A stretch of 64,000 bases of DNA from Salvia splendens (lineage: Eukaryota > Streptophyta > Magnoliopsida > Lamiales > Lamiaceae): assembly GCF_004379255.2 (NCBI RefSeq), contig NC_056033.1, positions 22,498,209 to 22,562,208 of the forward strand, written 5' to 3'. A program made the position numbers and the translations under genes. Positions 1 to 64,000 of the stretch are shown here, piece after piece; the stretch's first letter is position 1, and each line of letters opens with the position of its first letter. The notes under the pieces are model-generated. The model saw nothing but the letters and a program-made list of their open reading frames with translations, had not been told where the DNA came from and did not search any database.

Positions 1-609
1 GGTCTTAGTCCAATCCTCACTGACAAGCACTCTATCCAACCTTTCAAAGAGGCCATTCTTGGCCCAAGTGAATGCCGCTCCATCGAAACCAGGATCAAGC
101 AGCCTACAGTCTTCCGTTGCCTCCGCAAAATCAACCATCTCGGCTTGCCGGTTAGTATCACTTCCGATTCTGTCTTGGTGTGATAGAATGGTGTTGAAAT
201 CGCCACCGATGATCCAAGGTGTTCCCTCGAGAGGCCCGGCAATCTCTCTCATCTTGTCCCATAATTGATGTCGTTCAGCCCTTGTACATTTGGCGTACAC
301 GGCTGAAATGGCCACCGGCCTAGCAAGGCGGTGGGACTTGAGGTAACCGTGAAGGATTTGTTCCGAGTCATTCTCAATATCAAAAGTGGACCCCTCTTCC
401 GCGAACATCCAAATCTTCCCGTTCGTGTTCGAACCAATGAAGGGCAGCCCCAAGGCCTTAGAGAATCGGTCCGGGTCCGGGTGTGTGAGCGGTTCCATTA
501 TTGCAAGAAATAAAACATTATGACAATCAATAAGTCTTTTTAGAACGTTTTGAGTGGGCGCATTCGCAATCCCCCTCACGTTCCAAAACATGAAATTGTA
601 CGACATCAT
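1..609 (-). CDS. LINE A ORF2, N-terminal endonuclease part (runs off window)
   Basis: This is the start of the LINE polyprotein that makes the target nick (APE-like endonuclease) and then reverse transcribes. Seen here: the WNVRG start motif, the MEP catalytic-glutamate motif and a GGDFN motif about 130 residues in. The frame overlaps the ORF1 stop as TAATGATG (TAA at 611-609, first ATG at 609-607), so translation probably depends on termination and reinitiation. Reverse transcriptase and RNase H lie outside the window. No stop was seen in the visible part. The closest relatives here are LINEs B and D. Confidence 0.8.
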   Translation of the reverse strand, partial: MMSYNFMFWNVRGIANAPTQNVLKRLIDCHNVLFLAIMEPLTHPDPDRFSKALGLPFIGSNTNGKIWMFAEEGSTFDIENDSEQILHGYLKSHRLARPVAISAVYAKCTRAERHQLWDKMREIAGPLEGTPWIIGGDFNTILSHQDRIGSDTNRQAEMVDFAEATEDCRLLDPGFDGAAFTWAKNGLFERLDRVLVSEDWTKT

Positions 610-3600
610 TAACAGGAAGGGTGCGTACCCAAAGAGGCTGAAGGCCCTCCTTGGTAGTCAGTGCGGTGTTGCTCTTTGTTCGGGGCGACCTCCTCGGCAT
701 CGTCGGCCGAACTGTTGCCTCCTAACCTCTCGACCCCCATGTGCAACTCCATGGGGTCTTCGTCCGCATCCCCACAATTCTCAACATCAAATTCTCCGTT
801 CGCCATGAGAGAGTAATATCGGTTAGTACTCATGTGGTTCTTTGCCGAGAAGAACCCACGCCCCCTTGTCATGGCATGGCGCGCGCCTCCTCTCGGATTC
901 CCTCGCCGAGCTGGTGAGACCGAGCGCCTCGCATTAGGGGAGCCCCACTCCACGTCCATGTTCCCACGTGGTGATGGTGGTTCGGAGGTGGGATGCAATG
1001 GGTTCCCCCGGTTCGGTGGGGACTTCCCAACCTCGGTCCCGGCCTTGAGCCCGGCATTTTGAGTTCCGGAGCTCGGTCCGCTCCCCAAAGCAGAGTCCGG
1101 CATTCTAGAGTCCGGTCTTGAGCCCGGCATTTTCGAGTTCGGTCCCTCCCAGGAAGTACCACCGATATCCTCCCCATTTGTTTTGTTATTGTTTGGTCGA
1201 TCACCGGCCTTGCCTTGCTTCTTCCCATAACGTTTCCATTCATTGGAGCTGGGGGCATTCTTCCCCGTATCTTGCTTCCCCTTCTCGGTTTGTCTCTCGG
1301 GTTGTGACTGTTTAGGCGGGCCGTTATGGTAGTTTCTCTTTGGCGGCCGTTCCTTCTTGCCCGTCGCATAGCACACCTCACTTGCATGGCCGACGTGTTT
1401 ACATTCTTGACAATATGATGGTATCTTGTCCCATCGGACCCGCTGCACTGTTTCTCGCCCACCAAGGTCAAGGATTATCTCTTCGGTAGGCGGTTTTGTG
1501 ATGTCTATCTCGACGCAAATTCGGGCAAATGAAAGCCGAGTCTTGTTTGCCGTGGCTCGATCAATCTGTATTGGAGTGCCGAGAAGCTTGCCGATGGCGA
1601 ATAAGGCGGATTGGTCGAAAAGATGAATGGGGAGGCCAATTAGGTTGCACCAAATTGCCGCAATGGGGGACTCGCAGTATGCATCAAAGTCCGGGGACCA
1701 TTTGAAGACCCTCATCGGGTGACGGTCAATGAGCCATACGGGCGTACCCCTTGGGCCTCCAAGGATTCGGGCATAGTCCGCCAAGTCCTCGCATTGAATG
1801 AGAATATGTTTAGCATTAATGTACTTCCAACTGAATCCACACCGGAGTTTAATATTATCGAGAGTCTTTTGGATTTGCAGTCCGGTAGGGATAGAGTGAG
1901 AGAACTTACCCATAATGGCGTGTCCCATGCTCTCAGCAAGCTTTTGAGTTTCCGCTCCGGAGAAGTAGATGGCCGGGATGCCGTCGGACACTGAAGCGAA
2001 CCCAATGTTCTGAAGCTTATCCGGCTCAAAGGCTTGAGGGCCGTTAGGGTCAGTCGAGCCTTTAAGCATGTCCGCCATCGTTTTCGGCCGGCCGGGGTGG
2101 CTTGAGGTGCCATCACCCCCGCCATGTAGCGTGTTACTCGCCGAGCCCGACGGAGTACCCTTAAGCAAGTCCGCCATCGATTTCGGCCACGCCGAGGTCC
2201 CCGGGGTAGCTTCTACCCCCCCATGTTGAGTAACTTCATTTGGCCCTTGTGTTGCGGCATTCGCCGAGGGCTTAGGTGTATTTCCTTTTCTCTTCGGGTT
2301 GTTGTGTTCGGCTTTTCCATTCTCGGTGTGGATCTTCTCGGCACCATCGTTGTCGTTGTGTACCCTTCTCGGCTTTTCCATTCTCGGCAGTTCGGCTTTT
2401 CCTTTCTCGGTGTGGACCTTCTCGGCCTCTTCATTCTCGGTGTGGATCTTCTCGGCATCATCCATTGGCGTGTCGTTGGGTGTTGGTGTTTCTCTTGTCA
2501 ATACGCCCATCTCGGCACTAGGCGTGGCCTTGTTCGTTGTCTCGATAATAAGCTTTTCTCGGTTGGCGTTAGGGTTCGCCTTAGGTCGCGGCTGGCCGAG
2601 CTCCACACAATAATGTTCCGGGCTGGCCTCAAACGTAGCTCGGATCTTGCTAGTTCGTCCTCGTTCGAGAGGGGGGAAGTCCTCAAGAGATGCCCCACTC
2701 CCATTCCAAGGTGTGTGTGTGACACTTTGCATGCATCCCGAAGAGTTTTGGGGGAACTCCGGTGGTTTGTGACTGGCCGTCGGTAGGTTTCCGGCACGGA
2801 GAGGCTGCGCCGCCGCTGCATCGAGCGTTTCCACCGAGTCCAACGCTGCAAGATGAAGGATCTCATCTAGTTTTGGGTTCCTTGGTGGGGATCCAAACGA
2901 TGCAACTCGTGCCATGTTAGAGGGGAAAGGGGGGGGGGGGCACTTTCAAGGGGGGCTTTTGTACTTGCTATCATTTTAGGCAAGTTTGCTTTTGTACCTG
3001 ATGGCTTAGGTAGGAAAGGTGGATTAGTGCTTTCAAAGTCAACTTTTGTCCCAGCCTCCAGATTAGGTAGGTTTGCTTTTCCACTTTCCAATGGGGCAAG
3101 GACAGCACATGGGGCAGCTTGTGCTTCACGTGACCTAGCAAGTCTTGGCTGGGGATTGTGGAGGGAGGGGACTTCACCGGAAACGGTCATAAGCTCGACG
3201 GCGGGAGCAGCAGTTTCCGGCGAGCCGCCTCCTTCCGGCACGGTTCTACCGTTGGGGGCATCGAAATCTTCTTCACATTCATTCCAATGCTCCACTTCCT
3301 CTTCCTTCTTATGAGGCAAGTCGGGGTCCTCCAACCTGAAAGAGACCCCCAAGTCGAGGGACGGAGTCGCCGGGAACAGGGATCCTTTGCATTTGGAACT
3401 ACCGGCCGAATGTCCTTCCTCCTCACCGAAGTCTATCTTCTTCCTTAGTTGCTTGTCCTCGGGCATCGGAGACGGGACAAATCTCTTACGACCATTGCCT
3501 TTGGTAGGAGGCGCCGGCGTACTTTTCCGGGCTTTGAGCTTTGCTTTAGCCATTTTTAGTTCCATGGATTTGGTCGGACGTTGAAGGGAAGCGGCCTCAC

Positions 3601-3730
3601 CAGCTCGGAAGACCATTTGCTGATCGGAGAGGACCCGAGCTTCCTCATCCCCGGGAACAATGTCAGGCAGATGATCCGGATTTAGGGCCGGAGTGTCTCT
3701 CTTTTCGTCGGGGTCCGGCGGTTGCCCCAT
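609..3730 (-). pseudogene. LINE A ORF1 (DUF4283 + CCHC), frameshifted in a C-tract
   Basis: ORF1 makes the RNA-binding partner of ORF2 in the retrotransposition particle. ATG is at 3730, chosen because it aligns with the start in LINE D. Order from the N-terminus: basic/proline-rich region, an FPPLERGRTSKI block, charged EKIHTE repeats (about 2320-2470), paired MADLLKG/MADMLKG motifs, the DUF4283-type domain ending near the CQECKHVGHASEVC knuckle (about 1375-1420), and a C-terminal MSTNRYYSLM motif. The reading frame changes at a 12-base G run (2929-2940, poly-C on the coding strand), which splits the ORF into 3' (609-2915) and 5' (2867-3730) parts. This could be a true slip mutation or a sequencing error. 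Confidence 0.85.
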
Positions 3731-3993
3731 TGTTTCGGCCAGCCGGGCGGGCTTCGGCAAGGTATAGCCAAGACGTGGAGTAGAGGTTGACGGGAGCCGC
3801 TTGCCAAGTCCGACGTTGAAGTGGCTTTCGTCGGGGATGGGCCGGGGGTGACAGGCGGAGTGGGATTGGGAGGTGGCCGACAGGGTGGTGAGGGTGGAGG
3901 GGCGGGTGGCGACGTGAGGGATGGGTGGGTGTTTTCCGGCGATGCAATAGGGAGTTATTTTTGAGAGAAGGGAGAGCGTCTCTCTATTCAAGG

Positions 3994-3995
<2 letters not shown>

Positions 3996-4031
<36 letters not shown>
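3996..4031 (+). repeat. Poly(A) run of 36 bases
   Basis: Pure A run between the 5' end of LINE A (minus) and gypsy I1 (plus). It reads as a LINE tail in plus orientation but has no plus-strand LINE 3' UTR before it. Confidence 0.95.
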
Positions 4032-4034
<3 letters not shown>

Positions 4035-6940
4035 TGTTTTCATCTTAGTGTACAAACAGTCTTTGTTTACCACTAACGAATTAACCACTTCTTTGCCAAG
4101 TGCTTTTGTGTCTCTTTTACAGGAATTCGAAGATGTTTTTCCCGTGGAAGAATCAAGTGGATTACCGCCATTAAGAGGTATTGAACACCAAATTGACCTT
4201 ATTCCCGGGGCAGTTCTACCAAATCGACTAGCCTATAGAGCCAATCCCGAAGAGACTAAGGAAATTCAAAGGCAAGTGCAAGAGTTGTTGGACAATGGAA
4301 AAATCCGTGAGAGCATGAGTCCATGTGCTGTTCCGGTAATTGTTGTTTCTAAGAAAGATGGATCATGGAGGATGTGCATCGACTGCCGAGCAATCAACAA
4401 AATCACGGTAAAGTATCGCTATCCTATTCCTAGGCTAGATGATATGCTTGATGAATTGCATGGTTCTGTTGTGTTTAGTAAGATCGATTTGAAAAGTGGT
4501 TATCATCAAATTCGAATTAGAGAAGGAGACGAATGGAAAACAGCCTTTAAAACAAAATTTGGTCTATATGAGTGGTTAGTAATGCCTTTTGGTTTAACTA
4601 ATGCACCAAGTACTTTCATGAGGTTGATGCACCATGTTTTGAGAAAATTCATTGGAAAATTTGTGGTTGTTTATTTTGATGATATTCTTGTCTATAGCAA
4701 AAATGTGAATGAACATCTTAACCATGTGCGTGCAGTTTTGGATACCTTACGAAAAGAATCATTGTATGCAAATCTCAAAAAGTGTTCTTTTTGCATGGAT
4801 AAAGTTGTTTTTCTGGGTTTTGTTATAAGTGCTAATGGGATTGAAATGGAAAAAGAGAAGGTGAAAGCTATTTTAGAATGGCCAATTCCTCAAAATGTAG
4901 CACAAGTTAGAAGTTTTCATGGTCTTGCTAGTTTTTATAGGAGGTTTGTCAAGGATTTTAGTACAATTGCTGCACCTTTGAATGAAATTGTGAAAAAGGA
5001 TGTTTGTTTTTATTGGGGAGAAAAACAAGAACATGCTTTTAATCTCCTTAAAGAAAAACTTACAACTGCACCAATTCTTTCTTTGCCTAACTTTGATAAC
5101 ATGTTTGAGCTTGAATGTGATGCATCTGGGGTAGGCATAGGAGATGTTTTGTTGCAGGATAGGAAGCCAATCGCGTACTTTAGCGAAAAGTTGAAAGGAG
5201 CTCAATTGAACTATCCAACGTATGACAAGGAGTTATATGCTTTGGTTAGAGCTTTGGAAACATGGCAGCATTACTTGTGGCCTAGAGAGTTTGTAATTCA
5301 CACGGATCATGAATCTCTCAAGTACTTGAAAGGTCAAGGTAAGCTTAGCAAGAGACATGTTAAGTGGGTGGAATTCATTGAATCATTTCCCTATGTAATC
5401 AAATACAAAAAGGGAAAAGAAAATATTGTGGCTGATGCATTATCTCGGAGGTACATTTTGATCACTACTTTGAGTTCTAAGTTGCTTGGTTTTGAGTTGA
5501 TTAAGGAAATGTATGATAATGACCCGGACTTTTCTTCTATCTATTTAGCTTGTGAGCATGCTGCATTTGACAAGTTCTATAGGCATGATGGCTATTTGTT
5601 TAGAGAAAACAAATTATGCATTCCTAAAGGTTCTATGCGTGAATTGCTTGTGCGTGAAGCTCATGGTGGTGGTTTAATGGGTCATTTTGGAGTCCATAAG
5701 ACAATGAATGTTTTGCTTGAACATTTCTTTTGGCCTAAAATGCGTATGGATGTTGAAAGAATTTGTAAAAGATGCATAACTTGCATGCAAGCCAAGTCTA
5801 AATCACACCCACATGGTTTGTACAAACCGTTACCAATTCCTAGTGCACCTTGGGAGGATATTTCAATGGACTTTGTTGTTGGTTTGCCAAGAACAAAAAG
5901 AGGTAGAGATTCAGTTTTTGTGGTTGTTGATAGGTTTTCAAAAATGGCACATTTTATTCCATGTCACAAAACTGATGATGCATCTCATATCGCTGATTTG
6001 TTCTTTAAAGAAATTGTCCGTTTGCATGGTGTTCCTAGATCAATTGTGAGTGATCGAGATGCTAAATTTGTGAGTCATTTTTGGCGAGTGTTGTGGAATA
6101 AGTTGGGAACTAAACTCTTGTTTTCTACTACTTGTCATCCACAAACTGATGGACAAACTGAAGTAGTTAATAGGACTTTGTCTCAATTACTATGAACTTT
6201 AGTTAAAAAGAACTTGAAAAGTTGGGAGGAATGCTTACCTTTTGCTGAGTTTGCTTATAATCGAAGTGTCCATTCTGCTACTAACTTTTCCCCATTTGAA
6301 GTTGTGTATGGTTTCAATCCATTGAGTCCACTAGATTTGATTCCAATACCTATTGAAGATCGTGCAAGTCTTGATGGAAAAGCTAAGGCTGAAATGGTGA
6401 AAAGATTGCATGAAAGGGTAAGACTCAACATTGAAAAGAGGACAGAACAATATGCAAAGCAAGCCAACAAGGGTCGGAAACAAGTCATCTTTGAGCCGGG
6501 AGATTGGGTTTGGTTGCATATGAGAAAGGAGAGATTTCCTTCGAAAAGAAAGTCCAAGTTGCAGCCAAGAGGAGATGGACCATTCCAAGTGATTGGAAAA
6601 GTCAATGATAATGCTTACAAACTTGACTTACCTGGTGAGTTTAATGTAAGGCACTACTTTCAATGTTTCTGATTTATCTCCTTATGTTGGTGAATTAGAT
6701 TCGAGGACGAATCCTCTTGAAGAAGAAGGGAATGATGGAGGTACACCCAAGCTGATCAACAAGGACAAGAAGATGGATCCATTAATCATTCAAAGTGGAC
6801 CAATTACAAGAGCTAGAGCTAAGAAGATAAAGGAGTCCATGATGCTTTTAGTTGATGAAATAAAAGCCCAATTCCAAGACCATTCAACATTGGGCCAAAT
6901 GGTGAATATTATTCAAGTTAGTGGGCAGCCCAATGCATGA
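4032..6940 (+). pseudogene. Gypsy I1 pol: RT, RNase H, integrase; broken
   Basis: Polyprotein that copies and integrates the element. Visible in order: RT with the YFDD motif (about 4672-4683), RNase H with TDHESLKYL (about 5300), integrase zinc finger ([12 protein letters not shown] to CKRCITC, about 5660-5790), and the DDE core with MDFVVG, SDRDAKF and [10 protein letters not shown] (about 5870-6175). The frame is stopped by TGA at 6193-6195, where I2 has CGA, and shifts near 6650 (GGCAC versus GTGC in I2). The C-terminus, ending SGQPNA at 6940, runs into the LTR. It cannot make a full protein as sequenced. Confidence 0.88.
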
Positions 6941-7431
6941 AGTTTTGAGTCAATATATATCACATTTTGGAGGCCCAAATTGAAGATAAATGATGCATTT
7001 TCGTCCAAGTTGGAGCAGCAAAAATGAAGAGTCATTTTTAAGTTACTTTTTGAGTTAAATAGTGCTTTATGTCCTAAAGTCACACCAATAGTTTAGGAGT
7101 TACTTTTCACTTATTATGAGTCATTCTAAAGGTCTTAAGTTGTACTAATGATATGAGACTTTCAAGAGTCCATTCTAGCCTACAAATAGGCTTGTAAGCA
7201 TGTCATTTGAGACATCATTGATCAATACGAAATAGAGTTTGTCTTGTGAGTTGATTCTCTTTGTAGAGTTTTTCACTTGTTTGAACTTATCAAGATACTT
7301 TGAGCAAGTTCTTGTGGCGTTCAACCATACCGAGGTTCTTGGCTGATTACATAGCCAACGGGTCGAGGTTTTCCAAGCTCTGGAAGTGGATCAAACCAGA
7401 TTATCAATCAAGGAAATCCGCTGCCAATCAT
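6733..7431 (+). repeat. Gypsy I1 3' LTR, truncated by the gap
   Basis: Starts TGATGGAG after the purine-rich tract GAAGAAGAAGGGAA. It matches the I2 LTR (16317-17086) until it is cut by the N run about 70 bases before its expected CATATCA end. The TATA box seen in other copies is CTACAAATAGG here. Confidence 0.85.
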
Positions 7432-7502
7432 NNNNNNNNNNNNNNNNNNNNNNNNNNNNNNNNNNNNNNNNNNNNNNNNNNNNNNNNNNNNNNNNNNNNN
7501 NN
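7432..7502. other. Assembly gap (71 N)
   Basis: Run of 71 N between the gypsy I1 LTR and the 5' end of LINE B. The LINE B 5' terminus and any target duplication lie inside it. Confidence 1.
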
Positions 7503-7717
7503 CGCTCTCTAGAATCCCCCACCACGTTTTGAGTTCCCACATCGCCGCCCACCCCATTCTTGCTCGGCTCACCACTGTCGACGGTCCTCCTCACGCCCCC
7601 CGCTCCACCAGCCACCCACCATCCTCCCGACCTCGGATTCTCACCAACCAACACTCCCTTGGCTAAGGCACGAACAAAGCTCCGGAGCGGCTGGTGACTC
7701 GACTCATTCTCTCGATC

Positions 7718-10700
7718 ATGCCGGAGCGCCTGCCGGATCCCCCCCCGGAGTCAGAAGAACCGCGCACCATCTCGGACCAGCTAATGGTCCTCCGGCCGGC
7801 CGAGGACCCTCTCTCGGACCAGCCAATGAATTTCACGTCGGAGGAGTCTCCCTCCATAATTTTCCCTGCAGGAAAGCGGCGAGGAAAACTTTGAAAATGA
7901 AGGTGAAGGCACGGTACAAAGTACACCAGCCCCTACCATCAAAGGACTGGTCGGAAAAGGTTCGTACCCTCACCGATGCCGGAGGACAAGCAACTTAGGA
8001 AGAAGATTGATTTCGGGGCCGAAGGGAGCTCGCCGGTCGGAAGCCCAAAATGCAAAGGCCCCATCTTCCCGACGTCGATGGAGCCCTCCCCTAATCTCAA
8101 CGGTGAAGATGAAGCTAAGATTAATGAAGAACTTGCCGGCGCCAGAACTGTTGACAACGCTCCGGCCGATGACCTTGCGGCCGGCGCAAACGCGGGGACT
8201 GGTGACGGAGGAGAGCACAACCCCCCACATGATGGCTGCTCGGAGAGAGATGGCTCTAGCATGGGTCAAAAGGCCTGGGTGGACGCGCTAGTCAACTTGC
8301 CCGAAATGGGCACAACAACAAAATCACTTTCCGAAAGTTCCTTGGCGCCTTGCCACTTCGGAACACCACGTGATGCTGGCCCCAATGCATCCGTTGAGCC
8401 CCCAAAACAACAAAAATCTAGCTCCTTTTTGCAGCAACCCAACTTTCCCGAATTGGCTTGGAGACCAAAACCTCCTTCCGAAAGTGGGCTAACTCCTTTC
8501 CGTCCCAAGAGCTCACGTGAGACGATTGTCGTGGAGGCCCCAACGCAACCAACAAAGGCCGAAATCATCCACTTAGCCGCCTTGGAACTCGGCGGAGATG
8601 CTAGACACATTGTTGCGCAACCTCTCATTACGGCCGCCACAATCCACTGGAGTTCCCCCTAAAACCCTTCGGGATGCATGCAAAGTGTCACACACACACC
8701 TCGGGATGGAAATGGACCCTCTCTTGAGGACTTTCCCCCTCTCTAACGAGGACGAACTATAGCAAGCTCCGAGCTACGTTTGAGGCTAGTTCGGAACATC
8801 ATAGTGCGGAGCTCGGCCAGCCGCGACCGAAGTCGAACCCTAACGTCTACCGAGAAAAGCCTTTTATCGAGACGATGAACAAGGCCACGCCTAGTGCCGA
8901 GATGGTTGCAGGTGACAAGAGACAACAACCAACACCCAACGATACGCCTATGGATGATGCCGACAGACCCTCACCGAGAAGGAAAAAGTCGAGAAGATCC
9001 ACACCGATAAAGAAAAAGCCGAAAAGCCGAGAATGGAAAAGCCGAGAAGGGCACACAACGGCCAACGTAGGTGCCGAGAAGATCCACACACCCGAGAATG
9101 GGAGAAGCCGAACTAACAATCCGAAGAGAAATGGAAACACACCTAAGTCCGCGACGGATGCCGCAACACAAGGCTGAATGTAGTTACATCAACTTGGGGT
9201 GGTAGAAGCTACACTGGGGCCCTCGCCGTGGCCGAAATCGATGGCGGACTTGCTTAGGGGTATCCCGTCGGGCTCGGCGAGTAACACTCTACAAGGCCGG
9301 GGTGAAGGCGCCGCAAACCACCCCGGTCGGCCGAAAACGATGGCGGACATGCTCAAAGGCTCGACTGACCCTACCGGCCCCCAAGCCTTTGAACCGGATA
9401 AGCTCCAGAACATTGGATTTGCTTCAGTGTCCGACGGCATCCCGGCCATTTACTTCTCCGGAGCGGAAACTCAAAAGCTTGCTGAGAGCATGGGACACGC
9501 CATTGTGGGTAAGTTTTCTCACTCTATCCCTACGGGACTGCAAATCCAAAAGACCCTCGACAATATTAAACTTCGGTGTGGATTTAGTTGGAAGTATATT
9601 AATGCTAAACATATTCTCATTCAATGCGAGGACTTGGCGGACTATGCCCGAATCCTTGGAGGCCCAAGGGGTACGCCCGTTTGGCTCATTGACCGACACC
9701 CGATGAGGGTCTTCAAATGGTCCCCGGACTTTGATGCTTACCTGCGAGTCCCCCATTGCGGCAATCTGGTGCAACCTAATTGGCCTCCCCATTCACCTTT
9801 TCGACCAATCCCGCCTTATTCGCCATCGGCAAGCTTCTCGGCAATCCAATACAAATTGATCGAGCCACGGCAAACAAGACTCGGCTTCATTTGCCCGAAT
9901 CTGCGTCGAGATAGACATCACAAAACCACCTACCGAAGAGATAATCCTCGATCTTGGTGGGCGAGAAACGGTTGCAGCGAGTCCGATGGGACAAGATACC
10001 ATCATATTGCCGAGAATGCAAACATGTCGGCCATGCAAGTGAGGTGTGCTATGCGAACGGGCAAGAAGGAACGGCCGCCAAAGAGAAACTATCACAACGG
10101 CCCGCCAAAACAGCCACAACCCGAGAGACAGACCGAGAAGGGGAAGCAAGATATGGGGAAGAATGCCTCCAGCTCCAACGAATGGAAACATCAGGGGAAG
10201 AAGCAGGCAGGCCGGTGATCGACCAAACAATAACAAAACAAATGGGGAGGACTCCGGTGATACTTCCTGGGAGGGACCGAACTCCAAGGGTTGACTCTAC
10301 TTTGGGGAGCGGACCGAGCTCCGGAACTCAGAATGCCGGGCTTATTGCCGGGATCGAGATTGGGAAGTCCCCACCGAACCGGGGGAATCCATTGCATCCC
10401 ACCACCGAACCACCAACACCACGTGGGAACATGGACGTGGAGTGGGGCTCCCCCATTGCGAGGAGCTTGGTCTCACCAGTTCGGCGAGGGAATCCGAGAG
10501 GAGGCGCGCGCCATGCTTTGACAAGGGGGCGTGGGTTCTTCTCGGCAAAGAACCACATGAGCACTAACCAATATTATACTCTCATGGAGAACGGAGAATT
10601 TGATGTTGAGAATTGTGGGGATGCGGACGAAGACCTTATGGAATTGCATGTGGGGGCCGAGAAGTTAGGAGGCAACAGTTCGGCCGAGGACGCCGAGGAG

Positions 10701-10781
10701 GTCGCTCCGAACAAAGAGCAACACCGTACTGATTATCAAGGAGGGCCTTCAACCTCTTTGGGTACGCACCCTTCTTGTTAA
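7718..10781 (+). pseudogene. LINE B ORF1, multiply frameshifted
   Basis: Same protein as LINE D ORF1 (about 1017 aa there): RNA-binding ORF1 with FPPLERGR-like block, EK-rich repeats, MADLL/MADML motifs, DUF4283-type domain, CCHC knuckle and MSTNQYYTLM C-terminus. The start at 7718 aligns with D. The frame is broken at several places relative to D, for example around 7910, 8590, 8757, 8935-8965, 9100, 9740, 9890, 9965 and 10275, nearly always by one or two bases. The stop TAA at 10779-10781 is followed two bases later by the ORF2 ATG. Such scattered small indels next to a scaffold gap may be consensus errors rather than mutations. Confidence 0.85.
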
Positions 10782-10783
10782 TA

Positions 10784-13700
10784 ATGTCGTACAATCTCAT
10801 GTTTTGGAACGTGAGGGGGATCGCGAATGCGCCCACTCAAAACGTTCTGAAAAGACTAATTGGTTGTCATAATGTTTTATTTCTTGCAATAATGGAACCG
10901 CTCACACAACCGGACCCGGACCGCTTCTCTAAGGCCTTGGGGCTGTCCTTCATTGGTTCGAACATGAACGAGAAGATTTGGATGTTTGCGGAAGAGGGGT
11001 CCACTTTTGATATTGAGGTTGACTCGGAACAAATTCTCCACGGGTACCTCAAATCCCACCGCCTTGCTAGGCCGGTGGCCATCTCAGCCGTGTACGCCAA
11101 GTGTACAAGGGCTGAAAGACATCACCTATGGGACAAGATGAGAGAGATTGCCGGGCCTCTTGAGGGAACACCTTGGATCATCGGTGGCGATTTCAACACC
11201 ATGCTATCTCATCAAGACAGAGTTGGAAGTGATACCAACCGGCAAGCCGAGATGGTAGATTTTGCGGAGGCAACGGAAGATTGTAGGCTGCTTGACCCTG
11301 GTTTTGATGGAGCGGCATTCACTTGGGCCAAGAATGGCCTTTTTGAAAGGTTGGATAGAGTGTTTGTCAGCGAGGATTGGACTAAGACCTTCGAGGCTAC
11401 TCGGGTTACGAACCTCCCCCGGATTGCCTCGGACCATGGACCAATTCTTGTCAGGTGCACGAAGATGAACACATCCGCTGGAGCCAAGGCTTTCAGGTTT
11501 CCAGAACATGTGGATCCGACATGAAGGATTTCATGGCCGTAGTGCAAAAAAGCATGGGAGGAGCCCACGGGGGCGGGTGGAATCCTAAACATTCAAATCA
11601 AGCAGGCCAGAGTTAAAAAGGCCCTTAAGGAGTGGAACAAAGAGGTTTTTGGAAACATTCATGCTAATCTAAAAGAAAAGGAGGAAAGAAATTGCTTTGG
11701 CCCAATCTTGTTTTGAAGCAAGGCCGACCCCGGATCACAGGACAGCGATCAACAAACACATTGCCGAGTACATCCTTTTGCTGAAAATGGAAGAAGATTT
11801 TTGGCGACAGAAGGCAGCTCTGAGGTGGCTTGCCGAGGGAGACAAAAATACCCGGTTCTACCAAAGCTGGGTGAAACAAAAGAGGGTTCGTCTCCGCATC
11901 CATTCAATACGTGTCAATGGGCAGGAGCTCACCGAGGAAGCCGAGATTAAAAAGTCCGCAGTGGAGTTCTTCCAACAACTCCTTGCCCCCAACAATCCGA
12001 CACTTGAAGATCCAGACCTCGACCTAATCCAGCAGGTCCACTCAGCCGAGCAGTTCGCTGACATCGCAGATGCTCCAAGTGCGGACGAGGTCAGGAGTGC
12101 CACCTTTTGCATTTCCGGAGATAGTGCACCCGGACCCGACGGCTTCTCGGCCACCTTCTATCAAGCCTGCTGGCCTATTGTGGGACCGGAGGTAGTGGAC
12201 GCAATCAGACAGTTCTTCAGAGGGGCCTTCCTGCCGAGGAGCATCACGGCCACAAGCATTGTCCTTATCCCAAAGAAGGCTTCGCCGGAATCATGGACCG
12301 ACTACCGACCCATCAGTCTCTGCAATGTTTTAAACAAGATCATTACCAAGGTACTCACCTCTCGACTCTCTCCTTTCCTCCCACAGGTCATCTCCCCAAA
12401 CCAAAGTGGATTTGTCAAAGGTCGGCTCCTTAACGACAACGCACTTCTGGCTCAAGAGATGTTCCATGAGCTTGCTAGATGCTCCCCAGCGCCCAATGTG
12501 GCAGTAAAGATTGACATGGCTAAGCCTATGATAGGGTCCAATGGCCATTCCTCTTCAAAGTTTTACGCTGTATGGGTTTCCCGGATTCATGGATTTCACT
12601 TATGGAGAGGTGTATTGGGTGTTGCTGGTTCTCGGTCCTTGTTAACGGGGCACCCTCGGGCTTCTTTAGATCAACTCGAGGACTTCGGCAAGGAGACCCG
12701 ATCTCCCCTGCTCTGTTCGTAATCGCGGCGGACTACCTGTCCCGAGCATTAGATAAGCTCATCCTCGGCCAAAAGGACATGACGTTCAAAGCCTCCCGGA
12801 GATGCATGGAGATCAGCCATCTAGCCTATGCGGACGACATTATCATCTTCACTCAAGCGGCGGCAAATCCTATGCGCCGGCTAAGAGCCTGTCTCGAAAA
12901 ATATGAAAGAGTCTCCGGCCAACAAGTCAGCCTCGCCAAGAGTAATTTCTATATTGCCGAGGCCCATGAACACTGGGCAAACTCGATCCAGGCGGAAGGA
13001 GGCTTCTCTAGAGGGGCCTTTCCTTTTCTCTATCTCGGTGTCCCTATCTACCGAGGTGTCAAGCGCACGGACATGTTCCTCTTTCTACGGGAAAAGATTG
13101 CAAGAAGGATCTCAGGATGGGCACACCGTCACCTATCCTTTGGAGGAAGGCTTACGTTGATTAAGAGCACTCTTGAAGCGATCCCCTTGCACATCTTTCA
13201 AGCCGTCGAGCCCACGGCCGGTACCCTCAAGCAACTTGATCAACAAATGGCCCGATTCTTTTGGGGGTCTACGAATGAAAAGAAGCGGACCCATTGGATT
13301 GGATGGGAACAAATGTGCCGGCCCACGGATGAAGGAGGCCTTGGGATCCGAAAAACTATGGAGGTCCTCCACGCTTTCAATATCAAACTGTGGTGGCGAT
13401 TTCGGGAGCAAAACTCCCTTTGGGCAAGATACATGATGGCAAAATATTGCTCCAACTCCACACCGCTCACCTTGAGATTGCCGAGCAGGAGTAGCCCTAC
13501 GTGGAGAAGGCTCTCAAGAGCATGGCCCCTCGCGCAACCGCACATGAGATGGCTAGTGGGACAAGGGGACATCTACTTCTGGGATGACATTTGGCTTGGC
13601 AATAGCCCTCTGAGGGAACTTAGCCTTGATGATAGGGGAAGACCAACCACCCGGGTCTCGGAGTTCATTACAAATGGTGGTTGGGATGTGCCCAAGCTTC

Positions 13701-14953
13701 AACTCCTTCACAATCAGGCCGGCCTCCCTCAGCATGTTATCGATGGCATCATTAATACACCGATCCTCCATGACGAACAGGATATCCCGAGGTGGAACCT
13801 CTCTAAGCATGGGGAATTCACGGTGGCTTCGACATGGGACACACTTCGAGGACGAAACCCGATCATCCATGGTTTGGGGGACGTTTGGAAGGTAGGCCTC
13901 ACCAACTCAATAGCCATCTTTATCTGGAGGCTTCTCTCCAATCGGGTGCCGGTTGACACGAAACTTCAGTGGCGGGAGATTGAGCTAGCTTCTAAGTGCC
14001 AATGCTGCCCCCACAGACCGAACACTGAGTCACTCCAACACCTCTTCATCCAGGGATATGGAGCTCGCAGAGTATGGAGTGAGTTCGACGGCTGGTTCAC
14101 AGGCCCGTTCCCACGCATCCATATCAATGACACAATCCCTACGAGAATCGAAGTGTGGGCGCGAAGGTGCCAACAGCCGAACAAGAAACATCTTAGCCGA
14201 GCCACTCCATACCTCATCCTTTGGTTTATTTGGTCGGAGAGAAACAGGAGCCGCCACCAAGGCACACAGTTTAAACCACAAAACGTGGTATGGCAGGTCC
14301 ACATGTTCATTCGAAATGCTATGTCTAATGGAAGCTTGAAGCCGAAACATTGGAAGGGAGTTAAACTTGGAATCAATATTCCTCAACAAGCGGCGGCAAT
14401 CAGGGCGCTACCCCTAGCCATGGCAATCAAATGGAACCCCCCGGATCAGCCGTGGATAAAGCTCAACACGGATGGCTCCTATAATGAAGCGAACGGCAGT
14501 ACAGGGGCTGGCGGGATTATTCGAGACCACTCGGGTAAGATGCTCGTCGCCGTCAGCACACCCCTTGAAGCCCACTCGGCGTTAGAAGCGGAGCTGTTGG
14601 CCATGATCCACGGGCTAAATATAGCCAAGGAATACGGCCTACCAATCTGGATTGAGTCAGATGCAGAGCAAGCAATCAAATTGGTCAATGGGACGGGATG
14701 GGGGCCGGCACTCGCTCGGCAAGCGGTGGCGCAACTAACCATTCTCAAACGCCAACTCAAATTCCGAGCCACCTTCATACACAGGGAAGGGAACAAAGCG
14801 GCGGACTTCCTTGCGAAAATGGGGCTAGTCCAAGACAGTGGCCTACGAATGCACTACAACTCAGCACCGAGAGAACTATTGGACTTGGTTAGATTGGACG
14901 AGATGGGAGTGTCGCACATCCGAAACCTAGACGGGGACGGGCATCAAAGTTGA
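10784..14953 (+). pseudogene. LINE B ORF2 (EN-RT-RNase H), five single-base indels
   Basis: LINE polyprotein with APE endonuclease, RT with YADD (about 12829), zinc-binding linker CQCCPH, and C-terminal RNase H (NTDGSY ... HREGNKAADF). Compared with D the frame breaks at about 11499 (extra T), 11529 (extra T), 11548 (extra A), 11688 (extra A) and 12524 (missing A). Each lies in a short homopolymer and the net length change is +3. The stop matches D. As sequenced the protein is interrupted after the endonuclease; the second long open segment begins near 12572. The pattern suggests polishing errors. Confidence 0.88.
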
Positions 14954-15011
14954 TCATGAGACGACGGGAGACAATAGTGACTAGCTTTGTGGTTAATTGT
15001 TTTTTGGAAAG

Positions 15012-15163
15012 GAGTATGATGAGGTCCGAACCTTGTGGGATCGGACCGCATACTACTCTTGATTTTGTTACGGCACACCACTTTTGGGTGTGGCCACGCC
15101 TTGTAATTATCTCTTGTGGAAATATAGGGATGAGGGACCCACGAACCCTCCACCGTAGAGGTG
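15012..15163 (+). promoter_or_regulatory. LINE 3' UTR structured RNA: long stem plus terminal hairpin
   Basis: Inverted repeats: AGTATG (15013-15018) pairs with CATACT (15049-15054), and GGTCCG (15023-15028) pairs with CGGACC (15042-15047). A CACTTTTGGG block follows, then the hairpin CACC-GTAGA-GGTG (15151-15163), eight bases before the poly(A). The same layout is present in LINEs D, N and P and in variant form in C. Proposed role: recognition of the template 3' end by ORF2. Confidence 0.6.
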
Positions 15164-15167
15164 TTTG

Positions 15168-15170
<3 letters not shown>

Positions 15171-15220
<50 letters not shown>
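15171..15220 (+). repeat. LINE B poly(A) tail, 50 bases
   Basis: Uninterrupted A run after GTGTTTGATT. Its length suggests a young insertion. Confidence 0.95.
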
Positions 15221-15222
<2 letters not shown>

Positions 15223-16524
15223 CGTGAATTGCTTGTGCGTGAAGCTCATGGTGGTGGTTTAATGGGTCATTTTGGAGTCCATAAGACAATGAATGTTTTG
15301 CTTGAACATTTCTTTTGGCCTAAAATGCGTGTGGATGTTGAAAGAATTTGTAAAAGATGCATAACTTGCATGCAAGCCAAGTCTAAATCACACCCACATG
15401 GTTTGTACAAACCGTTACCAATTCCTAGTGCACCTTGGGAGGATATTTCAATGGACTTTGTTGTTGGTTTGCCAAGAACAAAAAGAGGTAGAGATTCAGT
15501 TTTTGTGGTTGTTGATAGGTTTTCAAAAATGGCACATTTTATTCCATGTCACAAAACTGATGATGCATCTCATATCGCTGATTTGTTCTTTAAAGAAATT
15601 GTCCGTTTGCATGGTGTTCCTAGATCAATTGTGAGTGATCGAGATGCTAAATTTGTGAGTCATTTTTGGCGAGTGTTGTGGAATAAGTTGGGAACTAAAC
15701 TCTTGTTTTCTACTACTTGTCATCCACAAACTGATGGACAAACTGAAGTAGTTAATAGGACTTTGTCTCAATTACTACGAACTTTAGTTAAAAAGAACTT
15801 GAAAAGTTGGGAGGAATGCTTACCTTTTGCTGAGTTTGCTTATAATCGAAGTGTCCATTCTGCTACTAACTTTTCCCCATTTGAAGTTGTGTATGGTTTC
15901 AATCCATTGAGTCCACTAGATTTGATTCCAATACCTATTGAAGATCGTGCAAGTCTTGATGGAAAAGCTAAGGCTGAAATGGTGAAAAGATTGCATGAAA
16001 GGGTAAGACTCAACATTGAAAAGAGGACAGAACAATATGCAAAGCAAGCCAACAAGGGTCGGAAACAAGTCATCTTTGAGCCGGGAGATTGGGTTTGGTT
16101 GCATATGAGAAAGGAGAGATTTCCTTCGAAAAGAAAGTCCAAGTTGCAGCCAAGAGGAGATGGACCATTCCAAGTGATTGGAAAAGTCAATGATAATGCT
16201 TACAAACTTGACTTACCTGGTGAGTTTAATGTAAGTGCTACTTTCAATGTTTCTGATTTATCTCCTTATGTTGGTGAATTAGATTCGAGGACGAATCCTC
16301 TTGAAGAAGAAGGGAATGATGGAGGTACACCCAAGCTGATAAACAAGGACAAGAAGATGGATCCATTAATCATTCAAAGTGGACCAATTACAAGAGCTAG
16401 AGCTAAGAAGATAAAGGAGTCCATGATGCTTTTAGTTGATGAAATAAAAGCCCAATTCCAAGACCATTCAACATTGGGCCAAATGGTGAATATTATTCAA
16501 GTTAGTGGGCAGCCCAATGCATGA
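15221..16524 (+). CDS. Gypsy I2 integrase, partial and open
   Basis: Open frame of 434 residues. Integrase zinc finger ([15 protein letters not shown] to CKRCITC, residues about 7-55), catalytic core with MDFVVG, SDRDAKF and [10 protein letters not shown] (about 80-185), then the GPF/DNA-binding part ([19 protein letters not shown], about 285-330) and the tail [20 protein letters not shown]. The last 69 codons or so (from 16317) are encoded inside the LTR and include the [13 protein letters not shown] motif. CRM-type centromeric elements are known for LTR-encoded integrase tails. The N-terminal pol is lost at the LINE B junction, so it is a fragment. Confidence 0.85.
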
Positions 16525-17086
16525 AGTTTTGAGTCAATATATATCACATTTTGGAGGCCCAAATTGAAGATAAATGATGCATTTTCGTCCAAGTTGGAGC
16601 AGCAAAAATGAAGAGTCATTTTTAAGTTACTTTTTGAGTTAAATAAGTGACTTTAGATGTCCTAAAGTCACACCAATAGTTAGGAGTTACTTTTCACTTA
16701 TTATGAGTCATTCTAAAGGTCTTAAGTTGTACTAATGATATGAGACTTTCAAGAGTCCATTCTAGCCTATAAATAGGCTTGTAAGCATGTCATTTGAGGA
16801 CATCATTGATCAAATACGAAAATAGAGTTTGTCTTGTGAGTTGAATTCTCTTTGTAGAGTTTTTCACTTGTTTGGAACTTATCAAGATACTTTGAGCAAG
16901 TTCTTGTGGCGTTCAACCATACCGAGGTTCTTGGCTGATTACATAGCCAACGGGTCGAGGTTTTCCAAGCTCTGGAAGTGGATCAAACCAGATTATCAAT
17001 CAAGGAAATCCGCTGCCAATCATTATACGTGGGGTTCTTGGATCAATATATCCAACGGGTCCTTCGTCGTATCCCAATTCATATCA
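16317..17086 (+). repeat. Gypsy I2 3' LTR, complete (770 bp)
   Basis: Begins TGATGGAG after a purine tract and ends CATATCA, giving TGAT...ATCA termini. TATA box TATAAATAGG at 16768-16777. It carries the integrase C-terminal codons at its 5' end. Confidence 0.88.
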
Positions 17087-17955
17087 AATCCTCCCGAAGG
17101 TGATCTCCCCAAATCAGAGTGGCTTTGTGAAGGGGCGGTTATTGAATGATAATGTCTTACTAGCCCAGGAAATGTTCCATGAACTCTCGCGAAGCTCCCC
17201 GGCTCCAAATGTGGAGATCAAGATCAACATGGCCAAGACCTATGATCATGTCCAATGGCCCTTCCTGTTGAGAGCCCTACGCCGTATGGGGTTCCCGGAG
17301 GCTTTGGTTTCGATGAACGAGAGATGCGTGTGATGGTTCTGGTTTTCGGTCCTTATAAATGGCGCCCCATCCGTATTCTTTAAATCGACACGAGGACTTA
17401 GGCAGGGTGATCCCATCTCCCTGGCCTTGTTTGCTCTCGCTGTGAACTATCTTTCAAGGGCCCTCGATAAGTTAATAATCTTAGGGATAAAAGAAATGGC
17501 ATACAAGGCCACTAGACAATGTATGGAGTCAGCCACCTAGCCTATGTCGATGATATCATCATTTTTACACTTGCGGTAACAAATCCCCTCCGGCAGCTCA
17601 GAGCTTGCCTTGATGAGTATGCGATGATCTCGGGCCAGCAAGTCAACTTGTCTAAGAGCAACTTTTACATTGATGAAGCTCATGAAGGGAGCGCAAGCCT
17701 TATCCAAACCGAAGGCGGCTTCTCCCGAGGTAATTTCCCGTTCCTTTATTTGGGGGTCCCCATCTACCGTGGAGTTAAACGCACAGATATGTTCATGTTT
17801 CTTCGAGAAAAAGTTGCAGGAAGAATCTCAGGATGGGCACATCGGCATCTCTCTTTTGGAGGAAGGCTTACTCTCATTAAAAGTACCCTTGAGGTGGTCC
17901 CAATTCATATCTTCCAAGCTATTGAACCAACTGCCGGTGCCCTTAACCAATTGTC
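17087..17955 (+). pseudogene. LINE L ORF2 fragment (RT core)
   Basis: Fragment of an L1 reverse transcriptase, starting around LPKVISPNQSGFVKG and running through the RT palm (QGDPIS region near 17405; YVDD motif near 17545) to the RT thumb (GRLTLIKSTLEV, about 17870). It carries an internal stop near 17332 and a frameshift near 17335-17520. At 17950-17956 it joins minus-strand LINE E tail to tail through a short ATTG overlap. Neither 5' nor 3' end is present. It was probably the target of gypsy I2. Confidence 0.85.
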
Positions 17956-18316
17956 AAGCCATGGTGCATGGATAATAACTCGGCCTCAAGAGCTGAGTGT
18001 GTGGTGAGCGGGAGCGCCAAGGCTACTAGCAACCTTCCCGAGTGGTCCCGGATGAGGCCTCCGCCCCCGGCTTTCCCGGTTGCTTCGCAAAACGCACCAT
18101 CTGTGTTAAGTTTCAGCCACGGTTGGTCCGGGGGGTTCCATTTGACCATCTTGGCTAGTGGCTGCGGACTTCTTGGGGCGGCGTGACTCGGGATGTTGAC
18201 TCCAAGCCGAACGCCCTTCCAATGCTTCGGCTTGAGGCTACCGTTCGCCATGCTATTCCGGATGAAAGTGAGAGTCTGCCAAACCACATTGTTCACCTTG
18301 AATTGGACTTCTTGGT

Positions 18317-18326
18317 GATTGCTTCT
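18317..18326. repeat. Target-site duplication of the Tat-SF1 retrocopy (left copy)
   Basis: GATTGCTTCT here is repeated at 20183-20192 on the other side of the inserted cDNA. The uninterrupted site is seen in LINE C near 49075 (TTGCTTCTATTCC). Confidence 0.85.
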
Positions 18327-18329
18327 TTT

Positions 18330-18366
<37 letters not shown>

Positions 18367-20182
18367 AAAATAGAAAATCCCATTAATTTTTCGATCAACA
18401 AGAAGAGTTGACTGTCACTTGTTCTCTCTCCTCTGAAATAGTAAGAGAGAGAAAGAGAGAGCATTGATACATTCTGCAAAAACAATATACAGAATCCATC
18501 TCTCCAAAGAGCAGAAAGTGTAAGTAACTATAAATCAGCAGTGAATCTAAGAAAGTGTAAAACTAAATCAAGAAACTTGCAGGATTCAGGCATAAGACTC
18601 CTCATTTACGTTTTATACGAGATGACCGTGCCCTTCCTACAAGAATCTGTCACTCGTTTTCAAGCTCTTCCCCGAATTTCTCTAATCTGTCGGTTTCTTC
18701 TTCCAAATCGCGTACCAAAGCGTGATTAACTGTACCATCGTCCAGACATGCATTCACCTGCTTCCCACCAAACCATCGCCCGTTCATCAACTCTATGCAT
18801 TTTAGAGCATCCTTACTATCCTTGTACTTCACCAAGATAACACCATGAGGGTGATTCTCACAGATCTTGACAGCATCCAATGGACCGAGCTTTCCACACT
18901 CATCACGGACATCCTCGTCCAGTTCAGTGCGTAAAGTCTCATCAGCCCTCAATTCAGCGGGAGTGAACATGTAACGAAGAAGGACAGTTGCTGGCATAGA
19001 AACCTTCGAATCATCACGGCCACCCCAGCCCAACATCTTCTGCTCGACCTTCTGAAGCTTCCTCTTCTTCTTATTGTCTACTTGCTTGGATATAAATTTT
19101 TCACCTTTTTGCTCGAACTTAGCAAGTGAAACTGACATGGGAGTCTTCCCATCAGGCCTTAGAGGAACTCCGTCCAAAATTTTGATAGCTAGGTCTACAG
19201 AAGGTTCCTTCAGATAAGTTACCAGAGCATCTCCCTTTTTCTTTCCAGTTTCTCTGTCAACATAGATCTTTATTCGAGGCATCTTTGTTTCAGGATCCTC
19301 TTTTATGATCCCACACTTCGAGAACACTTCAGCCATCTCTTCAATAGTGACATCTTCAGGCAAGCCATTTACATATACATGTGTATTAACTTTCAAATCA
19401 AACCAAGACTCAGGTGGTTTGTTGGGTTCCTTCTTTTCAGTAGTAGCCTTCTTATCAGCACTTTCCTCTCGTTGCTTTCGCTTGCCATTTTGTTTTTCTT
19501 CAACAGCTACAACAACAGCATCATTGTCCTCCTTTTTCACTGGCAGATCACTAGCATCCACTATTGGAAAGACTTCCTCTTCTTGCACAAACACCATATC
19601 CTCCAGACCATAATCCTCTTTCTTCTGATCTGAGGTACCCAAGCCCTAAGAGTTCGATCCCATTTATATCTAGTTCCATCATCATCAGTAAATTCCTCCT
19701 CGCCTTCAGGCGGAGTTGAAGGCCTCTCTGGATCGTCATTTAAGTTGTTCTCTGCCTCTGCTGCTGCTTCAGCCTCCTTAACCTCCCTCTGCCACTTTTC
19801 AAACTCATCTTCTTCATTAGAGGTGGCAGGAACTTCACTAGGAGCATTTTGCTGTGAACCGGTTGCAGTCCCAAGAACTGACGACAGCGGCTGCCAATCA
19901 CTGCATCCTTCAGCCCATACAAGTGTACTTTCATGCAAGTAGGCACTCGAGTGATGCTCTTGCAACTCAGAGATTGTGTACGGACCAATAAGCTGCTGGT
20001 CCTGGCCCAGAACGTACCATCCAACTCCAGTGCTCATTTCAGGAATTTGCGGTTGCGACGACATCGAACTAATTCTTCTGGTAGATTCTTCTTCTTCTAG
20101 CTCGTTTTTTTGTTGTTCAAAATCCGGCAAATTGGGAGATTCGATGGGTTTGTTTGACCCGTTTATGTATTGGGTCGGATTC
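18327..20182 (-). mobile_element. Processed retrocopy insertion of a Tat-SF1-like mRNA
   Basis: An intronless cDNA in minus orientation with a 39-base A-rich tail (T-rich at 18327-18365 on the plus strand), a 3' UTR of about 284 bases (18366-18649) and a 5'-truncated coding region, flanked by a 10-bp target duplication. These are the marks of L1-mediated retroposition into LINE E. Confidence 0.9.
18650..20182 (-). pseudogene. HTATSF1: Tat-SF1/CUS2-like splicing factor retropseudogene
   Basis: The parent protein is a U2 snRNP-associated RNA-binding splicing factor (human HTATSF1, yeast CUS2, Arabidopsis ELF9 family). Visible: a GYF-like N-terminal domain (GVGWYVLGQDQQLIGPYT, about 20030-19930), an acidic region with [11 protein letters not shown], a first RRM ([20 protein letters not shown], about 19390-19140), a basic linker, and a second RRM of UHM type with the RWF motif ([12 protein letters not shown], about 18785-18745). 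Stop at 18650-18652. The coding sequence is open at its 5' edge with no ATG, consistent with 5' truncation, and loses one base near 19638 just after WVPQ, shifting frame. No introns are seen over about 1.5 kb. Translation is unlikely. Confidence 0.9.
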
Positions 20183-23100
20183 GATTGCTTCTATTCCTTT
20201 CTGCCCAGACAAACCAGAAGATAAGGTAAGGCATGAGGCGACTGAGATGTTTCCTACCCGGTTGTTGTAATCTTGTCCCCCAGACTTCGAGCCTAGTTGG
20301 TATGGTATCGTTGATCCGAAGTGGTGGGGAGGAGCCTTCAAACCACCCATCAAATTCCCTCCACACCTTCGAAGAGTCCACTCCTTGGATGAAGAGGTGT
20401 TGTAGGGTCTCGGTGTGTGGTCTATGGGGGCAGCATTGACACTAGGACGCCAGCTCGGAGTCGACTGGAGCATCGAGTCGACTGGAATACATCTCGGAGT
20501 GCCTGCCTTCCAAATATCTTCTAGTCCTTGGATGATGGGCCTTGTCACCCGGAGTGCTTCCCAGGTTGAGGCTAGCGAAAACTCACCACGCCGGGATAAG
20601 GTCCATCTCGGTACGTCCGGCTCCCCGGAGAGAATCAGGGTGTTGAGGATATCGGTAACAATCTGTTGTGGGAGGCCAGCCTGGTCATGGAGTAACTGCA
20701 ATTTAGGTTCAACCCAAGAACCTTCCGTGATGAACTCCGAGACTGTCGTACCAGGGCTGCCCCTATCGTCAATGCAAAGCCCCCTGAGTGGTTCGTTGCC
20801 CATCCAAATGTCATCCCAAAAATAGATCCTTCCAGCCCCAACAATCCATCTTATGTGCAGGTGCGCATGGCCCCAAGCTCTGGCCAGCCTCTTCCACGTT
20901 GGGCTACTTCTTCCCGAGGTTCTCGTGGTGAGAGGCGATGATGTTGAACAATACTTACACATCATGTAGCGTGCCCATAGAGAATTCTGTTCTCGGAATC
21001 GCCACCACAGTTTAATGTTGAAGGCTCGCAGCACCTCCTTCAACTTATTGATTCCAAGCCCTCCTTCATTGGTGGGGAGGCACATCTGGTCCCAACTAAT
21101 CCAATGGGTTCGTTTCCTTTCATTTGTCGAGCCCCAAAAGAAACGCGCCAACTGTTGGTCAAGGAGCTTAAGGGAGCCGATTGTTGGCTCAATAGCCTGA
21201 AAAATATGGATAGGGATAGCCTCCAGGGTACTCTTGATGAGAGTTAGCCTCCCTCCAAAGGATAGATGTCTATGCGCCCAACCGGAAATCCTTCTTGCAA
21301 CCTTTTCCTGGATAAACATGAACATATCCGTGCGCTTGACTCCTCGATATATGGGGACTCCCAAGTAGAGGAAGGGGAAAGTCCCCCGAGCAAAGCCACC
21401 TTCAGATTGGATTGCATGTGCCCATTGTTCATGAACTTCTGCGATGTAAAAGTTGCTTTTAGCGAGGTTGATCTGTTGCCCGGAGACTCCCTCATACCCA
21501 TTAAGACATGCTCTAAGTTGGCGAAGAGGGGTCTCAGCCGCTTGTGTGAAGATAATGATATCATTTGCGTATGCTAAGTGGCTTATTTCCATACTTCGCC
21601 TTGAGGCTTTAAATGTCATCTCCCTCCGTCCGAGAATTAGCTTGTCAAGGGCCCTCGACAAGTAATCCGCCGCCATTACAAACAAGGCAGGTGAGATGGG
21701 GTCTCCTTGTCGTAAACCTCGGGTTGATCTGAAAAAGCCAGCGGGGGCACCATTAATAAGAACAGAAAACCAACAGGAACCAATGCACCTTTCAATAAGG
21801 CTGATCCATGGCTCCGGGAAACCCATGCGTCGGAGTACTTTTGTAAGGAAGCCCCACTGGACCCTGTCATAGGCCTTGGCCATGTCAATCTTGATCGCCA
21901 CGTTTGGGGCCGGGGAGCACCTATCAATTTCATGGAACATTTCTTGGGCTAGGAGAACATTGTCGTTCAGGAGCCGACCCTTCACAAAACCAGATTGGTT
22001 GGTAGTTATGACCTGCGGCAAGAAAGGTGCGAGTCTGGCCGTTAGGACTTTGGTAATGATCTTATTAAGGACATTTCATAGGCTAATAGGGCGGGTAATC
22101 AGCCCATGTCTCGGGCGACGCCTTCTTTGGAATAAGAACTATGTTTGTGGCCGTGACACTTCGGGGGAGGTAAGCCCCTTTGAAAAACTGAGAGATCGCT
22201 TCACAACGTCCCTTCCAACAATCGACCAACATGCTTGATAAAATGTGGCCGAGAATCCATCCGGTCCAGGTGCACTATCCCCGAATATCTCAAAAACTGC
22301 TCTCTTCACCTCGCCCGAATCCGGGGCCTTATGAAGGTTCGTAAGGTCGTCCAAAGGCGGTATTTGGTGGATCAAGTCTAGGTCCGGCTCCTCGAGCGCT
22401 GCTGGAATGTTCGGAGCGAGAAGCCCCTGGAAAAACTCAACTGCCGAATTGCGAATCTCAGCATCATCCGAAATCTCCCGGCCATTTGTCCGAATGGAGT
22501 GGATTCACAACCTGACCCTCTTCTGTTTCACCCAGCTTTGATAAAATCTGGAATTCCTGTCTCCCTCTGCAAGCCACCTCAAGGCCGTCTTTTGTCGCCA
22601 AAAATCCTCCTCCATCAAGTAAGAGGATGTATTCGGCGATGTTCTTGTTTATCTGGGTCCTGTTCCAGAGCGTGCGGTCAGCTTCGAAATTTGCTTGGGC
22701 CTTTGCTATCTCTTCTTCCATCCTCGTGGGATTAGCATGTATGTTCCCAAAGACTCTTTGTTCCATGTCTTTAAGACTTTTTTGCTTCGTATAAACTTGA
22801 TTTGGAGATTTAGGAGCCCGGCCGCCCCGGTGGGTTGCTCCCAACAGTCTTGGACTATCTCCATAAAGCTTTCATGTCGGATCCACATGTTATGGAAGCG
22901 GAATCCACTTCCCCCGGTGTTAGGTCTCGTCATCTTGCACCGTGCGAGGATCGGGCCATGATCCGATGATACTCTCAGCAAGTTGGTCACCCTCGAAGCC
23001 TGAAAAATCTTGGGAGGGCTCACAAACATCCTTTCCAGCCTTTCGAACAGCCCCTTTTTGGCCCACGTGTACTCCGCTCCATCGTAGCCCGGGTCAAGGA

Positions 23101-23736
23101 GGCGGCAATCTTCAATAGTTTCCGCAAAATCAATCATCTCGCCCTGCCTATTGGTATCACTCCCAACCTGATCAGCATGTGAGAGAATCGAGTTGAAGTC
23201 CCCTCCAATTAACCATGGCATTCCATCCACTAGGTTCGAGATGTCCCTCATTTTGTCCCATAATGGGTATCGTTCCAATCTTGAGCACTTTGCATAGACG
23301 GCCGAGACAAAGATGGGGCAAGTCATGCGTTGGGAAGTTAACTTTCCATGTAGAATCTGATCTCCATCTTCTTCAATATCAAAATGAGCCCCTTCTTTGG
23401 TGAAGATCCAAACCTTGCCGTTTGTGTTAGCGCCTTTGAACTTTTGTCCGAGCGCCTTAGAGTATCGGTCCGGATTGGGGGTTGTGAGTGGCTCCATTAT
23501 TGCAAGAAACATAACATTGTGACATTTAATTAATCTCTTTAAAGAACTAGGAGAAAGTGAAGAGAGAGAAGCTACTCCTTCTCTCTAAAAACCCCACCTT
23601 TTTGTCTCACCGGAATTCGCCCCGCCACCCACCATCTTCTCCCTCCACCCACTCTCCCCCGCCACCCGCCTCTCTTTTCCCTTCACAACCTCTGCCGGTC
23701 CTAGGAGCCCCATCTTGAGTCCGCCCTCGCTCGGCG

Positions 23737-26385
23737 ATGTCGGATTCGCCGCCGAGGAGTCCACCCGACCCCGAGGAGGCTCGAACAATCTCGGATCACC
23801 AAATGGTTTTTAATTCCTCTGGGAAGAGCTCGCCAACAAAACCAGCCATGCTAATGAAGGTAAAAGCCCTGAAAGCCAAGCTCAAGCTTCGGAAGAGTAC
23901 CCCGGCTCCTCCTTTGAAAGGTCATGGACGTAAACGCCTTGATATCTCCCCTCTCCAGGAGGACAAGCCCCTTCGCAAAAAGCTCTCATTCGGAGGGGAA
24001 GATAGCCCCACCACCGGAAGCTTCACTCATGTTGAAGAGGAGAATCCGGCGTTGGAAGCTTCCGGCTCACTACACATCTTGGAGGACGACGAAATGAGCC
24101 ATAATGTACCCGCCGGCGCCAACTCCGTCGCCGTAATCCCGATCACCGACCATGTGACCGGCGACGACACCGGATCCGTTGGTGAAGAGAAGGACACCAC
24201 CCTACACAAGGATCGAGCGTTGGTTGTTGGCCCTAACATGGGACAAGTGTCCTTGGAGAGTGTGGGAGTCAACCTTCCTAAAATGGTAGAAACAACAAGT
24301 CCACTTTTTGAAAGTTCCTTGGCGCCATTCCACCCCGGATATTCACGTGATGCCCTAGCCGTTACACCCCCAATGCATCCAAAATTGAACCCCATTTTGC
24401 AGCTAGCATCCCTGGAGTCGGCCGAGATGCTTGATACTATGGCGGCGCAACCTTTACTCACGGCAAACATCTGTTGGACGAACAACCAAAGGACAACCAC
24501 CTCCTTCAACTTCCTTGGACGACCGATGCACCAACAACACCTCCTATGGTTGACAATGGCCCATCCTTAGCCGACTTCCCCCCTCTTGAGCGTGGTCGCA
24601 CTCGGAAAATTCAAGAATCCTTTGAGAATGCTCCGGTGTGCTCTAACCCGAGAGCAAGGGCCCAAACCAGCCGTAACGAGCAAGGTGCTGTGCCTACGAA
24701 CCCGCCATTGCTGATCGCTTCTAACCATGCTAAGGACGGTGAGGGTGGGCCGCGAGACGTTGATGTGCCGATGGCCGAGGCAAGCTCGGACCCGAGGGAC
24801 AAAGGGCGCTGGAGGGCTGAGTCATCCGCCACGATTACCGGGGATAAACAAGAGGACTCGCCTAGCAACGCTTGGCCCGGCGGGACCGGAGCCGCTGAGG
24901 GGCACACAACCAACCCAAGGTCCATGGCGGATATGGTTCGGGAAGGTCCGAGCTCCGAGGGTCACCAAGCCTTTGTCCCGGAAAATATTCTAAATATTGG
25001 CTATGCTACCACATCAAATGGGCTCCCGGTGATTTATTTCTCATCATCGGAGACACAAAAATTGGCAACGAGTCTCGGCCATGCTATCGTCGGTAAGTTC
25101 TCCCATTCTATTCCGGCTTCGCACCAAATACAAAAAGCACTTGATAACATCAAATTTAGTCGAGGCTTTACATGGAAGTATATTAATGCAAAACATGTTC
25201 TTGTTCAATTTGAGGATATTGCGGACTATGCTAGGCTGCTTGGTGGCCCCAAGGGGACCCCGGTGTGGTATGTTGATCGACATCCTATGCGAGTCTTCAA
25301 ATGGGCGCCGGACTTTGATGCATATTGTGAATCCCCGATAGCGGCAATTTGGTGTAACCTAATTGGCCTCCCCATCCACCTGTTTGACCAATCAGCCCTT
25401 TTTGCCATCGGAAAACTCCTTGGGACCCCTATCCAAGTGGATCGAGCTACAGCCAACAAGACACGACTATCCTTTGCCCGAATTTGCATCGAGATCGACA
25501 TAACGAAGCCACCACCCGAGGAGATCATCCTTGACATTTGTGGGCGTGAAATCGTGCAACAAGTGAGGTGGGATAAGATCCCGGCATATTGTAGTGAGTG
25601 TAGACATGTGGGGCATAAAAGTGAGGCTTGTTATGCGGCGGGTAAAGTGGTCCGTCCCCCGAAGAGGAACTACAATATTACCACGCCGAGACAGCCACAC
25701 CAAGGGGCCCAAGGCTCGAAGGGGGGATATGACCAACCGAAGGAAAACTTGAACAGCAAGGAGGGGAAACAACATTGGAGACCCAAAGAAACGGAAGCTC
25801 AACCGATCATAACAACAAGCAATAGAGATAATAATGATGGAGTTTGGCAAGGACCGGATGTCATGGGCGCTTTGCATGAGGATGGCCCCGTGGATTTGGC
25901 CCTCCGAGCCGACGAGGGTGACAAGGGCTGGAGTGTAACCCATTCGCATTGTAGGGGCTTGCCTTTCACACCCTTTCTCCATGGGAAAGGCCGAGGGAAC
26001 AAGGCGAAAGGAGATACACGTAACCACCGGGTCACACCCTCATCCAGAGTTGGAGGACGGCGCGACGAAGACTCAGCCTCGGGTGATCTAGTGAGGCCGA
26101 AAGGCTCGTCCAAACCTTTCGATCTAAAAAGGTCCGAAGCACAAGAGGTGAAGAACCACATGAGCACCAATCGATATTTCTCCCTAATGGCGCGGGAGAA
26201 TTTCGTGGATAATGACTTGGAAGACACGGATGAAGGGGAGGAGAACATTCCTCTCAAGGATGACGAAGGTGGAGACACTCCCATGCTTATGGAGGTGAAG
26301 ACATGCCAAGAGAGGAATGACCTTCAAATCATCGAATTTCAAGGGGTCCTTCACACCCTCCGGGTACGGACTCCTTTTGTTAATC
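23737..26385 (+). pseudogene. LINE F ORF1 (DUF4283 + CCHC), frameshifted
   Basis: ATG at 23737. Order: N-terminal KSTPAPPLKGHGRKR and DISPLQEDKPLRKK blocks, SLADFPPLERGRTRKI (about 24570), a single SMADMV motif (24923), the DUF4283-type domain (about 24985-25560), knuckle CSECRHVGHKSEAC (about 25590-25635), and C-terminal MSTNRYFSLMAREN (about 26160). Frame breaks occur near 24470 (about one base, splitting 23737-24570 from 24474 onward) and again before the 3' end, because the frame misses its expected TGTTAA stop and reads past the ORF2 ATG. It lacks the EKIHTE repeats of LINEs A, B and D. Confidence 0.85.
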
Positions 26386-26602
26386 ATGTCAATACATCTT
26401 CTGGTTTGGAACGTTAGGGGGATCGCGAACGCGTCAACCCAAAACGTCCTAAAAAGACTAATTAAAACTCATAATATTTGCTTTCTTTCAATAATGGAGC
26501 CTCTTACAACCCCTAACCAGGACAAATTCTCAAAAAAATTGGGGCTGATCTACAAGGGGTCAAATATCAACGGGAAGATTTGGATTTTTGTAGAGGAAGG
26601 TG
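26386..26602 (+). pseudogene. LINE F ORF2, first ~72 codons
   Basis: ATG at 26386 follows TAA by two bases (TAATCATG). It encodes the endonuclease start: WNVRGIANASTQNVLKRLI, SIMEPLTTP, KIWIFVEEG. The frame is then lost where the inverted LINE G segment begins. Only the first active-site glutamate motif remains, so there is no function. Confidence 0.82.
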
Positions 26603-28456
26603 TCTCGGTGTTACCTTATTGTAATTCCTCTTCGGGGGTCGCTCAACCTTGCCCGTCGCATAGCAAGCCTCACTTTTATGCCCAACATGCCTACATTCCA
26701 TGCAATAGGCCGGAATCTTGTCCCATCTTACTTGTTGCACCGTCCCACGTCCACAAATGTCTTGAATAATTTCCTCGGGGGTGGCTATGTGATATCAATC
26801 TCAATGCAAAGGCGTGCAAACGAGAGTCTTGACTTGTTGGCCGTGGCGCGATCCACTTGTATCGGGGTACCAAGGAGTTTGCCGATGGCAAAAAGAGCGG
26901 CATGGTAGAATAGATGGATTGGGAGGCCAATGAGATTGCACCAAATTGCCGCGATCGAGGACTCACAATATGCGTCAAATTCCGGGGACCATTTGAAAAC
27001 TCTCATGGGATAGCGATCAATAAACCACACCGGAGTACCTTTTGGTCCGCTAAGCAATCGTGCATAGTCCGTCATATCCTCAAATTGAACAAGAATATGC
27101 TTAGCATTAATGTATTTCCATGAAAAACCGCGATTGAATTTGATATTATCTAAGGCCTTTTGTATTTGATGTGAAGCGGGAATGGAGTGAGAGAACTTAC
27201 CAACAATGGCGTGCCCAAGGCTCGTGGCAAGCTTTTGGATTTCCGATCCGGAGAAGTTAATTGCCGGGATACCATTTGACGTGGTTGCAAAGCTAATATT
27301 TTGAATCTTCTCCGGCTCAAAAACTTTCGGCCCTTCGGGTTTTGATGACTCCCAGATCATATCCGCCATAGTCTTTGGTGCGCTTGTAGATCTCCCGGCA
27401 TCCGCATTTCCTTCGGGCCGGGAGTTCCCCAACGGGGTCTTGTTCCGTACCGCCCATGCATTGTCGATTTTTTCGGAGCCAGCCTCTACTTGGGGCCCAT
27501 GGTGCTCGGCCAAAACGATCGGCGAGGTGTCAACATCAGCATCCTCGTGTCCACATTCGGGGGTTGGTAAAAAGCTGCCGAGGAGGCCTTGTTATGGGCC
27601 GAGGTGCTCGCTGTGTCTCGAGGTGTGCTTGGGTGCGGGCTTTGGAGCGGCCGACCACCTTCAAACACATCTCGAATTTTGCGGGTCCGCCCTCGTTCGA
27701 GGGGCGGGAAGTCCTCCAACGAAGGAACATTAGCAACCAAGGAGGGTTCCGGGGCAGATCCGGACACCCATGGAAGAGGGGGTTTCGGTTCGTCATTCAC
27801 GAAGAGGTCCACCGGCCGGTTGTCAACGAGTAAGGGCTGCGCCGTCATGGAGTCTAGCATCTCCGGCGTGTCAAGAGACACAAGCTGCAAGATGGAGTCT
27901 CTTTTTGGCTGCACATGGGCTACAACGGCTAGGTCTTCACGTGATGGCTCGGTTTGGAAAGCCACCAAACGACTTTCGGAAAGTGGTTTTGGTGTTGTGT
28001 CCATTTCGGGCAATTTGACTTTCACATCCACCAAGGATAATTGTACCTCATTTGGACTATTCACCATGCGCCTTGGGACGGAGGAAGTGTGACCATGTCG
28101 TCTCCGATAATCTCCTCGACGCTGTCGGGGTCATGAGTGGGGGACAGCACCGCCGCGGCTGCCCCATCTCTGATGGGTGTTCCGTCGACCAAAGGATCTT
28201 CCTCGCCAAGGTTTGTGGGCCCGGATGGAGCCTTAACCGCAACCAAATTGAGCTCCTCAATCAGATTTTTCTTATGGATGAATTTTGTGGTTACTCCTTT
28301 CATGGTCGGCCTTGGAGTGGATCTACGAAACTTCAAGCGTTCTCCAACACTCCTCTGAGCTTCCTTCTTGAACGTAGTAGCATTTGTGAGGCTTTCTCCG
28401 GCTGAATGGAACACGGCCTCCGGAGGAGAACTCTTGTTTGGATCGGGCTCCTCCAT
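26603..28456 (-). pseudogene. LINE G ORF1 in the inverted segment
   Basis: ATG at 28456 (MEEPDPNKSSPPE). It reads KFRRSTPRPTMKGV, PSLEDFPPLERGRTRKI (about 27700), a single TMADMIWES motif (about 27360), the DUF4283-type domain (about 27310-26780) and a knuckle CMECRHVGHKSEAC (about 26700). It is interrupted by frameshifts near 28065 and 27500 and ends at the 26602 junction, before the C-terminal YYxLM motif. Most similar to LINE F ORF1 but clearly a separate copy. Confidence 0.82.
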
Positions 28457-28643
28457 TGGGAAAGTGTGTTGCGGGCTTCAAGAATCCCTTCCGATGGGGA
28501 GGCCGTCGGTGACCATTTGGTGATATCCGGCTCCCCCTAGAATGGTCGAGGGAGTACCGAAGGTACCGTACGACGGGGGTGGCTGCCGGTGACCGTCTAG
28601 CGCAAGCGAATCTTAGAGAGGGAAATTAGATAGAGGCGAGAGC

Positions 28644-28660
28644 GTGTTCTGAGGTTAGTC
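28644..28660. repeat. SINE target-site duplication (left copy)
   Basis: GTGTTCTGAGGTTAGTC here is repeated exactly at 28844-28860, flanking the SINE. Confidence 0.95.
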
Positions 28661-28843
28661 TTTTTTTTTTTTTTTTTTAAATTAACTTCATATATTTATA
28701 TCATATATATGAAGGAGGAAATTACAAATCAACTCCTATAACAAGGAGGAAAGACAAATTACGCCACCCAGGGTTCGAACTCGAGACCTCCAGGATGGAC
28801 GCGGTATCCAGCACCCTTTACCGCTAGGCCAAGGGGCTTGGAT
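28661..28843 (-). mobile_element. tRNA-derived SINE (183 bp)
   Basis: Reading on the minus strand: tRNA-like head starting ATCCAAGCCCCTTGG, A box TGGCCTAGCGG (28831-28821), B box AGTTCGAACCC (28781-28771), a non-tRNA body, and an 18-A tail (T run at 28661-28678). It is flanked by a perfect 17-bp duplication. It encodes no protein and would depend on LINE machinery. I cannot assign it to a named family. Confidence 0.93.
28771..28831 (-). promoter_or_regulatory. SINE internal RNA polymerase III promoter (A and B boxes)
   Basis: A box at 28821-28831 and B box at 28771-28781 both fit tRNA-type consensus, and the ~40-base spacing fits type 2 pol III promoters. Confidence 0.85.
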
Positions 28844-28860
28844 GTGTTCTGAGGTTAGTC

Positions 28861-30937
28861 ACTTGGCCTATGCTGATGATATTGTTATATTTACGCAAGC
28901 GGCGATAGAACCTATCCGATGGGTCAGATCTTGCTTGGATGAGTATACGGCGGTCTCAGAGCAGAAGGTTAACCTCTTGAAGAGTAATTTTTTCATCACG
29001 GAGAATAATGGTGATTGGGCTGGCACGGTGGAAACGGAGGGTGGCTTCACTAGAGGTACATTCCCCTTCCTTTACCTCGGAGTCCCTATTTACAAGGGTT
29101 CCAAACGGACCGACATGTTCCTCTTCCTCCGAGAGAAAATTTCCAGAAGAATCTCAGGGTGGGCACATAGACATTTGTCCTTCGGGGGTAGGCTGACGTT
29201 GATTAAAAGTACCCTTGAGGCCATTCCAATACACGTGTTCCAAGTGATCGAACCGACAAAAGGGGCCCTATAGCTCTTGGAACCGCAAATTGCAAGATTC
29301 TTCTGGGACCAGGTTTGCCTACCCACCACGGAAGGAGGTCTCGGACTAAGAAGGTTCAAGGATGTGTTGAAAGCCTTTAGTGTCAAATTGTGGTGGCGGT
29401 TTAGAGAGCAATCCTCCCTATGGGCCTCACACATGTACAACAAATATTGTTCCTCGAAATCACCTTTGGCCCGGTTGCCTTCAGGTAGGAGCAGCTCAAC
29501 TTAGCGCAGGCTCGTAGCTGCTTGGCCCCTCACCCATAACATCCGTTGGATCATTTGAGATGGAAGGGTCCTGTTTTGGGACGACACTTGGCTCAGGGAT
29601 AAACCAATTAGAGATCTATGTATTGATACAAGGGGTGACCCCACTGCAAGGGTAGCGGACTTTTGGAGGAACAGACAATGGGATGGGGCTAAGGTTTGCA
29701 CCACTCGTAATCAAACGGGCATGCCACCATCTGTGGCCAAGGAAATCATGAATACCCCTATCCTTCCCGACAGTCCCGAAGTTCAGAGATGGACCTTGAC
29801 ACGATGCGGAAACTTCTCTCTCGGCTCGGCCCGGGACTCTAACCGGGCTCGTCGGCCTTGTATCCCGGCACTTGGCGATATTTGGCATGGTAGCCTCTCA
29901 ACGACTGTTTCGGTCTTCATGTGGAGGCTTATTTCTAACAGAATTCTGGTGGATACAAAGCTCCAATGGAGGAATATTTCTTTGGCCTCAAAATGCCAAT
30001 GCTGTCCCGGGCACCCAGGAATTGAATCCCTACAACACCTCTTCGTGAATGGGCAAGGGGCGACCATGGTTTGGAGACTCTTTGACGAATGGTTTGATGG
30101 CACGAGCCACCCCCTCTTGCCGGGTGACTCCATTCCAACCAGAATCGAAGCTTGGTCTAAAAGAATCAACTGGACCGCAAAGGACCATATGGCTCGGACT
30201 CACCCTTGCTTCGTATTTTGGTTTCTTTGGGCGGATAGGAATAATTGCCGACACAATGTGGTACGCTTCATGTCATTTAACGTGGTAAGGCAAGTCAGGC
30301 TTAACATCCAGAAGTTGGTTAAAGTAGACGGGTACGTGCAAAGCATCTTAAGGATGTTCGATACGATGGGTTGACCCATCCCCCTCCACGACTGAATGCA
30401 CCGAAGCGAAGGGCCGTGGTAGTCAAATGGCACCCTCCGGACGCCCCGTGGGTCAAACTGAATACCATGGGCAGATATAACATGAGTATGAACCGAGCGA
30501 GCGGAGGAGGTATCATCCGAGACCATCTCGGCAATCTGGTCGTGGCGTTCCACACTCCTCTCGACGCTCATACCGAGCTAGAGGCCGAGCTTGAAATCAT
30601 ACACCGAGGAATAGCTCTTGCCATGAGGCGAGGTTCTTTGACGTGGGTTAAAACAAGCTCACAGCAAGCAAAGGCAGTCATTGACTCAAGGGATTGGGGT
30701 CCGGCAGCTAGCCGATACACGATGGTCAAAATTCAATGCCTTGTGAAGGAAGGTAGGTTCAAATTAAGCTATGTTCACCGAGAAGGTAACAAGGTGGCAG
30801 GGTACTAGGCACAGTTGGGAGGAGAGACTTCTCACCTCCAAGAAATGAATGCAGAATCAGCTCCTAGGCTCCTAACTGCCATGGTTCGGTTAGAACGAAT
30901 GGGAGTGCCGAACATCCACCAGGAAGAGGAAGACAAT
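28861..30937 (+). pseudogene. LINE G ORF2 C-terminal part, decayed
   Basis: Begins at the RT motif HLAYADDIVIF, then SFGGRLTLIKSTLEAIP, zinc-linker CQCCPGHPGIESLQHLF (about 29995-30045), and RNase H with VKLNTMGRY near 30455 (the usual NTDGS Asp is Met here) and VHREGNKVAGY near 30775 (the usual Asp is Gly). Stops at about 29271, 29502, 29558 and 30372, one in-frame loss of the GSTNEKKR segment and several frameshifts make it a dead copy, the most degraded LINE in the window. The ORF2 stop is at 30937-30939, shared with the LTR edge of gypsy M. Confidence 0.83.
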
Positions 30938-31707
30938 TGATATGGATTGGGATACGACGAAGGACCCGTTGGATATATTGATCCAAGAACCCCACGTATA
31001 AGGTTTGACAACGGACTCCCTTGATTGATAATCTGGTTTGATCCACTTCCAGAGCTTGGAAAACCTCGACCCGTTGGCTATATGATCAGCCAAGAACCTC
31101 GGTATGATTGAACGCCACAAGAACTTGCTCAAAGTATCTTGATAAGTTCCAAACAAGTGAAAAACTCTACAAAGAGAATTCAACTCACAAGACAAAGTCT
31201 GTTTTCGTATTTGATCAATGGTGTCCTCAAATGACATGCTTACAAGCCTATTTATAGGCTAGAATGGACTCTTGAAAGTCTCACATCATTAGTACAACTT
31301 AAAACACTTAAAATGACTCATAATAAAAGAAAAGTAACTCCTAAACCTTTGGTGTAACTCTAGGATATCTAAAGTCACTTATTTAACATAAAATGTAACT
31401 AAAATAGACCCTTCATTTTGGCTGCTCCAACTTGGACGAAAATGCATCATGTATCATCAATTTGGGCCTCCAAAATATGATATGTAGTGATTCCAAACTT
31501 CAAGTCTTGGGCTGCCCACAAACTTGAATAATATTCACCACTTGGCCCAATGTAGAATGGTCTTGTAATTGGGCTTTTATTTCAACAACTAAAAGCAACA
31601 TGGATTCCTTTATCTTCTTAGCTCTAGCTCTTGTAATTGGCCCACTTGGAATGAATAATGGATCCATCTTCTTGTCCTTGTAGATCAGCTTGGTTGTGTC
31701 TCCATCA
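30938..31707 (-). repeat. Gypsy M 3' LTR, complete (770 bp)
   Basis: Termini TGAT...ATCA. The LTR begins at 31707 directly after the purine tract (on the minus strand) and ends at 30938 at the stop codon of LINE G ORF2. Its TATA box (TATAAATAGG on the minus strand) lies near 31250. Confidence 0.88.
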
Positions 31708-32790
31708 TTCCCTTCTTCTTCAAGAGGATTCATCCTCGTATCTAATTCACCAACATAAGGAGATAAATCAGAAACATTGAAAGTAGCACTTACATTAAAC
31801 TCACCAGGTAAGTTTAGTTTGTAAGCATTATCATTGACTTTTGAAATCACTTGGAATGGTCCATCTCCTCTTGGCTGCAACTTGGACTTTCTTTTCGAAG
31901 GAAATCTCTCCTGGCTCAAAGATGACTAGTTTCCGACCCTTGTTGGCTTGCTTTGCATATTGTTCTGTCCGCTTTTCAATGTTTAGTCTTACCCTTTCAT
32001 GCAATCTTTTCACCATTTCAGCCTTAGCTTTTCCATCAAGACTTGCACGTTCTTCAATAGGTATTGGAATCAAATCTAGTAGACTCAATGGATTAAAACC
32101 ATACACAACTTCAAATGGAGAAAAGTTAGTAGAAGAATGAACACTTCGATTATAAGCAAATTCAGCAAAAGGTAAGCATTCCTCCCAACTTTTCAAGTTC
32201 TTTTTAACTAAAGTTCGTAGTAATTGAGACAAAGTCCTATTAACTACTTCAGTTTGTCCATCTGTTTGTGGATGACAAGTAGTAGAAAACAAGAGTTTAG
32301 TTCCCAACTTATTCCACAACACACGCCAAAAATGACTCACAAATTTAGAATCTCGATCACTCACAATTGATCTAGGAACACCATGCAAACGGACAATTTC
32401 TTTAAAGAACAAATCAGCAATATAAGATGCATCATCAGTTTTGTGACATGGAATAAAATGTGCCATTTTGGAAAACCTATCAACAACCACAAAAACTGAA
32501 TCTCTACCTCTTTTTGTTCTTGGCAAACCAACGGCAAAGTCCATTGAAATATCCTCCCAAGGTGCACTAGGAATTGGTAACGGTTTGTACAAACCATGTG
32601 GGTGTGATTTAGACTTGGCTTGCATGCAAGTTATGCATCTTTTACAAATTCTTTCAACATCCACACGCATTTTAGACCAAAAGAAATGTTCATGCAAAAC
32701 ATCCATTGTCTTATGGACTCCAAAATGCCCCATTAAACCACCACCATGAGCTTCACGTACAACCAATTTATTTAGTGGTAAACGAGACAC
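31500..32790 (-). pseudogene. Gypsy M integrase, joined to a deleted pol
   Basis: Integrase with [21 protein letters not shown] finger, MDFAVG, SDRDSKF and [10 protein letters not shown] core. Two frames: 31831-32790 and 31500-31919. The break falls near 31915, where the [10 protein letters not shown] segment is missing. The N-terminal edge is fused directly to gag-pol spacer sequence at about 32795 (STFVSLL before the junction), so all of RT and RNase H are gone. The C-terminal tail with [13 protein letters not shown] enters the LTR. Confidence 0.83.
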
Positions 32791-32795
32791 AAAAG

Positions 32796-34128
32796 AGACA
32801 CAAAAGTACTTGGCAAAGAAGTGGTTAATTCGTTTGTGGTAAACAAAGACTGTTTGTACACTAAGATGAAAACACTCTCTTTTTCAACTATTGCACTCTT
32901 TATTTCTTTTGCTCCCATATAAAAATTCTTTATTTCATTCAAACTCTTTTCACTTGACTCTTTTTCAATGCCCTCACCTTTTTTTCTCTCATTCTTACTT
33001 TTCTCTCGACTCTTTTTTTCACTCGACTCTTTTTCAATGCCCTCACTTTTTTTTCTCTCAACCACACGAGCTCTCCTTGCTTGTGACAATTTCTGTTGGT
33101 CCTCTTGAACTTGTTGAGGAGTCAATGAGACAAGCATAATAGACTTGTTGTGCTTGAAGGTGTAGTGGTTGTCAAATCCATCATAAATCACCCTACGATC
33201 AAACTACCATGGCCTCCCCAAAAGAATGTGACTTGCATGCATTGGCACAACATCACAAAGAACATCATCTTTATAATTGCCAATTGAAAACGAAATTAGA
33301 ACTCGCTTAGTCACTCGAATTCTCCACATTCATTAAGCCATTGTAGCTTGTACGGATTAGGATGTATTTCGGTTGTTAAGCTCAACTTTTCCACCATCAA
33401 TAATCATTATTCAAAGTTTACCTTGGACCAAACACCTAGTGTGGAAGATGTTCTCCCTTTGTTGATCATCGTTTCTGTTTTGCATGTTTAGATCCCTTCG
33501 AACCACTAAAAGTTCTCCATGTTCTGGTCCAATCTCCTCCAATTGTTTATCCTCCTCCTCCTCCTCCTCATCATCATCTTCACGTTCACTTTCAGATTCT
33601 ATCAATCCATTTGGCTTCAAAATCATCACCCTTTTGTTTGGACATTGAGATGCAATGTGTCCAACACCTTGACAACGAAAACATTTGATATCTCTATTTC
33701 GAGTAGAAGTAGAAGTAGAAATACCTTTACCCTTCTCAAATTCTTTGGACTTGGATGTCGACGCTTCATTTTGGGGTTTAGAAGCTGCCCCAAAATTGGA
33801 TTTGGATGAAGTCCACTCTTTTGTCCTTGAAGAATGAGAACTTGTTGAAAAATTCTTTTGAATTGTTCCCTTCTTCTTCAATTGTCCCTCCACCTTCATG
33901 GCCATATGAACATGTCCTCCAACTCCACATAGTGTTGAAGCTCCACAATGTTTGCAATCTCCCTATTCAGCCCACATAAGAATCGAGCCATGGTTGCTTC
34001 TCTATCTTCTTCAACATTTTCCCTAATCATAGCAATCTCCATCTCTTTGTAGTACTCATCAACAGATTTAGTACCTTGTTTCATAGATTGTAATTTTTGA
34101 TACAATTCACGAAAATAATGAGAAGGTA
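32796..34128 (-). pseudogene. Gypsy M gag C-half, protease and spacer
   Basis: Gag piece from HYFRELYQKLQSMKQGTK (34128) through EDDDEEEEEEDKQ, with the CCHC knuckle CFRCQGVGHIASQC (about 33670-33630), then the protease region (LNECGEIRVTKRVLIS, ASHILLG..PW) and a charged spacer with [14 protein letters not shown] repeats. It is broken by a frameshift near 33905 (ELEDMFIWP), more between 33200 and 33420, and a stop near 33206. Non-functional. Confidence 0.8.
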
Positions 34129-34430
34129 CTAATAACGACCAACCTCACGAGCTCTCCTTGCTTGTGACAATTTCTGTTGGTCCTCTTGAACTTGTTGAGG
34201 TGTCAATGAGACAATCATAATAGACTTGTTGTGCTTGAAGGTGTAGTGGTTGTGAAATCCATCATAAATCACCCTACGATCAAACTGCCATGGCCACCCC
34301 AAAAGAATGTGACTTGCATGCATTGGCACAACATCACAAAGAACATCATCTTTATAATTGCCAATTGAAAATGAAATTAGAACTCGCTTAGTCACTCGAA
34401 TTTCTCCACATTCATTAAGCCATTGTAGCT
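34129..34430 (-). pseudogene. Duplicated protease-spacer block of gypsy M
   Basis: Second copy of the LQWLNECGEIRVTKRVLISF to [18 protein letters not shown] region already present at about 33055-33345. Its downstream end changes into leader-type sequence TTGGTCGTTATTAG and then into gag at TACCTTCTCATT, so this is a junction between different parts of the element. Its upstream remainder lies at 36653-36736, beyond LINE N. Confidence 0.78.
34414..34430. repeat. LINE N target-site duplication (left copy)
   Basis: ATTAAGCCATTGTAGCT here is repeated exactly at 36636-36652 on the other side of LINE N. Confidence 0.95.
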
Positions 34431-36635
34431 TTTTTTTTTTTTTTTTTTTAATCAAACACCTTCACGGTGGAGGGTTCGTGGGTCCCTCATCCCTATATTT
34501 CAAAAGTGGTTGAATACAAAACGTGGCCACACCCGAAAGTGGTGTGCCTACACGAAAATTAGGAGTAGTATGCGGTCCGGTTCCACAAGCCCGGACCACA
34601 TCATACTCCCTTTCAAAAGGTAAAATACAATTCAACAAAAAGAAAGACTATATCCCTTTCCACCAAAACTCAAGCCTATTCTTCCTCTTCATTATGGACC
34701 CGAATGTTCGGGATACCCATTGCATCTATCCTAATCATCGCTGTGAGGTGCCTTGGTGCCGTGAGGGCATTCATACGCCAGTAGTCATTTCTTTCTAATC
34801 CCATTTTGGCGAGGAGATCTCCTGCTCTATTCCCTTCCCGGTGGATGAAGGTGATACGGGTGTCTTGTTGGCGCTTGAGGATTGCTAGTCGTGCCATCAC
34901 CCGACTAATATGGGCCGGTCCCCAGTGCGTGCCATTTAGGAGCTTAACCGCTTGTTGTGCATCCGACTCAACCCAAATAGGCCTTCTGAATTCTGCGGCG
35001 AGCGTCAACCCGAATTGGATGGCCAGAAGCTCCGCTTCGAGGGCTGAGTGAGCCTCGAGTGGGGAGGTAAAGGCTGCAAGCATGTTGCCCTCGTGGTCAC
35101 GAACAAGACCTCCCCCCCCGGCTTTATCCGTTGCCTCCATGTATGCTCCGTCAGTGTTGAGTTTGATCCACGGTTCATCCGGCGGGTTCCATTTGACCAC
35201 CATCGCGAGGGGCCTGGTCCTTCGTGGCTCGGCCTGACTCGGGACGTTGATCTTGAGGCGGACTCCTTTCCAATGCTTCGGTTTGTAGGATCCATTGGCC
35301 ATGCTATTTCTAAGGAACATTTGCACTTGCCATACCACATTGAAAGGCTTAAATTGCACCGATTGATGACGACTCCTGTTTCGCTCAGCCCAAATGAACC
35401 AAAGAATAAGGTACGGCATCGCCCGGCTGAGGTGTTTCTTACCAGGTTGTTGGACTCTCCGTGCCCAAACTTCGAGCCTCTCCGGGATGGTGTCATTGAT
35501 CCGGAGAGGTGGTGAAGATCCCTCGAACCAGGAGTCAAACTCCCTCCACACACCTCGGGCGCCAGCCCCTTGGATGAAGAGATGCTGCAGTGATTCGATG
35601 CCCGGTCTATGAGGGCAGCATTGGCACTTAGATGCCATTTCCATTCTTCTCCACTGTAGCTTCGTATCCACCGGTATTCGGTTGGATAGGAGTCTCCAAA
35701 TGAAGATAGCAATAGAAGACGTGAGGCCCGCTTTCCATAAGTCATCAAGGCCTTGGATGATAGGTCTTTGAGTTCGGATGGTCTCCCAAGTTGATGCTAG
35801 TGAGAACTCCCCATTGTGTGAAAGCCTCCATCTCGGCACATCCGGCCCCTCCGGGATGATTGGCGTGTCAAGGATCTTCCGGACGATGTGTTGTGTAAGG
35901 CCGGCTTGCGCTTGTAGAATCCGCAACTTGGCTTCATTCCAAGATCCATTGATAATGTAATCAGCAACATGGACAAGAGGGCCTCCCCTATCATCAAGAC
36001 AAAGTTCCCTCAAAGGAACCTCTCCTAGCCATAGGTCATCCCAAAATGATATCTTACCTTCTCGCACCACCCAACGAATGTACGGTTGCGCCTGTGCCCG
36101 AGCCTTCAAAAGCCTCTTCCAAGTAGGGCTACACCTCCCCGAGGCTCTAGCTGTGAGTGGGGACGCCTTAAGGCAATATTTAGTCATCATGTACGTAGCC
36201 CAAAGGGAGTTTTGTTCCCGGAATCTCCACCATAATTTAATATTAAAGGCACGTAAGACCTCCTTGATCTTCCGAATGCCCAAGCCCCCTTCGGCCGTGG
36301 GTAGGCAAACCTGATCCCATCCTATCCAGTGCGTCCTTTTCTTCTCATTACTCGACCCCCAAAAGAAGCGAGCCACTTGTTGATCTAATTGCTTGAGGGC
36401 TCCGCCGGTTGGCTCGATCGCTTGAAAAATATGTAAGGGAATCGCCTCAAGTGTGCTTTTTATCAAGGTTAGTCTCCCCCCAAAGGAAAGGTGTCGGTGA
36501 GCCCATCCAGATATCCTAGCCGAGATTTTCTCTCGAAGAAACATGAACATATCCGTGCGCTTCACCCCCCGGTAAATAGGGACACCAAGGTAAAGGAAGG
36601 GGAACGTACCTCGTGAGAAACCTCCTTCACTTTGA
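34431..36635 (-). mobile_element. LINE N, 5'-truncated L1 insertion in gypsy M
   Basis: A clean 2.2-kb insertion with a 19-A tail (T run on the plus strand at 34431-34449), 3' UTR to 34675 and ORF2 C-terminal half, flanked by a perfect 17-bp duplication. The 3' UTR hairpin (34567-34607) has the extended inner stem GGTCCGG/CCGGACC. Confidence 0.95.
34676..36635 (-). CDS. LINE N ORF2 C-terminal half, open reading frame
   Basis: The frame is open from the truncation point (SEGGFSRGTFPFLYLGVPIYRG) to the stop at 34676. It carries the RT thumb (GRLTLIKSTLEAIP), a WWRFREQNSLWA block, the zinc-linker CQCCPHRPGIESLQHLFIQG (about 35620-35570), and RNase H with NTDGAY, EAHSALEAELLAI, ESDAQQ and FIHREGNRAGDLLAKMG (the last near 34830). 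All four expected RNase H acidic positions look present. The absence of stops over about 650 codons suggests a recent insertion. There is no start codon or upstream RT core, so no enzyme is expected. Confidence 0.88.
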
Positions 36636-36736
36636 ATTAAGCCATTGTAGCTTGTACGGATTAGGATGTTTTTCCGTTGTTAAGCTCAACTTTTCCACCA
36701 TTTCATAACTTGCAATATTTGCACAACTACTACCAT

Positions 36737-37509
36737 TGATGGAGCTACACCCAAGCTGATCTACAAGGACAAGAAGATGGATCCATTGTTCATTCAAAGT
36801 GGACCAATTACAAGAGCTAGAGCTAAGAAGATAAAGGAGTCCATGATGCTTTTAGTTGATGAAATAAAAGCCCAATTCCAAGACCAATCTACATTGGGCC
36901 AAATGGTGAATATTATTCAAGTTAGTGGGCAGCCCAATGCATGAAGTTTTGAGTCACTATATATATCACATTTTGGAGGCCCAAATTGAAGATACATGAT
37001 GCATTTTCGTCCATGTTGGAGCAACCAAAATGAAGAGTCATTTTTAAGTTTCTTTTTGAGTTAAATAAGTGACTTTAGATGTCCTAAAGTCACACCAATA
37101 GTTTAGGAGTTACTTTTCACTTATTATGAGTCATTCTAAAGGTCTTAAGTTGTACTAATGATATGAGACTTTCAAGAGTCCATTCTAGCCTATAAATAGG
37201 CTTGTAAGCATGTCATTTGAGGACACCATTGATCAAATACGAAAATAGACTTTGTCTTGTGAGTTGAATTCTCTTTGTAGAGTTTTTCACTTGTTTGGAA
37301 CTTATCAAGATACTTTGAGCAAGTTCTTGTGGCGTTCAACCATACCGAGGTTCTTGGCTGATCATATAGCCAACGGGTCGAGGTTTTCCAAGCTCTGGAA
37401 GTGGATCAAACCAGATTATCAATCAAGGGAGTCCGCTGCCAAACCTTATACGTGGGGTTCTTGGATCAATATATCCAACGGGTCCTTCGTCCTATCCCAA
37501 TCCATATCA
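36737..37509 (+). repeat. Gypsy K 5' LTR, complete (773 bp)
   Basis: TGATGGAGC...CATATCA. It carries at its start codons matching the pol C-terminus (KLIYKDKKMDP...SGQPNA), although no pol lies upstream here. Confidence 0.9.
37191..37200 (+). promoter_or_regulatory. TATA box in the gypsy K LTR
   Basis: TATAAATAGG, about 320 bases before the LTR end; conserved at the same place in the I2, M and J LTRs. Confidence 0.7.
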
Positions 37510-37511
37510 TT

Positions 37512-37525
37512 TGGTATCACGAGCC
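37512..37525 (+). promoter_or_regulatory. Gypsy primer-binding site (initiator Met tRNA)
   Basis: TGGTATCACGAGCC starts two bases after the LTR end. It resembles the iMet tRNA 3' end complement TGGTATCAGAGCC with one extra base. The same site occurs in gypsy J on the minus strand (about 46530-46543). Confidence 0.8.
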
Positions 37526-38023
37526 ATCTGGTATTGATCTATTCTTAGCTTTACCTAACATTCATATCTTAGTTTCAAAAAAAAAAATCGAAAAAAAAGT
37601 GAGAAAGGCTAGCACAACTTTATCTTCATTTTATCTAGTTGTTGCAAAAAAAGAAAAAAAAAGGGGCCAAAAAAAAAAAAGTACATATAGTAAACATCTT
37701 TACCTTCTTTTATCCATTATCTTTTTTTGCTTTACAAAAAGAAGCAAACAAAAAAACCAGAAAAAAAAACCCAAATACATTTTTCACATCATTTTCTCGA
37801 CCATTTCCTTTCATCCTTCATTCAAGGGCTAAAGTTGGTTGATTGCTATTTGTTCTTGTTTGTTCTTGATTTGTTTTATACTTGTGTTTTCTTTGCAAAA
37901 GAGAAAGAGTGGTAAAAGGCTTGAGAGGTGAGGTTATTTGAGGGGAGGTAAAAGCCAACGAGTGATATACACAAGTGTTTTGTGAGGTTTATTTTTTGTG
38001 TGATACACGAGTGAACTGTGAGG

Positions 38024-39058
38024 ATGGATTCTACTGACGATCATATTCCAGTTGATCCTACGTTGAAAGCCATGCAACAACAATTTGCAAGGTTTGCACG
38101 GATTCTGGAAAGTGTTTCAGGGCGGTTGGAGAGGCTAGAAGTTCAGGCAACAAATGAAAATAATAACGAGGAGGAAGAGAGTGGAGGAGAAGATGATGCT
38201 TCATATAGGCATCGAAATGAGAGACGTGGAAACGGTAGAAGAGGGCGTACAAATGAAGTGGATGGTGATTTGAGAAGCATCAAACTGAAGATCCCAACAT
38301 TCCAAGGAAGGAGTGACCCCAAAGCTTATTTGGAGTGGGAGAGAAAGGTGGATCTCATCTTTGAATGTCACAACTATTCCGAGGAGAAAAAGGTTAGACT
38401 TGCTGCTATTGAATTCGCTGACTATGCTATAGTTTGGTGGGATCAATTGACAACTAGTACAAGGCGATATGGTGGAAGACCGGTTTCAACTTGGGAAGAA
38501 ATGAAAAGCATAATGCGTAAGAGATTTGTACCTTCTCATTATTTTCGTGAATTGTATCAAAAATTACAATCTATGAAACAAGGTACTAAATTTGTTGACG
38601 AGTACTACAAAGAGATGGAGATTGCTATGATTAGGGCAAATGTTGAAGAAGATAGAGAAGCAACCAAGGCTCGATTCTTATGTGGGCTGAATAGGGAGAT
38701 TGCAAACATTGTGGAGCTTCAACACTATGTGGAGTTGGAGGACATGGTTCATATGGCCATGAAGGTGGAGGGACAATTGAAGAAGAAGGGAACAATTCAA
38801 AAGAATTTTTCAACAAGTTCTCATTCTTCAAGGACAAAAGAGTGGACTTCATCCAAATCCAATTTTGGGGCAGCTTCTAAACCCTAAAATGAAGCGTCGA
38901 CATCCAAGTCCAAAGAATTTGAGAAGGGTAAAGGTATTTCTACTTCTACTTCTACTCGAAATAGAGATATCAAATGTTTTCATTGTCAAGGTGTTGGACA
39001 CATTGCATCTCAATGTCCAAACAAAAGGTGATGATTTTGAAGCCAAATGGAGAGATAG
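38024..39058 (+). pseudogene. Gypsy K gag, with nonsense codon, truncated
   Basis: Gag capsid/nucleocapsid protein. ATG at 38024 (MDSTDDHIPVDPTLKAM). A coiled, charged N-terminus is followed by the retrotransposon gag core (IKLKIPTFQGRSDPKAYLEWERKVDLIF ... FADYAIVWWDQL, residues about 85-145) and SLRFV-HYFRELYQKLQSMKQGT. The knuckle (about 38976-39020) reads CFHCQGVGHIASQC. A CAA-to-TAA change at 38885-38887 stops the frame before the knuckle. At about 39058 the sequence switches to LINE O. Confidence 0.87.
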
Positions 39059-39302
39059 TGCTCCGGATGCGGATGAGGTGAAACGAGCGGTATTTGACAT
39101 CTCGGCCAATAGTGCTCTAGGCCCGGATGGATTCTCGGCATTATTCTTCCAAGCTTGTTGGGGCATTGTGGGACCAGATGTGGTGGATGCGGTTAGGCAA
39201 TTTTTCGGTGGGACCTTCCTCCCTCGAAGCTTCACGGCCACGAGCATAGTTCCCATCCCCAAGAAGCCTATACCTGAGACTTGGGGAGACTACCGACCCA
39301 AG
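39059..39302 (+). pseudogene. LINE O, ORF2 connector/RT shard
   Basis: About 80 codons of L1 ORF2 between the endonuclease and RT: PDADEVKRAVFDI, GPDGFSALFFQACW and PIPKKPIPETWGDYRP. The same region precedes the RT core in LINE D (about 61018-61250). Both edges are abrupt: the left joins gypsy K gag near GGAGAGATAG and the right joins gypsy J LTR near GACCCAAGAACC. It has no ends, tail or duplication, so it is a rearrangement remnant. Confidence 0.8.
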
Positions 39303-40025
39303 AACCCCACGTATAAGGTTTGGCAGCGGACTCCCTTGATTGATAATCTGGTTTGATCCACTTCCAGAGCTTGGAAAACCTCGACCCGTTGGCTATATGA
39401 TCAGCCAAGAACCTCGGTATGGTTGAACGCCACAAGAACTTGCTCAAAGTATCTTGATAAGTTCCAAACAAGTGAAAAACTCTACAAAGAGAATTCAACT
39501 CACAAGACAAAGTCTATTTTCGTATTTGATCAATGGTGTCCTCAAATGACATGCTTACAAGCCTATTTATAGGCTAGAATGGACTCTTGAAAGTCTCATA
39601 TCATTAGTACAACTTAAGACCTTTAGAATGACTCATAATAAGTGAAAAGTAACTCCTAAACTATTGGTGTGACTTTAGGACATCTAAAGTCACTTATTTA
39701 ACTCAAAAAGTAACTTAAAAATGACTCTTCATTTTGGTTGCTCCAACTTGGACGAAAATGCATCATGTATCTTCAATTTGGGCCTCCAAAATGTGATATA
39801 TATAGTGACTCAAAACTTCATGCATTGGGCTGCCCACTAACTTGAATAATATTCACCATTTGGCCCAATGTAGATTGGTCTTGGAATTGGGCTTTTATTT
39901 CATCAACTAAAAGCATCATGGACTCCTTTATCTTCTTAGCTCTAGCTCTTGTAATTGGTCCACTTTGAATGAACAATGGATCCATCTTCTTGTCCTTGTA
40001 GATCAGCTTGGGTGTAGCTCCATCA
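39303..40025 (-). repeat. Gypsy J 3' LTR, end truncated
   Basis: Begins at 40025 after the purine tract and reads to CCAAGAACCCC at 39303, where LINE O replaces the final ~47 bases. Confidence 0.85.
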
Positions 40026-40283
40026 TTCCCTTCTTCTTCAAGAGGATTCGTCCTCGAATCTAATTCACCAACATAAGGAGATAAATCAGATACATTGAAA
40101 GTAGCACTTACATTAAACTCACCAGGTAAGTCAAGTTTGTAAGCATTATCATTGACTTTTCCAATCACTTGGAATGGTCCATCTCCTCTTGGCTGCAACT
40201 TGGACTTTCTTTTCGAAGGAAATCTCTCCTTTCTCATATGCAACCAAACCCAATCTCCCGGCTCAAAGATGACTTGTTTCCGA

Positions 40284-40293
40284 CCCTTGTTGG

Positions 40294-40300
<7 letters not shown>
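40284..40300. repeat. Half-LINE 2 target-site duplication (left copy)
   Basis: CCCTTGTTGGCTTGCTT here is repeated at 42030-42046. Both lie in the integrase codons for QANKG. Confidence 0.93.
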
Positions 40301-40347
<47 letters not shown>

Positions 40348-42029
40348 CACCCCGAGGGGCGGAGGGTTGAGGCGGACCCACACCTGTGCATTACCAAAAA
40401 CCAATCAAAACAGCCAACCATACACCGAGTCGCCCAAAAGTGACGACTCGCCAAGACATGACAAATTAGAGTACAAAGAGGGCCTCCCTAGCGACTAGGA
40501 TGGTCATCTATCTACTCTCAAAATTCCTATTACAATTTGATGCAACCTTTGCATCCCCAACGACCTTTGTCCATCACCTAGTTAAGGCCCACAATAGGGA
40601 TACCTCCGCAAGGGACATGCCCTCCTGGGTCAAGGACCTCGATGGTGCCCTCTATCTCCCGGTTGGGGGGCCCACATGCGACACTCATGGAGCAAATGCT
40701 CGAGTCATTCGCACCCGATGGGACACTCCCAAATGTCACCGTAGCAACATTCTCCTTCAAATGCCAATCATCACCGTTTGGAGCCTTGGTGTGCATACCG
40801 CCCTCATGTATCTTTCCCTTCCTCTTCCTCAACACCAATTGGAAGCCATCCTTGTCCACACTTGGGTGACTCCTACTAGCCACCCTTGGCTTTGCCGATC
40901 CCGCACCCGATGTACCCTCAAAGTTCTCCGCATGGTTGTTACAATCTTTGGCTTTATCCAATTGTCCAAAGGACGGTGGGGTGCCGGACCAAGCATCCGC
41001 CTTTGGACGCCACTCACGGCGGATGATCTTGGCGGGATGGCTCGAGTGGTTCTCCTTGGATGGTGCTCGGCGCTCCTTGTCTCTACCCCCGAGCCTTTCT
41101 TCCTGTTGCATGGCAATCCTCTTTCTCATGCCCAACATGTTTACAATTAGCACAGAAAAGTGGAATACGGTCCCATGCCACTTTGTACCGTGAATCTTTG
41201 CCTCGGATATTAAGGATGATCTCTTTCGTCGGAGGAATAGAGATGTCAATCTCTATGCAAATCCTCGCGAAGGAGAGTCGGTTTTGATGGATTGTAGCAT
41301 GATCGGCTTGTAGTGGCTTGCCTAGTAGTTTACCAATCGCCATGAGAGCCGATTCCTCATAAAGATGCGCCGGGATTCCCATGATGTTGCACCAAACGGC
41401 AACAACCGGCGACTCGAAGAAGGTATCAAAGTCCGGCGCCCACTTAAACACCCTCATCGGGTGGATCGCAACAAACCAAATGGGGTTCCCATTGGGGCCA
41501 TTTAAGACCTTAGCATAGTCGGCCATCGCTTGGAATTGAATTAAGATATGCTTAGCGTTCAAGTATTTCCAAGTAAAAGAACCCACAAACCCCAAACCTC
41601 CAAGGCTTTTTTGAATTTGGGAGGAGGATGGGAGCGAGTGTGAGAACTTTCCAACGACGGCTAGCCCTAGCTTCTCCGAGAGGTCGTCCGTTTCTGAATC
41701 GGAGAAGGTAAGGGTTGGTGTGCCATCAAAGCATCCGGCCTTCCCCACGGCTTTAATCTTGGTGTCATCCAAAGGTATTGGCTCGGCCTTAAAGGCCTTG
41801 AACGTGGCTGATTCTCCTTCCACGCTCCCCGACCCCTTTTGGGGGTGGGGTAATTTCGCCCCCTTCCAAGCTCCCGCCGGCGGCACCAGGTTTTCCGGCG
41901 AGTTTTCCGGCCGCTGTGCGTCGGGGGTCCGGTCCCCTTTGTGTTCTTCATGACCGATTGGTATGGGAGGAGGGTGTGTGGCACATGGAGTAGAATTTGA
42001 ATTCAAATTGCCACTTACCCAAAGAGAGC
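40301..42029 (-). mobile_element. Half-LINE 2: ORF1-only non-autonomous LINE, 5'-truncated
   Basis: 1.73-kb insertion with poly(A) (T run from 40301 on the plus strand), a 3' UTR of about 240 bases and the C-terminal part of an ORF1 protein; there is no ORF2. It is almost identical to the matching part of half-LINE 1 (fewer than ten differences seen by eye). It is truncated at the codons for GSLWVSG and flanked by a 17-bp duplication in gypsy J. Confidence 0.92.
40578..42029 (-). pseudogene. Half-LINE 2 ORF1 fragment (DUF4283 + CCHC), one-base frameshift
   Basis: C-terminal two thirds of the half-LINE protein: FDGTPTLTFSDSETDDL, the DUF4283-type domain (VVGKFSHSLPSSSQIQKSL ... MRVFKWAPDFDTFF ... 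LSFARICIEIDIS), the CANCKHVGHEKEDC knuckle (about 41155-41110), KDGFQLVLRKRKGK and the C-terminal CGPPNREIEGTIEVLDPGG ... GLN. Stop at 40578-40580. An extra C near 41090 (five C versus four in half-LINE 1) shifts frame just after KARG. The 5' end is lost by truncation. Confidence 0.88.
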
Positions 42030-44543
42030 CCCTTGTTGGCTTGCTTTGCATATTGTTCTGTCCTCTTTTCAATGTTGAGTCTTACCCTTTCATGCAATCT
42101 TTTCACCATTTCGGCCTTAGCTTTTCCATCAAGACTTGCACGATCTTCAATAGGTATTGGAATCAAATCTAGTGGGCTCAATGGATTAAAACCATACACA
42201 ACTTCAAATGGAGAAAAGTTAGTAGCAGAATGAACACTTCGATTATAAGCCAATTCAGCAAAAGGTAAGCATTCCTCCCAACTTTTCAAGTTCTTTTTAA
42301 CTAAAGTTCGTAGTAATTGAGACAAAGTCCTATTAACTACTTCAGTTTGTCCATCAGTTTGTGGATGACAAGTAGTAGAAAACAAGAGTTTAGTTCCTAA
42401 CTTATTCCTGAACACTCGCCAAAAATGACTCACAAATTTAGCATCTCGATCACTCACAATTGATCTAGGAACACCATGCAAACGGACAATTTCTTTAAAG
42501 AACAAATCAGCGATATGAGATGCATCATCAGTTTTGTGACATGGAATAAAATGTGCCATTTTTGAAAACCTATCAACAACCACAAAAACTGAATCTCTAC
42601 CTCTTTTTGTTCTTGGCAAACCAACAACAAAGTCCATTGAAATATCCTCCCAAGGTGCACTAGGAATTGGTAACGGTTTGTACAAACCATGTGGGTGTGA
42701 TTTAGACTTGGCTTGCATGCAAGTTATGCATCTTTTACAAATTCTTTCAACATCCACACGCATTTTAGGCCAAAAGAAATGTTCATGCAAAACATCCATT
42801 GTCTTATGGACTCCAAAATGCCCCATTAAACCACCACCATGTGCTTCACGCACAAGCAATTCACGCATAGAACCTTTAGGAATGCACAATTTATTTTCTC
42901 TAAACAAATAGCCATCATGCCTATAGAACTTGTCAAATGCAGCATGCTCACAAGCTAAATAGATAGAAGAAAAGTCCGGGTCATTATCATACATTTCCTT
43001 AATCAACTCAAAACCAAGCAACTTAGAACTCAAATTAGTGATCAAAATGTACCTCCGAGACAATGCATCAGCCACAATGTTTTCTTTTCCCTTTTTGTAT
43101 TTGATTACATAGGGAAATGATTCAATGAATTCCACCCACTTAACATGTCTCTTGCTAAGCTTACCTTGACCTTTCAAGTACTTGAGAGATTCATGATCCG
43201 TATGAATTACAAACTCTCTAGGCCACAAGTAATGCTGCCATGTTTCCAAAGCTCTAACCAACGCATATAACTCCTTGTCATACGTTGGATAGTTCAATTG
43301 AGCTCCTTTCAACTTTTCGCTAAAGTAAGCGATTGGCTTTCCATCCTGCAACAAAACAGCTCCGATGCCTACTCCAGATGCATCACATTCAAGCTCAAAC
43401 ATGTTATCAAAGTTAGGCAAAGAAAGAATTGGTGCAGTTGTAAGTTTTTCTTTAAGGAGATTAAAAGCATGCTCTTGTTTTTCTCCCCAATAAAAACAAA
43501 CATCCTTTTTCACAATTTCATTAAAAGGTGCAGCAATTGTACTAAAATCCTTGACAAGCCTCCTATAAAAACTTGCAAGACCACGAAAACTTCTAACTTG
43601 TGCTACATTGTGAGGAATTGGCCATTCTAAAATAGCTTTCACCTTCTCCTTTTCCATTTCAATCCCATTAGCACTTATAACAAAACCAAGAAAAACAAAT
43701 TTATCCATGCAAAATGAACACTTCTTGAGATTAGCATACAATGATTCTTTTCTTAAGGTGTCCAAAATAGCATGCACATGGTTAAGATGTTCATCCACAT
43801 TTTTGCTATAGACAAGAATATCATCAAAATAAACAACCACAAATTTTCCAATGAATTTTCTCAAAACATGGTGCATCAATCTCATGAAAGTGCTTGGTGC
43901 ATTAGTTAAACCAAAAGGCATGACTAACCACTCATATAGACCAAATTTTGTTTTAAAGGCTGTTTTCCATTCATCTCCTTCTCTAATGCGAATTTGATGA
44001 TAACCACTTTTCAAATCGATCTTACTAAAGACAACAGATCCATGCAATTCATCAAGCATATCATCTAGCCTAGGAATAGAATAGCGATACTTTACAGTGA
44101 TTTTGTTGATTGCTCGACAGTCGGTGCACATCCTCCATGATCCATCTTTCTTAGAAACAACAATTACCGGCACAACACATGGACTCATGCTCTCACGGAT
44201 TTTTCCTTTCTCCAACAACTCTTGCACTTGCCCTTGAATTTCCTTAGTCTCTTCGGGATTGGCCCTATAGGCTGGTCGGTTTGGTAGAACTGCACCGGGA
44301 ACAAAGTCAATTTGATGTTCAATACCTCTTAATGGAGGTAATCCACTTTGTTCATCCTCGGGAAAGACATCCTCGAATTCTTGTAAAAGAGACACAAAAG
44401 TACTTGACAAAGAAGTGGTTAATTCGTTAGTGGTAAACAAAGACTCTTTGTACACTACGATGAAAACACTCTTTTCTTTAACTATTGCACTCTTTATTTC
44501 TTTTGCTCTCACATAGAAATTCTTTTTTTCTTTTCCCTCATTC

Positions 44544-46135
44544 TTACTTTTCTCTCGACTCTTTTTCAATGCCCTCGCTTTTTTTTCTCTCAACCTCACG
44601 AGCTCTCCTTGCTTGAGATAATTTCTGTTGATCTTCTTGAACTTGTTGAGGTGTCAAAGAGACAAGCATGATAGACTTGTTGTTGTGCGTGAAGGTGTAG
44701 TGGTTGTGAAATCCATCATAAGTCACTCTTCGATCAAACTGCCATGGCCTCCCCAAAAGAATGTGACTAGCATGCATTGGCACAACATCACAAAGAACAT
44801 CATCTTTATAATTGCCAATTGAAAACGAAATTAGAACTCGCTTAGTCACTCAAATTTCTCCACATTCATTAAGCCATTGTAGCTTGTACGGATTAGGATG
44901 TTTTTCCATTGTTAAGCTCAACTTTTCCACCATTTCAGAACTTGCAACATTTGCACAACTACCACCATCAATAATCATTATGCAAAGTTTACCTTGGACC
45001 AAACACCTTGTGTGGAAGATGTTCTCCCTTTGTTGATCATCATTTCTGTTTTGCATGTTTAGAGCCCTTCGAACGACCAAAAGTTCTCCATGTTCTGGTC
45101 CAATCTCCTCCAATTGTTTATCCTCCTCCTCATCATCATCATCATCATCTTCACGTTCACTTTCAGATTCTATCTCTCCATTTGGCTTCAAAATCATCAC
45201 CCTTTTGTTTGGACATTGAGATGCAATGTGTCCAACACCTTGACAACGAAAACATTTGATATCTCTATTTCGAGTAGAAGTAGAAGTAGAAATACCTTTA
45301 CCCTTCTCAAATTCTTTGGACTTGGATGTCGACGCTTCATTTTGGGGTTTAGAACCTGCCCCAAAATTGGATTTGGATGAAGTCCACTCTTTTGTCCTTG
45401 AAGAATGAGAACTTGTTGAAAAATTCTTTTGGATTGTTCCCTTCTTCTTCAATTGTCCCTCCACCTTCATGGCCATATGAACCATGTCCTCTAACTCCAC
45501 ATAGTGTTGAAGCTCTACAATGTTTGCAATCTCCCTATTCAGCCCACATAAGAATCGAGCCATAGTTGCTTCTCTATCTTCTTCAACATTTGCCCTAATC
45601 ATGGCAATCTCCATGTCTTTGTAGTACTCATCAACAGATTTAGTACCTTGTTTCATAGATTGTAATTTTTTATACAATTCACGAAAATAATGAGAAGGTA
45701 CAAATCTCTTTCGCATTATGCCTTTCATTTCTTCCCAAGTCGAAACTGGTCTTCCTCCATATCGCCTTGTACTAGTTGTCAATTGATCCCACCAAACTAT
45801 AGCTTAGTCAGTGAATTCAATAGCAGCAAGCCTAACCTTTTTCTCCTCGGAATAGTTGTGACATTCAAAGATGAGATCCACCTTTCTCTCCCACTCCAAA
45901 TAAGCTTCGGGGTCACTCCTTCCTTGGAATGTTGGGATCTTCAGTTTGATGCTTCTCAAATCACCATCAACTTCATTTGTACGCCCTCTTCTACCGTTTC
46001 CATGCCTCTCATTTCGATGCTTGAAGTTCCAGCCTCTCCAAGCGCTCTGAAACACTTTCCAAAACACGTCCAAGCCTTCTAGAATGTTGTTGCAAGCAAC
46101 GTAGGATCAATTTGATTTTCATCAGTAGAATCCAT
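44544..46135 (-). pseudogene. Gypsy J gag-protease, broken by stops
   Basis: Gag ATG at 46135. It is broken early (stop within ~20 codons), then the gag core IKLKIPTFQGRSDPEAYLEWERK (about 45950), a stop TAA at 45804-45806 (TAT in gypsy K), VSTWEEMKGIMRKRFVPSHYF, an acidic run, the CFRCQGVGHIASQC knuckle (about 45250), and the protease with IIDGGSCANVASSEMVEKL (about 44960). DGG in place of DSG/DTG is usual in this lineage to my knowledge. TGA at 44850 replaces the CGA of sister copies. A frame change near 44580 in an A-rich tract separates the spacer from pol. Confidence 0.85.
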
Positions 46136-46544
46136 CCTCACAGTTCACTCGTGTATCACACAAAAATAAACCTCACAAAACACTCCTGTATATCACTCGT
46201 TGGCTTTTACCTCCCCTCAAATAATCTCACCACTCAAGCCTTTTACCACTCTTTCTCTTTTGCAAAGATAACACAAGTAAAAAACAAATCAAGAACAAAA
46301 AAGAACTAATAACGACCAATCAAACTTCAGCCCTTGAACAAACAAGAACTAATAACGACCAACCAAACAAATACAAATCTCTTACGCATTATGCCCTTGA
46401 GGTGAAATATGTATTTCATTTTTTTTCTATTTTTTCGGTTTATTTTTTCTTTTTTTTTCAGTTTTTTTTGTCAAGGATATGAAAGATAAACAATGTAAGA
46501 TAAAGCTAAGGATAGATCAATACCAGTTGGCTCGTGATACCAAA

Positions 46545-46880
46545 TGATATGGATTGGGATACGACAAAGGACCCGCTGGATATATTGATCCAAGAACCCT
46601 ACGTATAAGGTTTGACAGTGGACTCCCTTGATTGATAATCTGGTTCGATCCACTTCCAGAGCTTGGAAAACCTCGACCCGTTGGCTATATGATCAGCCAA
46701 GAACCTCGGTATGATTGAACGCCACAAGAACTTGCTCAAAGTATCTTGATAAGTTCCAAACAAATGAAAAACTCTACAAAGAGAATTCAACTCACAAGAC
46801 AAAGTCTATTTTCGTATTTGATCAATAGTGTCCTCAAATGACATGCTTACAAGCCTATTTATAGGCTAGAATGGACTCTT
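46545..46880 (-). repeat. Gypsy J 5' LTR remnant
   Basis: Ends (on the minus strand) with CATATCA at 46545 next to the primer-binding site. It is cut upstream at 46880, where LINE P begins, so only the R/U5-side ~336 bases remain, with the TATA box at its edge (about 46857-46866). Confidence 0.87.
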
Positions 46881-47303
46881 AAACCACATGGGAAAGATGA
46901 TTGCAGCCTTTGCGGCACCGCTGGACGCCCACTCATCTCTGGAGGCAGAGCTTAAGGCCATTCTCCTTGGCCTGAACATGGCAAAGGAATTAAACCAACC
47001 AATATGGCTTGAGGTGGACTCCGAGCAAGCGTTCAGGCTATTCAACGGAGCAAGTTGGGGTCCGGCCCATACTCGACATGAAGTTGCACGCCTAATAGCC
47101 TGCAAGCACCAAACTACACTTCGTGCCTCCTTCATCCACCGAGAAGGCAACAAGGCGGCTGATTTCCTCACCAAGATGGGCATGGAGAAGACTGATTTAT
47201 ACCGCATGACTACGCTTTCAGCCCCACGGTCCTTAAGGCCATGATCCGTTCGGAAGAAATGGGGATCCCTAATATCAGAGTTCGAGGAGATGACATCAAT
47301 TAG
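46881..47303 (+). pseudogene. LINE P ORF2 RNase H end
   Basis: Last ~140 codons of ORF2: GKMIAAFAAPLDAHSSLEAELKAI, LEVDSEQAFRLFNGASWGP, FIHREGNKAADFLTKMG. This is the C-terminal half of the RNase H domain, with its Glu, Asp and His/Asp motifs but without the first NTDG motif. A one-base loss near 47228 shifts the frame (…APRSL then RP stop); the ancestral end at GIPNIRVRGDDIN stops at 47301-47303. Confidence 0.83.
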
Positions 47304-47509
47304 CTTTGGAATCCACTTGTTGTGTTGATTGCTCTTTTGGAAAGAGTATGATGAGGTCCGGGCATTGTGGGTTCGGACCTTGTACTACTCTTGCTTATTT
47401 TGTGTAAGAGCATCACTTTTGGGTGTGGCCTTGCTCTCTACTTTTGGCCATGCAATACAGGGATGAGAGACCCACGAACCCTCCACCGTGAAGGTGTTAG
47501 TAAAAAAAA
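46881..47509 (+). mobile_element. LINE P, 3' end with short poly(A)
   Basis: RNase H end of ORF2 (to 47303), 3' UTR with stem (47345-47386) and terminal hairpin CACC-GTGAA-GGTG (47484-47496), then an 8-A tail. The left edge is a blunt junction with the gypsy J LTR; no duplication was found. Confidence 0.87.
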
Positions 47510-47915
47510 TGGGAGTGAAAATGCAAAGTTGGAAATCTGGAGCTATTCTGCTTTTCCAGCAGTCTGCTGCAACATTGCCAGCAACCGCTGGCGCCCAACG
47601 ACCGGTAAGCCAGTAGCGGTCCGCTCTAGGAATGTTATGCATTAAGTCATGACACGCCCAGCGGCCGCTGGAGAATGCGTGGCGATCGCTACCGAAAGTC
47701 CAGAGAGTTACGGGATGATTGATGGTGACTGCTGAAACAAGTGCAGCAACCGCCAGCCAAAGGTCAGAAGCCTCAGATCAACTCATGGCGACCGCTAGCC
47801 AAGGTGCTGCGGCCCGCCAGGAAAAAGCGGCGAGAAGAATTTGCCCTACTTTCTCTCCAAGATTTACCATATTTTGCAACTATTTTCCTTATATGAGAAT
47901 GGGCGATTTCTCCCC

Positions 47916-47923
47916 TATAAATA
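47916..47923 (+). promoter_or_regulatory. Candidate TATA box
   Basis: TATAAATA flanked by C-rich sequence, followed within ~40 bases by CATCAAAAAGAGATC. Confidence 0.45.
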
Positions 47924-48045
47924 TCCCCCAAAGCTTCATCAAAAAGAGATCTTCTCTTGTGCAAGGAGTTGAAGAAGGATTCAAGATCATCAAGGCTACA
48001 AGGATTCAGCCTTTGGGTTTTATTGCTTTAGTTCTTATGTTTTCA

Positions 48046-48120
48046 TTGTCTTCCCTTCAATCTATGTTTTTAGCTTATTGTCTTCCCTTCAATCTATGTC
48101 TTCCCTTCAATCTATGTTTT
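48046..48120 (+). repeat. Short tandem repeat, three copies of a ~20-bp unit
   Basis: Unit TCTTCCCTTCAATCTATG at about 48049, 48081 and 48099; copies 2 and 3 are directly adjacent. Confidence 0.9.
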
Positions 48121-49283
48121 CATGTGTATCTAAATTCATAGGAATCTAGGGATGTGTTAGTAACTTTTATTGGTTTATACAATTCCTATTTCTATTTAAC
48201 ATCCGTTTGTTCTTATTTTGTTTCTTCCATCATGGTGGAGGGTTCGTGGGTCCCACATCCCTATATATCGAGGCCACACCTAAAAGTGGTGTGCCAATAG
48301 AGACAATAGGAGTAGTAGGCGGTCCAAACCCACATGGGCGGACCTCATCATACTCCAACAAGAGCAAAAACAAGATCACCTATTCTAGGGAGGCTCTTCC
48401 CCTCGGACTTGAAGATTAGGGATTCCCACTTCCTCCATGCGGATCATGGCCTTCAAGAGCCGTGGAGCCGTGGATGTGGTCATGGGTTGGAATTCATCAA
48501 TCTCGGATCCCATTTTGGCAAGGAAATCAGTCGTCTTATTTCCTTCGCGGTGTATGTAGGTAGTGCGGAGGGTGAGGCACCGCTTGTGTAGGGCGATATG
48601 TACCATGGCCTGTCAGATATTTGCGTGCCCCAACCTTTTCCTTCCACCAATTTAATTGCTTGCTCGGAATCCGCTTCGAGCCATATTGGTTTCGCAAATT
48701 CCTTAGCCATTGTCAAGCCATGGTGCATAGCTAATAACTCGGCCTCAAGAGCTGAGTGTGCGGTGAGCGGGAGCGCAAAGGCTACTAGCAACCTTCCCGA
48801 GTGGTCTCGGATGAGGCCTCCGCCCCCGCTTTTCCCGGTTGCTTTGCAAAACGCACCATCCGTGTTAAGTTTCAGCCACGGTTGGTCCGGAGGGTTCCAT
48901 TTGACCATCATGGCTAATGGCTGCGGACTTCTTAGGGCGGCGTGACTCGGGATGTTGACTCCAAGCCGAACGCCCTTCCAATGCTTCGGCTTGAGGCTGC
49001 CGTTCGCCATGCTATTCCGGATGAAAGTGAGAGTCTGCCAAACCACATTGTTCGCCTTGAATTGGACTTCTTGGTGCTTGCTTCTATTCCTTTCTGCCCA
49101 GACAGACCAGAAGATAAGGTAAGGTATGAGGCGACTGAGATGTTTCCTACCCGGTTGCTGTAATCTTGTCCCCCAGACTTCGAGCCTAGTTGGTATGGTA
49201 TCGTTGATCCGAAGTGGTGGGGAGGAGCCTTCAAACCACCCATCAAATTCCCTCCACACCTTCGAAGCGCCCACTCCTTGGAT

Positions 49284-49301
49284 GAAGAGGTGTTGTAGGG
49301 T
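49284..49301. repeat. Half-LINE 3 target-site duplication (left copy)
   Basis: GAAGAGGTGTTGTAGGGT here is repeated exactly at 49658-49675. Confidence 0.95.
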
Positions 49302-49657
49302 GAATGTCTCATGTGGGCTCCCCAACCGGGAGAAGGAAGGCTTCATCGAGGAACTTGATCCGGGAGGGATCGTTCATCGCGGGGGTATCCCTATTGCGGG
49401 CCTCAATTAAGTGACGGACCTTGGATTTTGTGATGTGAAGGTTGCACCATGTTAATTGTAATAGAATAGTGAAGAGTACATTGATGACCACTCTAGTTGG
49501 TAGGGAGGCCCTCGTTGTACTCTAATTGGTTTTGGCGAGACGTCACTTTTGGGCGGCTCGATGTTCCTGGTTGTTCGTTGCAATTGTCCTTAGCAATGCA
49601 CACGTGTGGGTCCGCCTGAACCCTCCACCCTCGTGGTGCTTTTGATTAAAAAAAAAA
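49302..49657 (+). mobile_element. Half-LINE 3, strongly 5'-truncated
   Basis: 356-bp insertion: the last ~35 codons of the half-LINE protein (CGLPNREKEG ... GGIPIAGLN, stop 49408-49410), a 3' UTR with stem (49474-49522) and terminal hairpin CACC-CTCGT-GGTG (49626-49638), and a short A tail after TTTGATT. It is a more diverged family member than copies 1 and 2. Perfect 18-bp duplication. Confidence 0.93.
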
Positions 49658-52037
49658 GAAGAGGTGTTGTAGGGTCTGTGTGGTCTATGGGGGCAGCATT
49701 GACACTTGGACGCCAGCTCGATCTTCCGCCATTGGAGCTTCTAGTCGACTGGAATACGGTTAGACAAGAGTCTCCAAATAAAGATGGCAATGGTTGTAGT
49801 GAGGCCTGCCTTCCAAATATCTTCGAGTCCTTGGATGATGGGCCTTGTCACCCGGAGTGCTTCCCAGGTTGAGGCTAGCGAAAACTCACCACGCCGGGAT
49901 AAGGTCCATGTCGGTACGTCTGGCTCCCCGGAGAGAATCGGGGTGTTGAGGATATCGGTAACAATCTGTTGTGGGAGGCCAGCCTTGTCATGGAGTAACT
50001 GCAATTTAGGTTCATCCCAAGCACCTTCCGTGATGAACTCCGAGACTGTCGTACCATGGCTGCCCCTATCGTCAATGCAAAGCCCCCTGAGTGGTTCGTT
50101 GCCCATCCAAATGTCATCCCAAAAATAGATCCTTCCAGCCCCAACAATCCATCGTATGTGCGGGTGCGCATGGCCCCAAGCTCTGGCCAGCCTCTTCCAC
50201 GTTGGGCTACTCCTTCCTGAGGTTCTCGTGGTGAGAGGCGATGATGTTGAACAATACTTACACATCATGTAGCGTGCCCATAGAGAATTCTGTTCTCGGA
50301 ATCGCCACCACAGTCTAATGTTGAAGGCTCGCAGCACCTCCTTGAACTTACGAATTCCAAGCCCTCCTTCATTGGTGGGGAGGCACATCTGGTCCCAACT
50401 AATCCAATGGGTTCGTTTCCTTTCATTTGACGAGCCCCAAAAGAAACGCGCCAACTGTTGGTCAAGGAGCTTAAGGGAGCCGATTGTTGGCTCAATAGCC
50501 TGAAAAATATGGATATGGATTGCCTCCAGGGTACTCTTGATGAGAGTTAGCCTCCCTCCAAAGGATAGATGTCTATGCGCCCAACCGGAAATCCTTCTTG
50601 CAACCTTTTCCCGGATAAACATGAACATATCCGTGCGCTTGACTCCTCGATATATGGGGACTCCCAAGTAGAGGAAGGGGAAAGTCCCCCGAGCAAAGCC
50701 ACCTTCAGATTGGATTGCATGTGCCCATTGTTCATGAACTTCTGCGATGTAAAAGTTGCTTTTGGCGAGGTTGATCTGTTGCCCGGAGACTCCCTCATAC
50801 CCATTAAGACATGCTCTAAGTTGGCGAAGAGGGTTCTCAGCCGCTTGTGTAAAGATAATGATATCATGGGCGTATGCTAAGTGGCTTATTTCCATACTTC
50901 GCCTCGAGGCTTTAAATGTCATCTCCCTCCGACCGAGAATTAGCTTGTCAAGGGCCCTCGACAAGTAATCCGCCGCCATTACAAACAAGGCAGGTGAGAT
51001 GGGGTCTCCTTGTCGTAAACCTCGGGTTGATCTGAAAAAGCCAGCGGGGGCACCATTAATAAGAACAGAAAACCAACAGGAACCAACACACCTTTCAATA
51101 AGGCTGATCCATGGCTCCGGGAAACCCATGCGTCGGAGTACTTTTGTAAGGAATCCCCACTCATAGGCCTTGGCCATGTCAATCTTGATCGCCACGTTTG
51201 GGGCCGGGGAGCACCTATCAATCTCATGGAACATTTCTTGGGCTAGGAGAACATTGTCGTTCAGGAGCCGACCCTTCACAAAACCAGATTGGTTGGGAGA
51301 TATGACCTGCGGCAAGAAAGGTGCGAGTCTGGCCGTTAGGACTTTGGTAATGATCTTATTGAGGACATTGCATAGGCTAATAGGGCGGTAATCAGCCCAT
51401 GTCTCGGGCGACGCCTTCTTTGGAATAAGAACTATGTTTGTGGCCGTGACACTTCGGGGGAGGTAAGCCCCTTTGAAAAACTGAGAGATCGCTTCCACAA
51501 CGTCCCTTCCAACAATCGACCAACATGCTTGATAAAACGTGGCCGAGAATCCATCCGGTCCAGGTGCACTATCCCCGTATATCTCAAAAACTGCTCTCTT
51601 CACCTCGTCCGGATCCGGGGCCTTATGAAGGTTCGTAAGGTCATCCGAAGGCGGTATTTGGTGGATCAAGTCTAGGTCCGGCTCCTCGAGCGCTGGAATG
51701 TCTGGAGCGAGAAAACCCTGGAAAAACTCAACTGCCAAATTGCGAATCTCAGCATCATCCGAAATCTCCCGGCCATTTGTCCGAATGGAGTGGATTCGCA
51801 ACCTGACCCTCTTCTGTTTCACCCAACTTTGATAAAATATGGAATTCCTGTCTCCCTCCGCAAGCCACCTCAAGGCCGCCTTTTGTCGCCAAAAATCCTC
51901 CTCCATCTTAAGTAAGAGGATGTATTCGGCGATGTTCTTGTTTATCTGGGTCCTGTTCCAGGGCGTGGGGTCATCTTCGAAATTTGCTTGGGCCTTTGCT
52001 ATCTCTTCTTCCATCCACGTGAGATTAGCATGTATGT

Positions 52038-52056
52038 TCCCAAAGACTTCTTTGTT
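52038..52056. repeat. Half-LINE 1 target-site duplication (left copy)
   Basis: TCCCAAAGACTTCTTTGTT here is repeated at 54706-54724. The last two T merge with the poly-T run on this side. Confidence 0.93.
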
Positions 52057-52201
52057 TTTTTTTTTTTTTTTTTTATATAACACCCCGAGGGGCGGAGGGT
52101 TGAGGCGGACCCACACCTGTGCATTACCAAAAACCAATCGAAACAGCCAACCATACACCGAGTCGCCCAAAAGTGACGACTCGCCAAGACATGACAAATT
52201 A

Positions 52202-52250
52202 GAGTACAAAGAGGGCCTCCCTAGCGACTAGGATGGTCATCTATCTACTC
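52202..52250 (-). promoter_or_regulatory. Half-LINE 3' UTR stem structure
   Basis: On the element strand: outer GAGTA (52250-52246) pairs with TACTC (52206-52202), and inner CCTAG (52232-52228) pairs with CTAGG (52224-52220) around a 3-base loop. It corresponds in position and outer stem to the LINE 3' UTR stem. Confidence 0.55.
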
Positions 52251-52310
52251 TCAAAATTCCTATTACAATTTGATGCAACCTTTGCATCCCCAACGACCTT
52301 TGTCCATCAC

Positions 52311-54581
52311 CTAGTTAAGGCCCACAATAGGGATACCTCCGCAAGGGACATGCCCTCCTGGGTCAAGGACCTCGATGGTGCCCTCTATCTCCCGGTTGGG
52401 GGGCCCACATGCGACACTCATGGAGCAAATGCTCGAGTCATTCGCACCCGATGGGACACTCCCAAATGTCACCGTAGCAACATTCTCCTTCAAATGCCAA
52501 TCATCACCGTTTGGAGCCTTGGTGTGCATACCGCCCTCATGTATCTTTCCCTTCCTCTTCCTCAACACCAATTGGAAGCCATCCTTGTCCACACTTGGGT
52601 GACTCCTACTAGCCACCCTTGGCTTTGCCGATCCCGCACCCGATGTACCCTCAATGTTCTCCGCATGGTTGTTACAATCTTTGGCTTTATCCAATTGTCC
52701 AAAGGACGGTGGGGTGCCGGACCAAGCATCCGCCTTTGGACGCCACTCACGGCGGATGATCTTGGCGGGATGGCTCGAGTGGTTCTCCTTGGATGGTGCT
52801 CGGCGCTCCTTGTCTCTACCCCGAGCCTTTCTTCCTGTTGCATGGCAATCCTCTTTCTCATGCCCAACATGTTTACAATTAGCACAGAAAAGTGGAATAC
52901 GGTCCCATGCCACTTTGTACCGTGAATCTTTGCCTCGGATATTAAGGATGATCTCTTTCGTCGGGGGAATAGAGATGTCAATCTCTATGCAAATCCTCGC
53001 GAAGGAGAGTCGGTTTTGATGGATTGTAGCATGATCGGCTTGTAGTGGCTTGCCTAGTAGTTTACCAATCGCCATGAGAGCCGATTCCTCATAAAGATGC
53101 GCCGGGATTCCCATGATGTTGCACCAAACGGCAACAACCGGCGACTCGAAGAAGGTATCAAAGTCCGGCGCCCACTTAAACACCCTCATCGGGTGGATCG
53201 CAACAAACCAAATGGGGTTCCCATTGGGGCCATTTAAAACCTTAGCATAGTCGGCCATCGCTTGGAATTGAATTAAGATATGCTTAGCGTTCAAGTATTT
53301 CCAAGTAAAAGAACCCACAAACCCCAAACCTCCAAGGCTTTTTTGAATTTGGGAGGAGGATGGGAGCGAGTGTGAGAACTTTCCAACGACGGCTAGCCCT
53401 AGCTTCTCCGAGAGGTCGTCCGTTTCTGAATCGGAGAAGGTAAGGGTTGGTGTGCCATCAAAGCATCCGGCCTTCCCCACGGCTTTAATCTTGGTGTCAT
53501 CCAAAGGTATTGGCTCGGCCTTAAAGGCCTTGAACGTGGCTGATTCTCCTTCCACGCTCCCCGACCCCTTTTGGGGGTGGGGTAATTTCGCCCCCTTCCA
53601 AGCTCCCGCCGGCGGCACCAGGTTTTCCGGCGAGTTTTCCGGCCGCTGTGCGTCGGGGGTCCGGTCCCCTTTGTGTTCACCATGACCGATTGGTATGGGA
53701 GGAGGGTGTGTGGCACATGGAGTAGAATTTGAATTCAAATTGCCACTTACCCAAAGAGAGCCAACACTTCCTTCCCCATGCAAAGTAAGCTTTGTCTTTT
53801 CCCTCATTTGTGAGTCACATGCATCCAACTCCTCACATGTCACCCCCACATCAAGACAAGGATGCACATGCTCCCTTGTACCTTCCACATGCTGATGGTT
53901 GACCAGCACCATCTCCTTGGCTGTTACATCACCGTTCCGGCTGGCCGGCGCCGGCGAAGTTCCGGCTACCCCCTCAAAATCGGAGTCCTCTAAATCACAC
54001 GTTGGTGTACTCCCCTCCTTGTCTATTTGAGCTGATGCGTTCAGCACCTCCCCAACACAAGCTTGTTCAACCTCCGGCGACCCCCTCCCTTCACCCAGAT
54101 TTGATGTCGACTCCTTCTTCGGTTCATCTACCTCCCGGGAGCTGGGTTTGAATGGGGGGTCCACTAGGTCATCGTCCGAGATTCCGGCAGCAAAATACCG
54201 CTCATGGTCGAGAAGGAGTAAGTGACCCGTAGCTGTTTCGAAGGGGCCCGGCTTCGCCATTTGAGCAAACGTTCTCCTCGGATACCCATCGGAAGGCAGC
54301 TCTCCTTCCGGCGACGCCGTCCCCTCATCATTTTTTCCGGCGAGTAGCTCCTCGGCCATTTCGAAGATCATTTTCTTCTTGATTCGACTAACCCCCGAAA
54401 TAGTCTCAAGGCCTGCGCGTTTCAGCTCACTTCGGCCTCTCTCGGGGAAAGGAGTCCCGGCCCTCTTTGTCTTTGGCCGTGGGATGAGAGGGAGATTCCG
54501 TTCCGGCGAGTGAGGAGATTGGGTCGTGTGAGATGAGACCGTAGCAGCCTCAACCGCCGGTTCACCACCGGACTTCACCAT
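52311..54581 (-). CDS. Half-LINE 1 ORF1 protein (DUF4283 + CCHC), intact, 756 aa
   Basis: Complete open frame. ATG at 54581 (MVKSGGEPAVEAATV) is the first in-frame ATG. Order: low-complexity N-terminus, basic RPKTKRAGTPFPERGRSELKR, acidic middle, DUF4283-type nucleic-acid-binding domain (residues about 365-555, with VVGKFSHSLPSS, NAKHILIQFQ, MRVFKWAPDFD, LSFARICIEIDIS), CCHC knuckle CANCKHVGHEKEDC (about 564-577), a basic RKARGRDKERRAPSKE stretch, and KDGFQLVLRKRK near the end. It lacks the MSTNxYYxLM C-terminus of autonomous LINE ORF1s. Probable role: RNA chaperone that packages its own transcript for LINE ORF2. No partner ORF follows. The closest ORF1 in the window is the LINE C inverted piece. 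Confidence 0.9.
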   Translation of the reverse strand: MVKSGGEPAVEAATVSSHTTQSPHSPERNLPLIPRPKTKRAGTPFPERGRSELKRAGLETISGVSRIKKKMIFEMAEELLAGKNDEGTASPEGELPSDGYPRRTFAQMAKPGPFETATGHLLLLDHERYFAAGISDDDLVDPPFKPSSREVDEPKKESTSNLGEGRGSPEVEQACVGEVLNASAQIDKEGSTPTCDLEDSDFEGVAGTSPAPASRNGDVTAKEMVLVNHQHVEGTREHVHPCLDVGVTCEELDACDSQMREKTKLTLHGEGSVGSLWVSGNLNSNSTPCATHPPPIPIGHGEHKGDRTPDAQRPENSPENLVPPAGAWKGAKLPHPQKGSGSVEGESATFKAFKAEPIPLDDTKIKAVGKAGCFDGTPTLTFSDSETDDLSEKLGLAVVGKFSHSLPSSSQIQKSLGGLGFVGSFTWKYLNAKHILIQFQAMADYAKVLNGPNGNPIWFVAIHPMRVFKWAPDFDTFFESPVVAVWCNIMGIPAHLYEESALMAIGKLLGKPLQADHATIHQNRLSFARICIEIDISIPPTKEIILNIRGKDSRYKVAWDRIPLFCANCKHVGHEKEDCHATGRKARGRDKERRAPSKENHSSHPAKIIRREWRPKADAWSGTPPSFGQLDKAKDCNNHAENIEGTSGAGSAKPRVASRSHPSVDKDGFQLVLRKRKGKIHEGGMHTKAPNGDDWHLKENVATVTFGSVPSGANDSSICSMSVACGPPNREIEGTIEVLDPGGHVPCGGIPIVGLN

Positions 54582-54597
54582 GTGTCGGATGCAACAA

Positions 54598-54603
54598 TCA
54601 CAT
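54598..54603 (-). promoter_or_regulatory. Minimal start-stop uORF (ATG-TGA) in the half-LINE leader
   Basis: ATGTGA lies 16 bases upstream of the ORF1 ATG on the minus strand. Start-stop uORFs are known to stall ribosomes and tune translation in plants; a role here is inferred only. Confidence 0.5.
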
Positions 54604-55549
54604 TTCACCTCCCTCAAAGGGGAGGGAGGGAGAGAGGGCGGATTCTAGTGAGAAGGGAGAGCGTCTCTCTCTAAAAAGGGAGACGAGTACACTGGGGAAA
54701 ATGACTCCCAAAGACTTCTTTGTTCCATGTCTTTAACACTTTTTTGCTTCGTATCAACTTGATTTGGAGATTTAGGAGCCCGGCCGCCCCGGTGGGTTGC
54801 TCCCAACAGTCTTGGACTATCTCCATAAAGCTTTCATGTCGGATCCACATGTTTTGGAAGAGAAATCCACTTCCCCCGGTGTTAGGTCTTGTCATCGGGC
54901 CATGATCCGATGTTACTCTTGGCAAGTTGGTCACCCTCGAAGCCTCAAAAATCTTGGTCCATGCCTCGCTCACAAACATCCTGTCCAGCCTTTCGAACAA
55001 CCAGTTTTTGGCCCACGCGTACTCTACTCCATCGTAGCCCGGGTCAAGGAGGCGGCAATCTTCAATAGTTTTCGCAAAATCAATCATCTCGCCCTCCCTA
55101 TTGGTATCACTCCCAACCCGATCAGCATGTGAGAGAATCGTATTGAAGTCCCCTCCCATGGCATTCCATCCACTAGGTTCGAGATGTCCCTCATTTTGTC
55201 CCATAATGGGTATCGTTCCGATCTTGAGCACTTTGTATAGACGGTCGAGACAAAGATGGGGCAAGTCATGCGTTGGGAAGTTAACTTTCCATGTAGAATC
55301 TGATCTCCATCTTCTTCAATATCAAAATGAGCCCCTTCTTCGGTGAAGATCCAAACCTTGCCGTTTGTGTTAGCGCCTTTGAAGTTTAGTCCGAGCGCCG
55401 TAGAGTATCGGTCCGGATTGGGGGTTGTGAGTGGCTCCATTATTGCAAGAAACATAACATTGTGACATTTAATTAATCTCTTTAAAACGTTTTGGGTCGA
55501 CGCATTAGCGACTCCCCTAGCGTTCCAAAACATTAGATTGTAAGACATA

Positions 55550-56074
55550 TTAACAAGTTAGGTTCGTACCCGGAAGGTATGAAGGCCCTCCTTGAAACAA
55601 GACAATCCGTCGATCCTCCTCCCTTGTGTGTTCCCCGGCGTCAATTTGCAAAGGGGAATCCTCGGCATGCTCCAAATAAGGTTGGATATCCATTGCCGCC
55701 ACATTCTCCTCGCCACAACCCTCAACATCGTACTCTCCATTGTCCATGAGAGTGTAGTATTTATTCGTACTCATGACATCTCTAGACATCTCGTCTCCAT
55801 TCCATCCGTTCTCAATTGAGAATGGCCGAAACCCCCCACTCGAGCCTCCTCGTCCACCCTCGCGGGACTCCGGGGACATGCTTCGATGTGAGCCATCTCG
55901 ATCCCATGTCCCGTCCCTAGGTCCATTAACCACCTTAGAATCTCGGTAGGGGCCTCTTGCATGCTTGGTTGCCGATCTCTCCAATTGACCTCTTTTAGTG
56001 TTTTGCGGTTCCTTATCCAAGCCGCCCACTTCTCGGTCTTCTCCAACTATGTCCGGACCCTCCCACGCCGGTTG
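55550..56074 (-). pseudogene. LINE C ORF1, C-terminal part (sense segment)
   Basis: Region downstream of the knuckle: EKTEKWAAWIRNRKT, SMSPESREGGRGGSSGG, then DVMSTNKYYTLMDNGEYDVEGCG and the end GGPSYLPGTNLTC with TAA at 55552-55550. The YYTLM motif matches autonomous LINE ORF1s. The upstream part is found in the opposite orientation next door. A frameshift near 56029 separates the first residues. As a broken fragment it cannot function. Confidence 0.82.
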
Positions 56075-56400
56075 TTGCCCTTTGGTGTAACATCATTGGA
56101 ATCCCGGTGCATCTTTTTAAGGAATCAGCTCTCATGGCAATCGGTAAACTCCTCGGCAAGCCACTACAAGCCGACCATGCCACAATCCATCAAAGTCGAC
56201 TCTCTTTCACGAGGATATGTGTCGAGATTGACATCTCTACCCCCCCGATGGAAGAGATCATCCCCAATATTCGAGGTAAATATTCAAGGTACAAAGTGGC
56301 ATGGGACCGTATTCCGTTGTTTTGCGCCAATTGTAAGCATGTTGGGCACGTGAAAGAGGAATGTCACGCATCAGGAAGGAAGGCACGTGGTGGAGACAAA
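56075..56400 (+). pseudogene. LINE C ORF1, inverted segment (DUF4283 end + CCHC)
   Basis: Plus-strand piece reading VWCNIIGIPVHLFKESALMAIGK, LSFTRICVEIDIS, and the knuckle CANCKHVGHVKEEC (about 56320-56362), ending near ARGGDK. In a normal element it would lie just before the adjacent minus-strand piece (55550-56074). It is closely similar to the half-LINE 1 protein, which links the half-LINE ORF1 to the LINE C subfamily. Confidence 0.83.
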
Positions 56401-56668
56401 AGTCACTTGTTTAACAATGCCGCAATTGTAAGTTAGAGAGAGACGCTCTCCCTTCTCTCTAGAATCCCCCACCACGTTTTGAGTTCCCACATCGCCGCCT
56501 ACCCCATTCTCACTCGGCTCACCACTGTCGACGGTCCCCCTCACGCCCCCGCTCCACCAGCCACCCACCACCCTCCCGACCTCGGATTCTCACCAACCAA
56601 CCCACTCCTTTGGCTAAGGCACGAACAAAGCTCCGGAGCGGCTGGTGACTCGACTCACTCTCTCGATC

Positions 56669-59600
56669 ATGCCGGAGCTCCTGCCGGATCCCCCCCCGGA
56701 GTCCGAAGAACCGCGCACCATCTCGGACCAGCTAATGGTCCTCCGGTCGGCCGAGGACCCTCTCTCGGACCAGCCAATGACTTTCACGTCGGAGGAGTCT
56801 CCCTCCATAATTTTTCCCTGCAAGAAAGTGGCGAGGAAAACTTTGAAAATGAAGGTGAAGGCACGGAAAAGTACACCAGCCCCTCCCACCAAAGGCACTG
56901 GTCGGAAAAGGTTCGTACCCTCACCGATGCCGGAGGACAAGCAACTTAGGAAGAAGATTGATTTCGGGGCCGAAGGGAGCTCGCCGGTCGGAAGTCCAAA
57001 ATGCAAAGGCCCCATCTTCCCGACGTCGATGGAGCCCTCCCCTAATCCCAACGGTGAAGATGAAGCTAAGATTAATGAAGAACTTGCCGGCGCCAGAACT
57101 GTTGGCAACGCTCCGGCCGATGACCTTGCGGCCGGCGCAAACGCGGGGACCGGTGACGGAGGAGAGCACAACCCCCCACATGATGGCTGCTCGGAGAGAG
57201 ATGGCTCTAGCATGGGTCAAAAGGCCTTGGTGGACGCGATAGTCAACTTGCCCGAAATGGGCACAACAACAAAATCACTTTCCGAAAGTTCCTTGGCGCC
57301 TTGCCACTTCGGAACACCACGTGATGCTGGCCCCAATGCATCCGTTGAGCCCCCAAAACAACAAAAATCTAGCTCCTTTTTGCAGCAACCCAACTTTCCC
57401 GAATTGGCTTGGAGACCAAAACCTCCTTCCGAAAGTGGGCTAACTCCTTTCCGTCCCAAGAGCTCACGTGAGACGATTGTCGTGGAGGCCCCAACGCAAC
57501 CAACAAAGGCCGAAATCATCCACTTAGCCGCCTTGGACTCGGCGGAGATGCTAGACACATTGGTTGCGCAACCTCTCATTACGGCCGGTCACAAACCACT
57601 GGAGTTCCCCCTAAACTCTTCGGGATGCATGCAAAGTGTCACACACACACCTCGGGATGGGAATGAACCCTCTCTTGAGGACTTTCCCCCTCTCGAACGA
57701 GGACGAACTAGCAAGCTCCGAGCTACGTTTGAGGCTAGTTCGGAACATTACAGTGCGGAGCTCGGCCAGCCGCGACCGAAGTCGAACCCTAACGTCTACC
57801 GAGAAAAGCCTTTTACCGAGACGACGAACAAGGCCACGCCTAGTGCCGAGATGGTTGCAGTGACAAGAGACACACCAACACCCAACGATACGCCTATGGA
57901 TGATGCCGAACAGATCCTCACCGAGAAGGAAAAAGCCGAGAAGATCCACACCGAGAAAGAAAAAGCCGAAAAGCCGAGAATGGAAAAGCCGAGAAGGGCA
58001 CACAACGGCAACGTAGGTGCCGAGAAGATCCACACCGAGAATGGAGAAGCCGAACTCAACAATCCGAAGAGAAATGGAAACACACCTAAGTCCGCGACGG
58101 ATGCCGCAACACAAGGGCCGAATGTAGTTAATCAACTTGGGGGGGTAGAAGCTACACCGGGGCCCTCGCCGTGGCCGAAATCGATGGCGGACTTGCTTAA
58201 GGGTACCCCGTCGGGCTTGGCGAGTAACACTCTACAAGGCCGGGGTGAAGGCGCCGCAAGCCACCCCGGTCGGCCGAAAACGATGGCGGACATGCTCAAA
58301 GGCTCGACTGACCCTACCGGCCCCCAAGCCTTTGAACCGGATAAGCTCCAGAACATTGGATTTGCTTCAGTGTCCGACGGCATCCCGGCCATTTACTTCT
58401 CCGGAGCGGAAACTCAAAAGCTTGCTGAGAGCATGGGACACGCCATTGTGGGTAAGTTCTCTCACTCTATCCCTACGGGACTGCAAATCCAAAAGACCCT
58501 CGATAATATTAAACTTCGGTGTGGATTTAGTTGGAAGTACATTAATGCTAAACATATTCTCATTCAATGCGAGGACTTGGCGGACTATGCCCGAATCCTT
58601 GGAGGCCCAAGGGGTACGCCCGTTTGGCTCATTGACCGACACCCGATGAGGGTCTTCAAATGGTCCCCGGACTTTGATGCTTACTGCGAGTCCCCCATTG
58701 CGGCAATTTGGTGCAACCTAATTGGCCTCCCCATTCATCTTTTCGACCAATCCGCCTTATTCGCCATCGGCAAGCTTCTCGGCAATCCAATACAAATTGA
58801 TCGAGCCACGGCAAACAAGACTCGGCTTTCATTTGCCCGAATTTGCGTCGAGATAGACATCACAAAACCACCTACCGAAGAGATAATCCTCGATCTTGGT
58901 GGGCGAGAAACGGTGCAGCGAGTCCGATGGGATAAGATACCATCATATTGCCGAGAATGCAAACATGTCGGCCATGCAAGTGAGGTGTGCTATGCGACGG
59001 GCAAGAAGGAACGGCCGCCAAAGAGAAACTACCACAACGGCCCGCCAAAACAGCCACAACCCGAGAGACAGACCGAGAAGGGGAAGCAAGATATGGGGAA
59101 GAATGCCTCCAGCTCCAACGAATGGAAACATCAGGGGAAGAAGCAAGGCAAGGCCGGTGATCGACCAAACAATAACAAAACAAATGGGGAGGACTCCGGT
59201 GATACTTCCTGGGAGGGACCGAACTCCAAGGGTGACTCTACTTTGGGGAGCGGACCGAGCTCCGGAACTCAGATTGCCGGGCTCATTGCCGGGATCGAGA
59301 TTGGGAAGTCCCCACCGAACCGGGGGAATCCATTGCATCCCACCACCGAACCACCAACACCACGTGGGATCATGGACGTGGAGTGGGGCTCCCCCAATGC
59401 GAGGAGCTTGGTCTCACCAGTTCGGCGAGGGAATCCGAGAGGAGGCGCGCGCCATGCTTTGACAAGGGGGCGTGGGTTCTTCTCGGCAAAGAACCACATG
59501 AGCACTAACCAATATTATACTCTCATGGAGAACGGAGAATTTGATGTTGAGAATTGTGGGGATGCGGACGAAGACCTTATGGAATTGCACGTGGGGGCCG

Positions 59601-59722
59601 AGAAGTTAGGAGGCAACAGTTCGGCCAAGGACGCCGAGGAGGTCGCTCCGAACAATGAGCAACACCGTACTGACTATCAAGGAGGGCCTTCAACCTCTTT
59701 GGGTACGCACCCTTCTTGTTAA
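56669..59722 (+). CDS. LINE D ORF1 protein (DUF4283 + CCHC), intact, 1017 aa
   Basis: RNA-binding, particle-forming protein of the LINE. ATG at 56669 is the first ATG after the element 5' end. Order: N-terminal KSTPAPPTKGTGRKRFVPSP and EDKQLRKKIDFG blocks (residues ~75-105), SLEDFPPLERGRTSK (~335-350), EK-rich repeats (~410-465, EKIHTE units), paired SMADLLKG and TMADMLKG motifs (~503 and ~535), DUF4283-type domain (~563-740), knuckle CRECKHVGHASEVC (~760-774, CX2CX4HX4C), basic KERPPKRNYHN, and C-terminal MSTNQYYTLMENGEFD. The TAA stop is two bases before the ORF2 ATG. A very large ORF1 with no mammalian-type coiled coil, as usual for plant L1s. Confidence 0.93.
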   Translation: MPELLPDPPPESEEPRTISDQLMVLRSAEDPLSDQPMTFTSEESPSIIFPCKKVARKTLKMKVKARKSTPAPPTKGTGRKRFVPSPMPEDKQLRKKIDFGAEGSSPVGSPKCKGPIFPTSMEPSPNPNGEDEAKINEELAGARTVGNAPADDLAAGANAGTGDGGEHNPPHDGCSERDGSSMGQKALVDAIVNLPEMGTTTKSLSESSLAPCHFGTPRDAGPNASVEPPKQQKSSSFLQQPNFPELAWRPKPPSESGLTPFRPKSSRETIVVEAPTQPTKAEIIHLAALDSAEMLDTLVAQPLITAGHKPLEFPLNSSGCMQSVTHTPRDGNEPSLEDFPPLERGRTSKLRATFEASSEHYSAELGQPRPKSNPNVYREKPFTETTNKATPSAEMVAVTRDTPTPNDTPMDDAEQILTEKEKAEKIHTEKEKAEKPRMEKPRRAHNGNVGAEKIHTENGEAELNNPKRNGNTPKSATDAATQGPNVVNQLGGVEATPGPSPWPKSMADLLKGTPSGLASNTLQGRGEGAASHPGRPKTMADMLKGSTDPTGPQAFEPDKLQNIGFASVSDGIPAIYFSGAETQKLAESMGHAIVGKFSHSIPTGLQIQKTLDNIKLRCGFSWKYINAKHILIQCEDLADYARILGGPRGTPVWLIDRHPMRVFKWSPDFDAYCESPIAAIWCNLIGLPIHLFDQSALFAIGKLLGNPIQIDRATANKTRLSFARICVEIDITKPPTEEIILDLGGRETVQRVRWDKIPSYCRECKHVGHASEVCYATGKKERPPKRNYHNGPPKQPQPERQTEKGKQDMGKNASSSNEWKHQGKKQGKAGDRPNNNKTNGEDSGDTSWEGPNSKGDSTLGSGPSSGTQIAGLIAGIEIGKSPPNRGNPLHPTTEPPTPRGIMDVEWGSPNARSLVSPVRRGNPRGGARHALTRGRGFFSAKNHMSTNQYYTLMENGEFDVENCGDADEDLMELHVGAEKLGGNSSAKDAEEVAPNNEQHRTDYQGGPSTSLGTHPSC

Positions 59723-59727
59723 TAATG
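59720..59727 (+). promoter_or_regulatory. ORF1 stop / ORF2 start junction TAATAATG
   Basis: ORF1 TAA (59720-59722) and ORF2 ATG (59725-59727) are two bases apart, in different frames. Comparable junctions occur in LINEs A (TAATGATG), B (TAATAATG), C (TAATATG) and F (TAATCATG), always after TGT. Termination-reinitiation is the likely mode of ORF2 synthesis. Confidence 0.65.
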
Positions 59728-62700
59728 TCGTACAATCTCATGTTTTGGAACGTGAGGGGGATCGCGAATGCGCCCACTCAAAACGTTCTGAAAAGACTAA
59801 TTGGTTGTCATAATGTTTTATTTCTTGCAATAATGGAACCGCTCACACAACCGGACCCGGACCGTTTCTCTAAGGCCTTGGGGCTGTCCTTCATTGGTTC
59901 GAACACGAACGAGAAGATTTGGATGTTTGCGGAAGAGGGGTCCACTTTTGATATTGAGGTTGACTCGGAACAAATTCTTCACGGGTACCTCAAATCCCAC
60001 CGCCTTGCTAGGCCGGTGGCCATCTCAGCCGTGTACGCCAAATGTACAAGGGCTGAAAGACATCACTTATGGGACAAGATGAGAGAGATTGCCGGGCCTC
60101 TTGAGGGAACACCTTGGATCATCGGTGGCGATTTCAACACCATGCTATCTCACCAAGACAGAGTCGGAAGTGATACCAACCGGCAAGCCGAGATGGTAGA
60201 TTTTGCGGAGGCAACGGAAGATTGTAGGCTGCTTGACCCTGGTTTTGATGGAGCGGCATTCACTTGGGCCAAGAATGGCCTTTTTGAAAGGTTGGATAGA
60301 GTGCTTGTCAGCGAGGATTGGACTAAGACCTTCGAGGCTACTCGGGTTACGAACCTCCCCCGGATTGCCTCGGACCATGGACCAATTCTTGTCAGGTGCA
60401 CGAAGATGAACACATCCGCTGGAGCCAAGGCTTTCAGGTTCCAGAACATGTGGATCCGACATGAAGGATTCATGGCCGTAGTGCAAAAAGCATGGGAGGA
60501 GCCCACGGGGGCGGGTGGAATCCTAAACATTCAAATCAAGCAGGCCAGAGTTAAAAAGGCCCTTAAGAAGTGGAACAAAGAGGTTTTTGGAAACATCCAT
60601 GCTAATCTAAAAGAAAAGGAGGAAGAAATTGCTCTGGCCCAATCTTGTTTCGAAGCAAGGCCGACTCCGGATCACAGGACAGCGATCAACAAACACATTG
60701 CCGAGTACATCCTTTTGCTGAGAATGGAAGAAGATTTTTGGCGACAGAAGGCAGCTTTGAGGTGGCTTGCCGAGGGAGACAAAAATACCCGGTTCTACCA
60801 AAGCTGGGTGAAACAAAAGAGGGTTCGTCTCCGCATCCATTCAATACGTGTCAATGGGCAGGAGCTCACCGAGGAAGCCGAGATTAAAAAGTCCGCAGTG
60901 GAGTTCTTCCAACAACTCCTTGCCCCCAACAATCCGACACTTGAAGATCCAGACCTCGACCTAATCCAGCAGGTCCACTCAGCCGAGCAGTTCGCTGACA
61001 TCGCAGATGCTCCAAGTGCGGACGAGGTCAGGAGTGCCACCTTTTGCATTTCCGGAGATAGTGCACCCGGACCCGACGGCTTCTCGGCCACCTTCTATCA
61101 AGCCTGCTGGCCCATTGTGGGGCCGGAGGTAGTGGAAGCAATCAGACAGTTCTTCAGAGGGGCCTTCCTGCCGAGGAGCATCACGGCCACAAGCATAGTC
61201 CTTATCCCAAAGAAGGCATCGCCGGAGTCATGGACCGACTACCGACCCATCAGTCTCTGCAATGTTTTAAACAAGATCATTACCAAGGTACTCACCTCTC
61301 GACTCTCTCCTTTCCTCCCACAGGTCATCTCCCCAAACCAAAGTGGATTTGTCAAAGGTCGGCTCCTTAACGACAACGCACTTCTGGCCCAAGAGATGTT
61401 CCATGAGCTTGCTAGATGCTCCCCAGCACCTAATGTGGCAGTAAAGATTGACATGGCTAAAGCCTATGATAGGGTCCAATGGTCATTCCTCTTCAAAGTT
61501 TTACGCCGTATGGGTTTCCCGGATTCATGGATTTCACTTATGGAGAGGTGTATTGGGTATTGCTGGTTCTCGGTCCTTGTTAACGGGGCACCCTCGGGCT
61601 TCTTTAGATCAACTCGAGGACTTCGGCAAGGAGACCCGATCTCCCCCGCTCTGTTCGTAATCGCTGCGGACTACCTGTCCCGAGCATTAGATAAGCTCAT
61701 CCTCGGTCAAAAGGACATGACGTTCAAAGCCTCCCGGAGATGCATGGAGATCAGCCATCTAGCCTATGCGGACGACATTATCATCTTCACTCAAGCGGCG
61801 GCAAATCCTATGCGCCGGCTAAGAGCCTGTCTCGAAAAATATGAAAGAGTCTCCGGCCAACAAGTCAGCCTCGCCAAGAGTAATTTCTATATTGCCGAGG
61901 CCCATGAACATTGGGCAAACTCGATCCAGGCGGAAGGAGGCTTCTCTAGAGGGGCCTTTCCTTTTCTCTATCTCGGAGTCCCTATCTATCGTGGTGCCAA
62001 ACGCACGGACATGTTCCTCTTTCTACGGGAAAAGATTGCAAGAAGGATCTCAGGATGGGCACACCGTCACCTATCCTTTGGAGGAAGGCTTACGTTGATT
62101 AAGAGCACTCTTGAAGCGATCCCCTTGCACATCTTTCAAGCCGTCGAGCCCACGGCCGGTACCCTCAAGCAACTTGATCAACAAATGGCCCGATTCTTTT
62201 GGGGGTCTACGAATGAAAAGAAGCGGACCCATTGGATTGGATGGGAACAAATGTGCCGGCCCACTGATGAAGGAGGCCTTGGGATCCGAAAAACTATGGA
62301 GGTCCTCCGCGCCTTCAATATCAAACTTTGGTGGCGATTTCGGGAGCAAAACTCCCTTTGGGCAAGATACATGATGACAAAATATTGCTCCAACTCCACA
62401 CCGCTCACCTTGAGATTGCCGAGCAGGAGTAGCCCTACGTGGAGAAGGCTCTCAAGAGCATGGCCCCTCGCGCAACCGCACATGAGATGGCTAGTGGGAC
62501 AAGGGGACATCTACTTCTGGGATGACATTTGGCTTGGCAATAGCCCTCTGAGGGAACTTAGTCTTGATGATAGGGGAAGACCAACCACCCGGGTCTCGGA
62601 GTTCATTACAAATGGTGGTTGGGATGTGCCCAAGCTTCAACTCCTTCACAATCAGGCCGGCCTCCCTCAGCATGTTATCGATGGCATCATTAATACACCG

Positions 62701-63891
62701 ATCCTCCATGACGAACAGGATATCCCGAGGTGGAACCTCTCTAAGCATGGGGAATTCACGGTGGCTTCGACATGGGACACACTTCGAGGACGAAACCCGA
62801 TCATCCATGGTTTGGGGGACGTTTGGAAGGTAGGCCTCACCAACTCAATAGCCATCTTTATCTGGAGGCTTCTCTCCAATCGGGTGCCGGTTGACACGAA
62901 ACTTCAGTGGCGGGAGATTGAGCTAGCCTCTAAGTGCCAATGCTGCCCCCACAGACCGAACACTGAGTCACTCCAACACCTCTTCATCCAGGGATATGGA
63001 GCTCGCAGAGTATGGAGTGAGTTCGACGGCTGGTTCACAGGCCCGTTCCCATGCATCCATATCAATGACACAATCCCTACGAGAATCGAAGTGTGGGCGC
63101 GAAGGTGCCAACAGCCGAACAAGAAACATCTTAGCCGAGCCACTCCATACCTCATCCTTTGGTTTATTTGGTCGGAGAGAAACAGGAGCCGCCACCAAGG
63201 CACACAGTTTAAACCACAAAACGTGGTATGGCAGGTCCACATGTTCATTCGAAATGCTATGTCTAATGGAAGCTTGAAGCCGAAACATTGGAAGGGAGTT
63301 AAACTTGGAATCAATATTCCTCAACAAGCGGCGGCAATCAGGGCGCTACCCCTAGCCATGGCAATCAAATGGAACCCCCCGGATCAGCCGTGGATAAAGC
63401 TCAACACGGATGGCTCCTATAATGAAGCGAACGGCAGTACAGGGGCTGGCGGGATTATTCGAGACCACTCGGGTAAGATGCTCGTCGCCGTCAGCACACC
63501 CCTTGAAGCCCACTCGGCGTTAGAAGCGGAGCTGTTGGCCATGATTCACGGGCTAAATATAGCCAAGGAATTCGGCCTACCAATCTGGATTGAGTCAGAT
63601 GCAGAGCAAGCAATCAAATTGGTCAATGGGACGGGATGGGGGCCGGCACTCGCTCGGCAAGCGGTGGCGCAACTAACCATTCTCAAACGCCAACTCAAAT
63701 TCCGAGCCACCTTCATACACAGGGAGGGGAACAAAGCGGCGGACTTCCTTGCGAAAATGGGGCTAGTCCAAAACAGTGGCCTACGAATGCACTACAACTC
63801 AGCACCGAGAGAACTATTGGACTTGGTTAGATTGGACGAGATGGGAGTGTCGCACATCCGAAACCTAGACGGGGACGGGCATCAAAGTTGA
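59725..63891 (+). CDS. LINE D ORF2: endonuclease, reverse transcriptase, RNase H; intact, 1388 aa
   Basis: Enzyme for target-primed reverse transcription. APE-type endonuclease: WNVRG, MEP (~37), GGDFN (~133), SDHGP (~215). RT: LIPKKASPESWTDYRPISL (~495), NQSGFVKGR (~540), DMAKAYDRVQW (~577), GLRQGDPISPALF (~635), YADD (~680), GRLTLIKSTLEAIP thumb. Zinc-binding linker around CQCCPH (~1070) with QHLF. RNase H (RVT_3 type): NTDGSY (~1226), EAHSALEAELLAM, ESDAEQA, FIHREGNKAADF (~1332); the acidic catalytic set looks complete. All catalytic motifs match consensus, unlike LINEs C and E. An RNase H domain at the end of plant L1 ORF2 is a known acquired feature. Confidence 0.95.
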   Translation: MSYNLMFWNVRGIANAPTQNVLKRLIGCHNVLFLAIMEPLTQPDPDRFSKALGLSFIGSNTNEKIWMFAEEGSTFDIEVDSEQILHGYLKSHRLARPVAISAVYAKCTRAERHHLWDKMREIAGPLEGTPWIIGGDFNTMLSHQDRVGSDTNRQAEMVDFAEATEDCRLLDPGFDGAAFTWAKNGLFERLDRVLVSEDWTKTFEATRVTNLPRIASDHGPILVRCTKMNTSAGAKAFRFQNMWIRHEGFMAVVQKAWEEPTGAGGILNIQIKQARVKKALKKWNKEVFGNIHANLKEKEEEIALAQSCFEARPTPDHRTAINKHIAEYILLLRMEEDFWRQKAALRWLAEGDKNTRFYQSWVKQKRVRLRIHSIRVNGQELTEEAEIKKSAVEFFQQLLAPNNPTLEDPDLDLIQQVHSAEQFADIADAPSADEVRSATFCISGDSAPGPDGFSATFYQACWPIVGPEVVEAIRQFFRGAFLPRSITATSIVLIPKKASPESWTDYRPISLCNVLNKIITKVLTSRLSPFLPQVISPNQSGFVKGRLLNDNALLAQEMFHELARCSPAPNVAVKIDMAKAYDRVQWSFLFKVLRRMGFPDSWISLMERCIGYCWFSVLVNGAPSGFFRSTRGLRQGDPISPALFVIAADYLSRALDKLILGQKDMTFKASRRCMEISHLAYADDIIIFTQAAANPMRRLRACLEKYERVSGQQVSLAKSNFYIAEAHEHWANSIQAEGGFSRGAFPFLYLGVPIYRGAKRTDMFLFLREKIARRISGWAHRHLSFGGRLTLIKSTLEAIPLHIFQAVEPTAGTLKQLDQQMARFFWGSTNEKKRTHWIGWEQMCRPTDEGGLGIRKTMEVLRAFNIKLWWRFREQNSLWARYMMTKYCSNSTPLTLRLPSRSSPTWRRLSRAWPLAQPHMRWLVGQGDIYFWDDIWLGNSPLRELSLDDRGRPTTRVSEFITNGGWDVPKLQLLHNQAGLPQHVIDGIINTPILHDEQDIPRWNLSKHGEFTVASTWDTLRGRNPIIHGLGDVWKVGLTNSIAIFIWRLLSNRVPVDTKLQWREIELASKCQCCPHRPNTESLQHLFIQGYGARRVWSEFDGWFTGPFPCIHINDTIPTRIEVWARRCQQPNKKHLSRATPYLILWFIWSERNRSRHQGTQFKPQNVVWQVHMFIRNAMSNGSLKPKHWKGVKLGINIPQQAAAIRALPLAMAIKWNPPDQPWIKLNTDGSYNEANGSTGAGGIIRDHSGKMLVAVSTPLEAHSALEAELLAMIHGLNIAKEFGLPIWIESDAEQAIKLVNGTGWGPALARQAVAQLTILKRQLKFRATFIHREGNKAADFLAKMGLVQNSGLRMHYNSAPRELLDLVRLDEMGVSHIRNLDGDGHQS

Positions 63892-63950
63892 TCATGAGAC
63901 GATGGGAGATAATAGTGACTAGCTTTGTGGTTAATTGTATTTTGGAAAGG

Positions 63951-63992
63951 AGTATGATGAGGTCCGAACCTTGTGGGATCGGACCGCATACT
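63951..63992 (+). promoter_or_regulatory. LINE D 3' UTR stem
   Basis: AGTATG (63951-63956) pairs with CATACT (63987-63992), and GGTCCG (63961-63966) pairs with CGGACC (63980-63985); same as in LINE B. Confidence 0.6.
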
Positions 63993-64000
63993 ACTCTTGA

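What the first reader, a model, noticed from the sequence alone, without database searches (positions are those of the whole stretch)
52057..54705. A plant 'half-LINE' family: ORF1-only elements that look trans-mobilised
The element has an L1-type 5' block, one intact 756-codon ORF1 (DUF4283 + CCHC), a 3' UTR, poly(A) and a 19-bp target duplication, but no ORF2. Two more copies (40301-42029 and 49302-49657) share the same stop, 3' UTR and tail and have their own 17-18 bp duplications, so this is a family and not one deletion. Its protein C-terminus differs from the autonomous LINE ORF1s, so it is not a simple internal deletion of the LINEs seen here. Mammalian HAL1 is the known parallel; I do not know of a described plant equivalent.
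Basis: partly seen in the sequence, partly recalled or inferred. Interest (0 to 1): 0.87.

Follow-up and report, generated by a model that had tools for sequence, protein, structure and literature searches.

The report
ORF1-only LINE family in sage centromeres
In centromere-like regions of what is almost certainly scarlet sage, an old family of jumping elements with very recent copies carries only the first of the two LINE genes and most likely spreads by borrowing the copying enzyme of neighbouring full LINEs, a plant counterpart of the 'half-L1' elements of mammals.

Summary
The element (52038-54724, minus strand) has one open 756-codon ORF1 (DUF4283), 239 nt from stop to poly(A), and a 19-bp TSD. 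The genome is almost certainly Salvia splendens. Own-genome searches, each scoring 40 candidates, gave 66 matches (2,056 candidates) for the element and 40 (827 candidates) for the diverged 49302 copy. Five lineages share the architecture: in 36 of 36 half-type ORF1 ends examined, poly(A) follows the stop after 210-243 nt, with no ORF2 before it. A copies are 99.2-99.9% identical; most loci tested have a TSD. Distant lineages show purifying selection on ORF1 (dN/dS 0.22-0.36; closer pairs 0.40-0.58). DUF4283 rows form one clade apart from local autonomous LINEs. The 3' ends share three hairpins with those LINEs. Half-LINE and LINE-type ORF1 matches cluster together on 15 of 15 shared chromosomes. 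Trans-mobilisation by the LINEs' ORF2 protein is the best explanation; it is inferred, not shown. Seven open-paper searches listed no plant precedent.

The parts
52038..52056 (.). target-site duplication, 3' side of the element
   Evidence: 19 bp, identical to 54706-54724; last two T shared with the T run
52055..52074 (-). poly(A) tail (read as T on the + strand)
52075..52313 (-). 3' UTR with stop codon; distant homologue of the autonomous LINE 3' UTRs
52080..52095 (-). 3' hairpin SL3 (approximate), just before poly(A)
52160..52182 (-). 3' hairpin SL2, invariant CACTTT in the loop region, compensatory stem changes
52201..52251 (-). 3' hairpin SL1, outer stem GAGTA/TACTC
52311..54581 (-). ORF1, 756 codons, open
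52314..52817 (-). half-specific ORF1 C-terminus (residues 589-756)
52846..52888 (-). CCHC zinc knuckle (approximate, read by eye)
52986..53321 (-). DUF4283 (PF14111), residues 421-532
54640..54677 (-). 5' block TAGAGAGAGACGCTCTCCCTTCTC, shared with the autonomous LINE starting at about 56433
54680..54705 (-). private 5' leader of this copy, not matched in the other A copies
54706..54724 (.). target-site duplication, 5' side of the element
40323..42030 (-). second A copy, 99.4%, 5'-truncated, 18-bp TSD, inside an LTR retrotransposon
49302..49657 (+). D-lineage copy, 78% to A, 5'-truncated, 18-bp TSD
56062..56407 (+). half-type ORF1 fragment (end of DUF4283 to just after CCHC), head to head with the minus-strand LINE

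Best explanation
A plant half-LINE: a non-autonomous retrotransposon family that encodes only an L1-type ORF1 protein. Steps: (1) its RNA starts at or a little upstream of a 5' block shared with an autonomous LINE [start site inferred]; (2) its own ORF1 protein is made and needed, presumably binding the RNA that encoded it [selection shown, binding inferred]; (3) the RNA's 3' end carries the same three hairpins plus poly(A) as the autonomous LINEs, so their ORF2 protein takes it for target-primed reverse transcription [shared hairpins shown, recognition inferred]; (4) it is inserted with TSDs of mostly 16-20 bp where those LINEs lie, in one centromere-like cluster per chromosome [TSDs and co-clustering shown, shared targeting inferred]. 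The ORF1-only design is old (lineages A-E, dS up to about 1.6-1.8 against C), and A and D copies are young.
For: Family: 66 matches; 13 near-full-length places besides the window copy, 99-100%; 40 matches, 97-100%. Architecture: (36 of 36 stop to poly(A), 0 with ORF2 before it). Independent insertions: TSD abutting poly(A) in 10 of 14 fetched A loci and both window A copies, 5 of 6 B loci at 4 distinct sites. ORF1 open at 755-756 codons in 8 of 14 A loci, at 678 in 2 of 6 B loci. Selection: A-D, 535 codons, dN/dS 0.34 [0.26-0.44]; A-C 0.22; C-terminus alone A-C 0.36 [0.16-0.58]. 3' module: 94.8% of cells paired, 12 cells with double changes, 0 of 500 shuffles reach either. Same zone: 15 of 15 shared chromosomes, median distance 0.24 Mb, 0 of 20,000 null draws as close. 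One DUF4283 clade, 100/99.
Against: No transcript, protein or mobilisation assay. Each search scored 40 candidates, so an autonomous relative with the same ORF1 could be missed. Loci were fetched because they matched half-LINEs, which biases the 36-of-36 count. Selection is less clear between close lineages: A-B 0.40-0.42, C-terminus A-B 0.58 [0.31-1.10], A-E 0.48 [0.26-0.88], B-E 0.49 [0.26-0.98]. The expected relaxation after insertion is not firm: 1.14 [0.40-9.00] between two D copies but 0.52 between two B copies. TSD not found for L016, L017, L019, L022. Two of five covariation measures were not above shuffles. The LINE survey rests on ORF1 matches, of which I saw ORF2 attached in one new locus. 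Co-clustering could partly reflect retention in centromeres rather than shared targeting.
Confidence: 0.84

Rival explanations
1. An autonomous LINE with the same half-type ORF1 plus an ORF2 exists elsewhere in the genome; the ORF1-only copies are its repeated deletion derivatives, and selection acted on ORF1 in that autonomous element.
For: 40 candidates per search were scored; the protein search that would test this directly did not complete (tries). A basic 'DGF' motif like that of the C-terminus recurs in other ORF1s such as P0003 and P0006 (by eye).
Against: 36 of 36 ends lack ORF2 before poly(A); the five lineages share one ORF1-3'UTR junction and a 3' UTR type unlike that of the four autonomous LINE 3' ends compared; none of the 12 database relatives that I read, of 14, has this C-terminus, and a search with the C-terminus alone gave none.
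Confidence: 0.15
2. Simple recent internal deletions of the LINEs seen in the window.
For: Shared 5' block and homologous 3' hairpins.
Against: ORF1 is only 56-59% identical to the window LINE at 56669 in the DUF4283-CCHC region, sits in another clade and has another C-terminus; the form is shared by lineages 51-64% identical in protein.
Confidence: 0.03
3. Copies multiplied by centromeric segmental duplication rather than by retrotransposition.
For: L024/L025 share a TSD and L029/L031 share a truncation point and flanks, so some copies did multiply this way.
Against: Different TSDs, tails and leaders in the other copies examined.
Confidence: 0.03
4. Processed copies of a host gene derived from a LINE ORF1 (a domesticated gene, as L1TD1 in mammals) rather than a mobile family.
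For: ORF1 under purifying selection between lineages.
Against: Copies contain an L1-type 5' block and the LINE 3' hairpins, and at least two lineages have many young copies. No single-copy source gene was looked for.
Confidence: 0.04

Closest known systems
HAL1 (half-L1) of mammals
   Same: ORF1 only, poly(A), TSDs, dependent on LINE reverse transcriptase (described so in the passage of PMC5322556 seen; Bao and Jurka 2010 itself is not held)
   Different: Plant DUF4283/CCHC ORF1 instead of the mammalian ORF1p (the latter recalled); diverged lineages that keep a half-specific C-terminus; 3' hairpins shared with the partner; clustered in centromere-like regions
Celine and Celine-like centromeric LINEs (poplar, tea, green ash)
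   Same: DUF4283 ORF1, centromere preference, nested insertion, TSDs (PMC11288735: abstract, passages, sections 11 and 13)
   Different: Celine is autonomous with both ORFs; no ORF1-only family appears in the parts that I saw
SINE/LINE pairs of plants (ZmSINE2/3 with LINE1-1_ZM)
   Same: Non-autonomous element shares a 3' hairpin with its L1-clade partner, with compensatory changes (PMC3747384, passages)
   Different: SINEs have no ORF; here the passenger encodes a selected ORF1
LINE1-dominated pericentromeres of Salvia splendens
   Same: The setting: 0.3-1.2 Mb regions with 93-573 LINE1 each (PMC8408255, passages)
   Different: The passages seen do not separate ORF1-only from autonomous elements

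Membership tests
LINE-derived half-LINE (HAL1-like) | ORF1 present and open, no ORF2 | tested here: met
LINE-derived half-LINE (HAL1-like) | poly(A) and TSD in many independent copies | tested here: met
LINE-derived half-LINE (HAL1-like) | moved by the ORF2 protein of a LINE partner | not testable with these tools
   indirect only: shared 3' hairpins, shared zone
mammalian HAL1 itself | ORF1 of mammalian L1 type | tested here: not met
   DUF4283 is the only Pfam match at E <= 0.001; so it works like HAL1 but is not a member
plant L1-clade LINE ORF1 | DUF4283 plus CCHC knuckle | tested here: met
   for DUF4283; CCHC by eye
Celine-like centromeric LINE | autonomous, ORF1 and ORF2 | tested here: not met
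Celine-like centromeric LINE | located in CENH3-bound centromeres | tested here: inconclusive
   one narrow cluster per chromosome; no CENH3 data
SINE | no protein-coding ORF | tested here: not met
   756-codon ORF; no scan for a pol III promoter was run

The most novel reading that the evidence does not exclude
The half-LINEs are not decayed LINEs but a separate, long-lived branch of plant L1 evolution: an ORF1-only lineage that lost ORF2 once, long ago, split into at least five subfamilies, keeps its own ORF1 C-terminus and 3' UTR under selection, and rides the centromere-targeting enzyme of LINEs whose ORF1 is only distantly related. With their partners they may help to build scarlet sage centromeres.
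Probability: 0.6. Interest if true: 0.82.

Novelty: new variant of a known kind. Interest (0 to 1): 0.74.

Why it matters
It extends half-LINEs, described to my knowledge in mammals, to plants. It gives a natural test of which part of a LINE carries centromere targeting: the passenger lacks ORF2 but shares the zone, which points to the ORF2 protein or the 3' RNA module. It also makes the cis-preference question testable, since a passenger that keeps its own ORF1 under selection while borrowing ORF2 separates the two proteins' template choice. Repeat annotations that count these copies as LINE1 would overstate the autonomous load of the centromeres.

Tried and rejected
Twin-priming origin of the 56062-56407 piece from the minus-strand LINE's own ORF1: considered because the two are head to head with a CGCCGG overlap. 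No shared repeat of 9 bp or more was found between 56390-56470 and 46800-48700; the LINE beside L024/L025, 82-83% identical to the minus LINE over about 230 nt near the end of ORF1, has a LINE-type DUF4283; and the piece falls in the half-LINE clade. So I treat it as a half-LINE fragment; the junction is unexplained.

ORF1-plus-3'UTR-plus-ORF2 element at L016: an ORF2 start lies about 110 nt after a diverged copy's poly(A). Reading the sequence showed two ORF1-only copies nested in the ORF1 of an autonomous LINE, whose ORF1 end and ORF2 resume after the tail. Similar ORF2 stretches after copies in L015 and L017 lie beyond the poly(A).

Viral contigs gave no relative; a database search with the C-terminus alone gave none at E <= 10 among 318 candidates.

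Target-motif comparison with Celine (first TSD base G or T): 11 of 13 TSDs by hand, but assigning the tail's A's to the flank biases this, so it is not used as evidence.

Mistake: one search was meant for the diverged C copy but used unoriented L016 coordinates, so it queried the ORF1 region of the autonomous LINE around it; I kept it as the LINE survey. 39 of its 40 matches cover only about the first 860 nt of the query, 18 of 40 at 92-100% and 22 of 40 at 78-81%. Only L037-L039 were fetched; L037 is the query's own place, L039 shows ORF1 followed by ORF2, and L038's ORF1 is interrupted. The correct C query (L016:1336-2444:-) did not complete.
Full report
What is there. The window element reads on the minus strand: a 19-bp TSD (54706-54724), a private leader, an L1-type 5' block, ORF1 of 756 codons (54581..52311), a 3' UTR, poly(A), and the TSD again (52038-52056). 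The sibling LINE at 20497-23543 shows the unoccupied site. ORF1 carries DUF4283 and a CCHC knuckle (by eye).

Where it is. The window is G000:C2:22498209-22562208 of an 805.9-Mb assembly. A database protein of Salvia splendens lies on a contig of 43,663,975 bases, exactly the length of C2. The published S. splendens assembly has 807.7 Mb and 22 pseudochromosomes with LINE1-dominated pericentromeres of 0.3-1.2 Mb (PMC8408255, passages). I take this as the organism; no tool named it.

It is a family. The whole element gave 66 matches from 40 scored of 2,056 candidates. Besides the window copy, 13 places match query 1 to 2591-2623 at 99-100%, and a further group, mostly at 89-92%, covers about the 3' two kilobases. 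I fetched 20 of these places: 14 A copies (L009-L022; L022 is rearranged) and six B copies (L023-L028). A copies with the window copy: 15 rows, pairwise identity 99.23-99.92%. ORF1 is open over 755-756 codons in 8 of 14 A loci; B has a 678-codon ORF1, open in 2 of 6. The 49302 copy belongs to a third lineage, D: 40 matches at 97-100% from 40 scored of 827 candidates, 39 of them over the full 349-nt query and one over 346. Of the eight D loci fetched, six carry the half-type ORF1 directly upstream, for up to 544 residues to the locus edge; L029 is the window copy and L031 looks like its duplicate. A diverged lineage C (L016, L009) and a lineage E (L015, L017) turned up near A copies.

No ORF2. 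Across window and the fetched loci L009-L036, 36 half-type ORF1 ends were found; matches stopping more than six residues short of the end were not counted, and the pieces at window 56062 and L011 lack the end. L029 repeats the window's 49302 copy, so there are 35 distinct places. In 36 of 36 the stop is followed after 210-243 nt by a run of eight or more A, in 0 of 36 by ORF2 before it, and 35 of 36 keep the exact motif ACTTTTGGG. Twenty-five half-type DUF4283 regions are followed by the half-type C-terminus; five of them (two in L016, two in L017, one in L028) have an ORF2 start 0.9-3.4 kb on, which lies beyond the copy's poly(A). Of eight LINE-type DUF4283 regions with an ORF2 start downstream, five have it at 798-881 nt and three at about 3.2 kb; four others had none within the locus.

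Independent insertions. TSDs abutting a pure poly(A) were found in 10 of 14 A loci (nine of 16-19 bp, one of these with a mismatch; one of 10 bp) and in both window A copies (no control was run there), and in five of six B loci at four different sites (12-20 bp; control stretches scored at most 9). L016, L017, L019 and L022 gave none; L028 could not be tested.

ORF1 is selected. Between A and D, 535 codons give dN/dS 0.34 [0.26-0.44]. A against C: 0.22 with dS 1.7 over 291 codons; A against B: 0.40-0.42. The part after the CCHC knuckle, which I have seen only in ORF1-only copies, gives 0.36 [0.16-0.58] for A-C, 0.30 for B-C and 0.28 for C-E; close pairs are less clear: A-B 0.58 [0.31-1.10], A-E 0.48 [0.26-0.88], B-E 0.49 [0.26-0.98] (the E row also includes the knuckle). 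Between sister copies the ratio is 1.14 [0.40-9.00] for two D copies and 0.52 for two B copies, so relaxation after insertion is suggested but not firm. These are Nei-Gojobori counts, rough at high dS.

Origin. In a tree of 31 DUF4283-CCHC sequences the half-LINEs (A, B, C, E, the 56062 piece, and L011, which groups with C) form one clade (100/99). A branch with 98/99 sets them, together with eight database proteins, apart from the S. splendens autonomous ORF1s. D was not in that tree, and several rows are long branches. So the family does not descend by deletion from the LINEs seen here, and one origin of the ORF1-only form is the simplest reading.

How it may recruit a partner. The last ~175 nt of A, B, C and D align with four autonomous LINE 3' ends. 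Seventeen named pairs in three hairpins are formed in 94.8% of cells, with 12 cells changed on both sides. No shuffle of 500 reached the percentage, the double-change cells or the covariation score, and sliding the partner by 1-3 columns drops pairing to 34-52%. Two other measures, the number of pairs with a double change (201 of 500 shuffles as high) and further pair types (362 of 500), were not above shuffles. I named the structure from these sequences, which favours it. A shared 3' hairpin between a passenger and its L1-clade LINE is what Ohshima described for maize and sorghum SINEs (PMC3747384, passages).

Same address. From I took 43 of 66 rows (23 lower-scoring rows dropped, mostly pieces beside listed copies), all 40: 83 half-LINE places, 74 of them on 21 of contigs C1-C22, which I take for the 22 chromosomes. 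On chromosomes with two or more, 69 of 71 lie within 1.5 Mb of their median. LINE-type ORF1 matches (40 matches, 27 on 15 of C1-C22; 18 of 40 at 92-100%, 22 of 40 at 78-81%) fall in the same zone on 15 of 15 shared chromosomes: median distance 0.24 Mb, largest 1.57 Mb, 0 of 20,000 uniform draws as close (lengths of some chromosomes were assumed). ORF2 attached to such an ORF1 was seen in one new locus, L039. Celine of poplar shows that such LINEs can target CENH3 chromatin (PMC11288735). No centromere mark was available here.

Novelty. Mammalian HAL1 has this architecture (PMC5322556, passages). Seven paper searches (listings only) showed no plant ORF1-only LINE family. The library holds open-licence papers only, and Repbase was not consulted.

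Noticed in passing
L014, L015, L016 (5' ends) and other A/B copies: Between TSD and element body lies a 5' leader of 0-26 nt (A) or up to about 55 nt or more (B) that differs between copies, but L014-L016 share ...aggccttgatgacttac. It looks like flank of the source copy carried along, which would allow parent copies to be traced; the search for a source did not complete.
   Followed up: partly
56062-56407: Half-type ORF1 fragment joined head to head to a truncated minus-strand LINE at a 6-nt CGCCGG overlap; it could be a twin-primed event using both RNAs, but no TSD was found.
   Followed up: partly
7505-15062 and 56455-64000: Two autonomous LINE copies 98.07% identical; the second has both ORFs open, 1017 and 1388 codons.
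   Followed up: no
L024 and L025; L029 and L031: Pairs that look like the same insertion, so local duplication also multiplies copies in these regions.
   Followed up: no
18650-20064: Minus-strand ORFs resembling a host splicing-factor gene (recalled resemblance, not searched) amid nested LINEs.
   Followed up: no
7432-7502: Run of 71 N at the 5' end of one LINE copy.
   Followed up: no
window 1-64000: G+C is 47.6% against 38.84% reported for the S. splendens genome, in line with the GC-rich LINE1 pericentromeres described there.
   Followed up: partly
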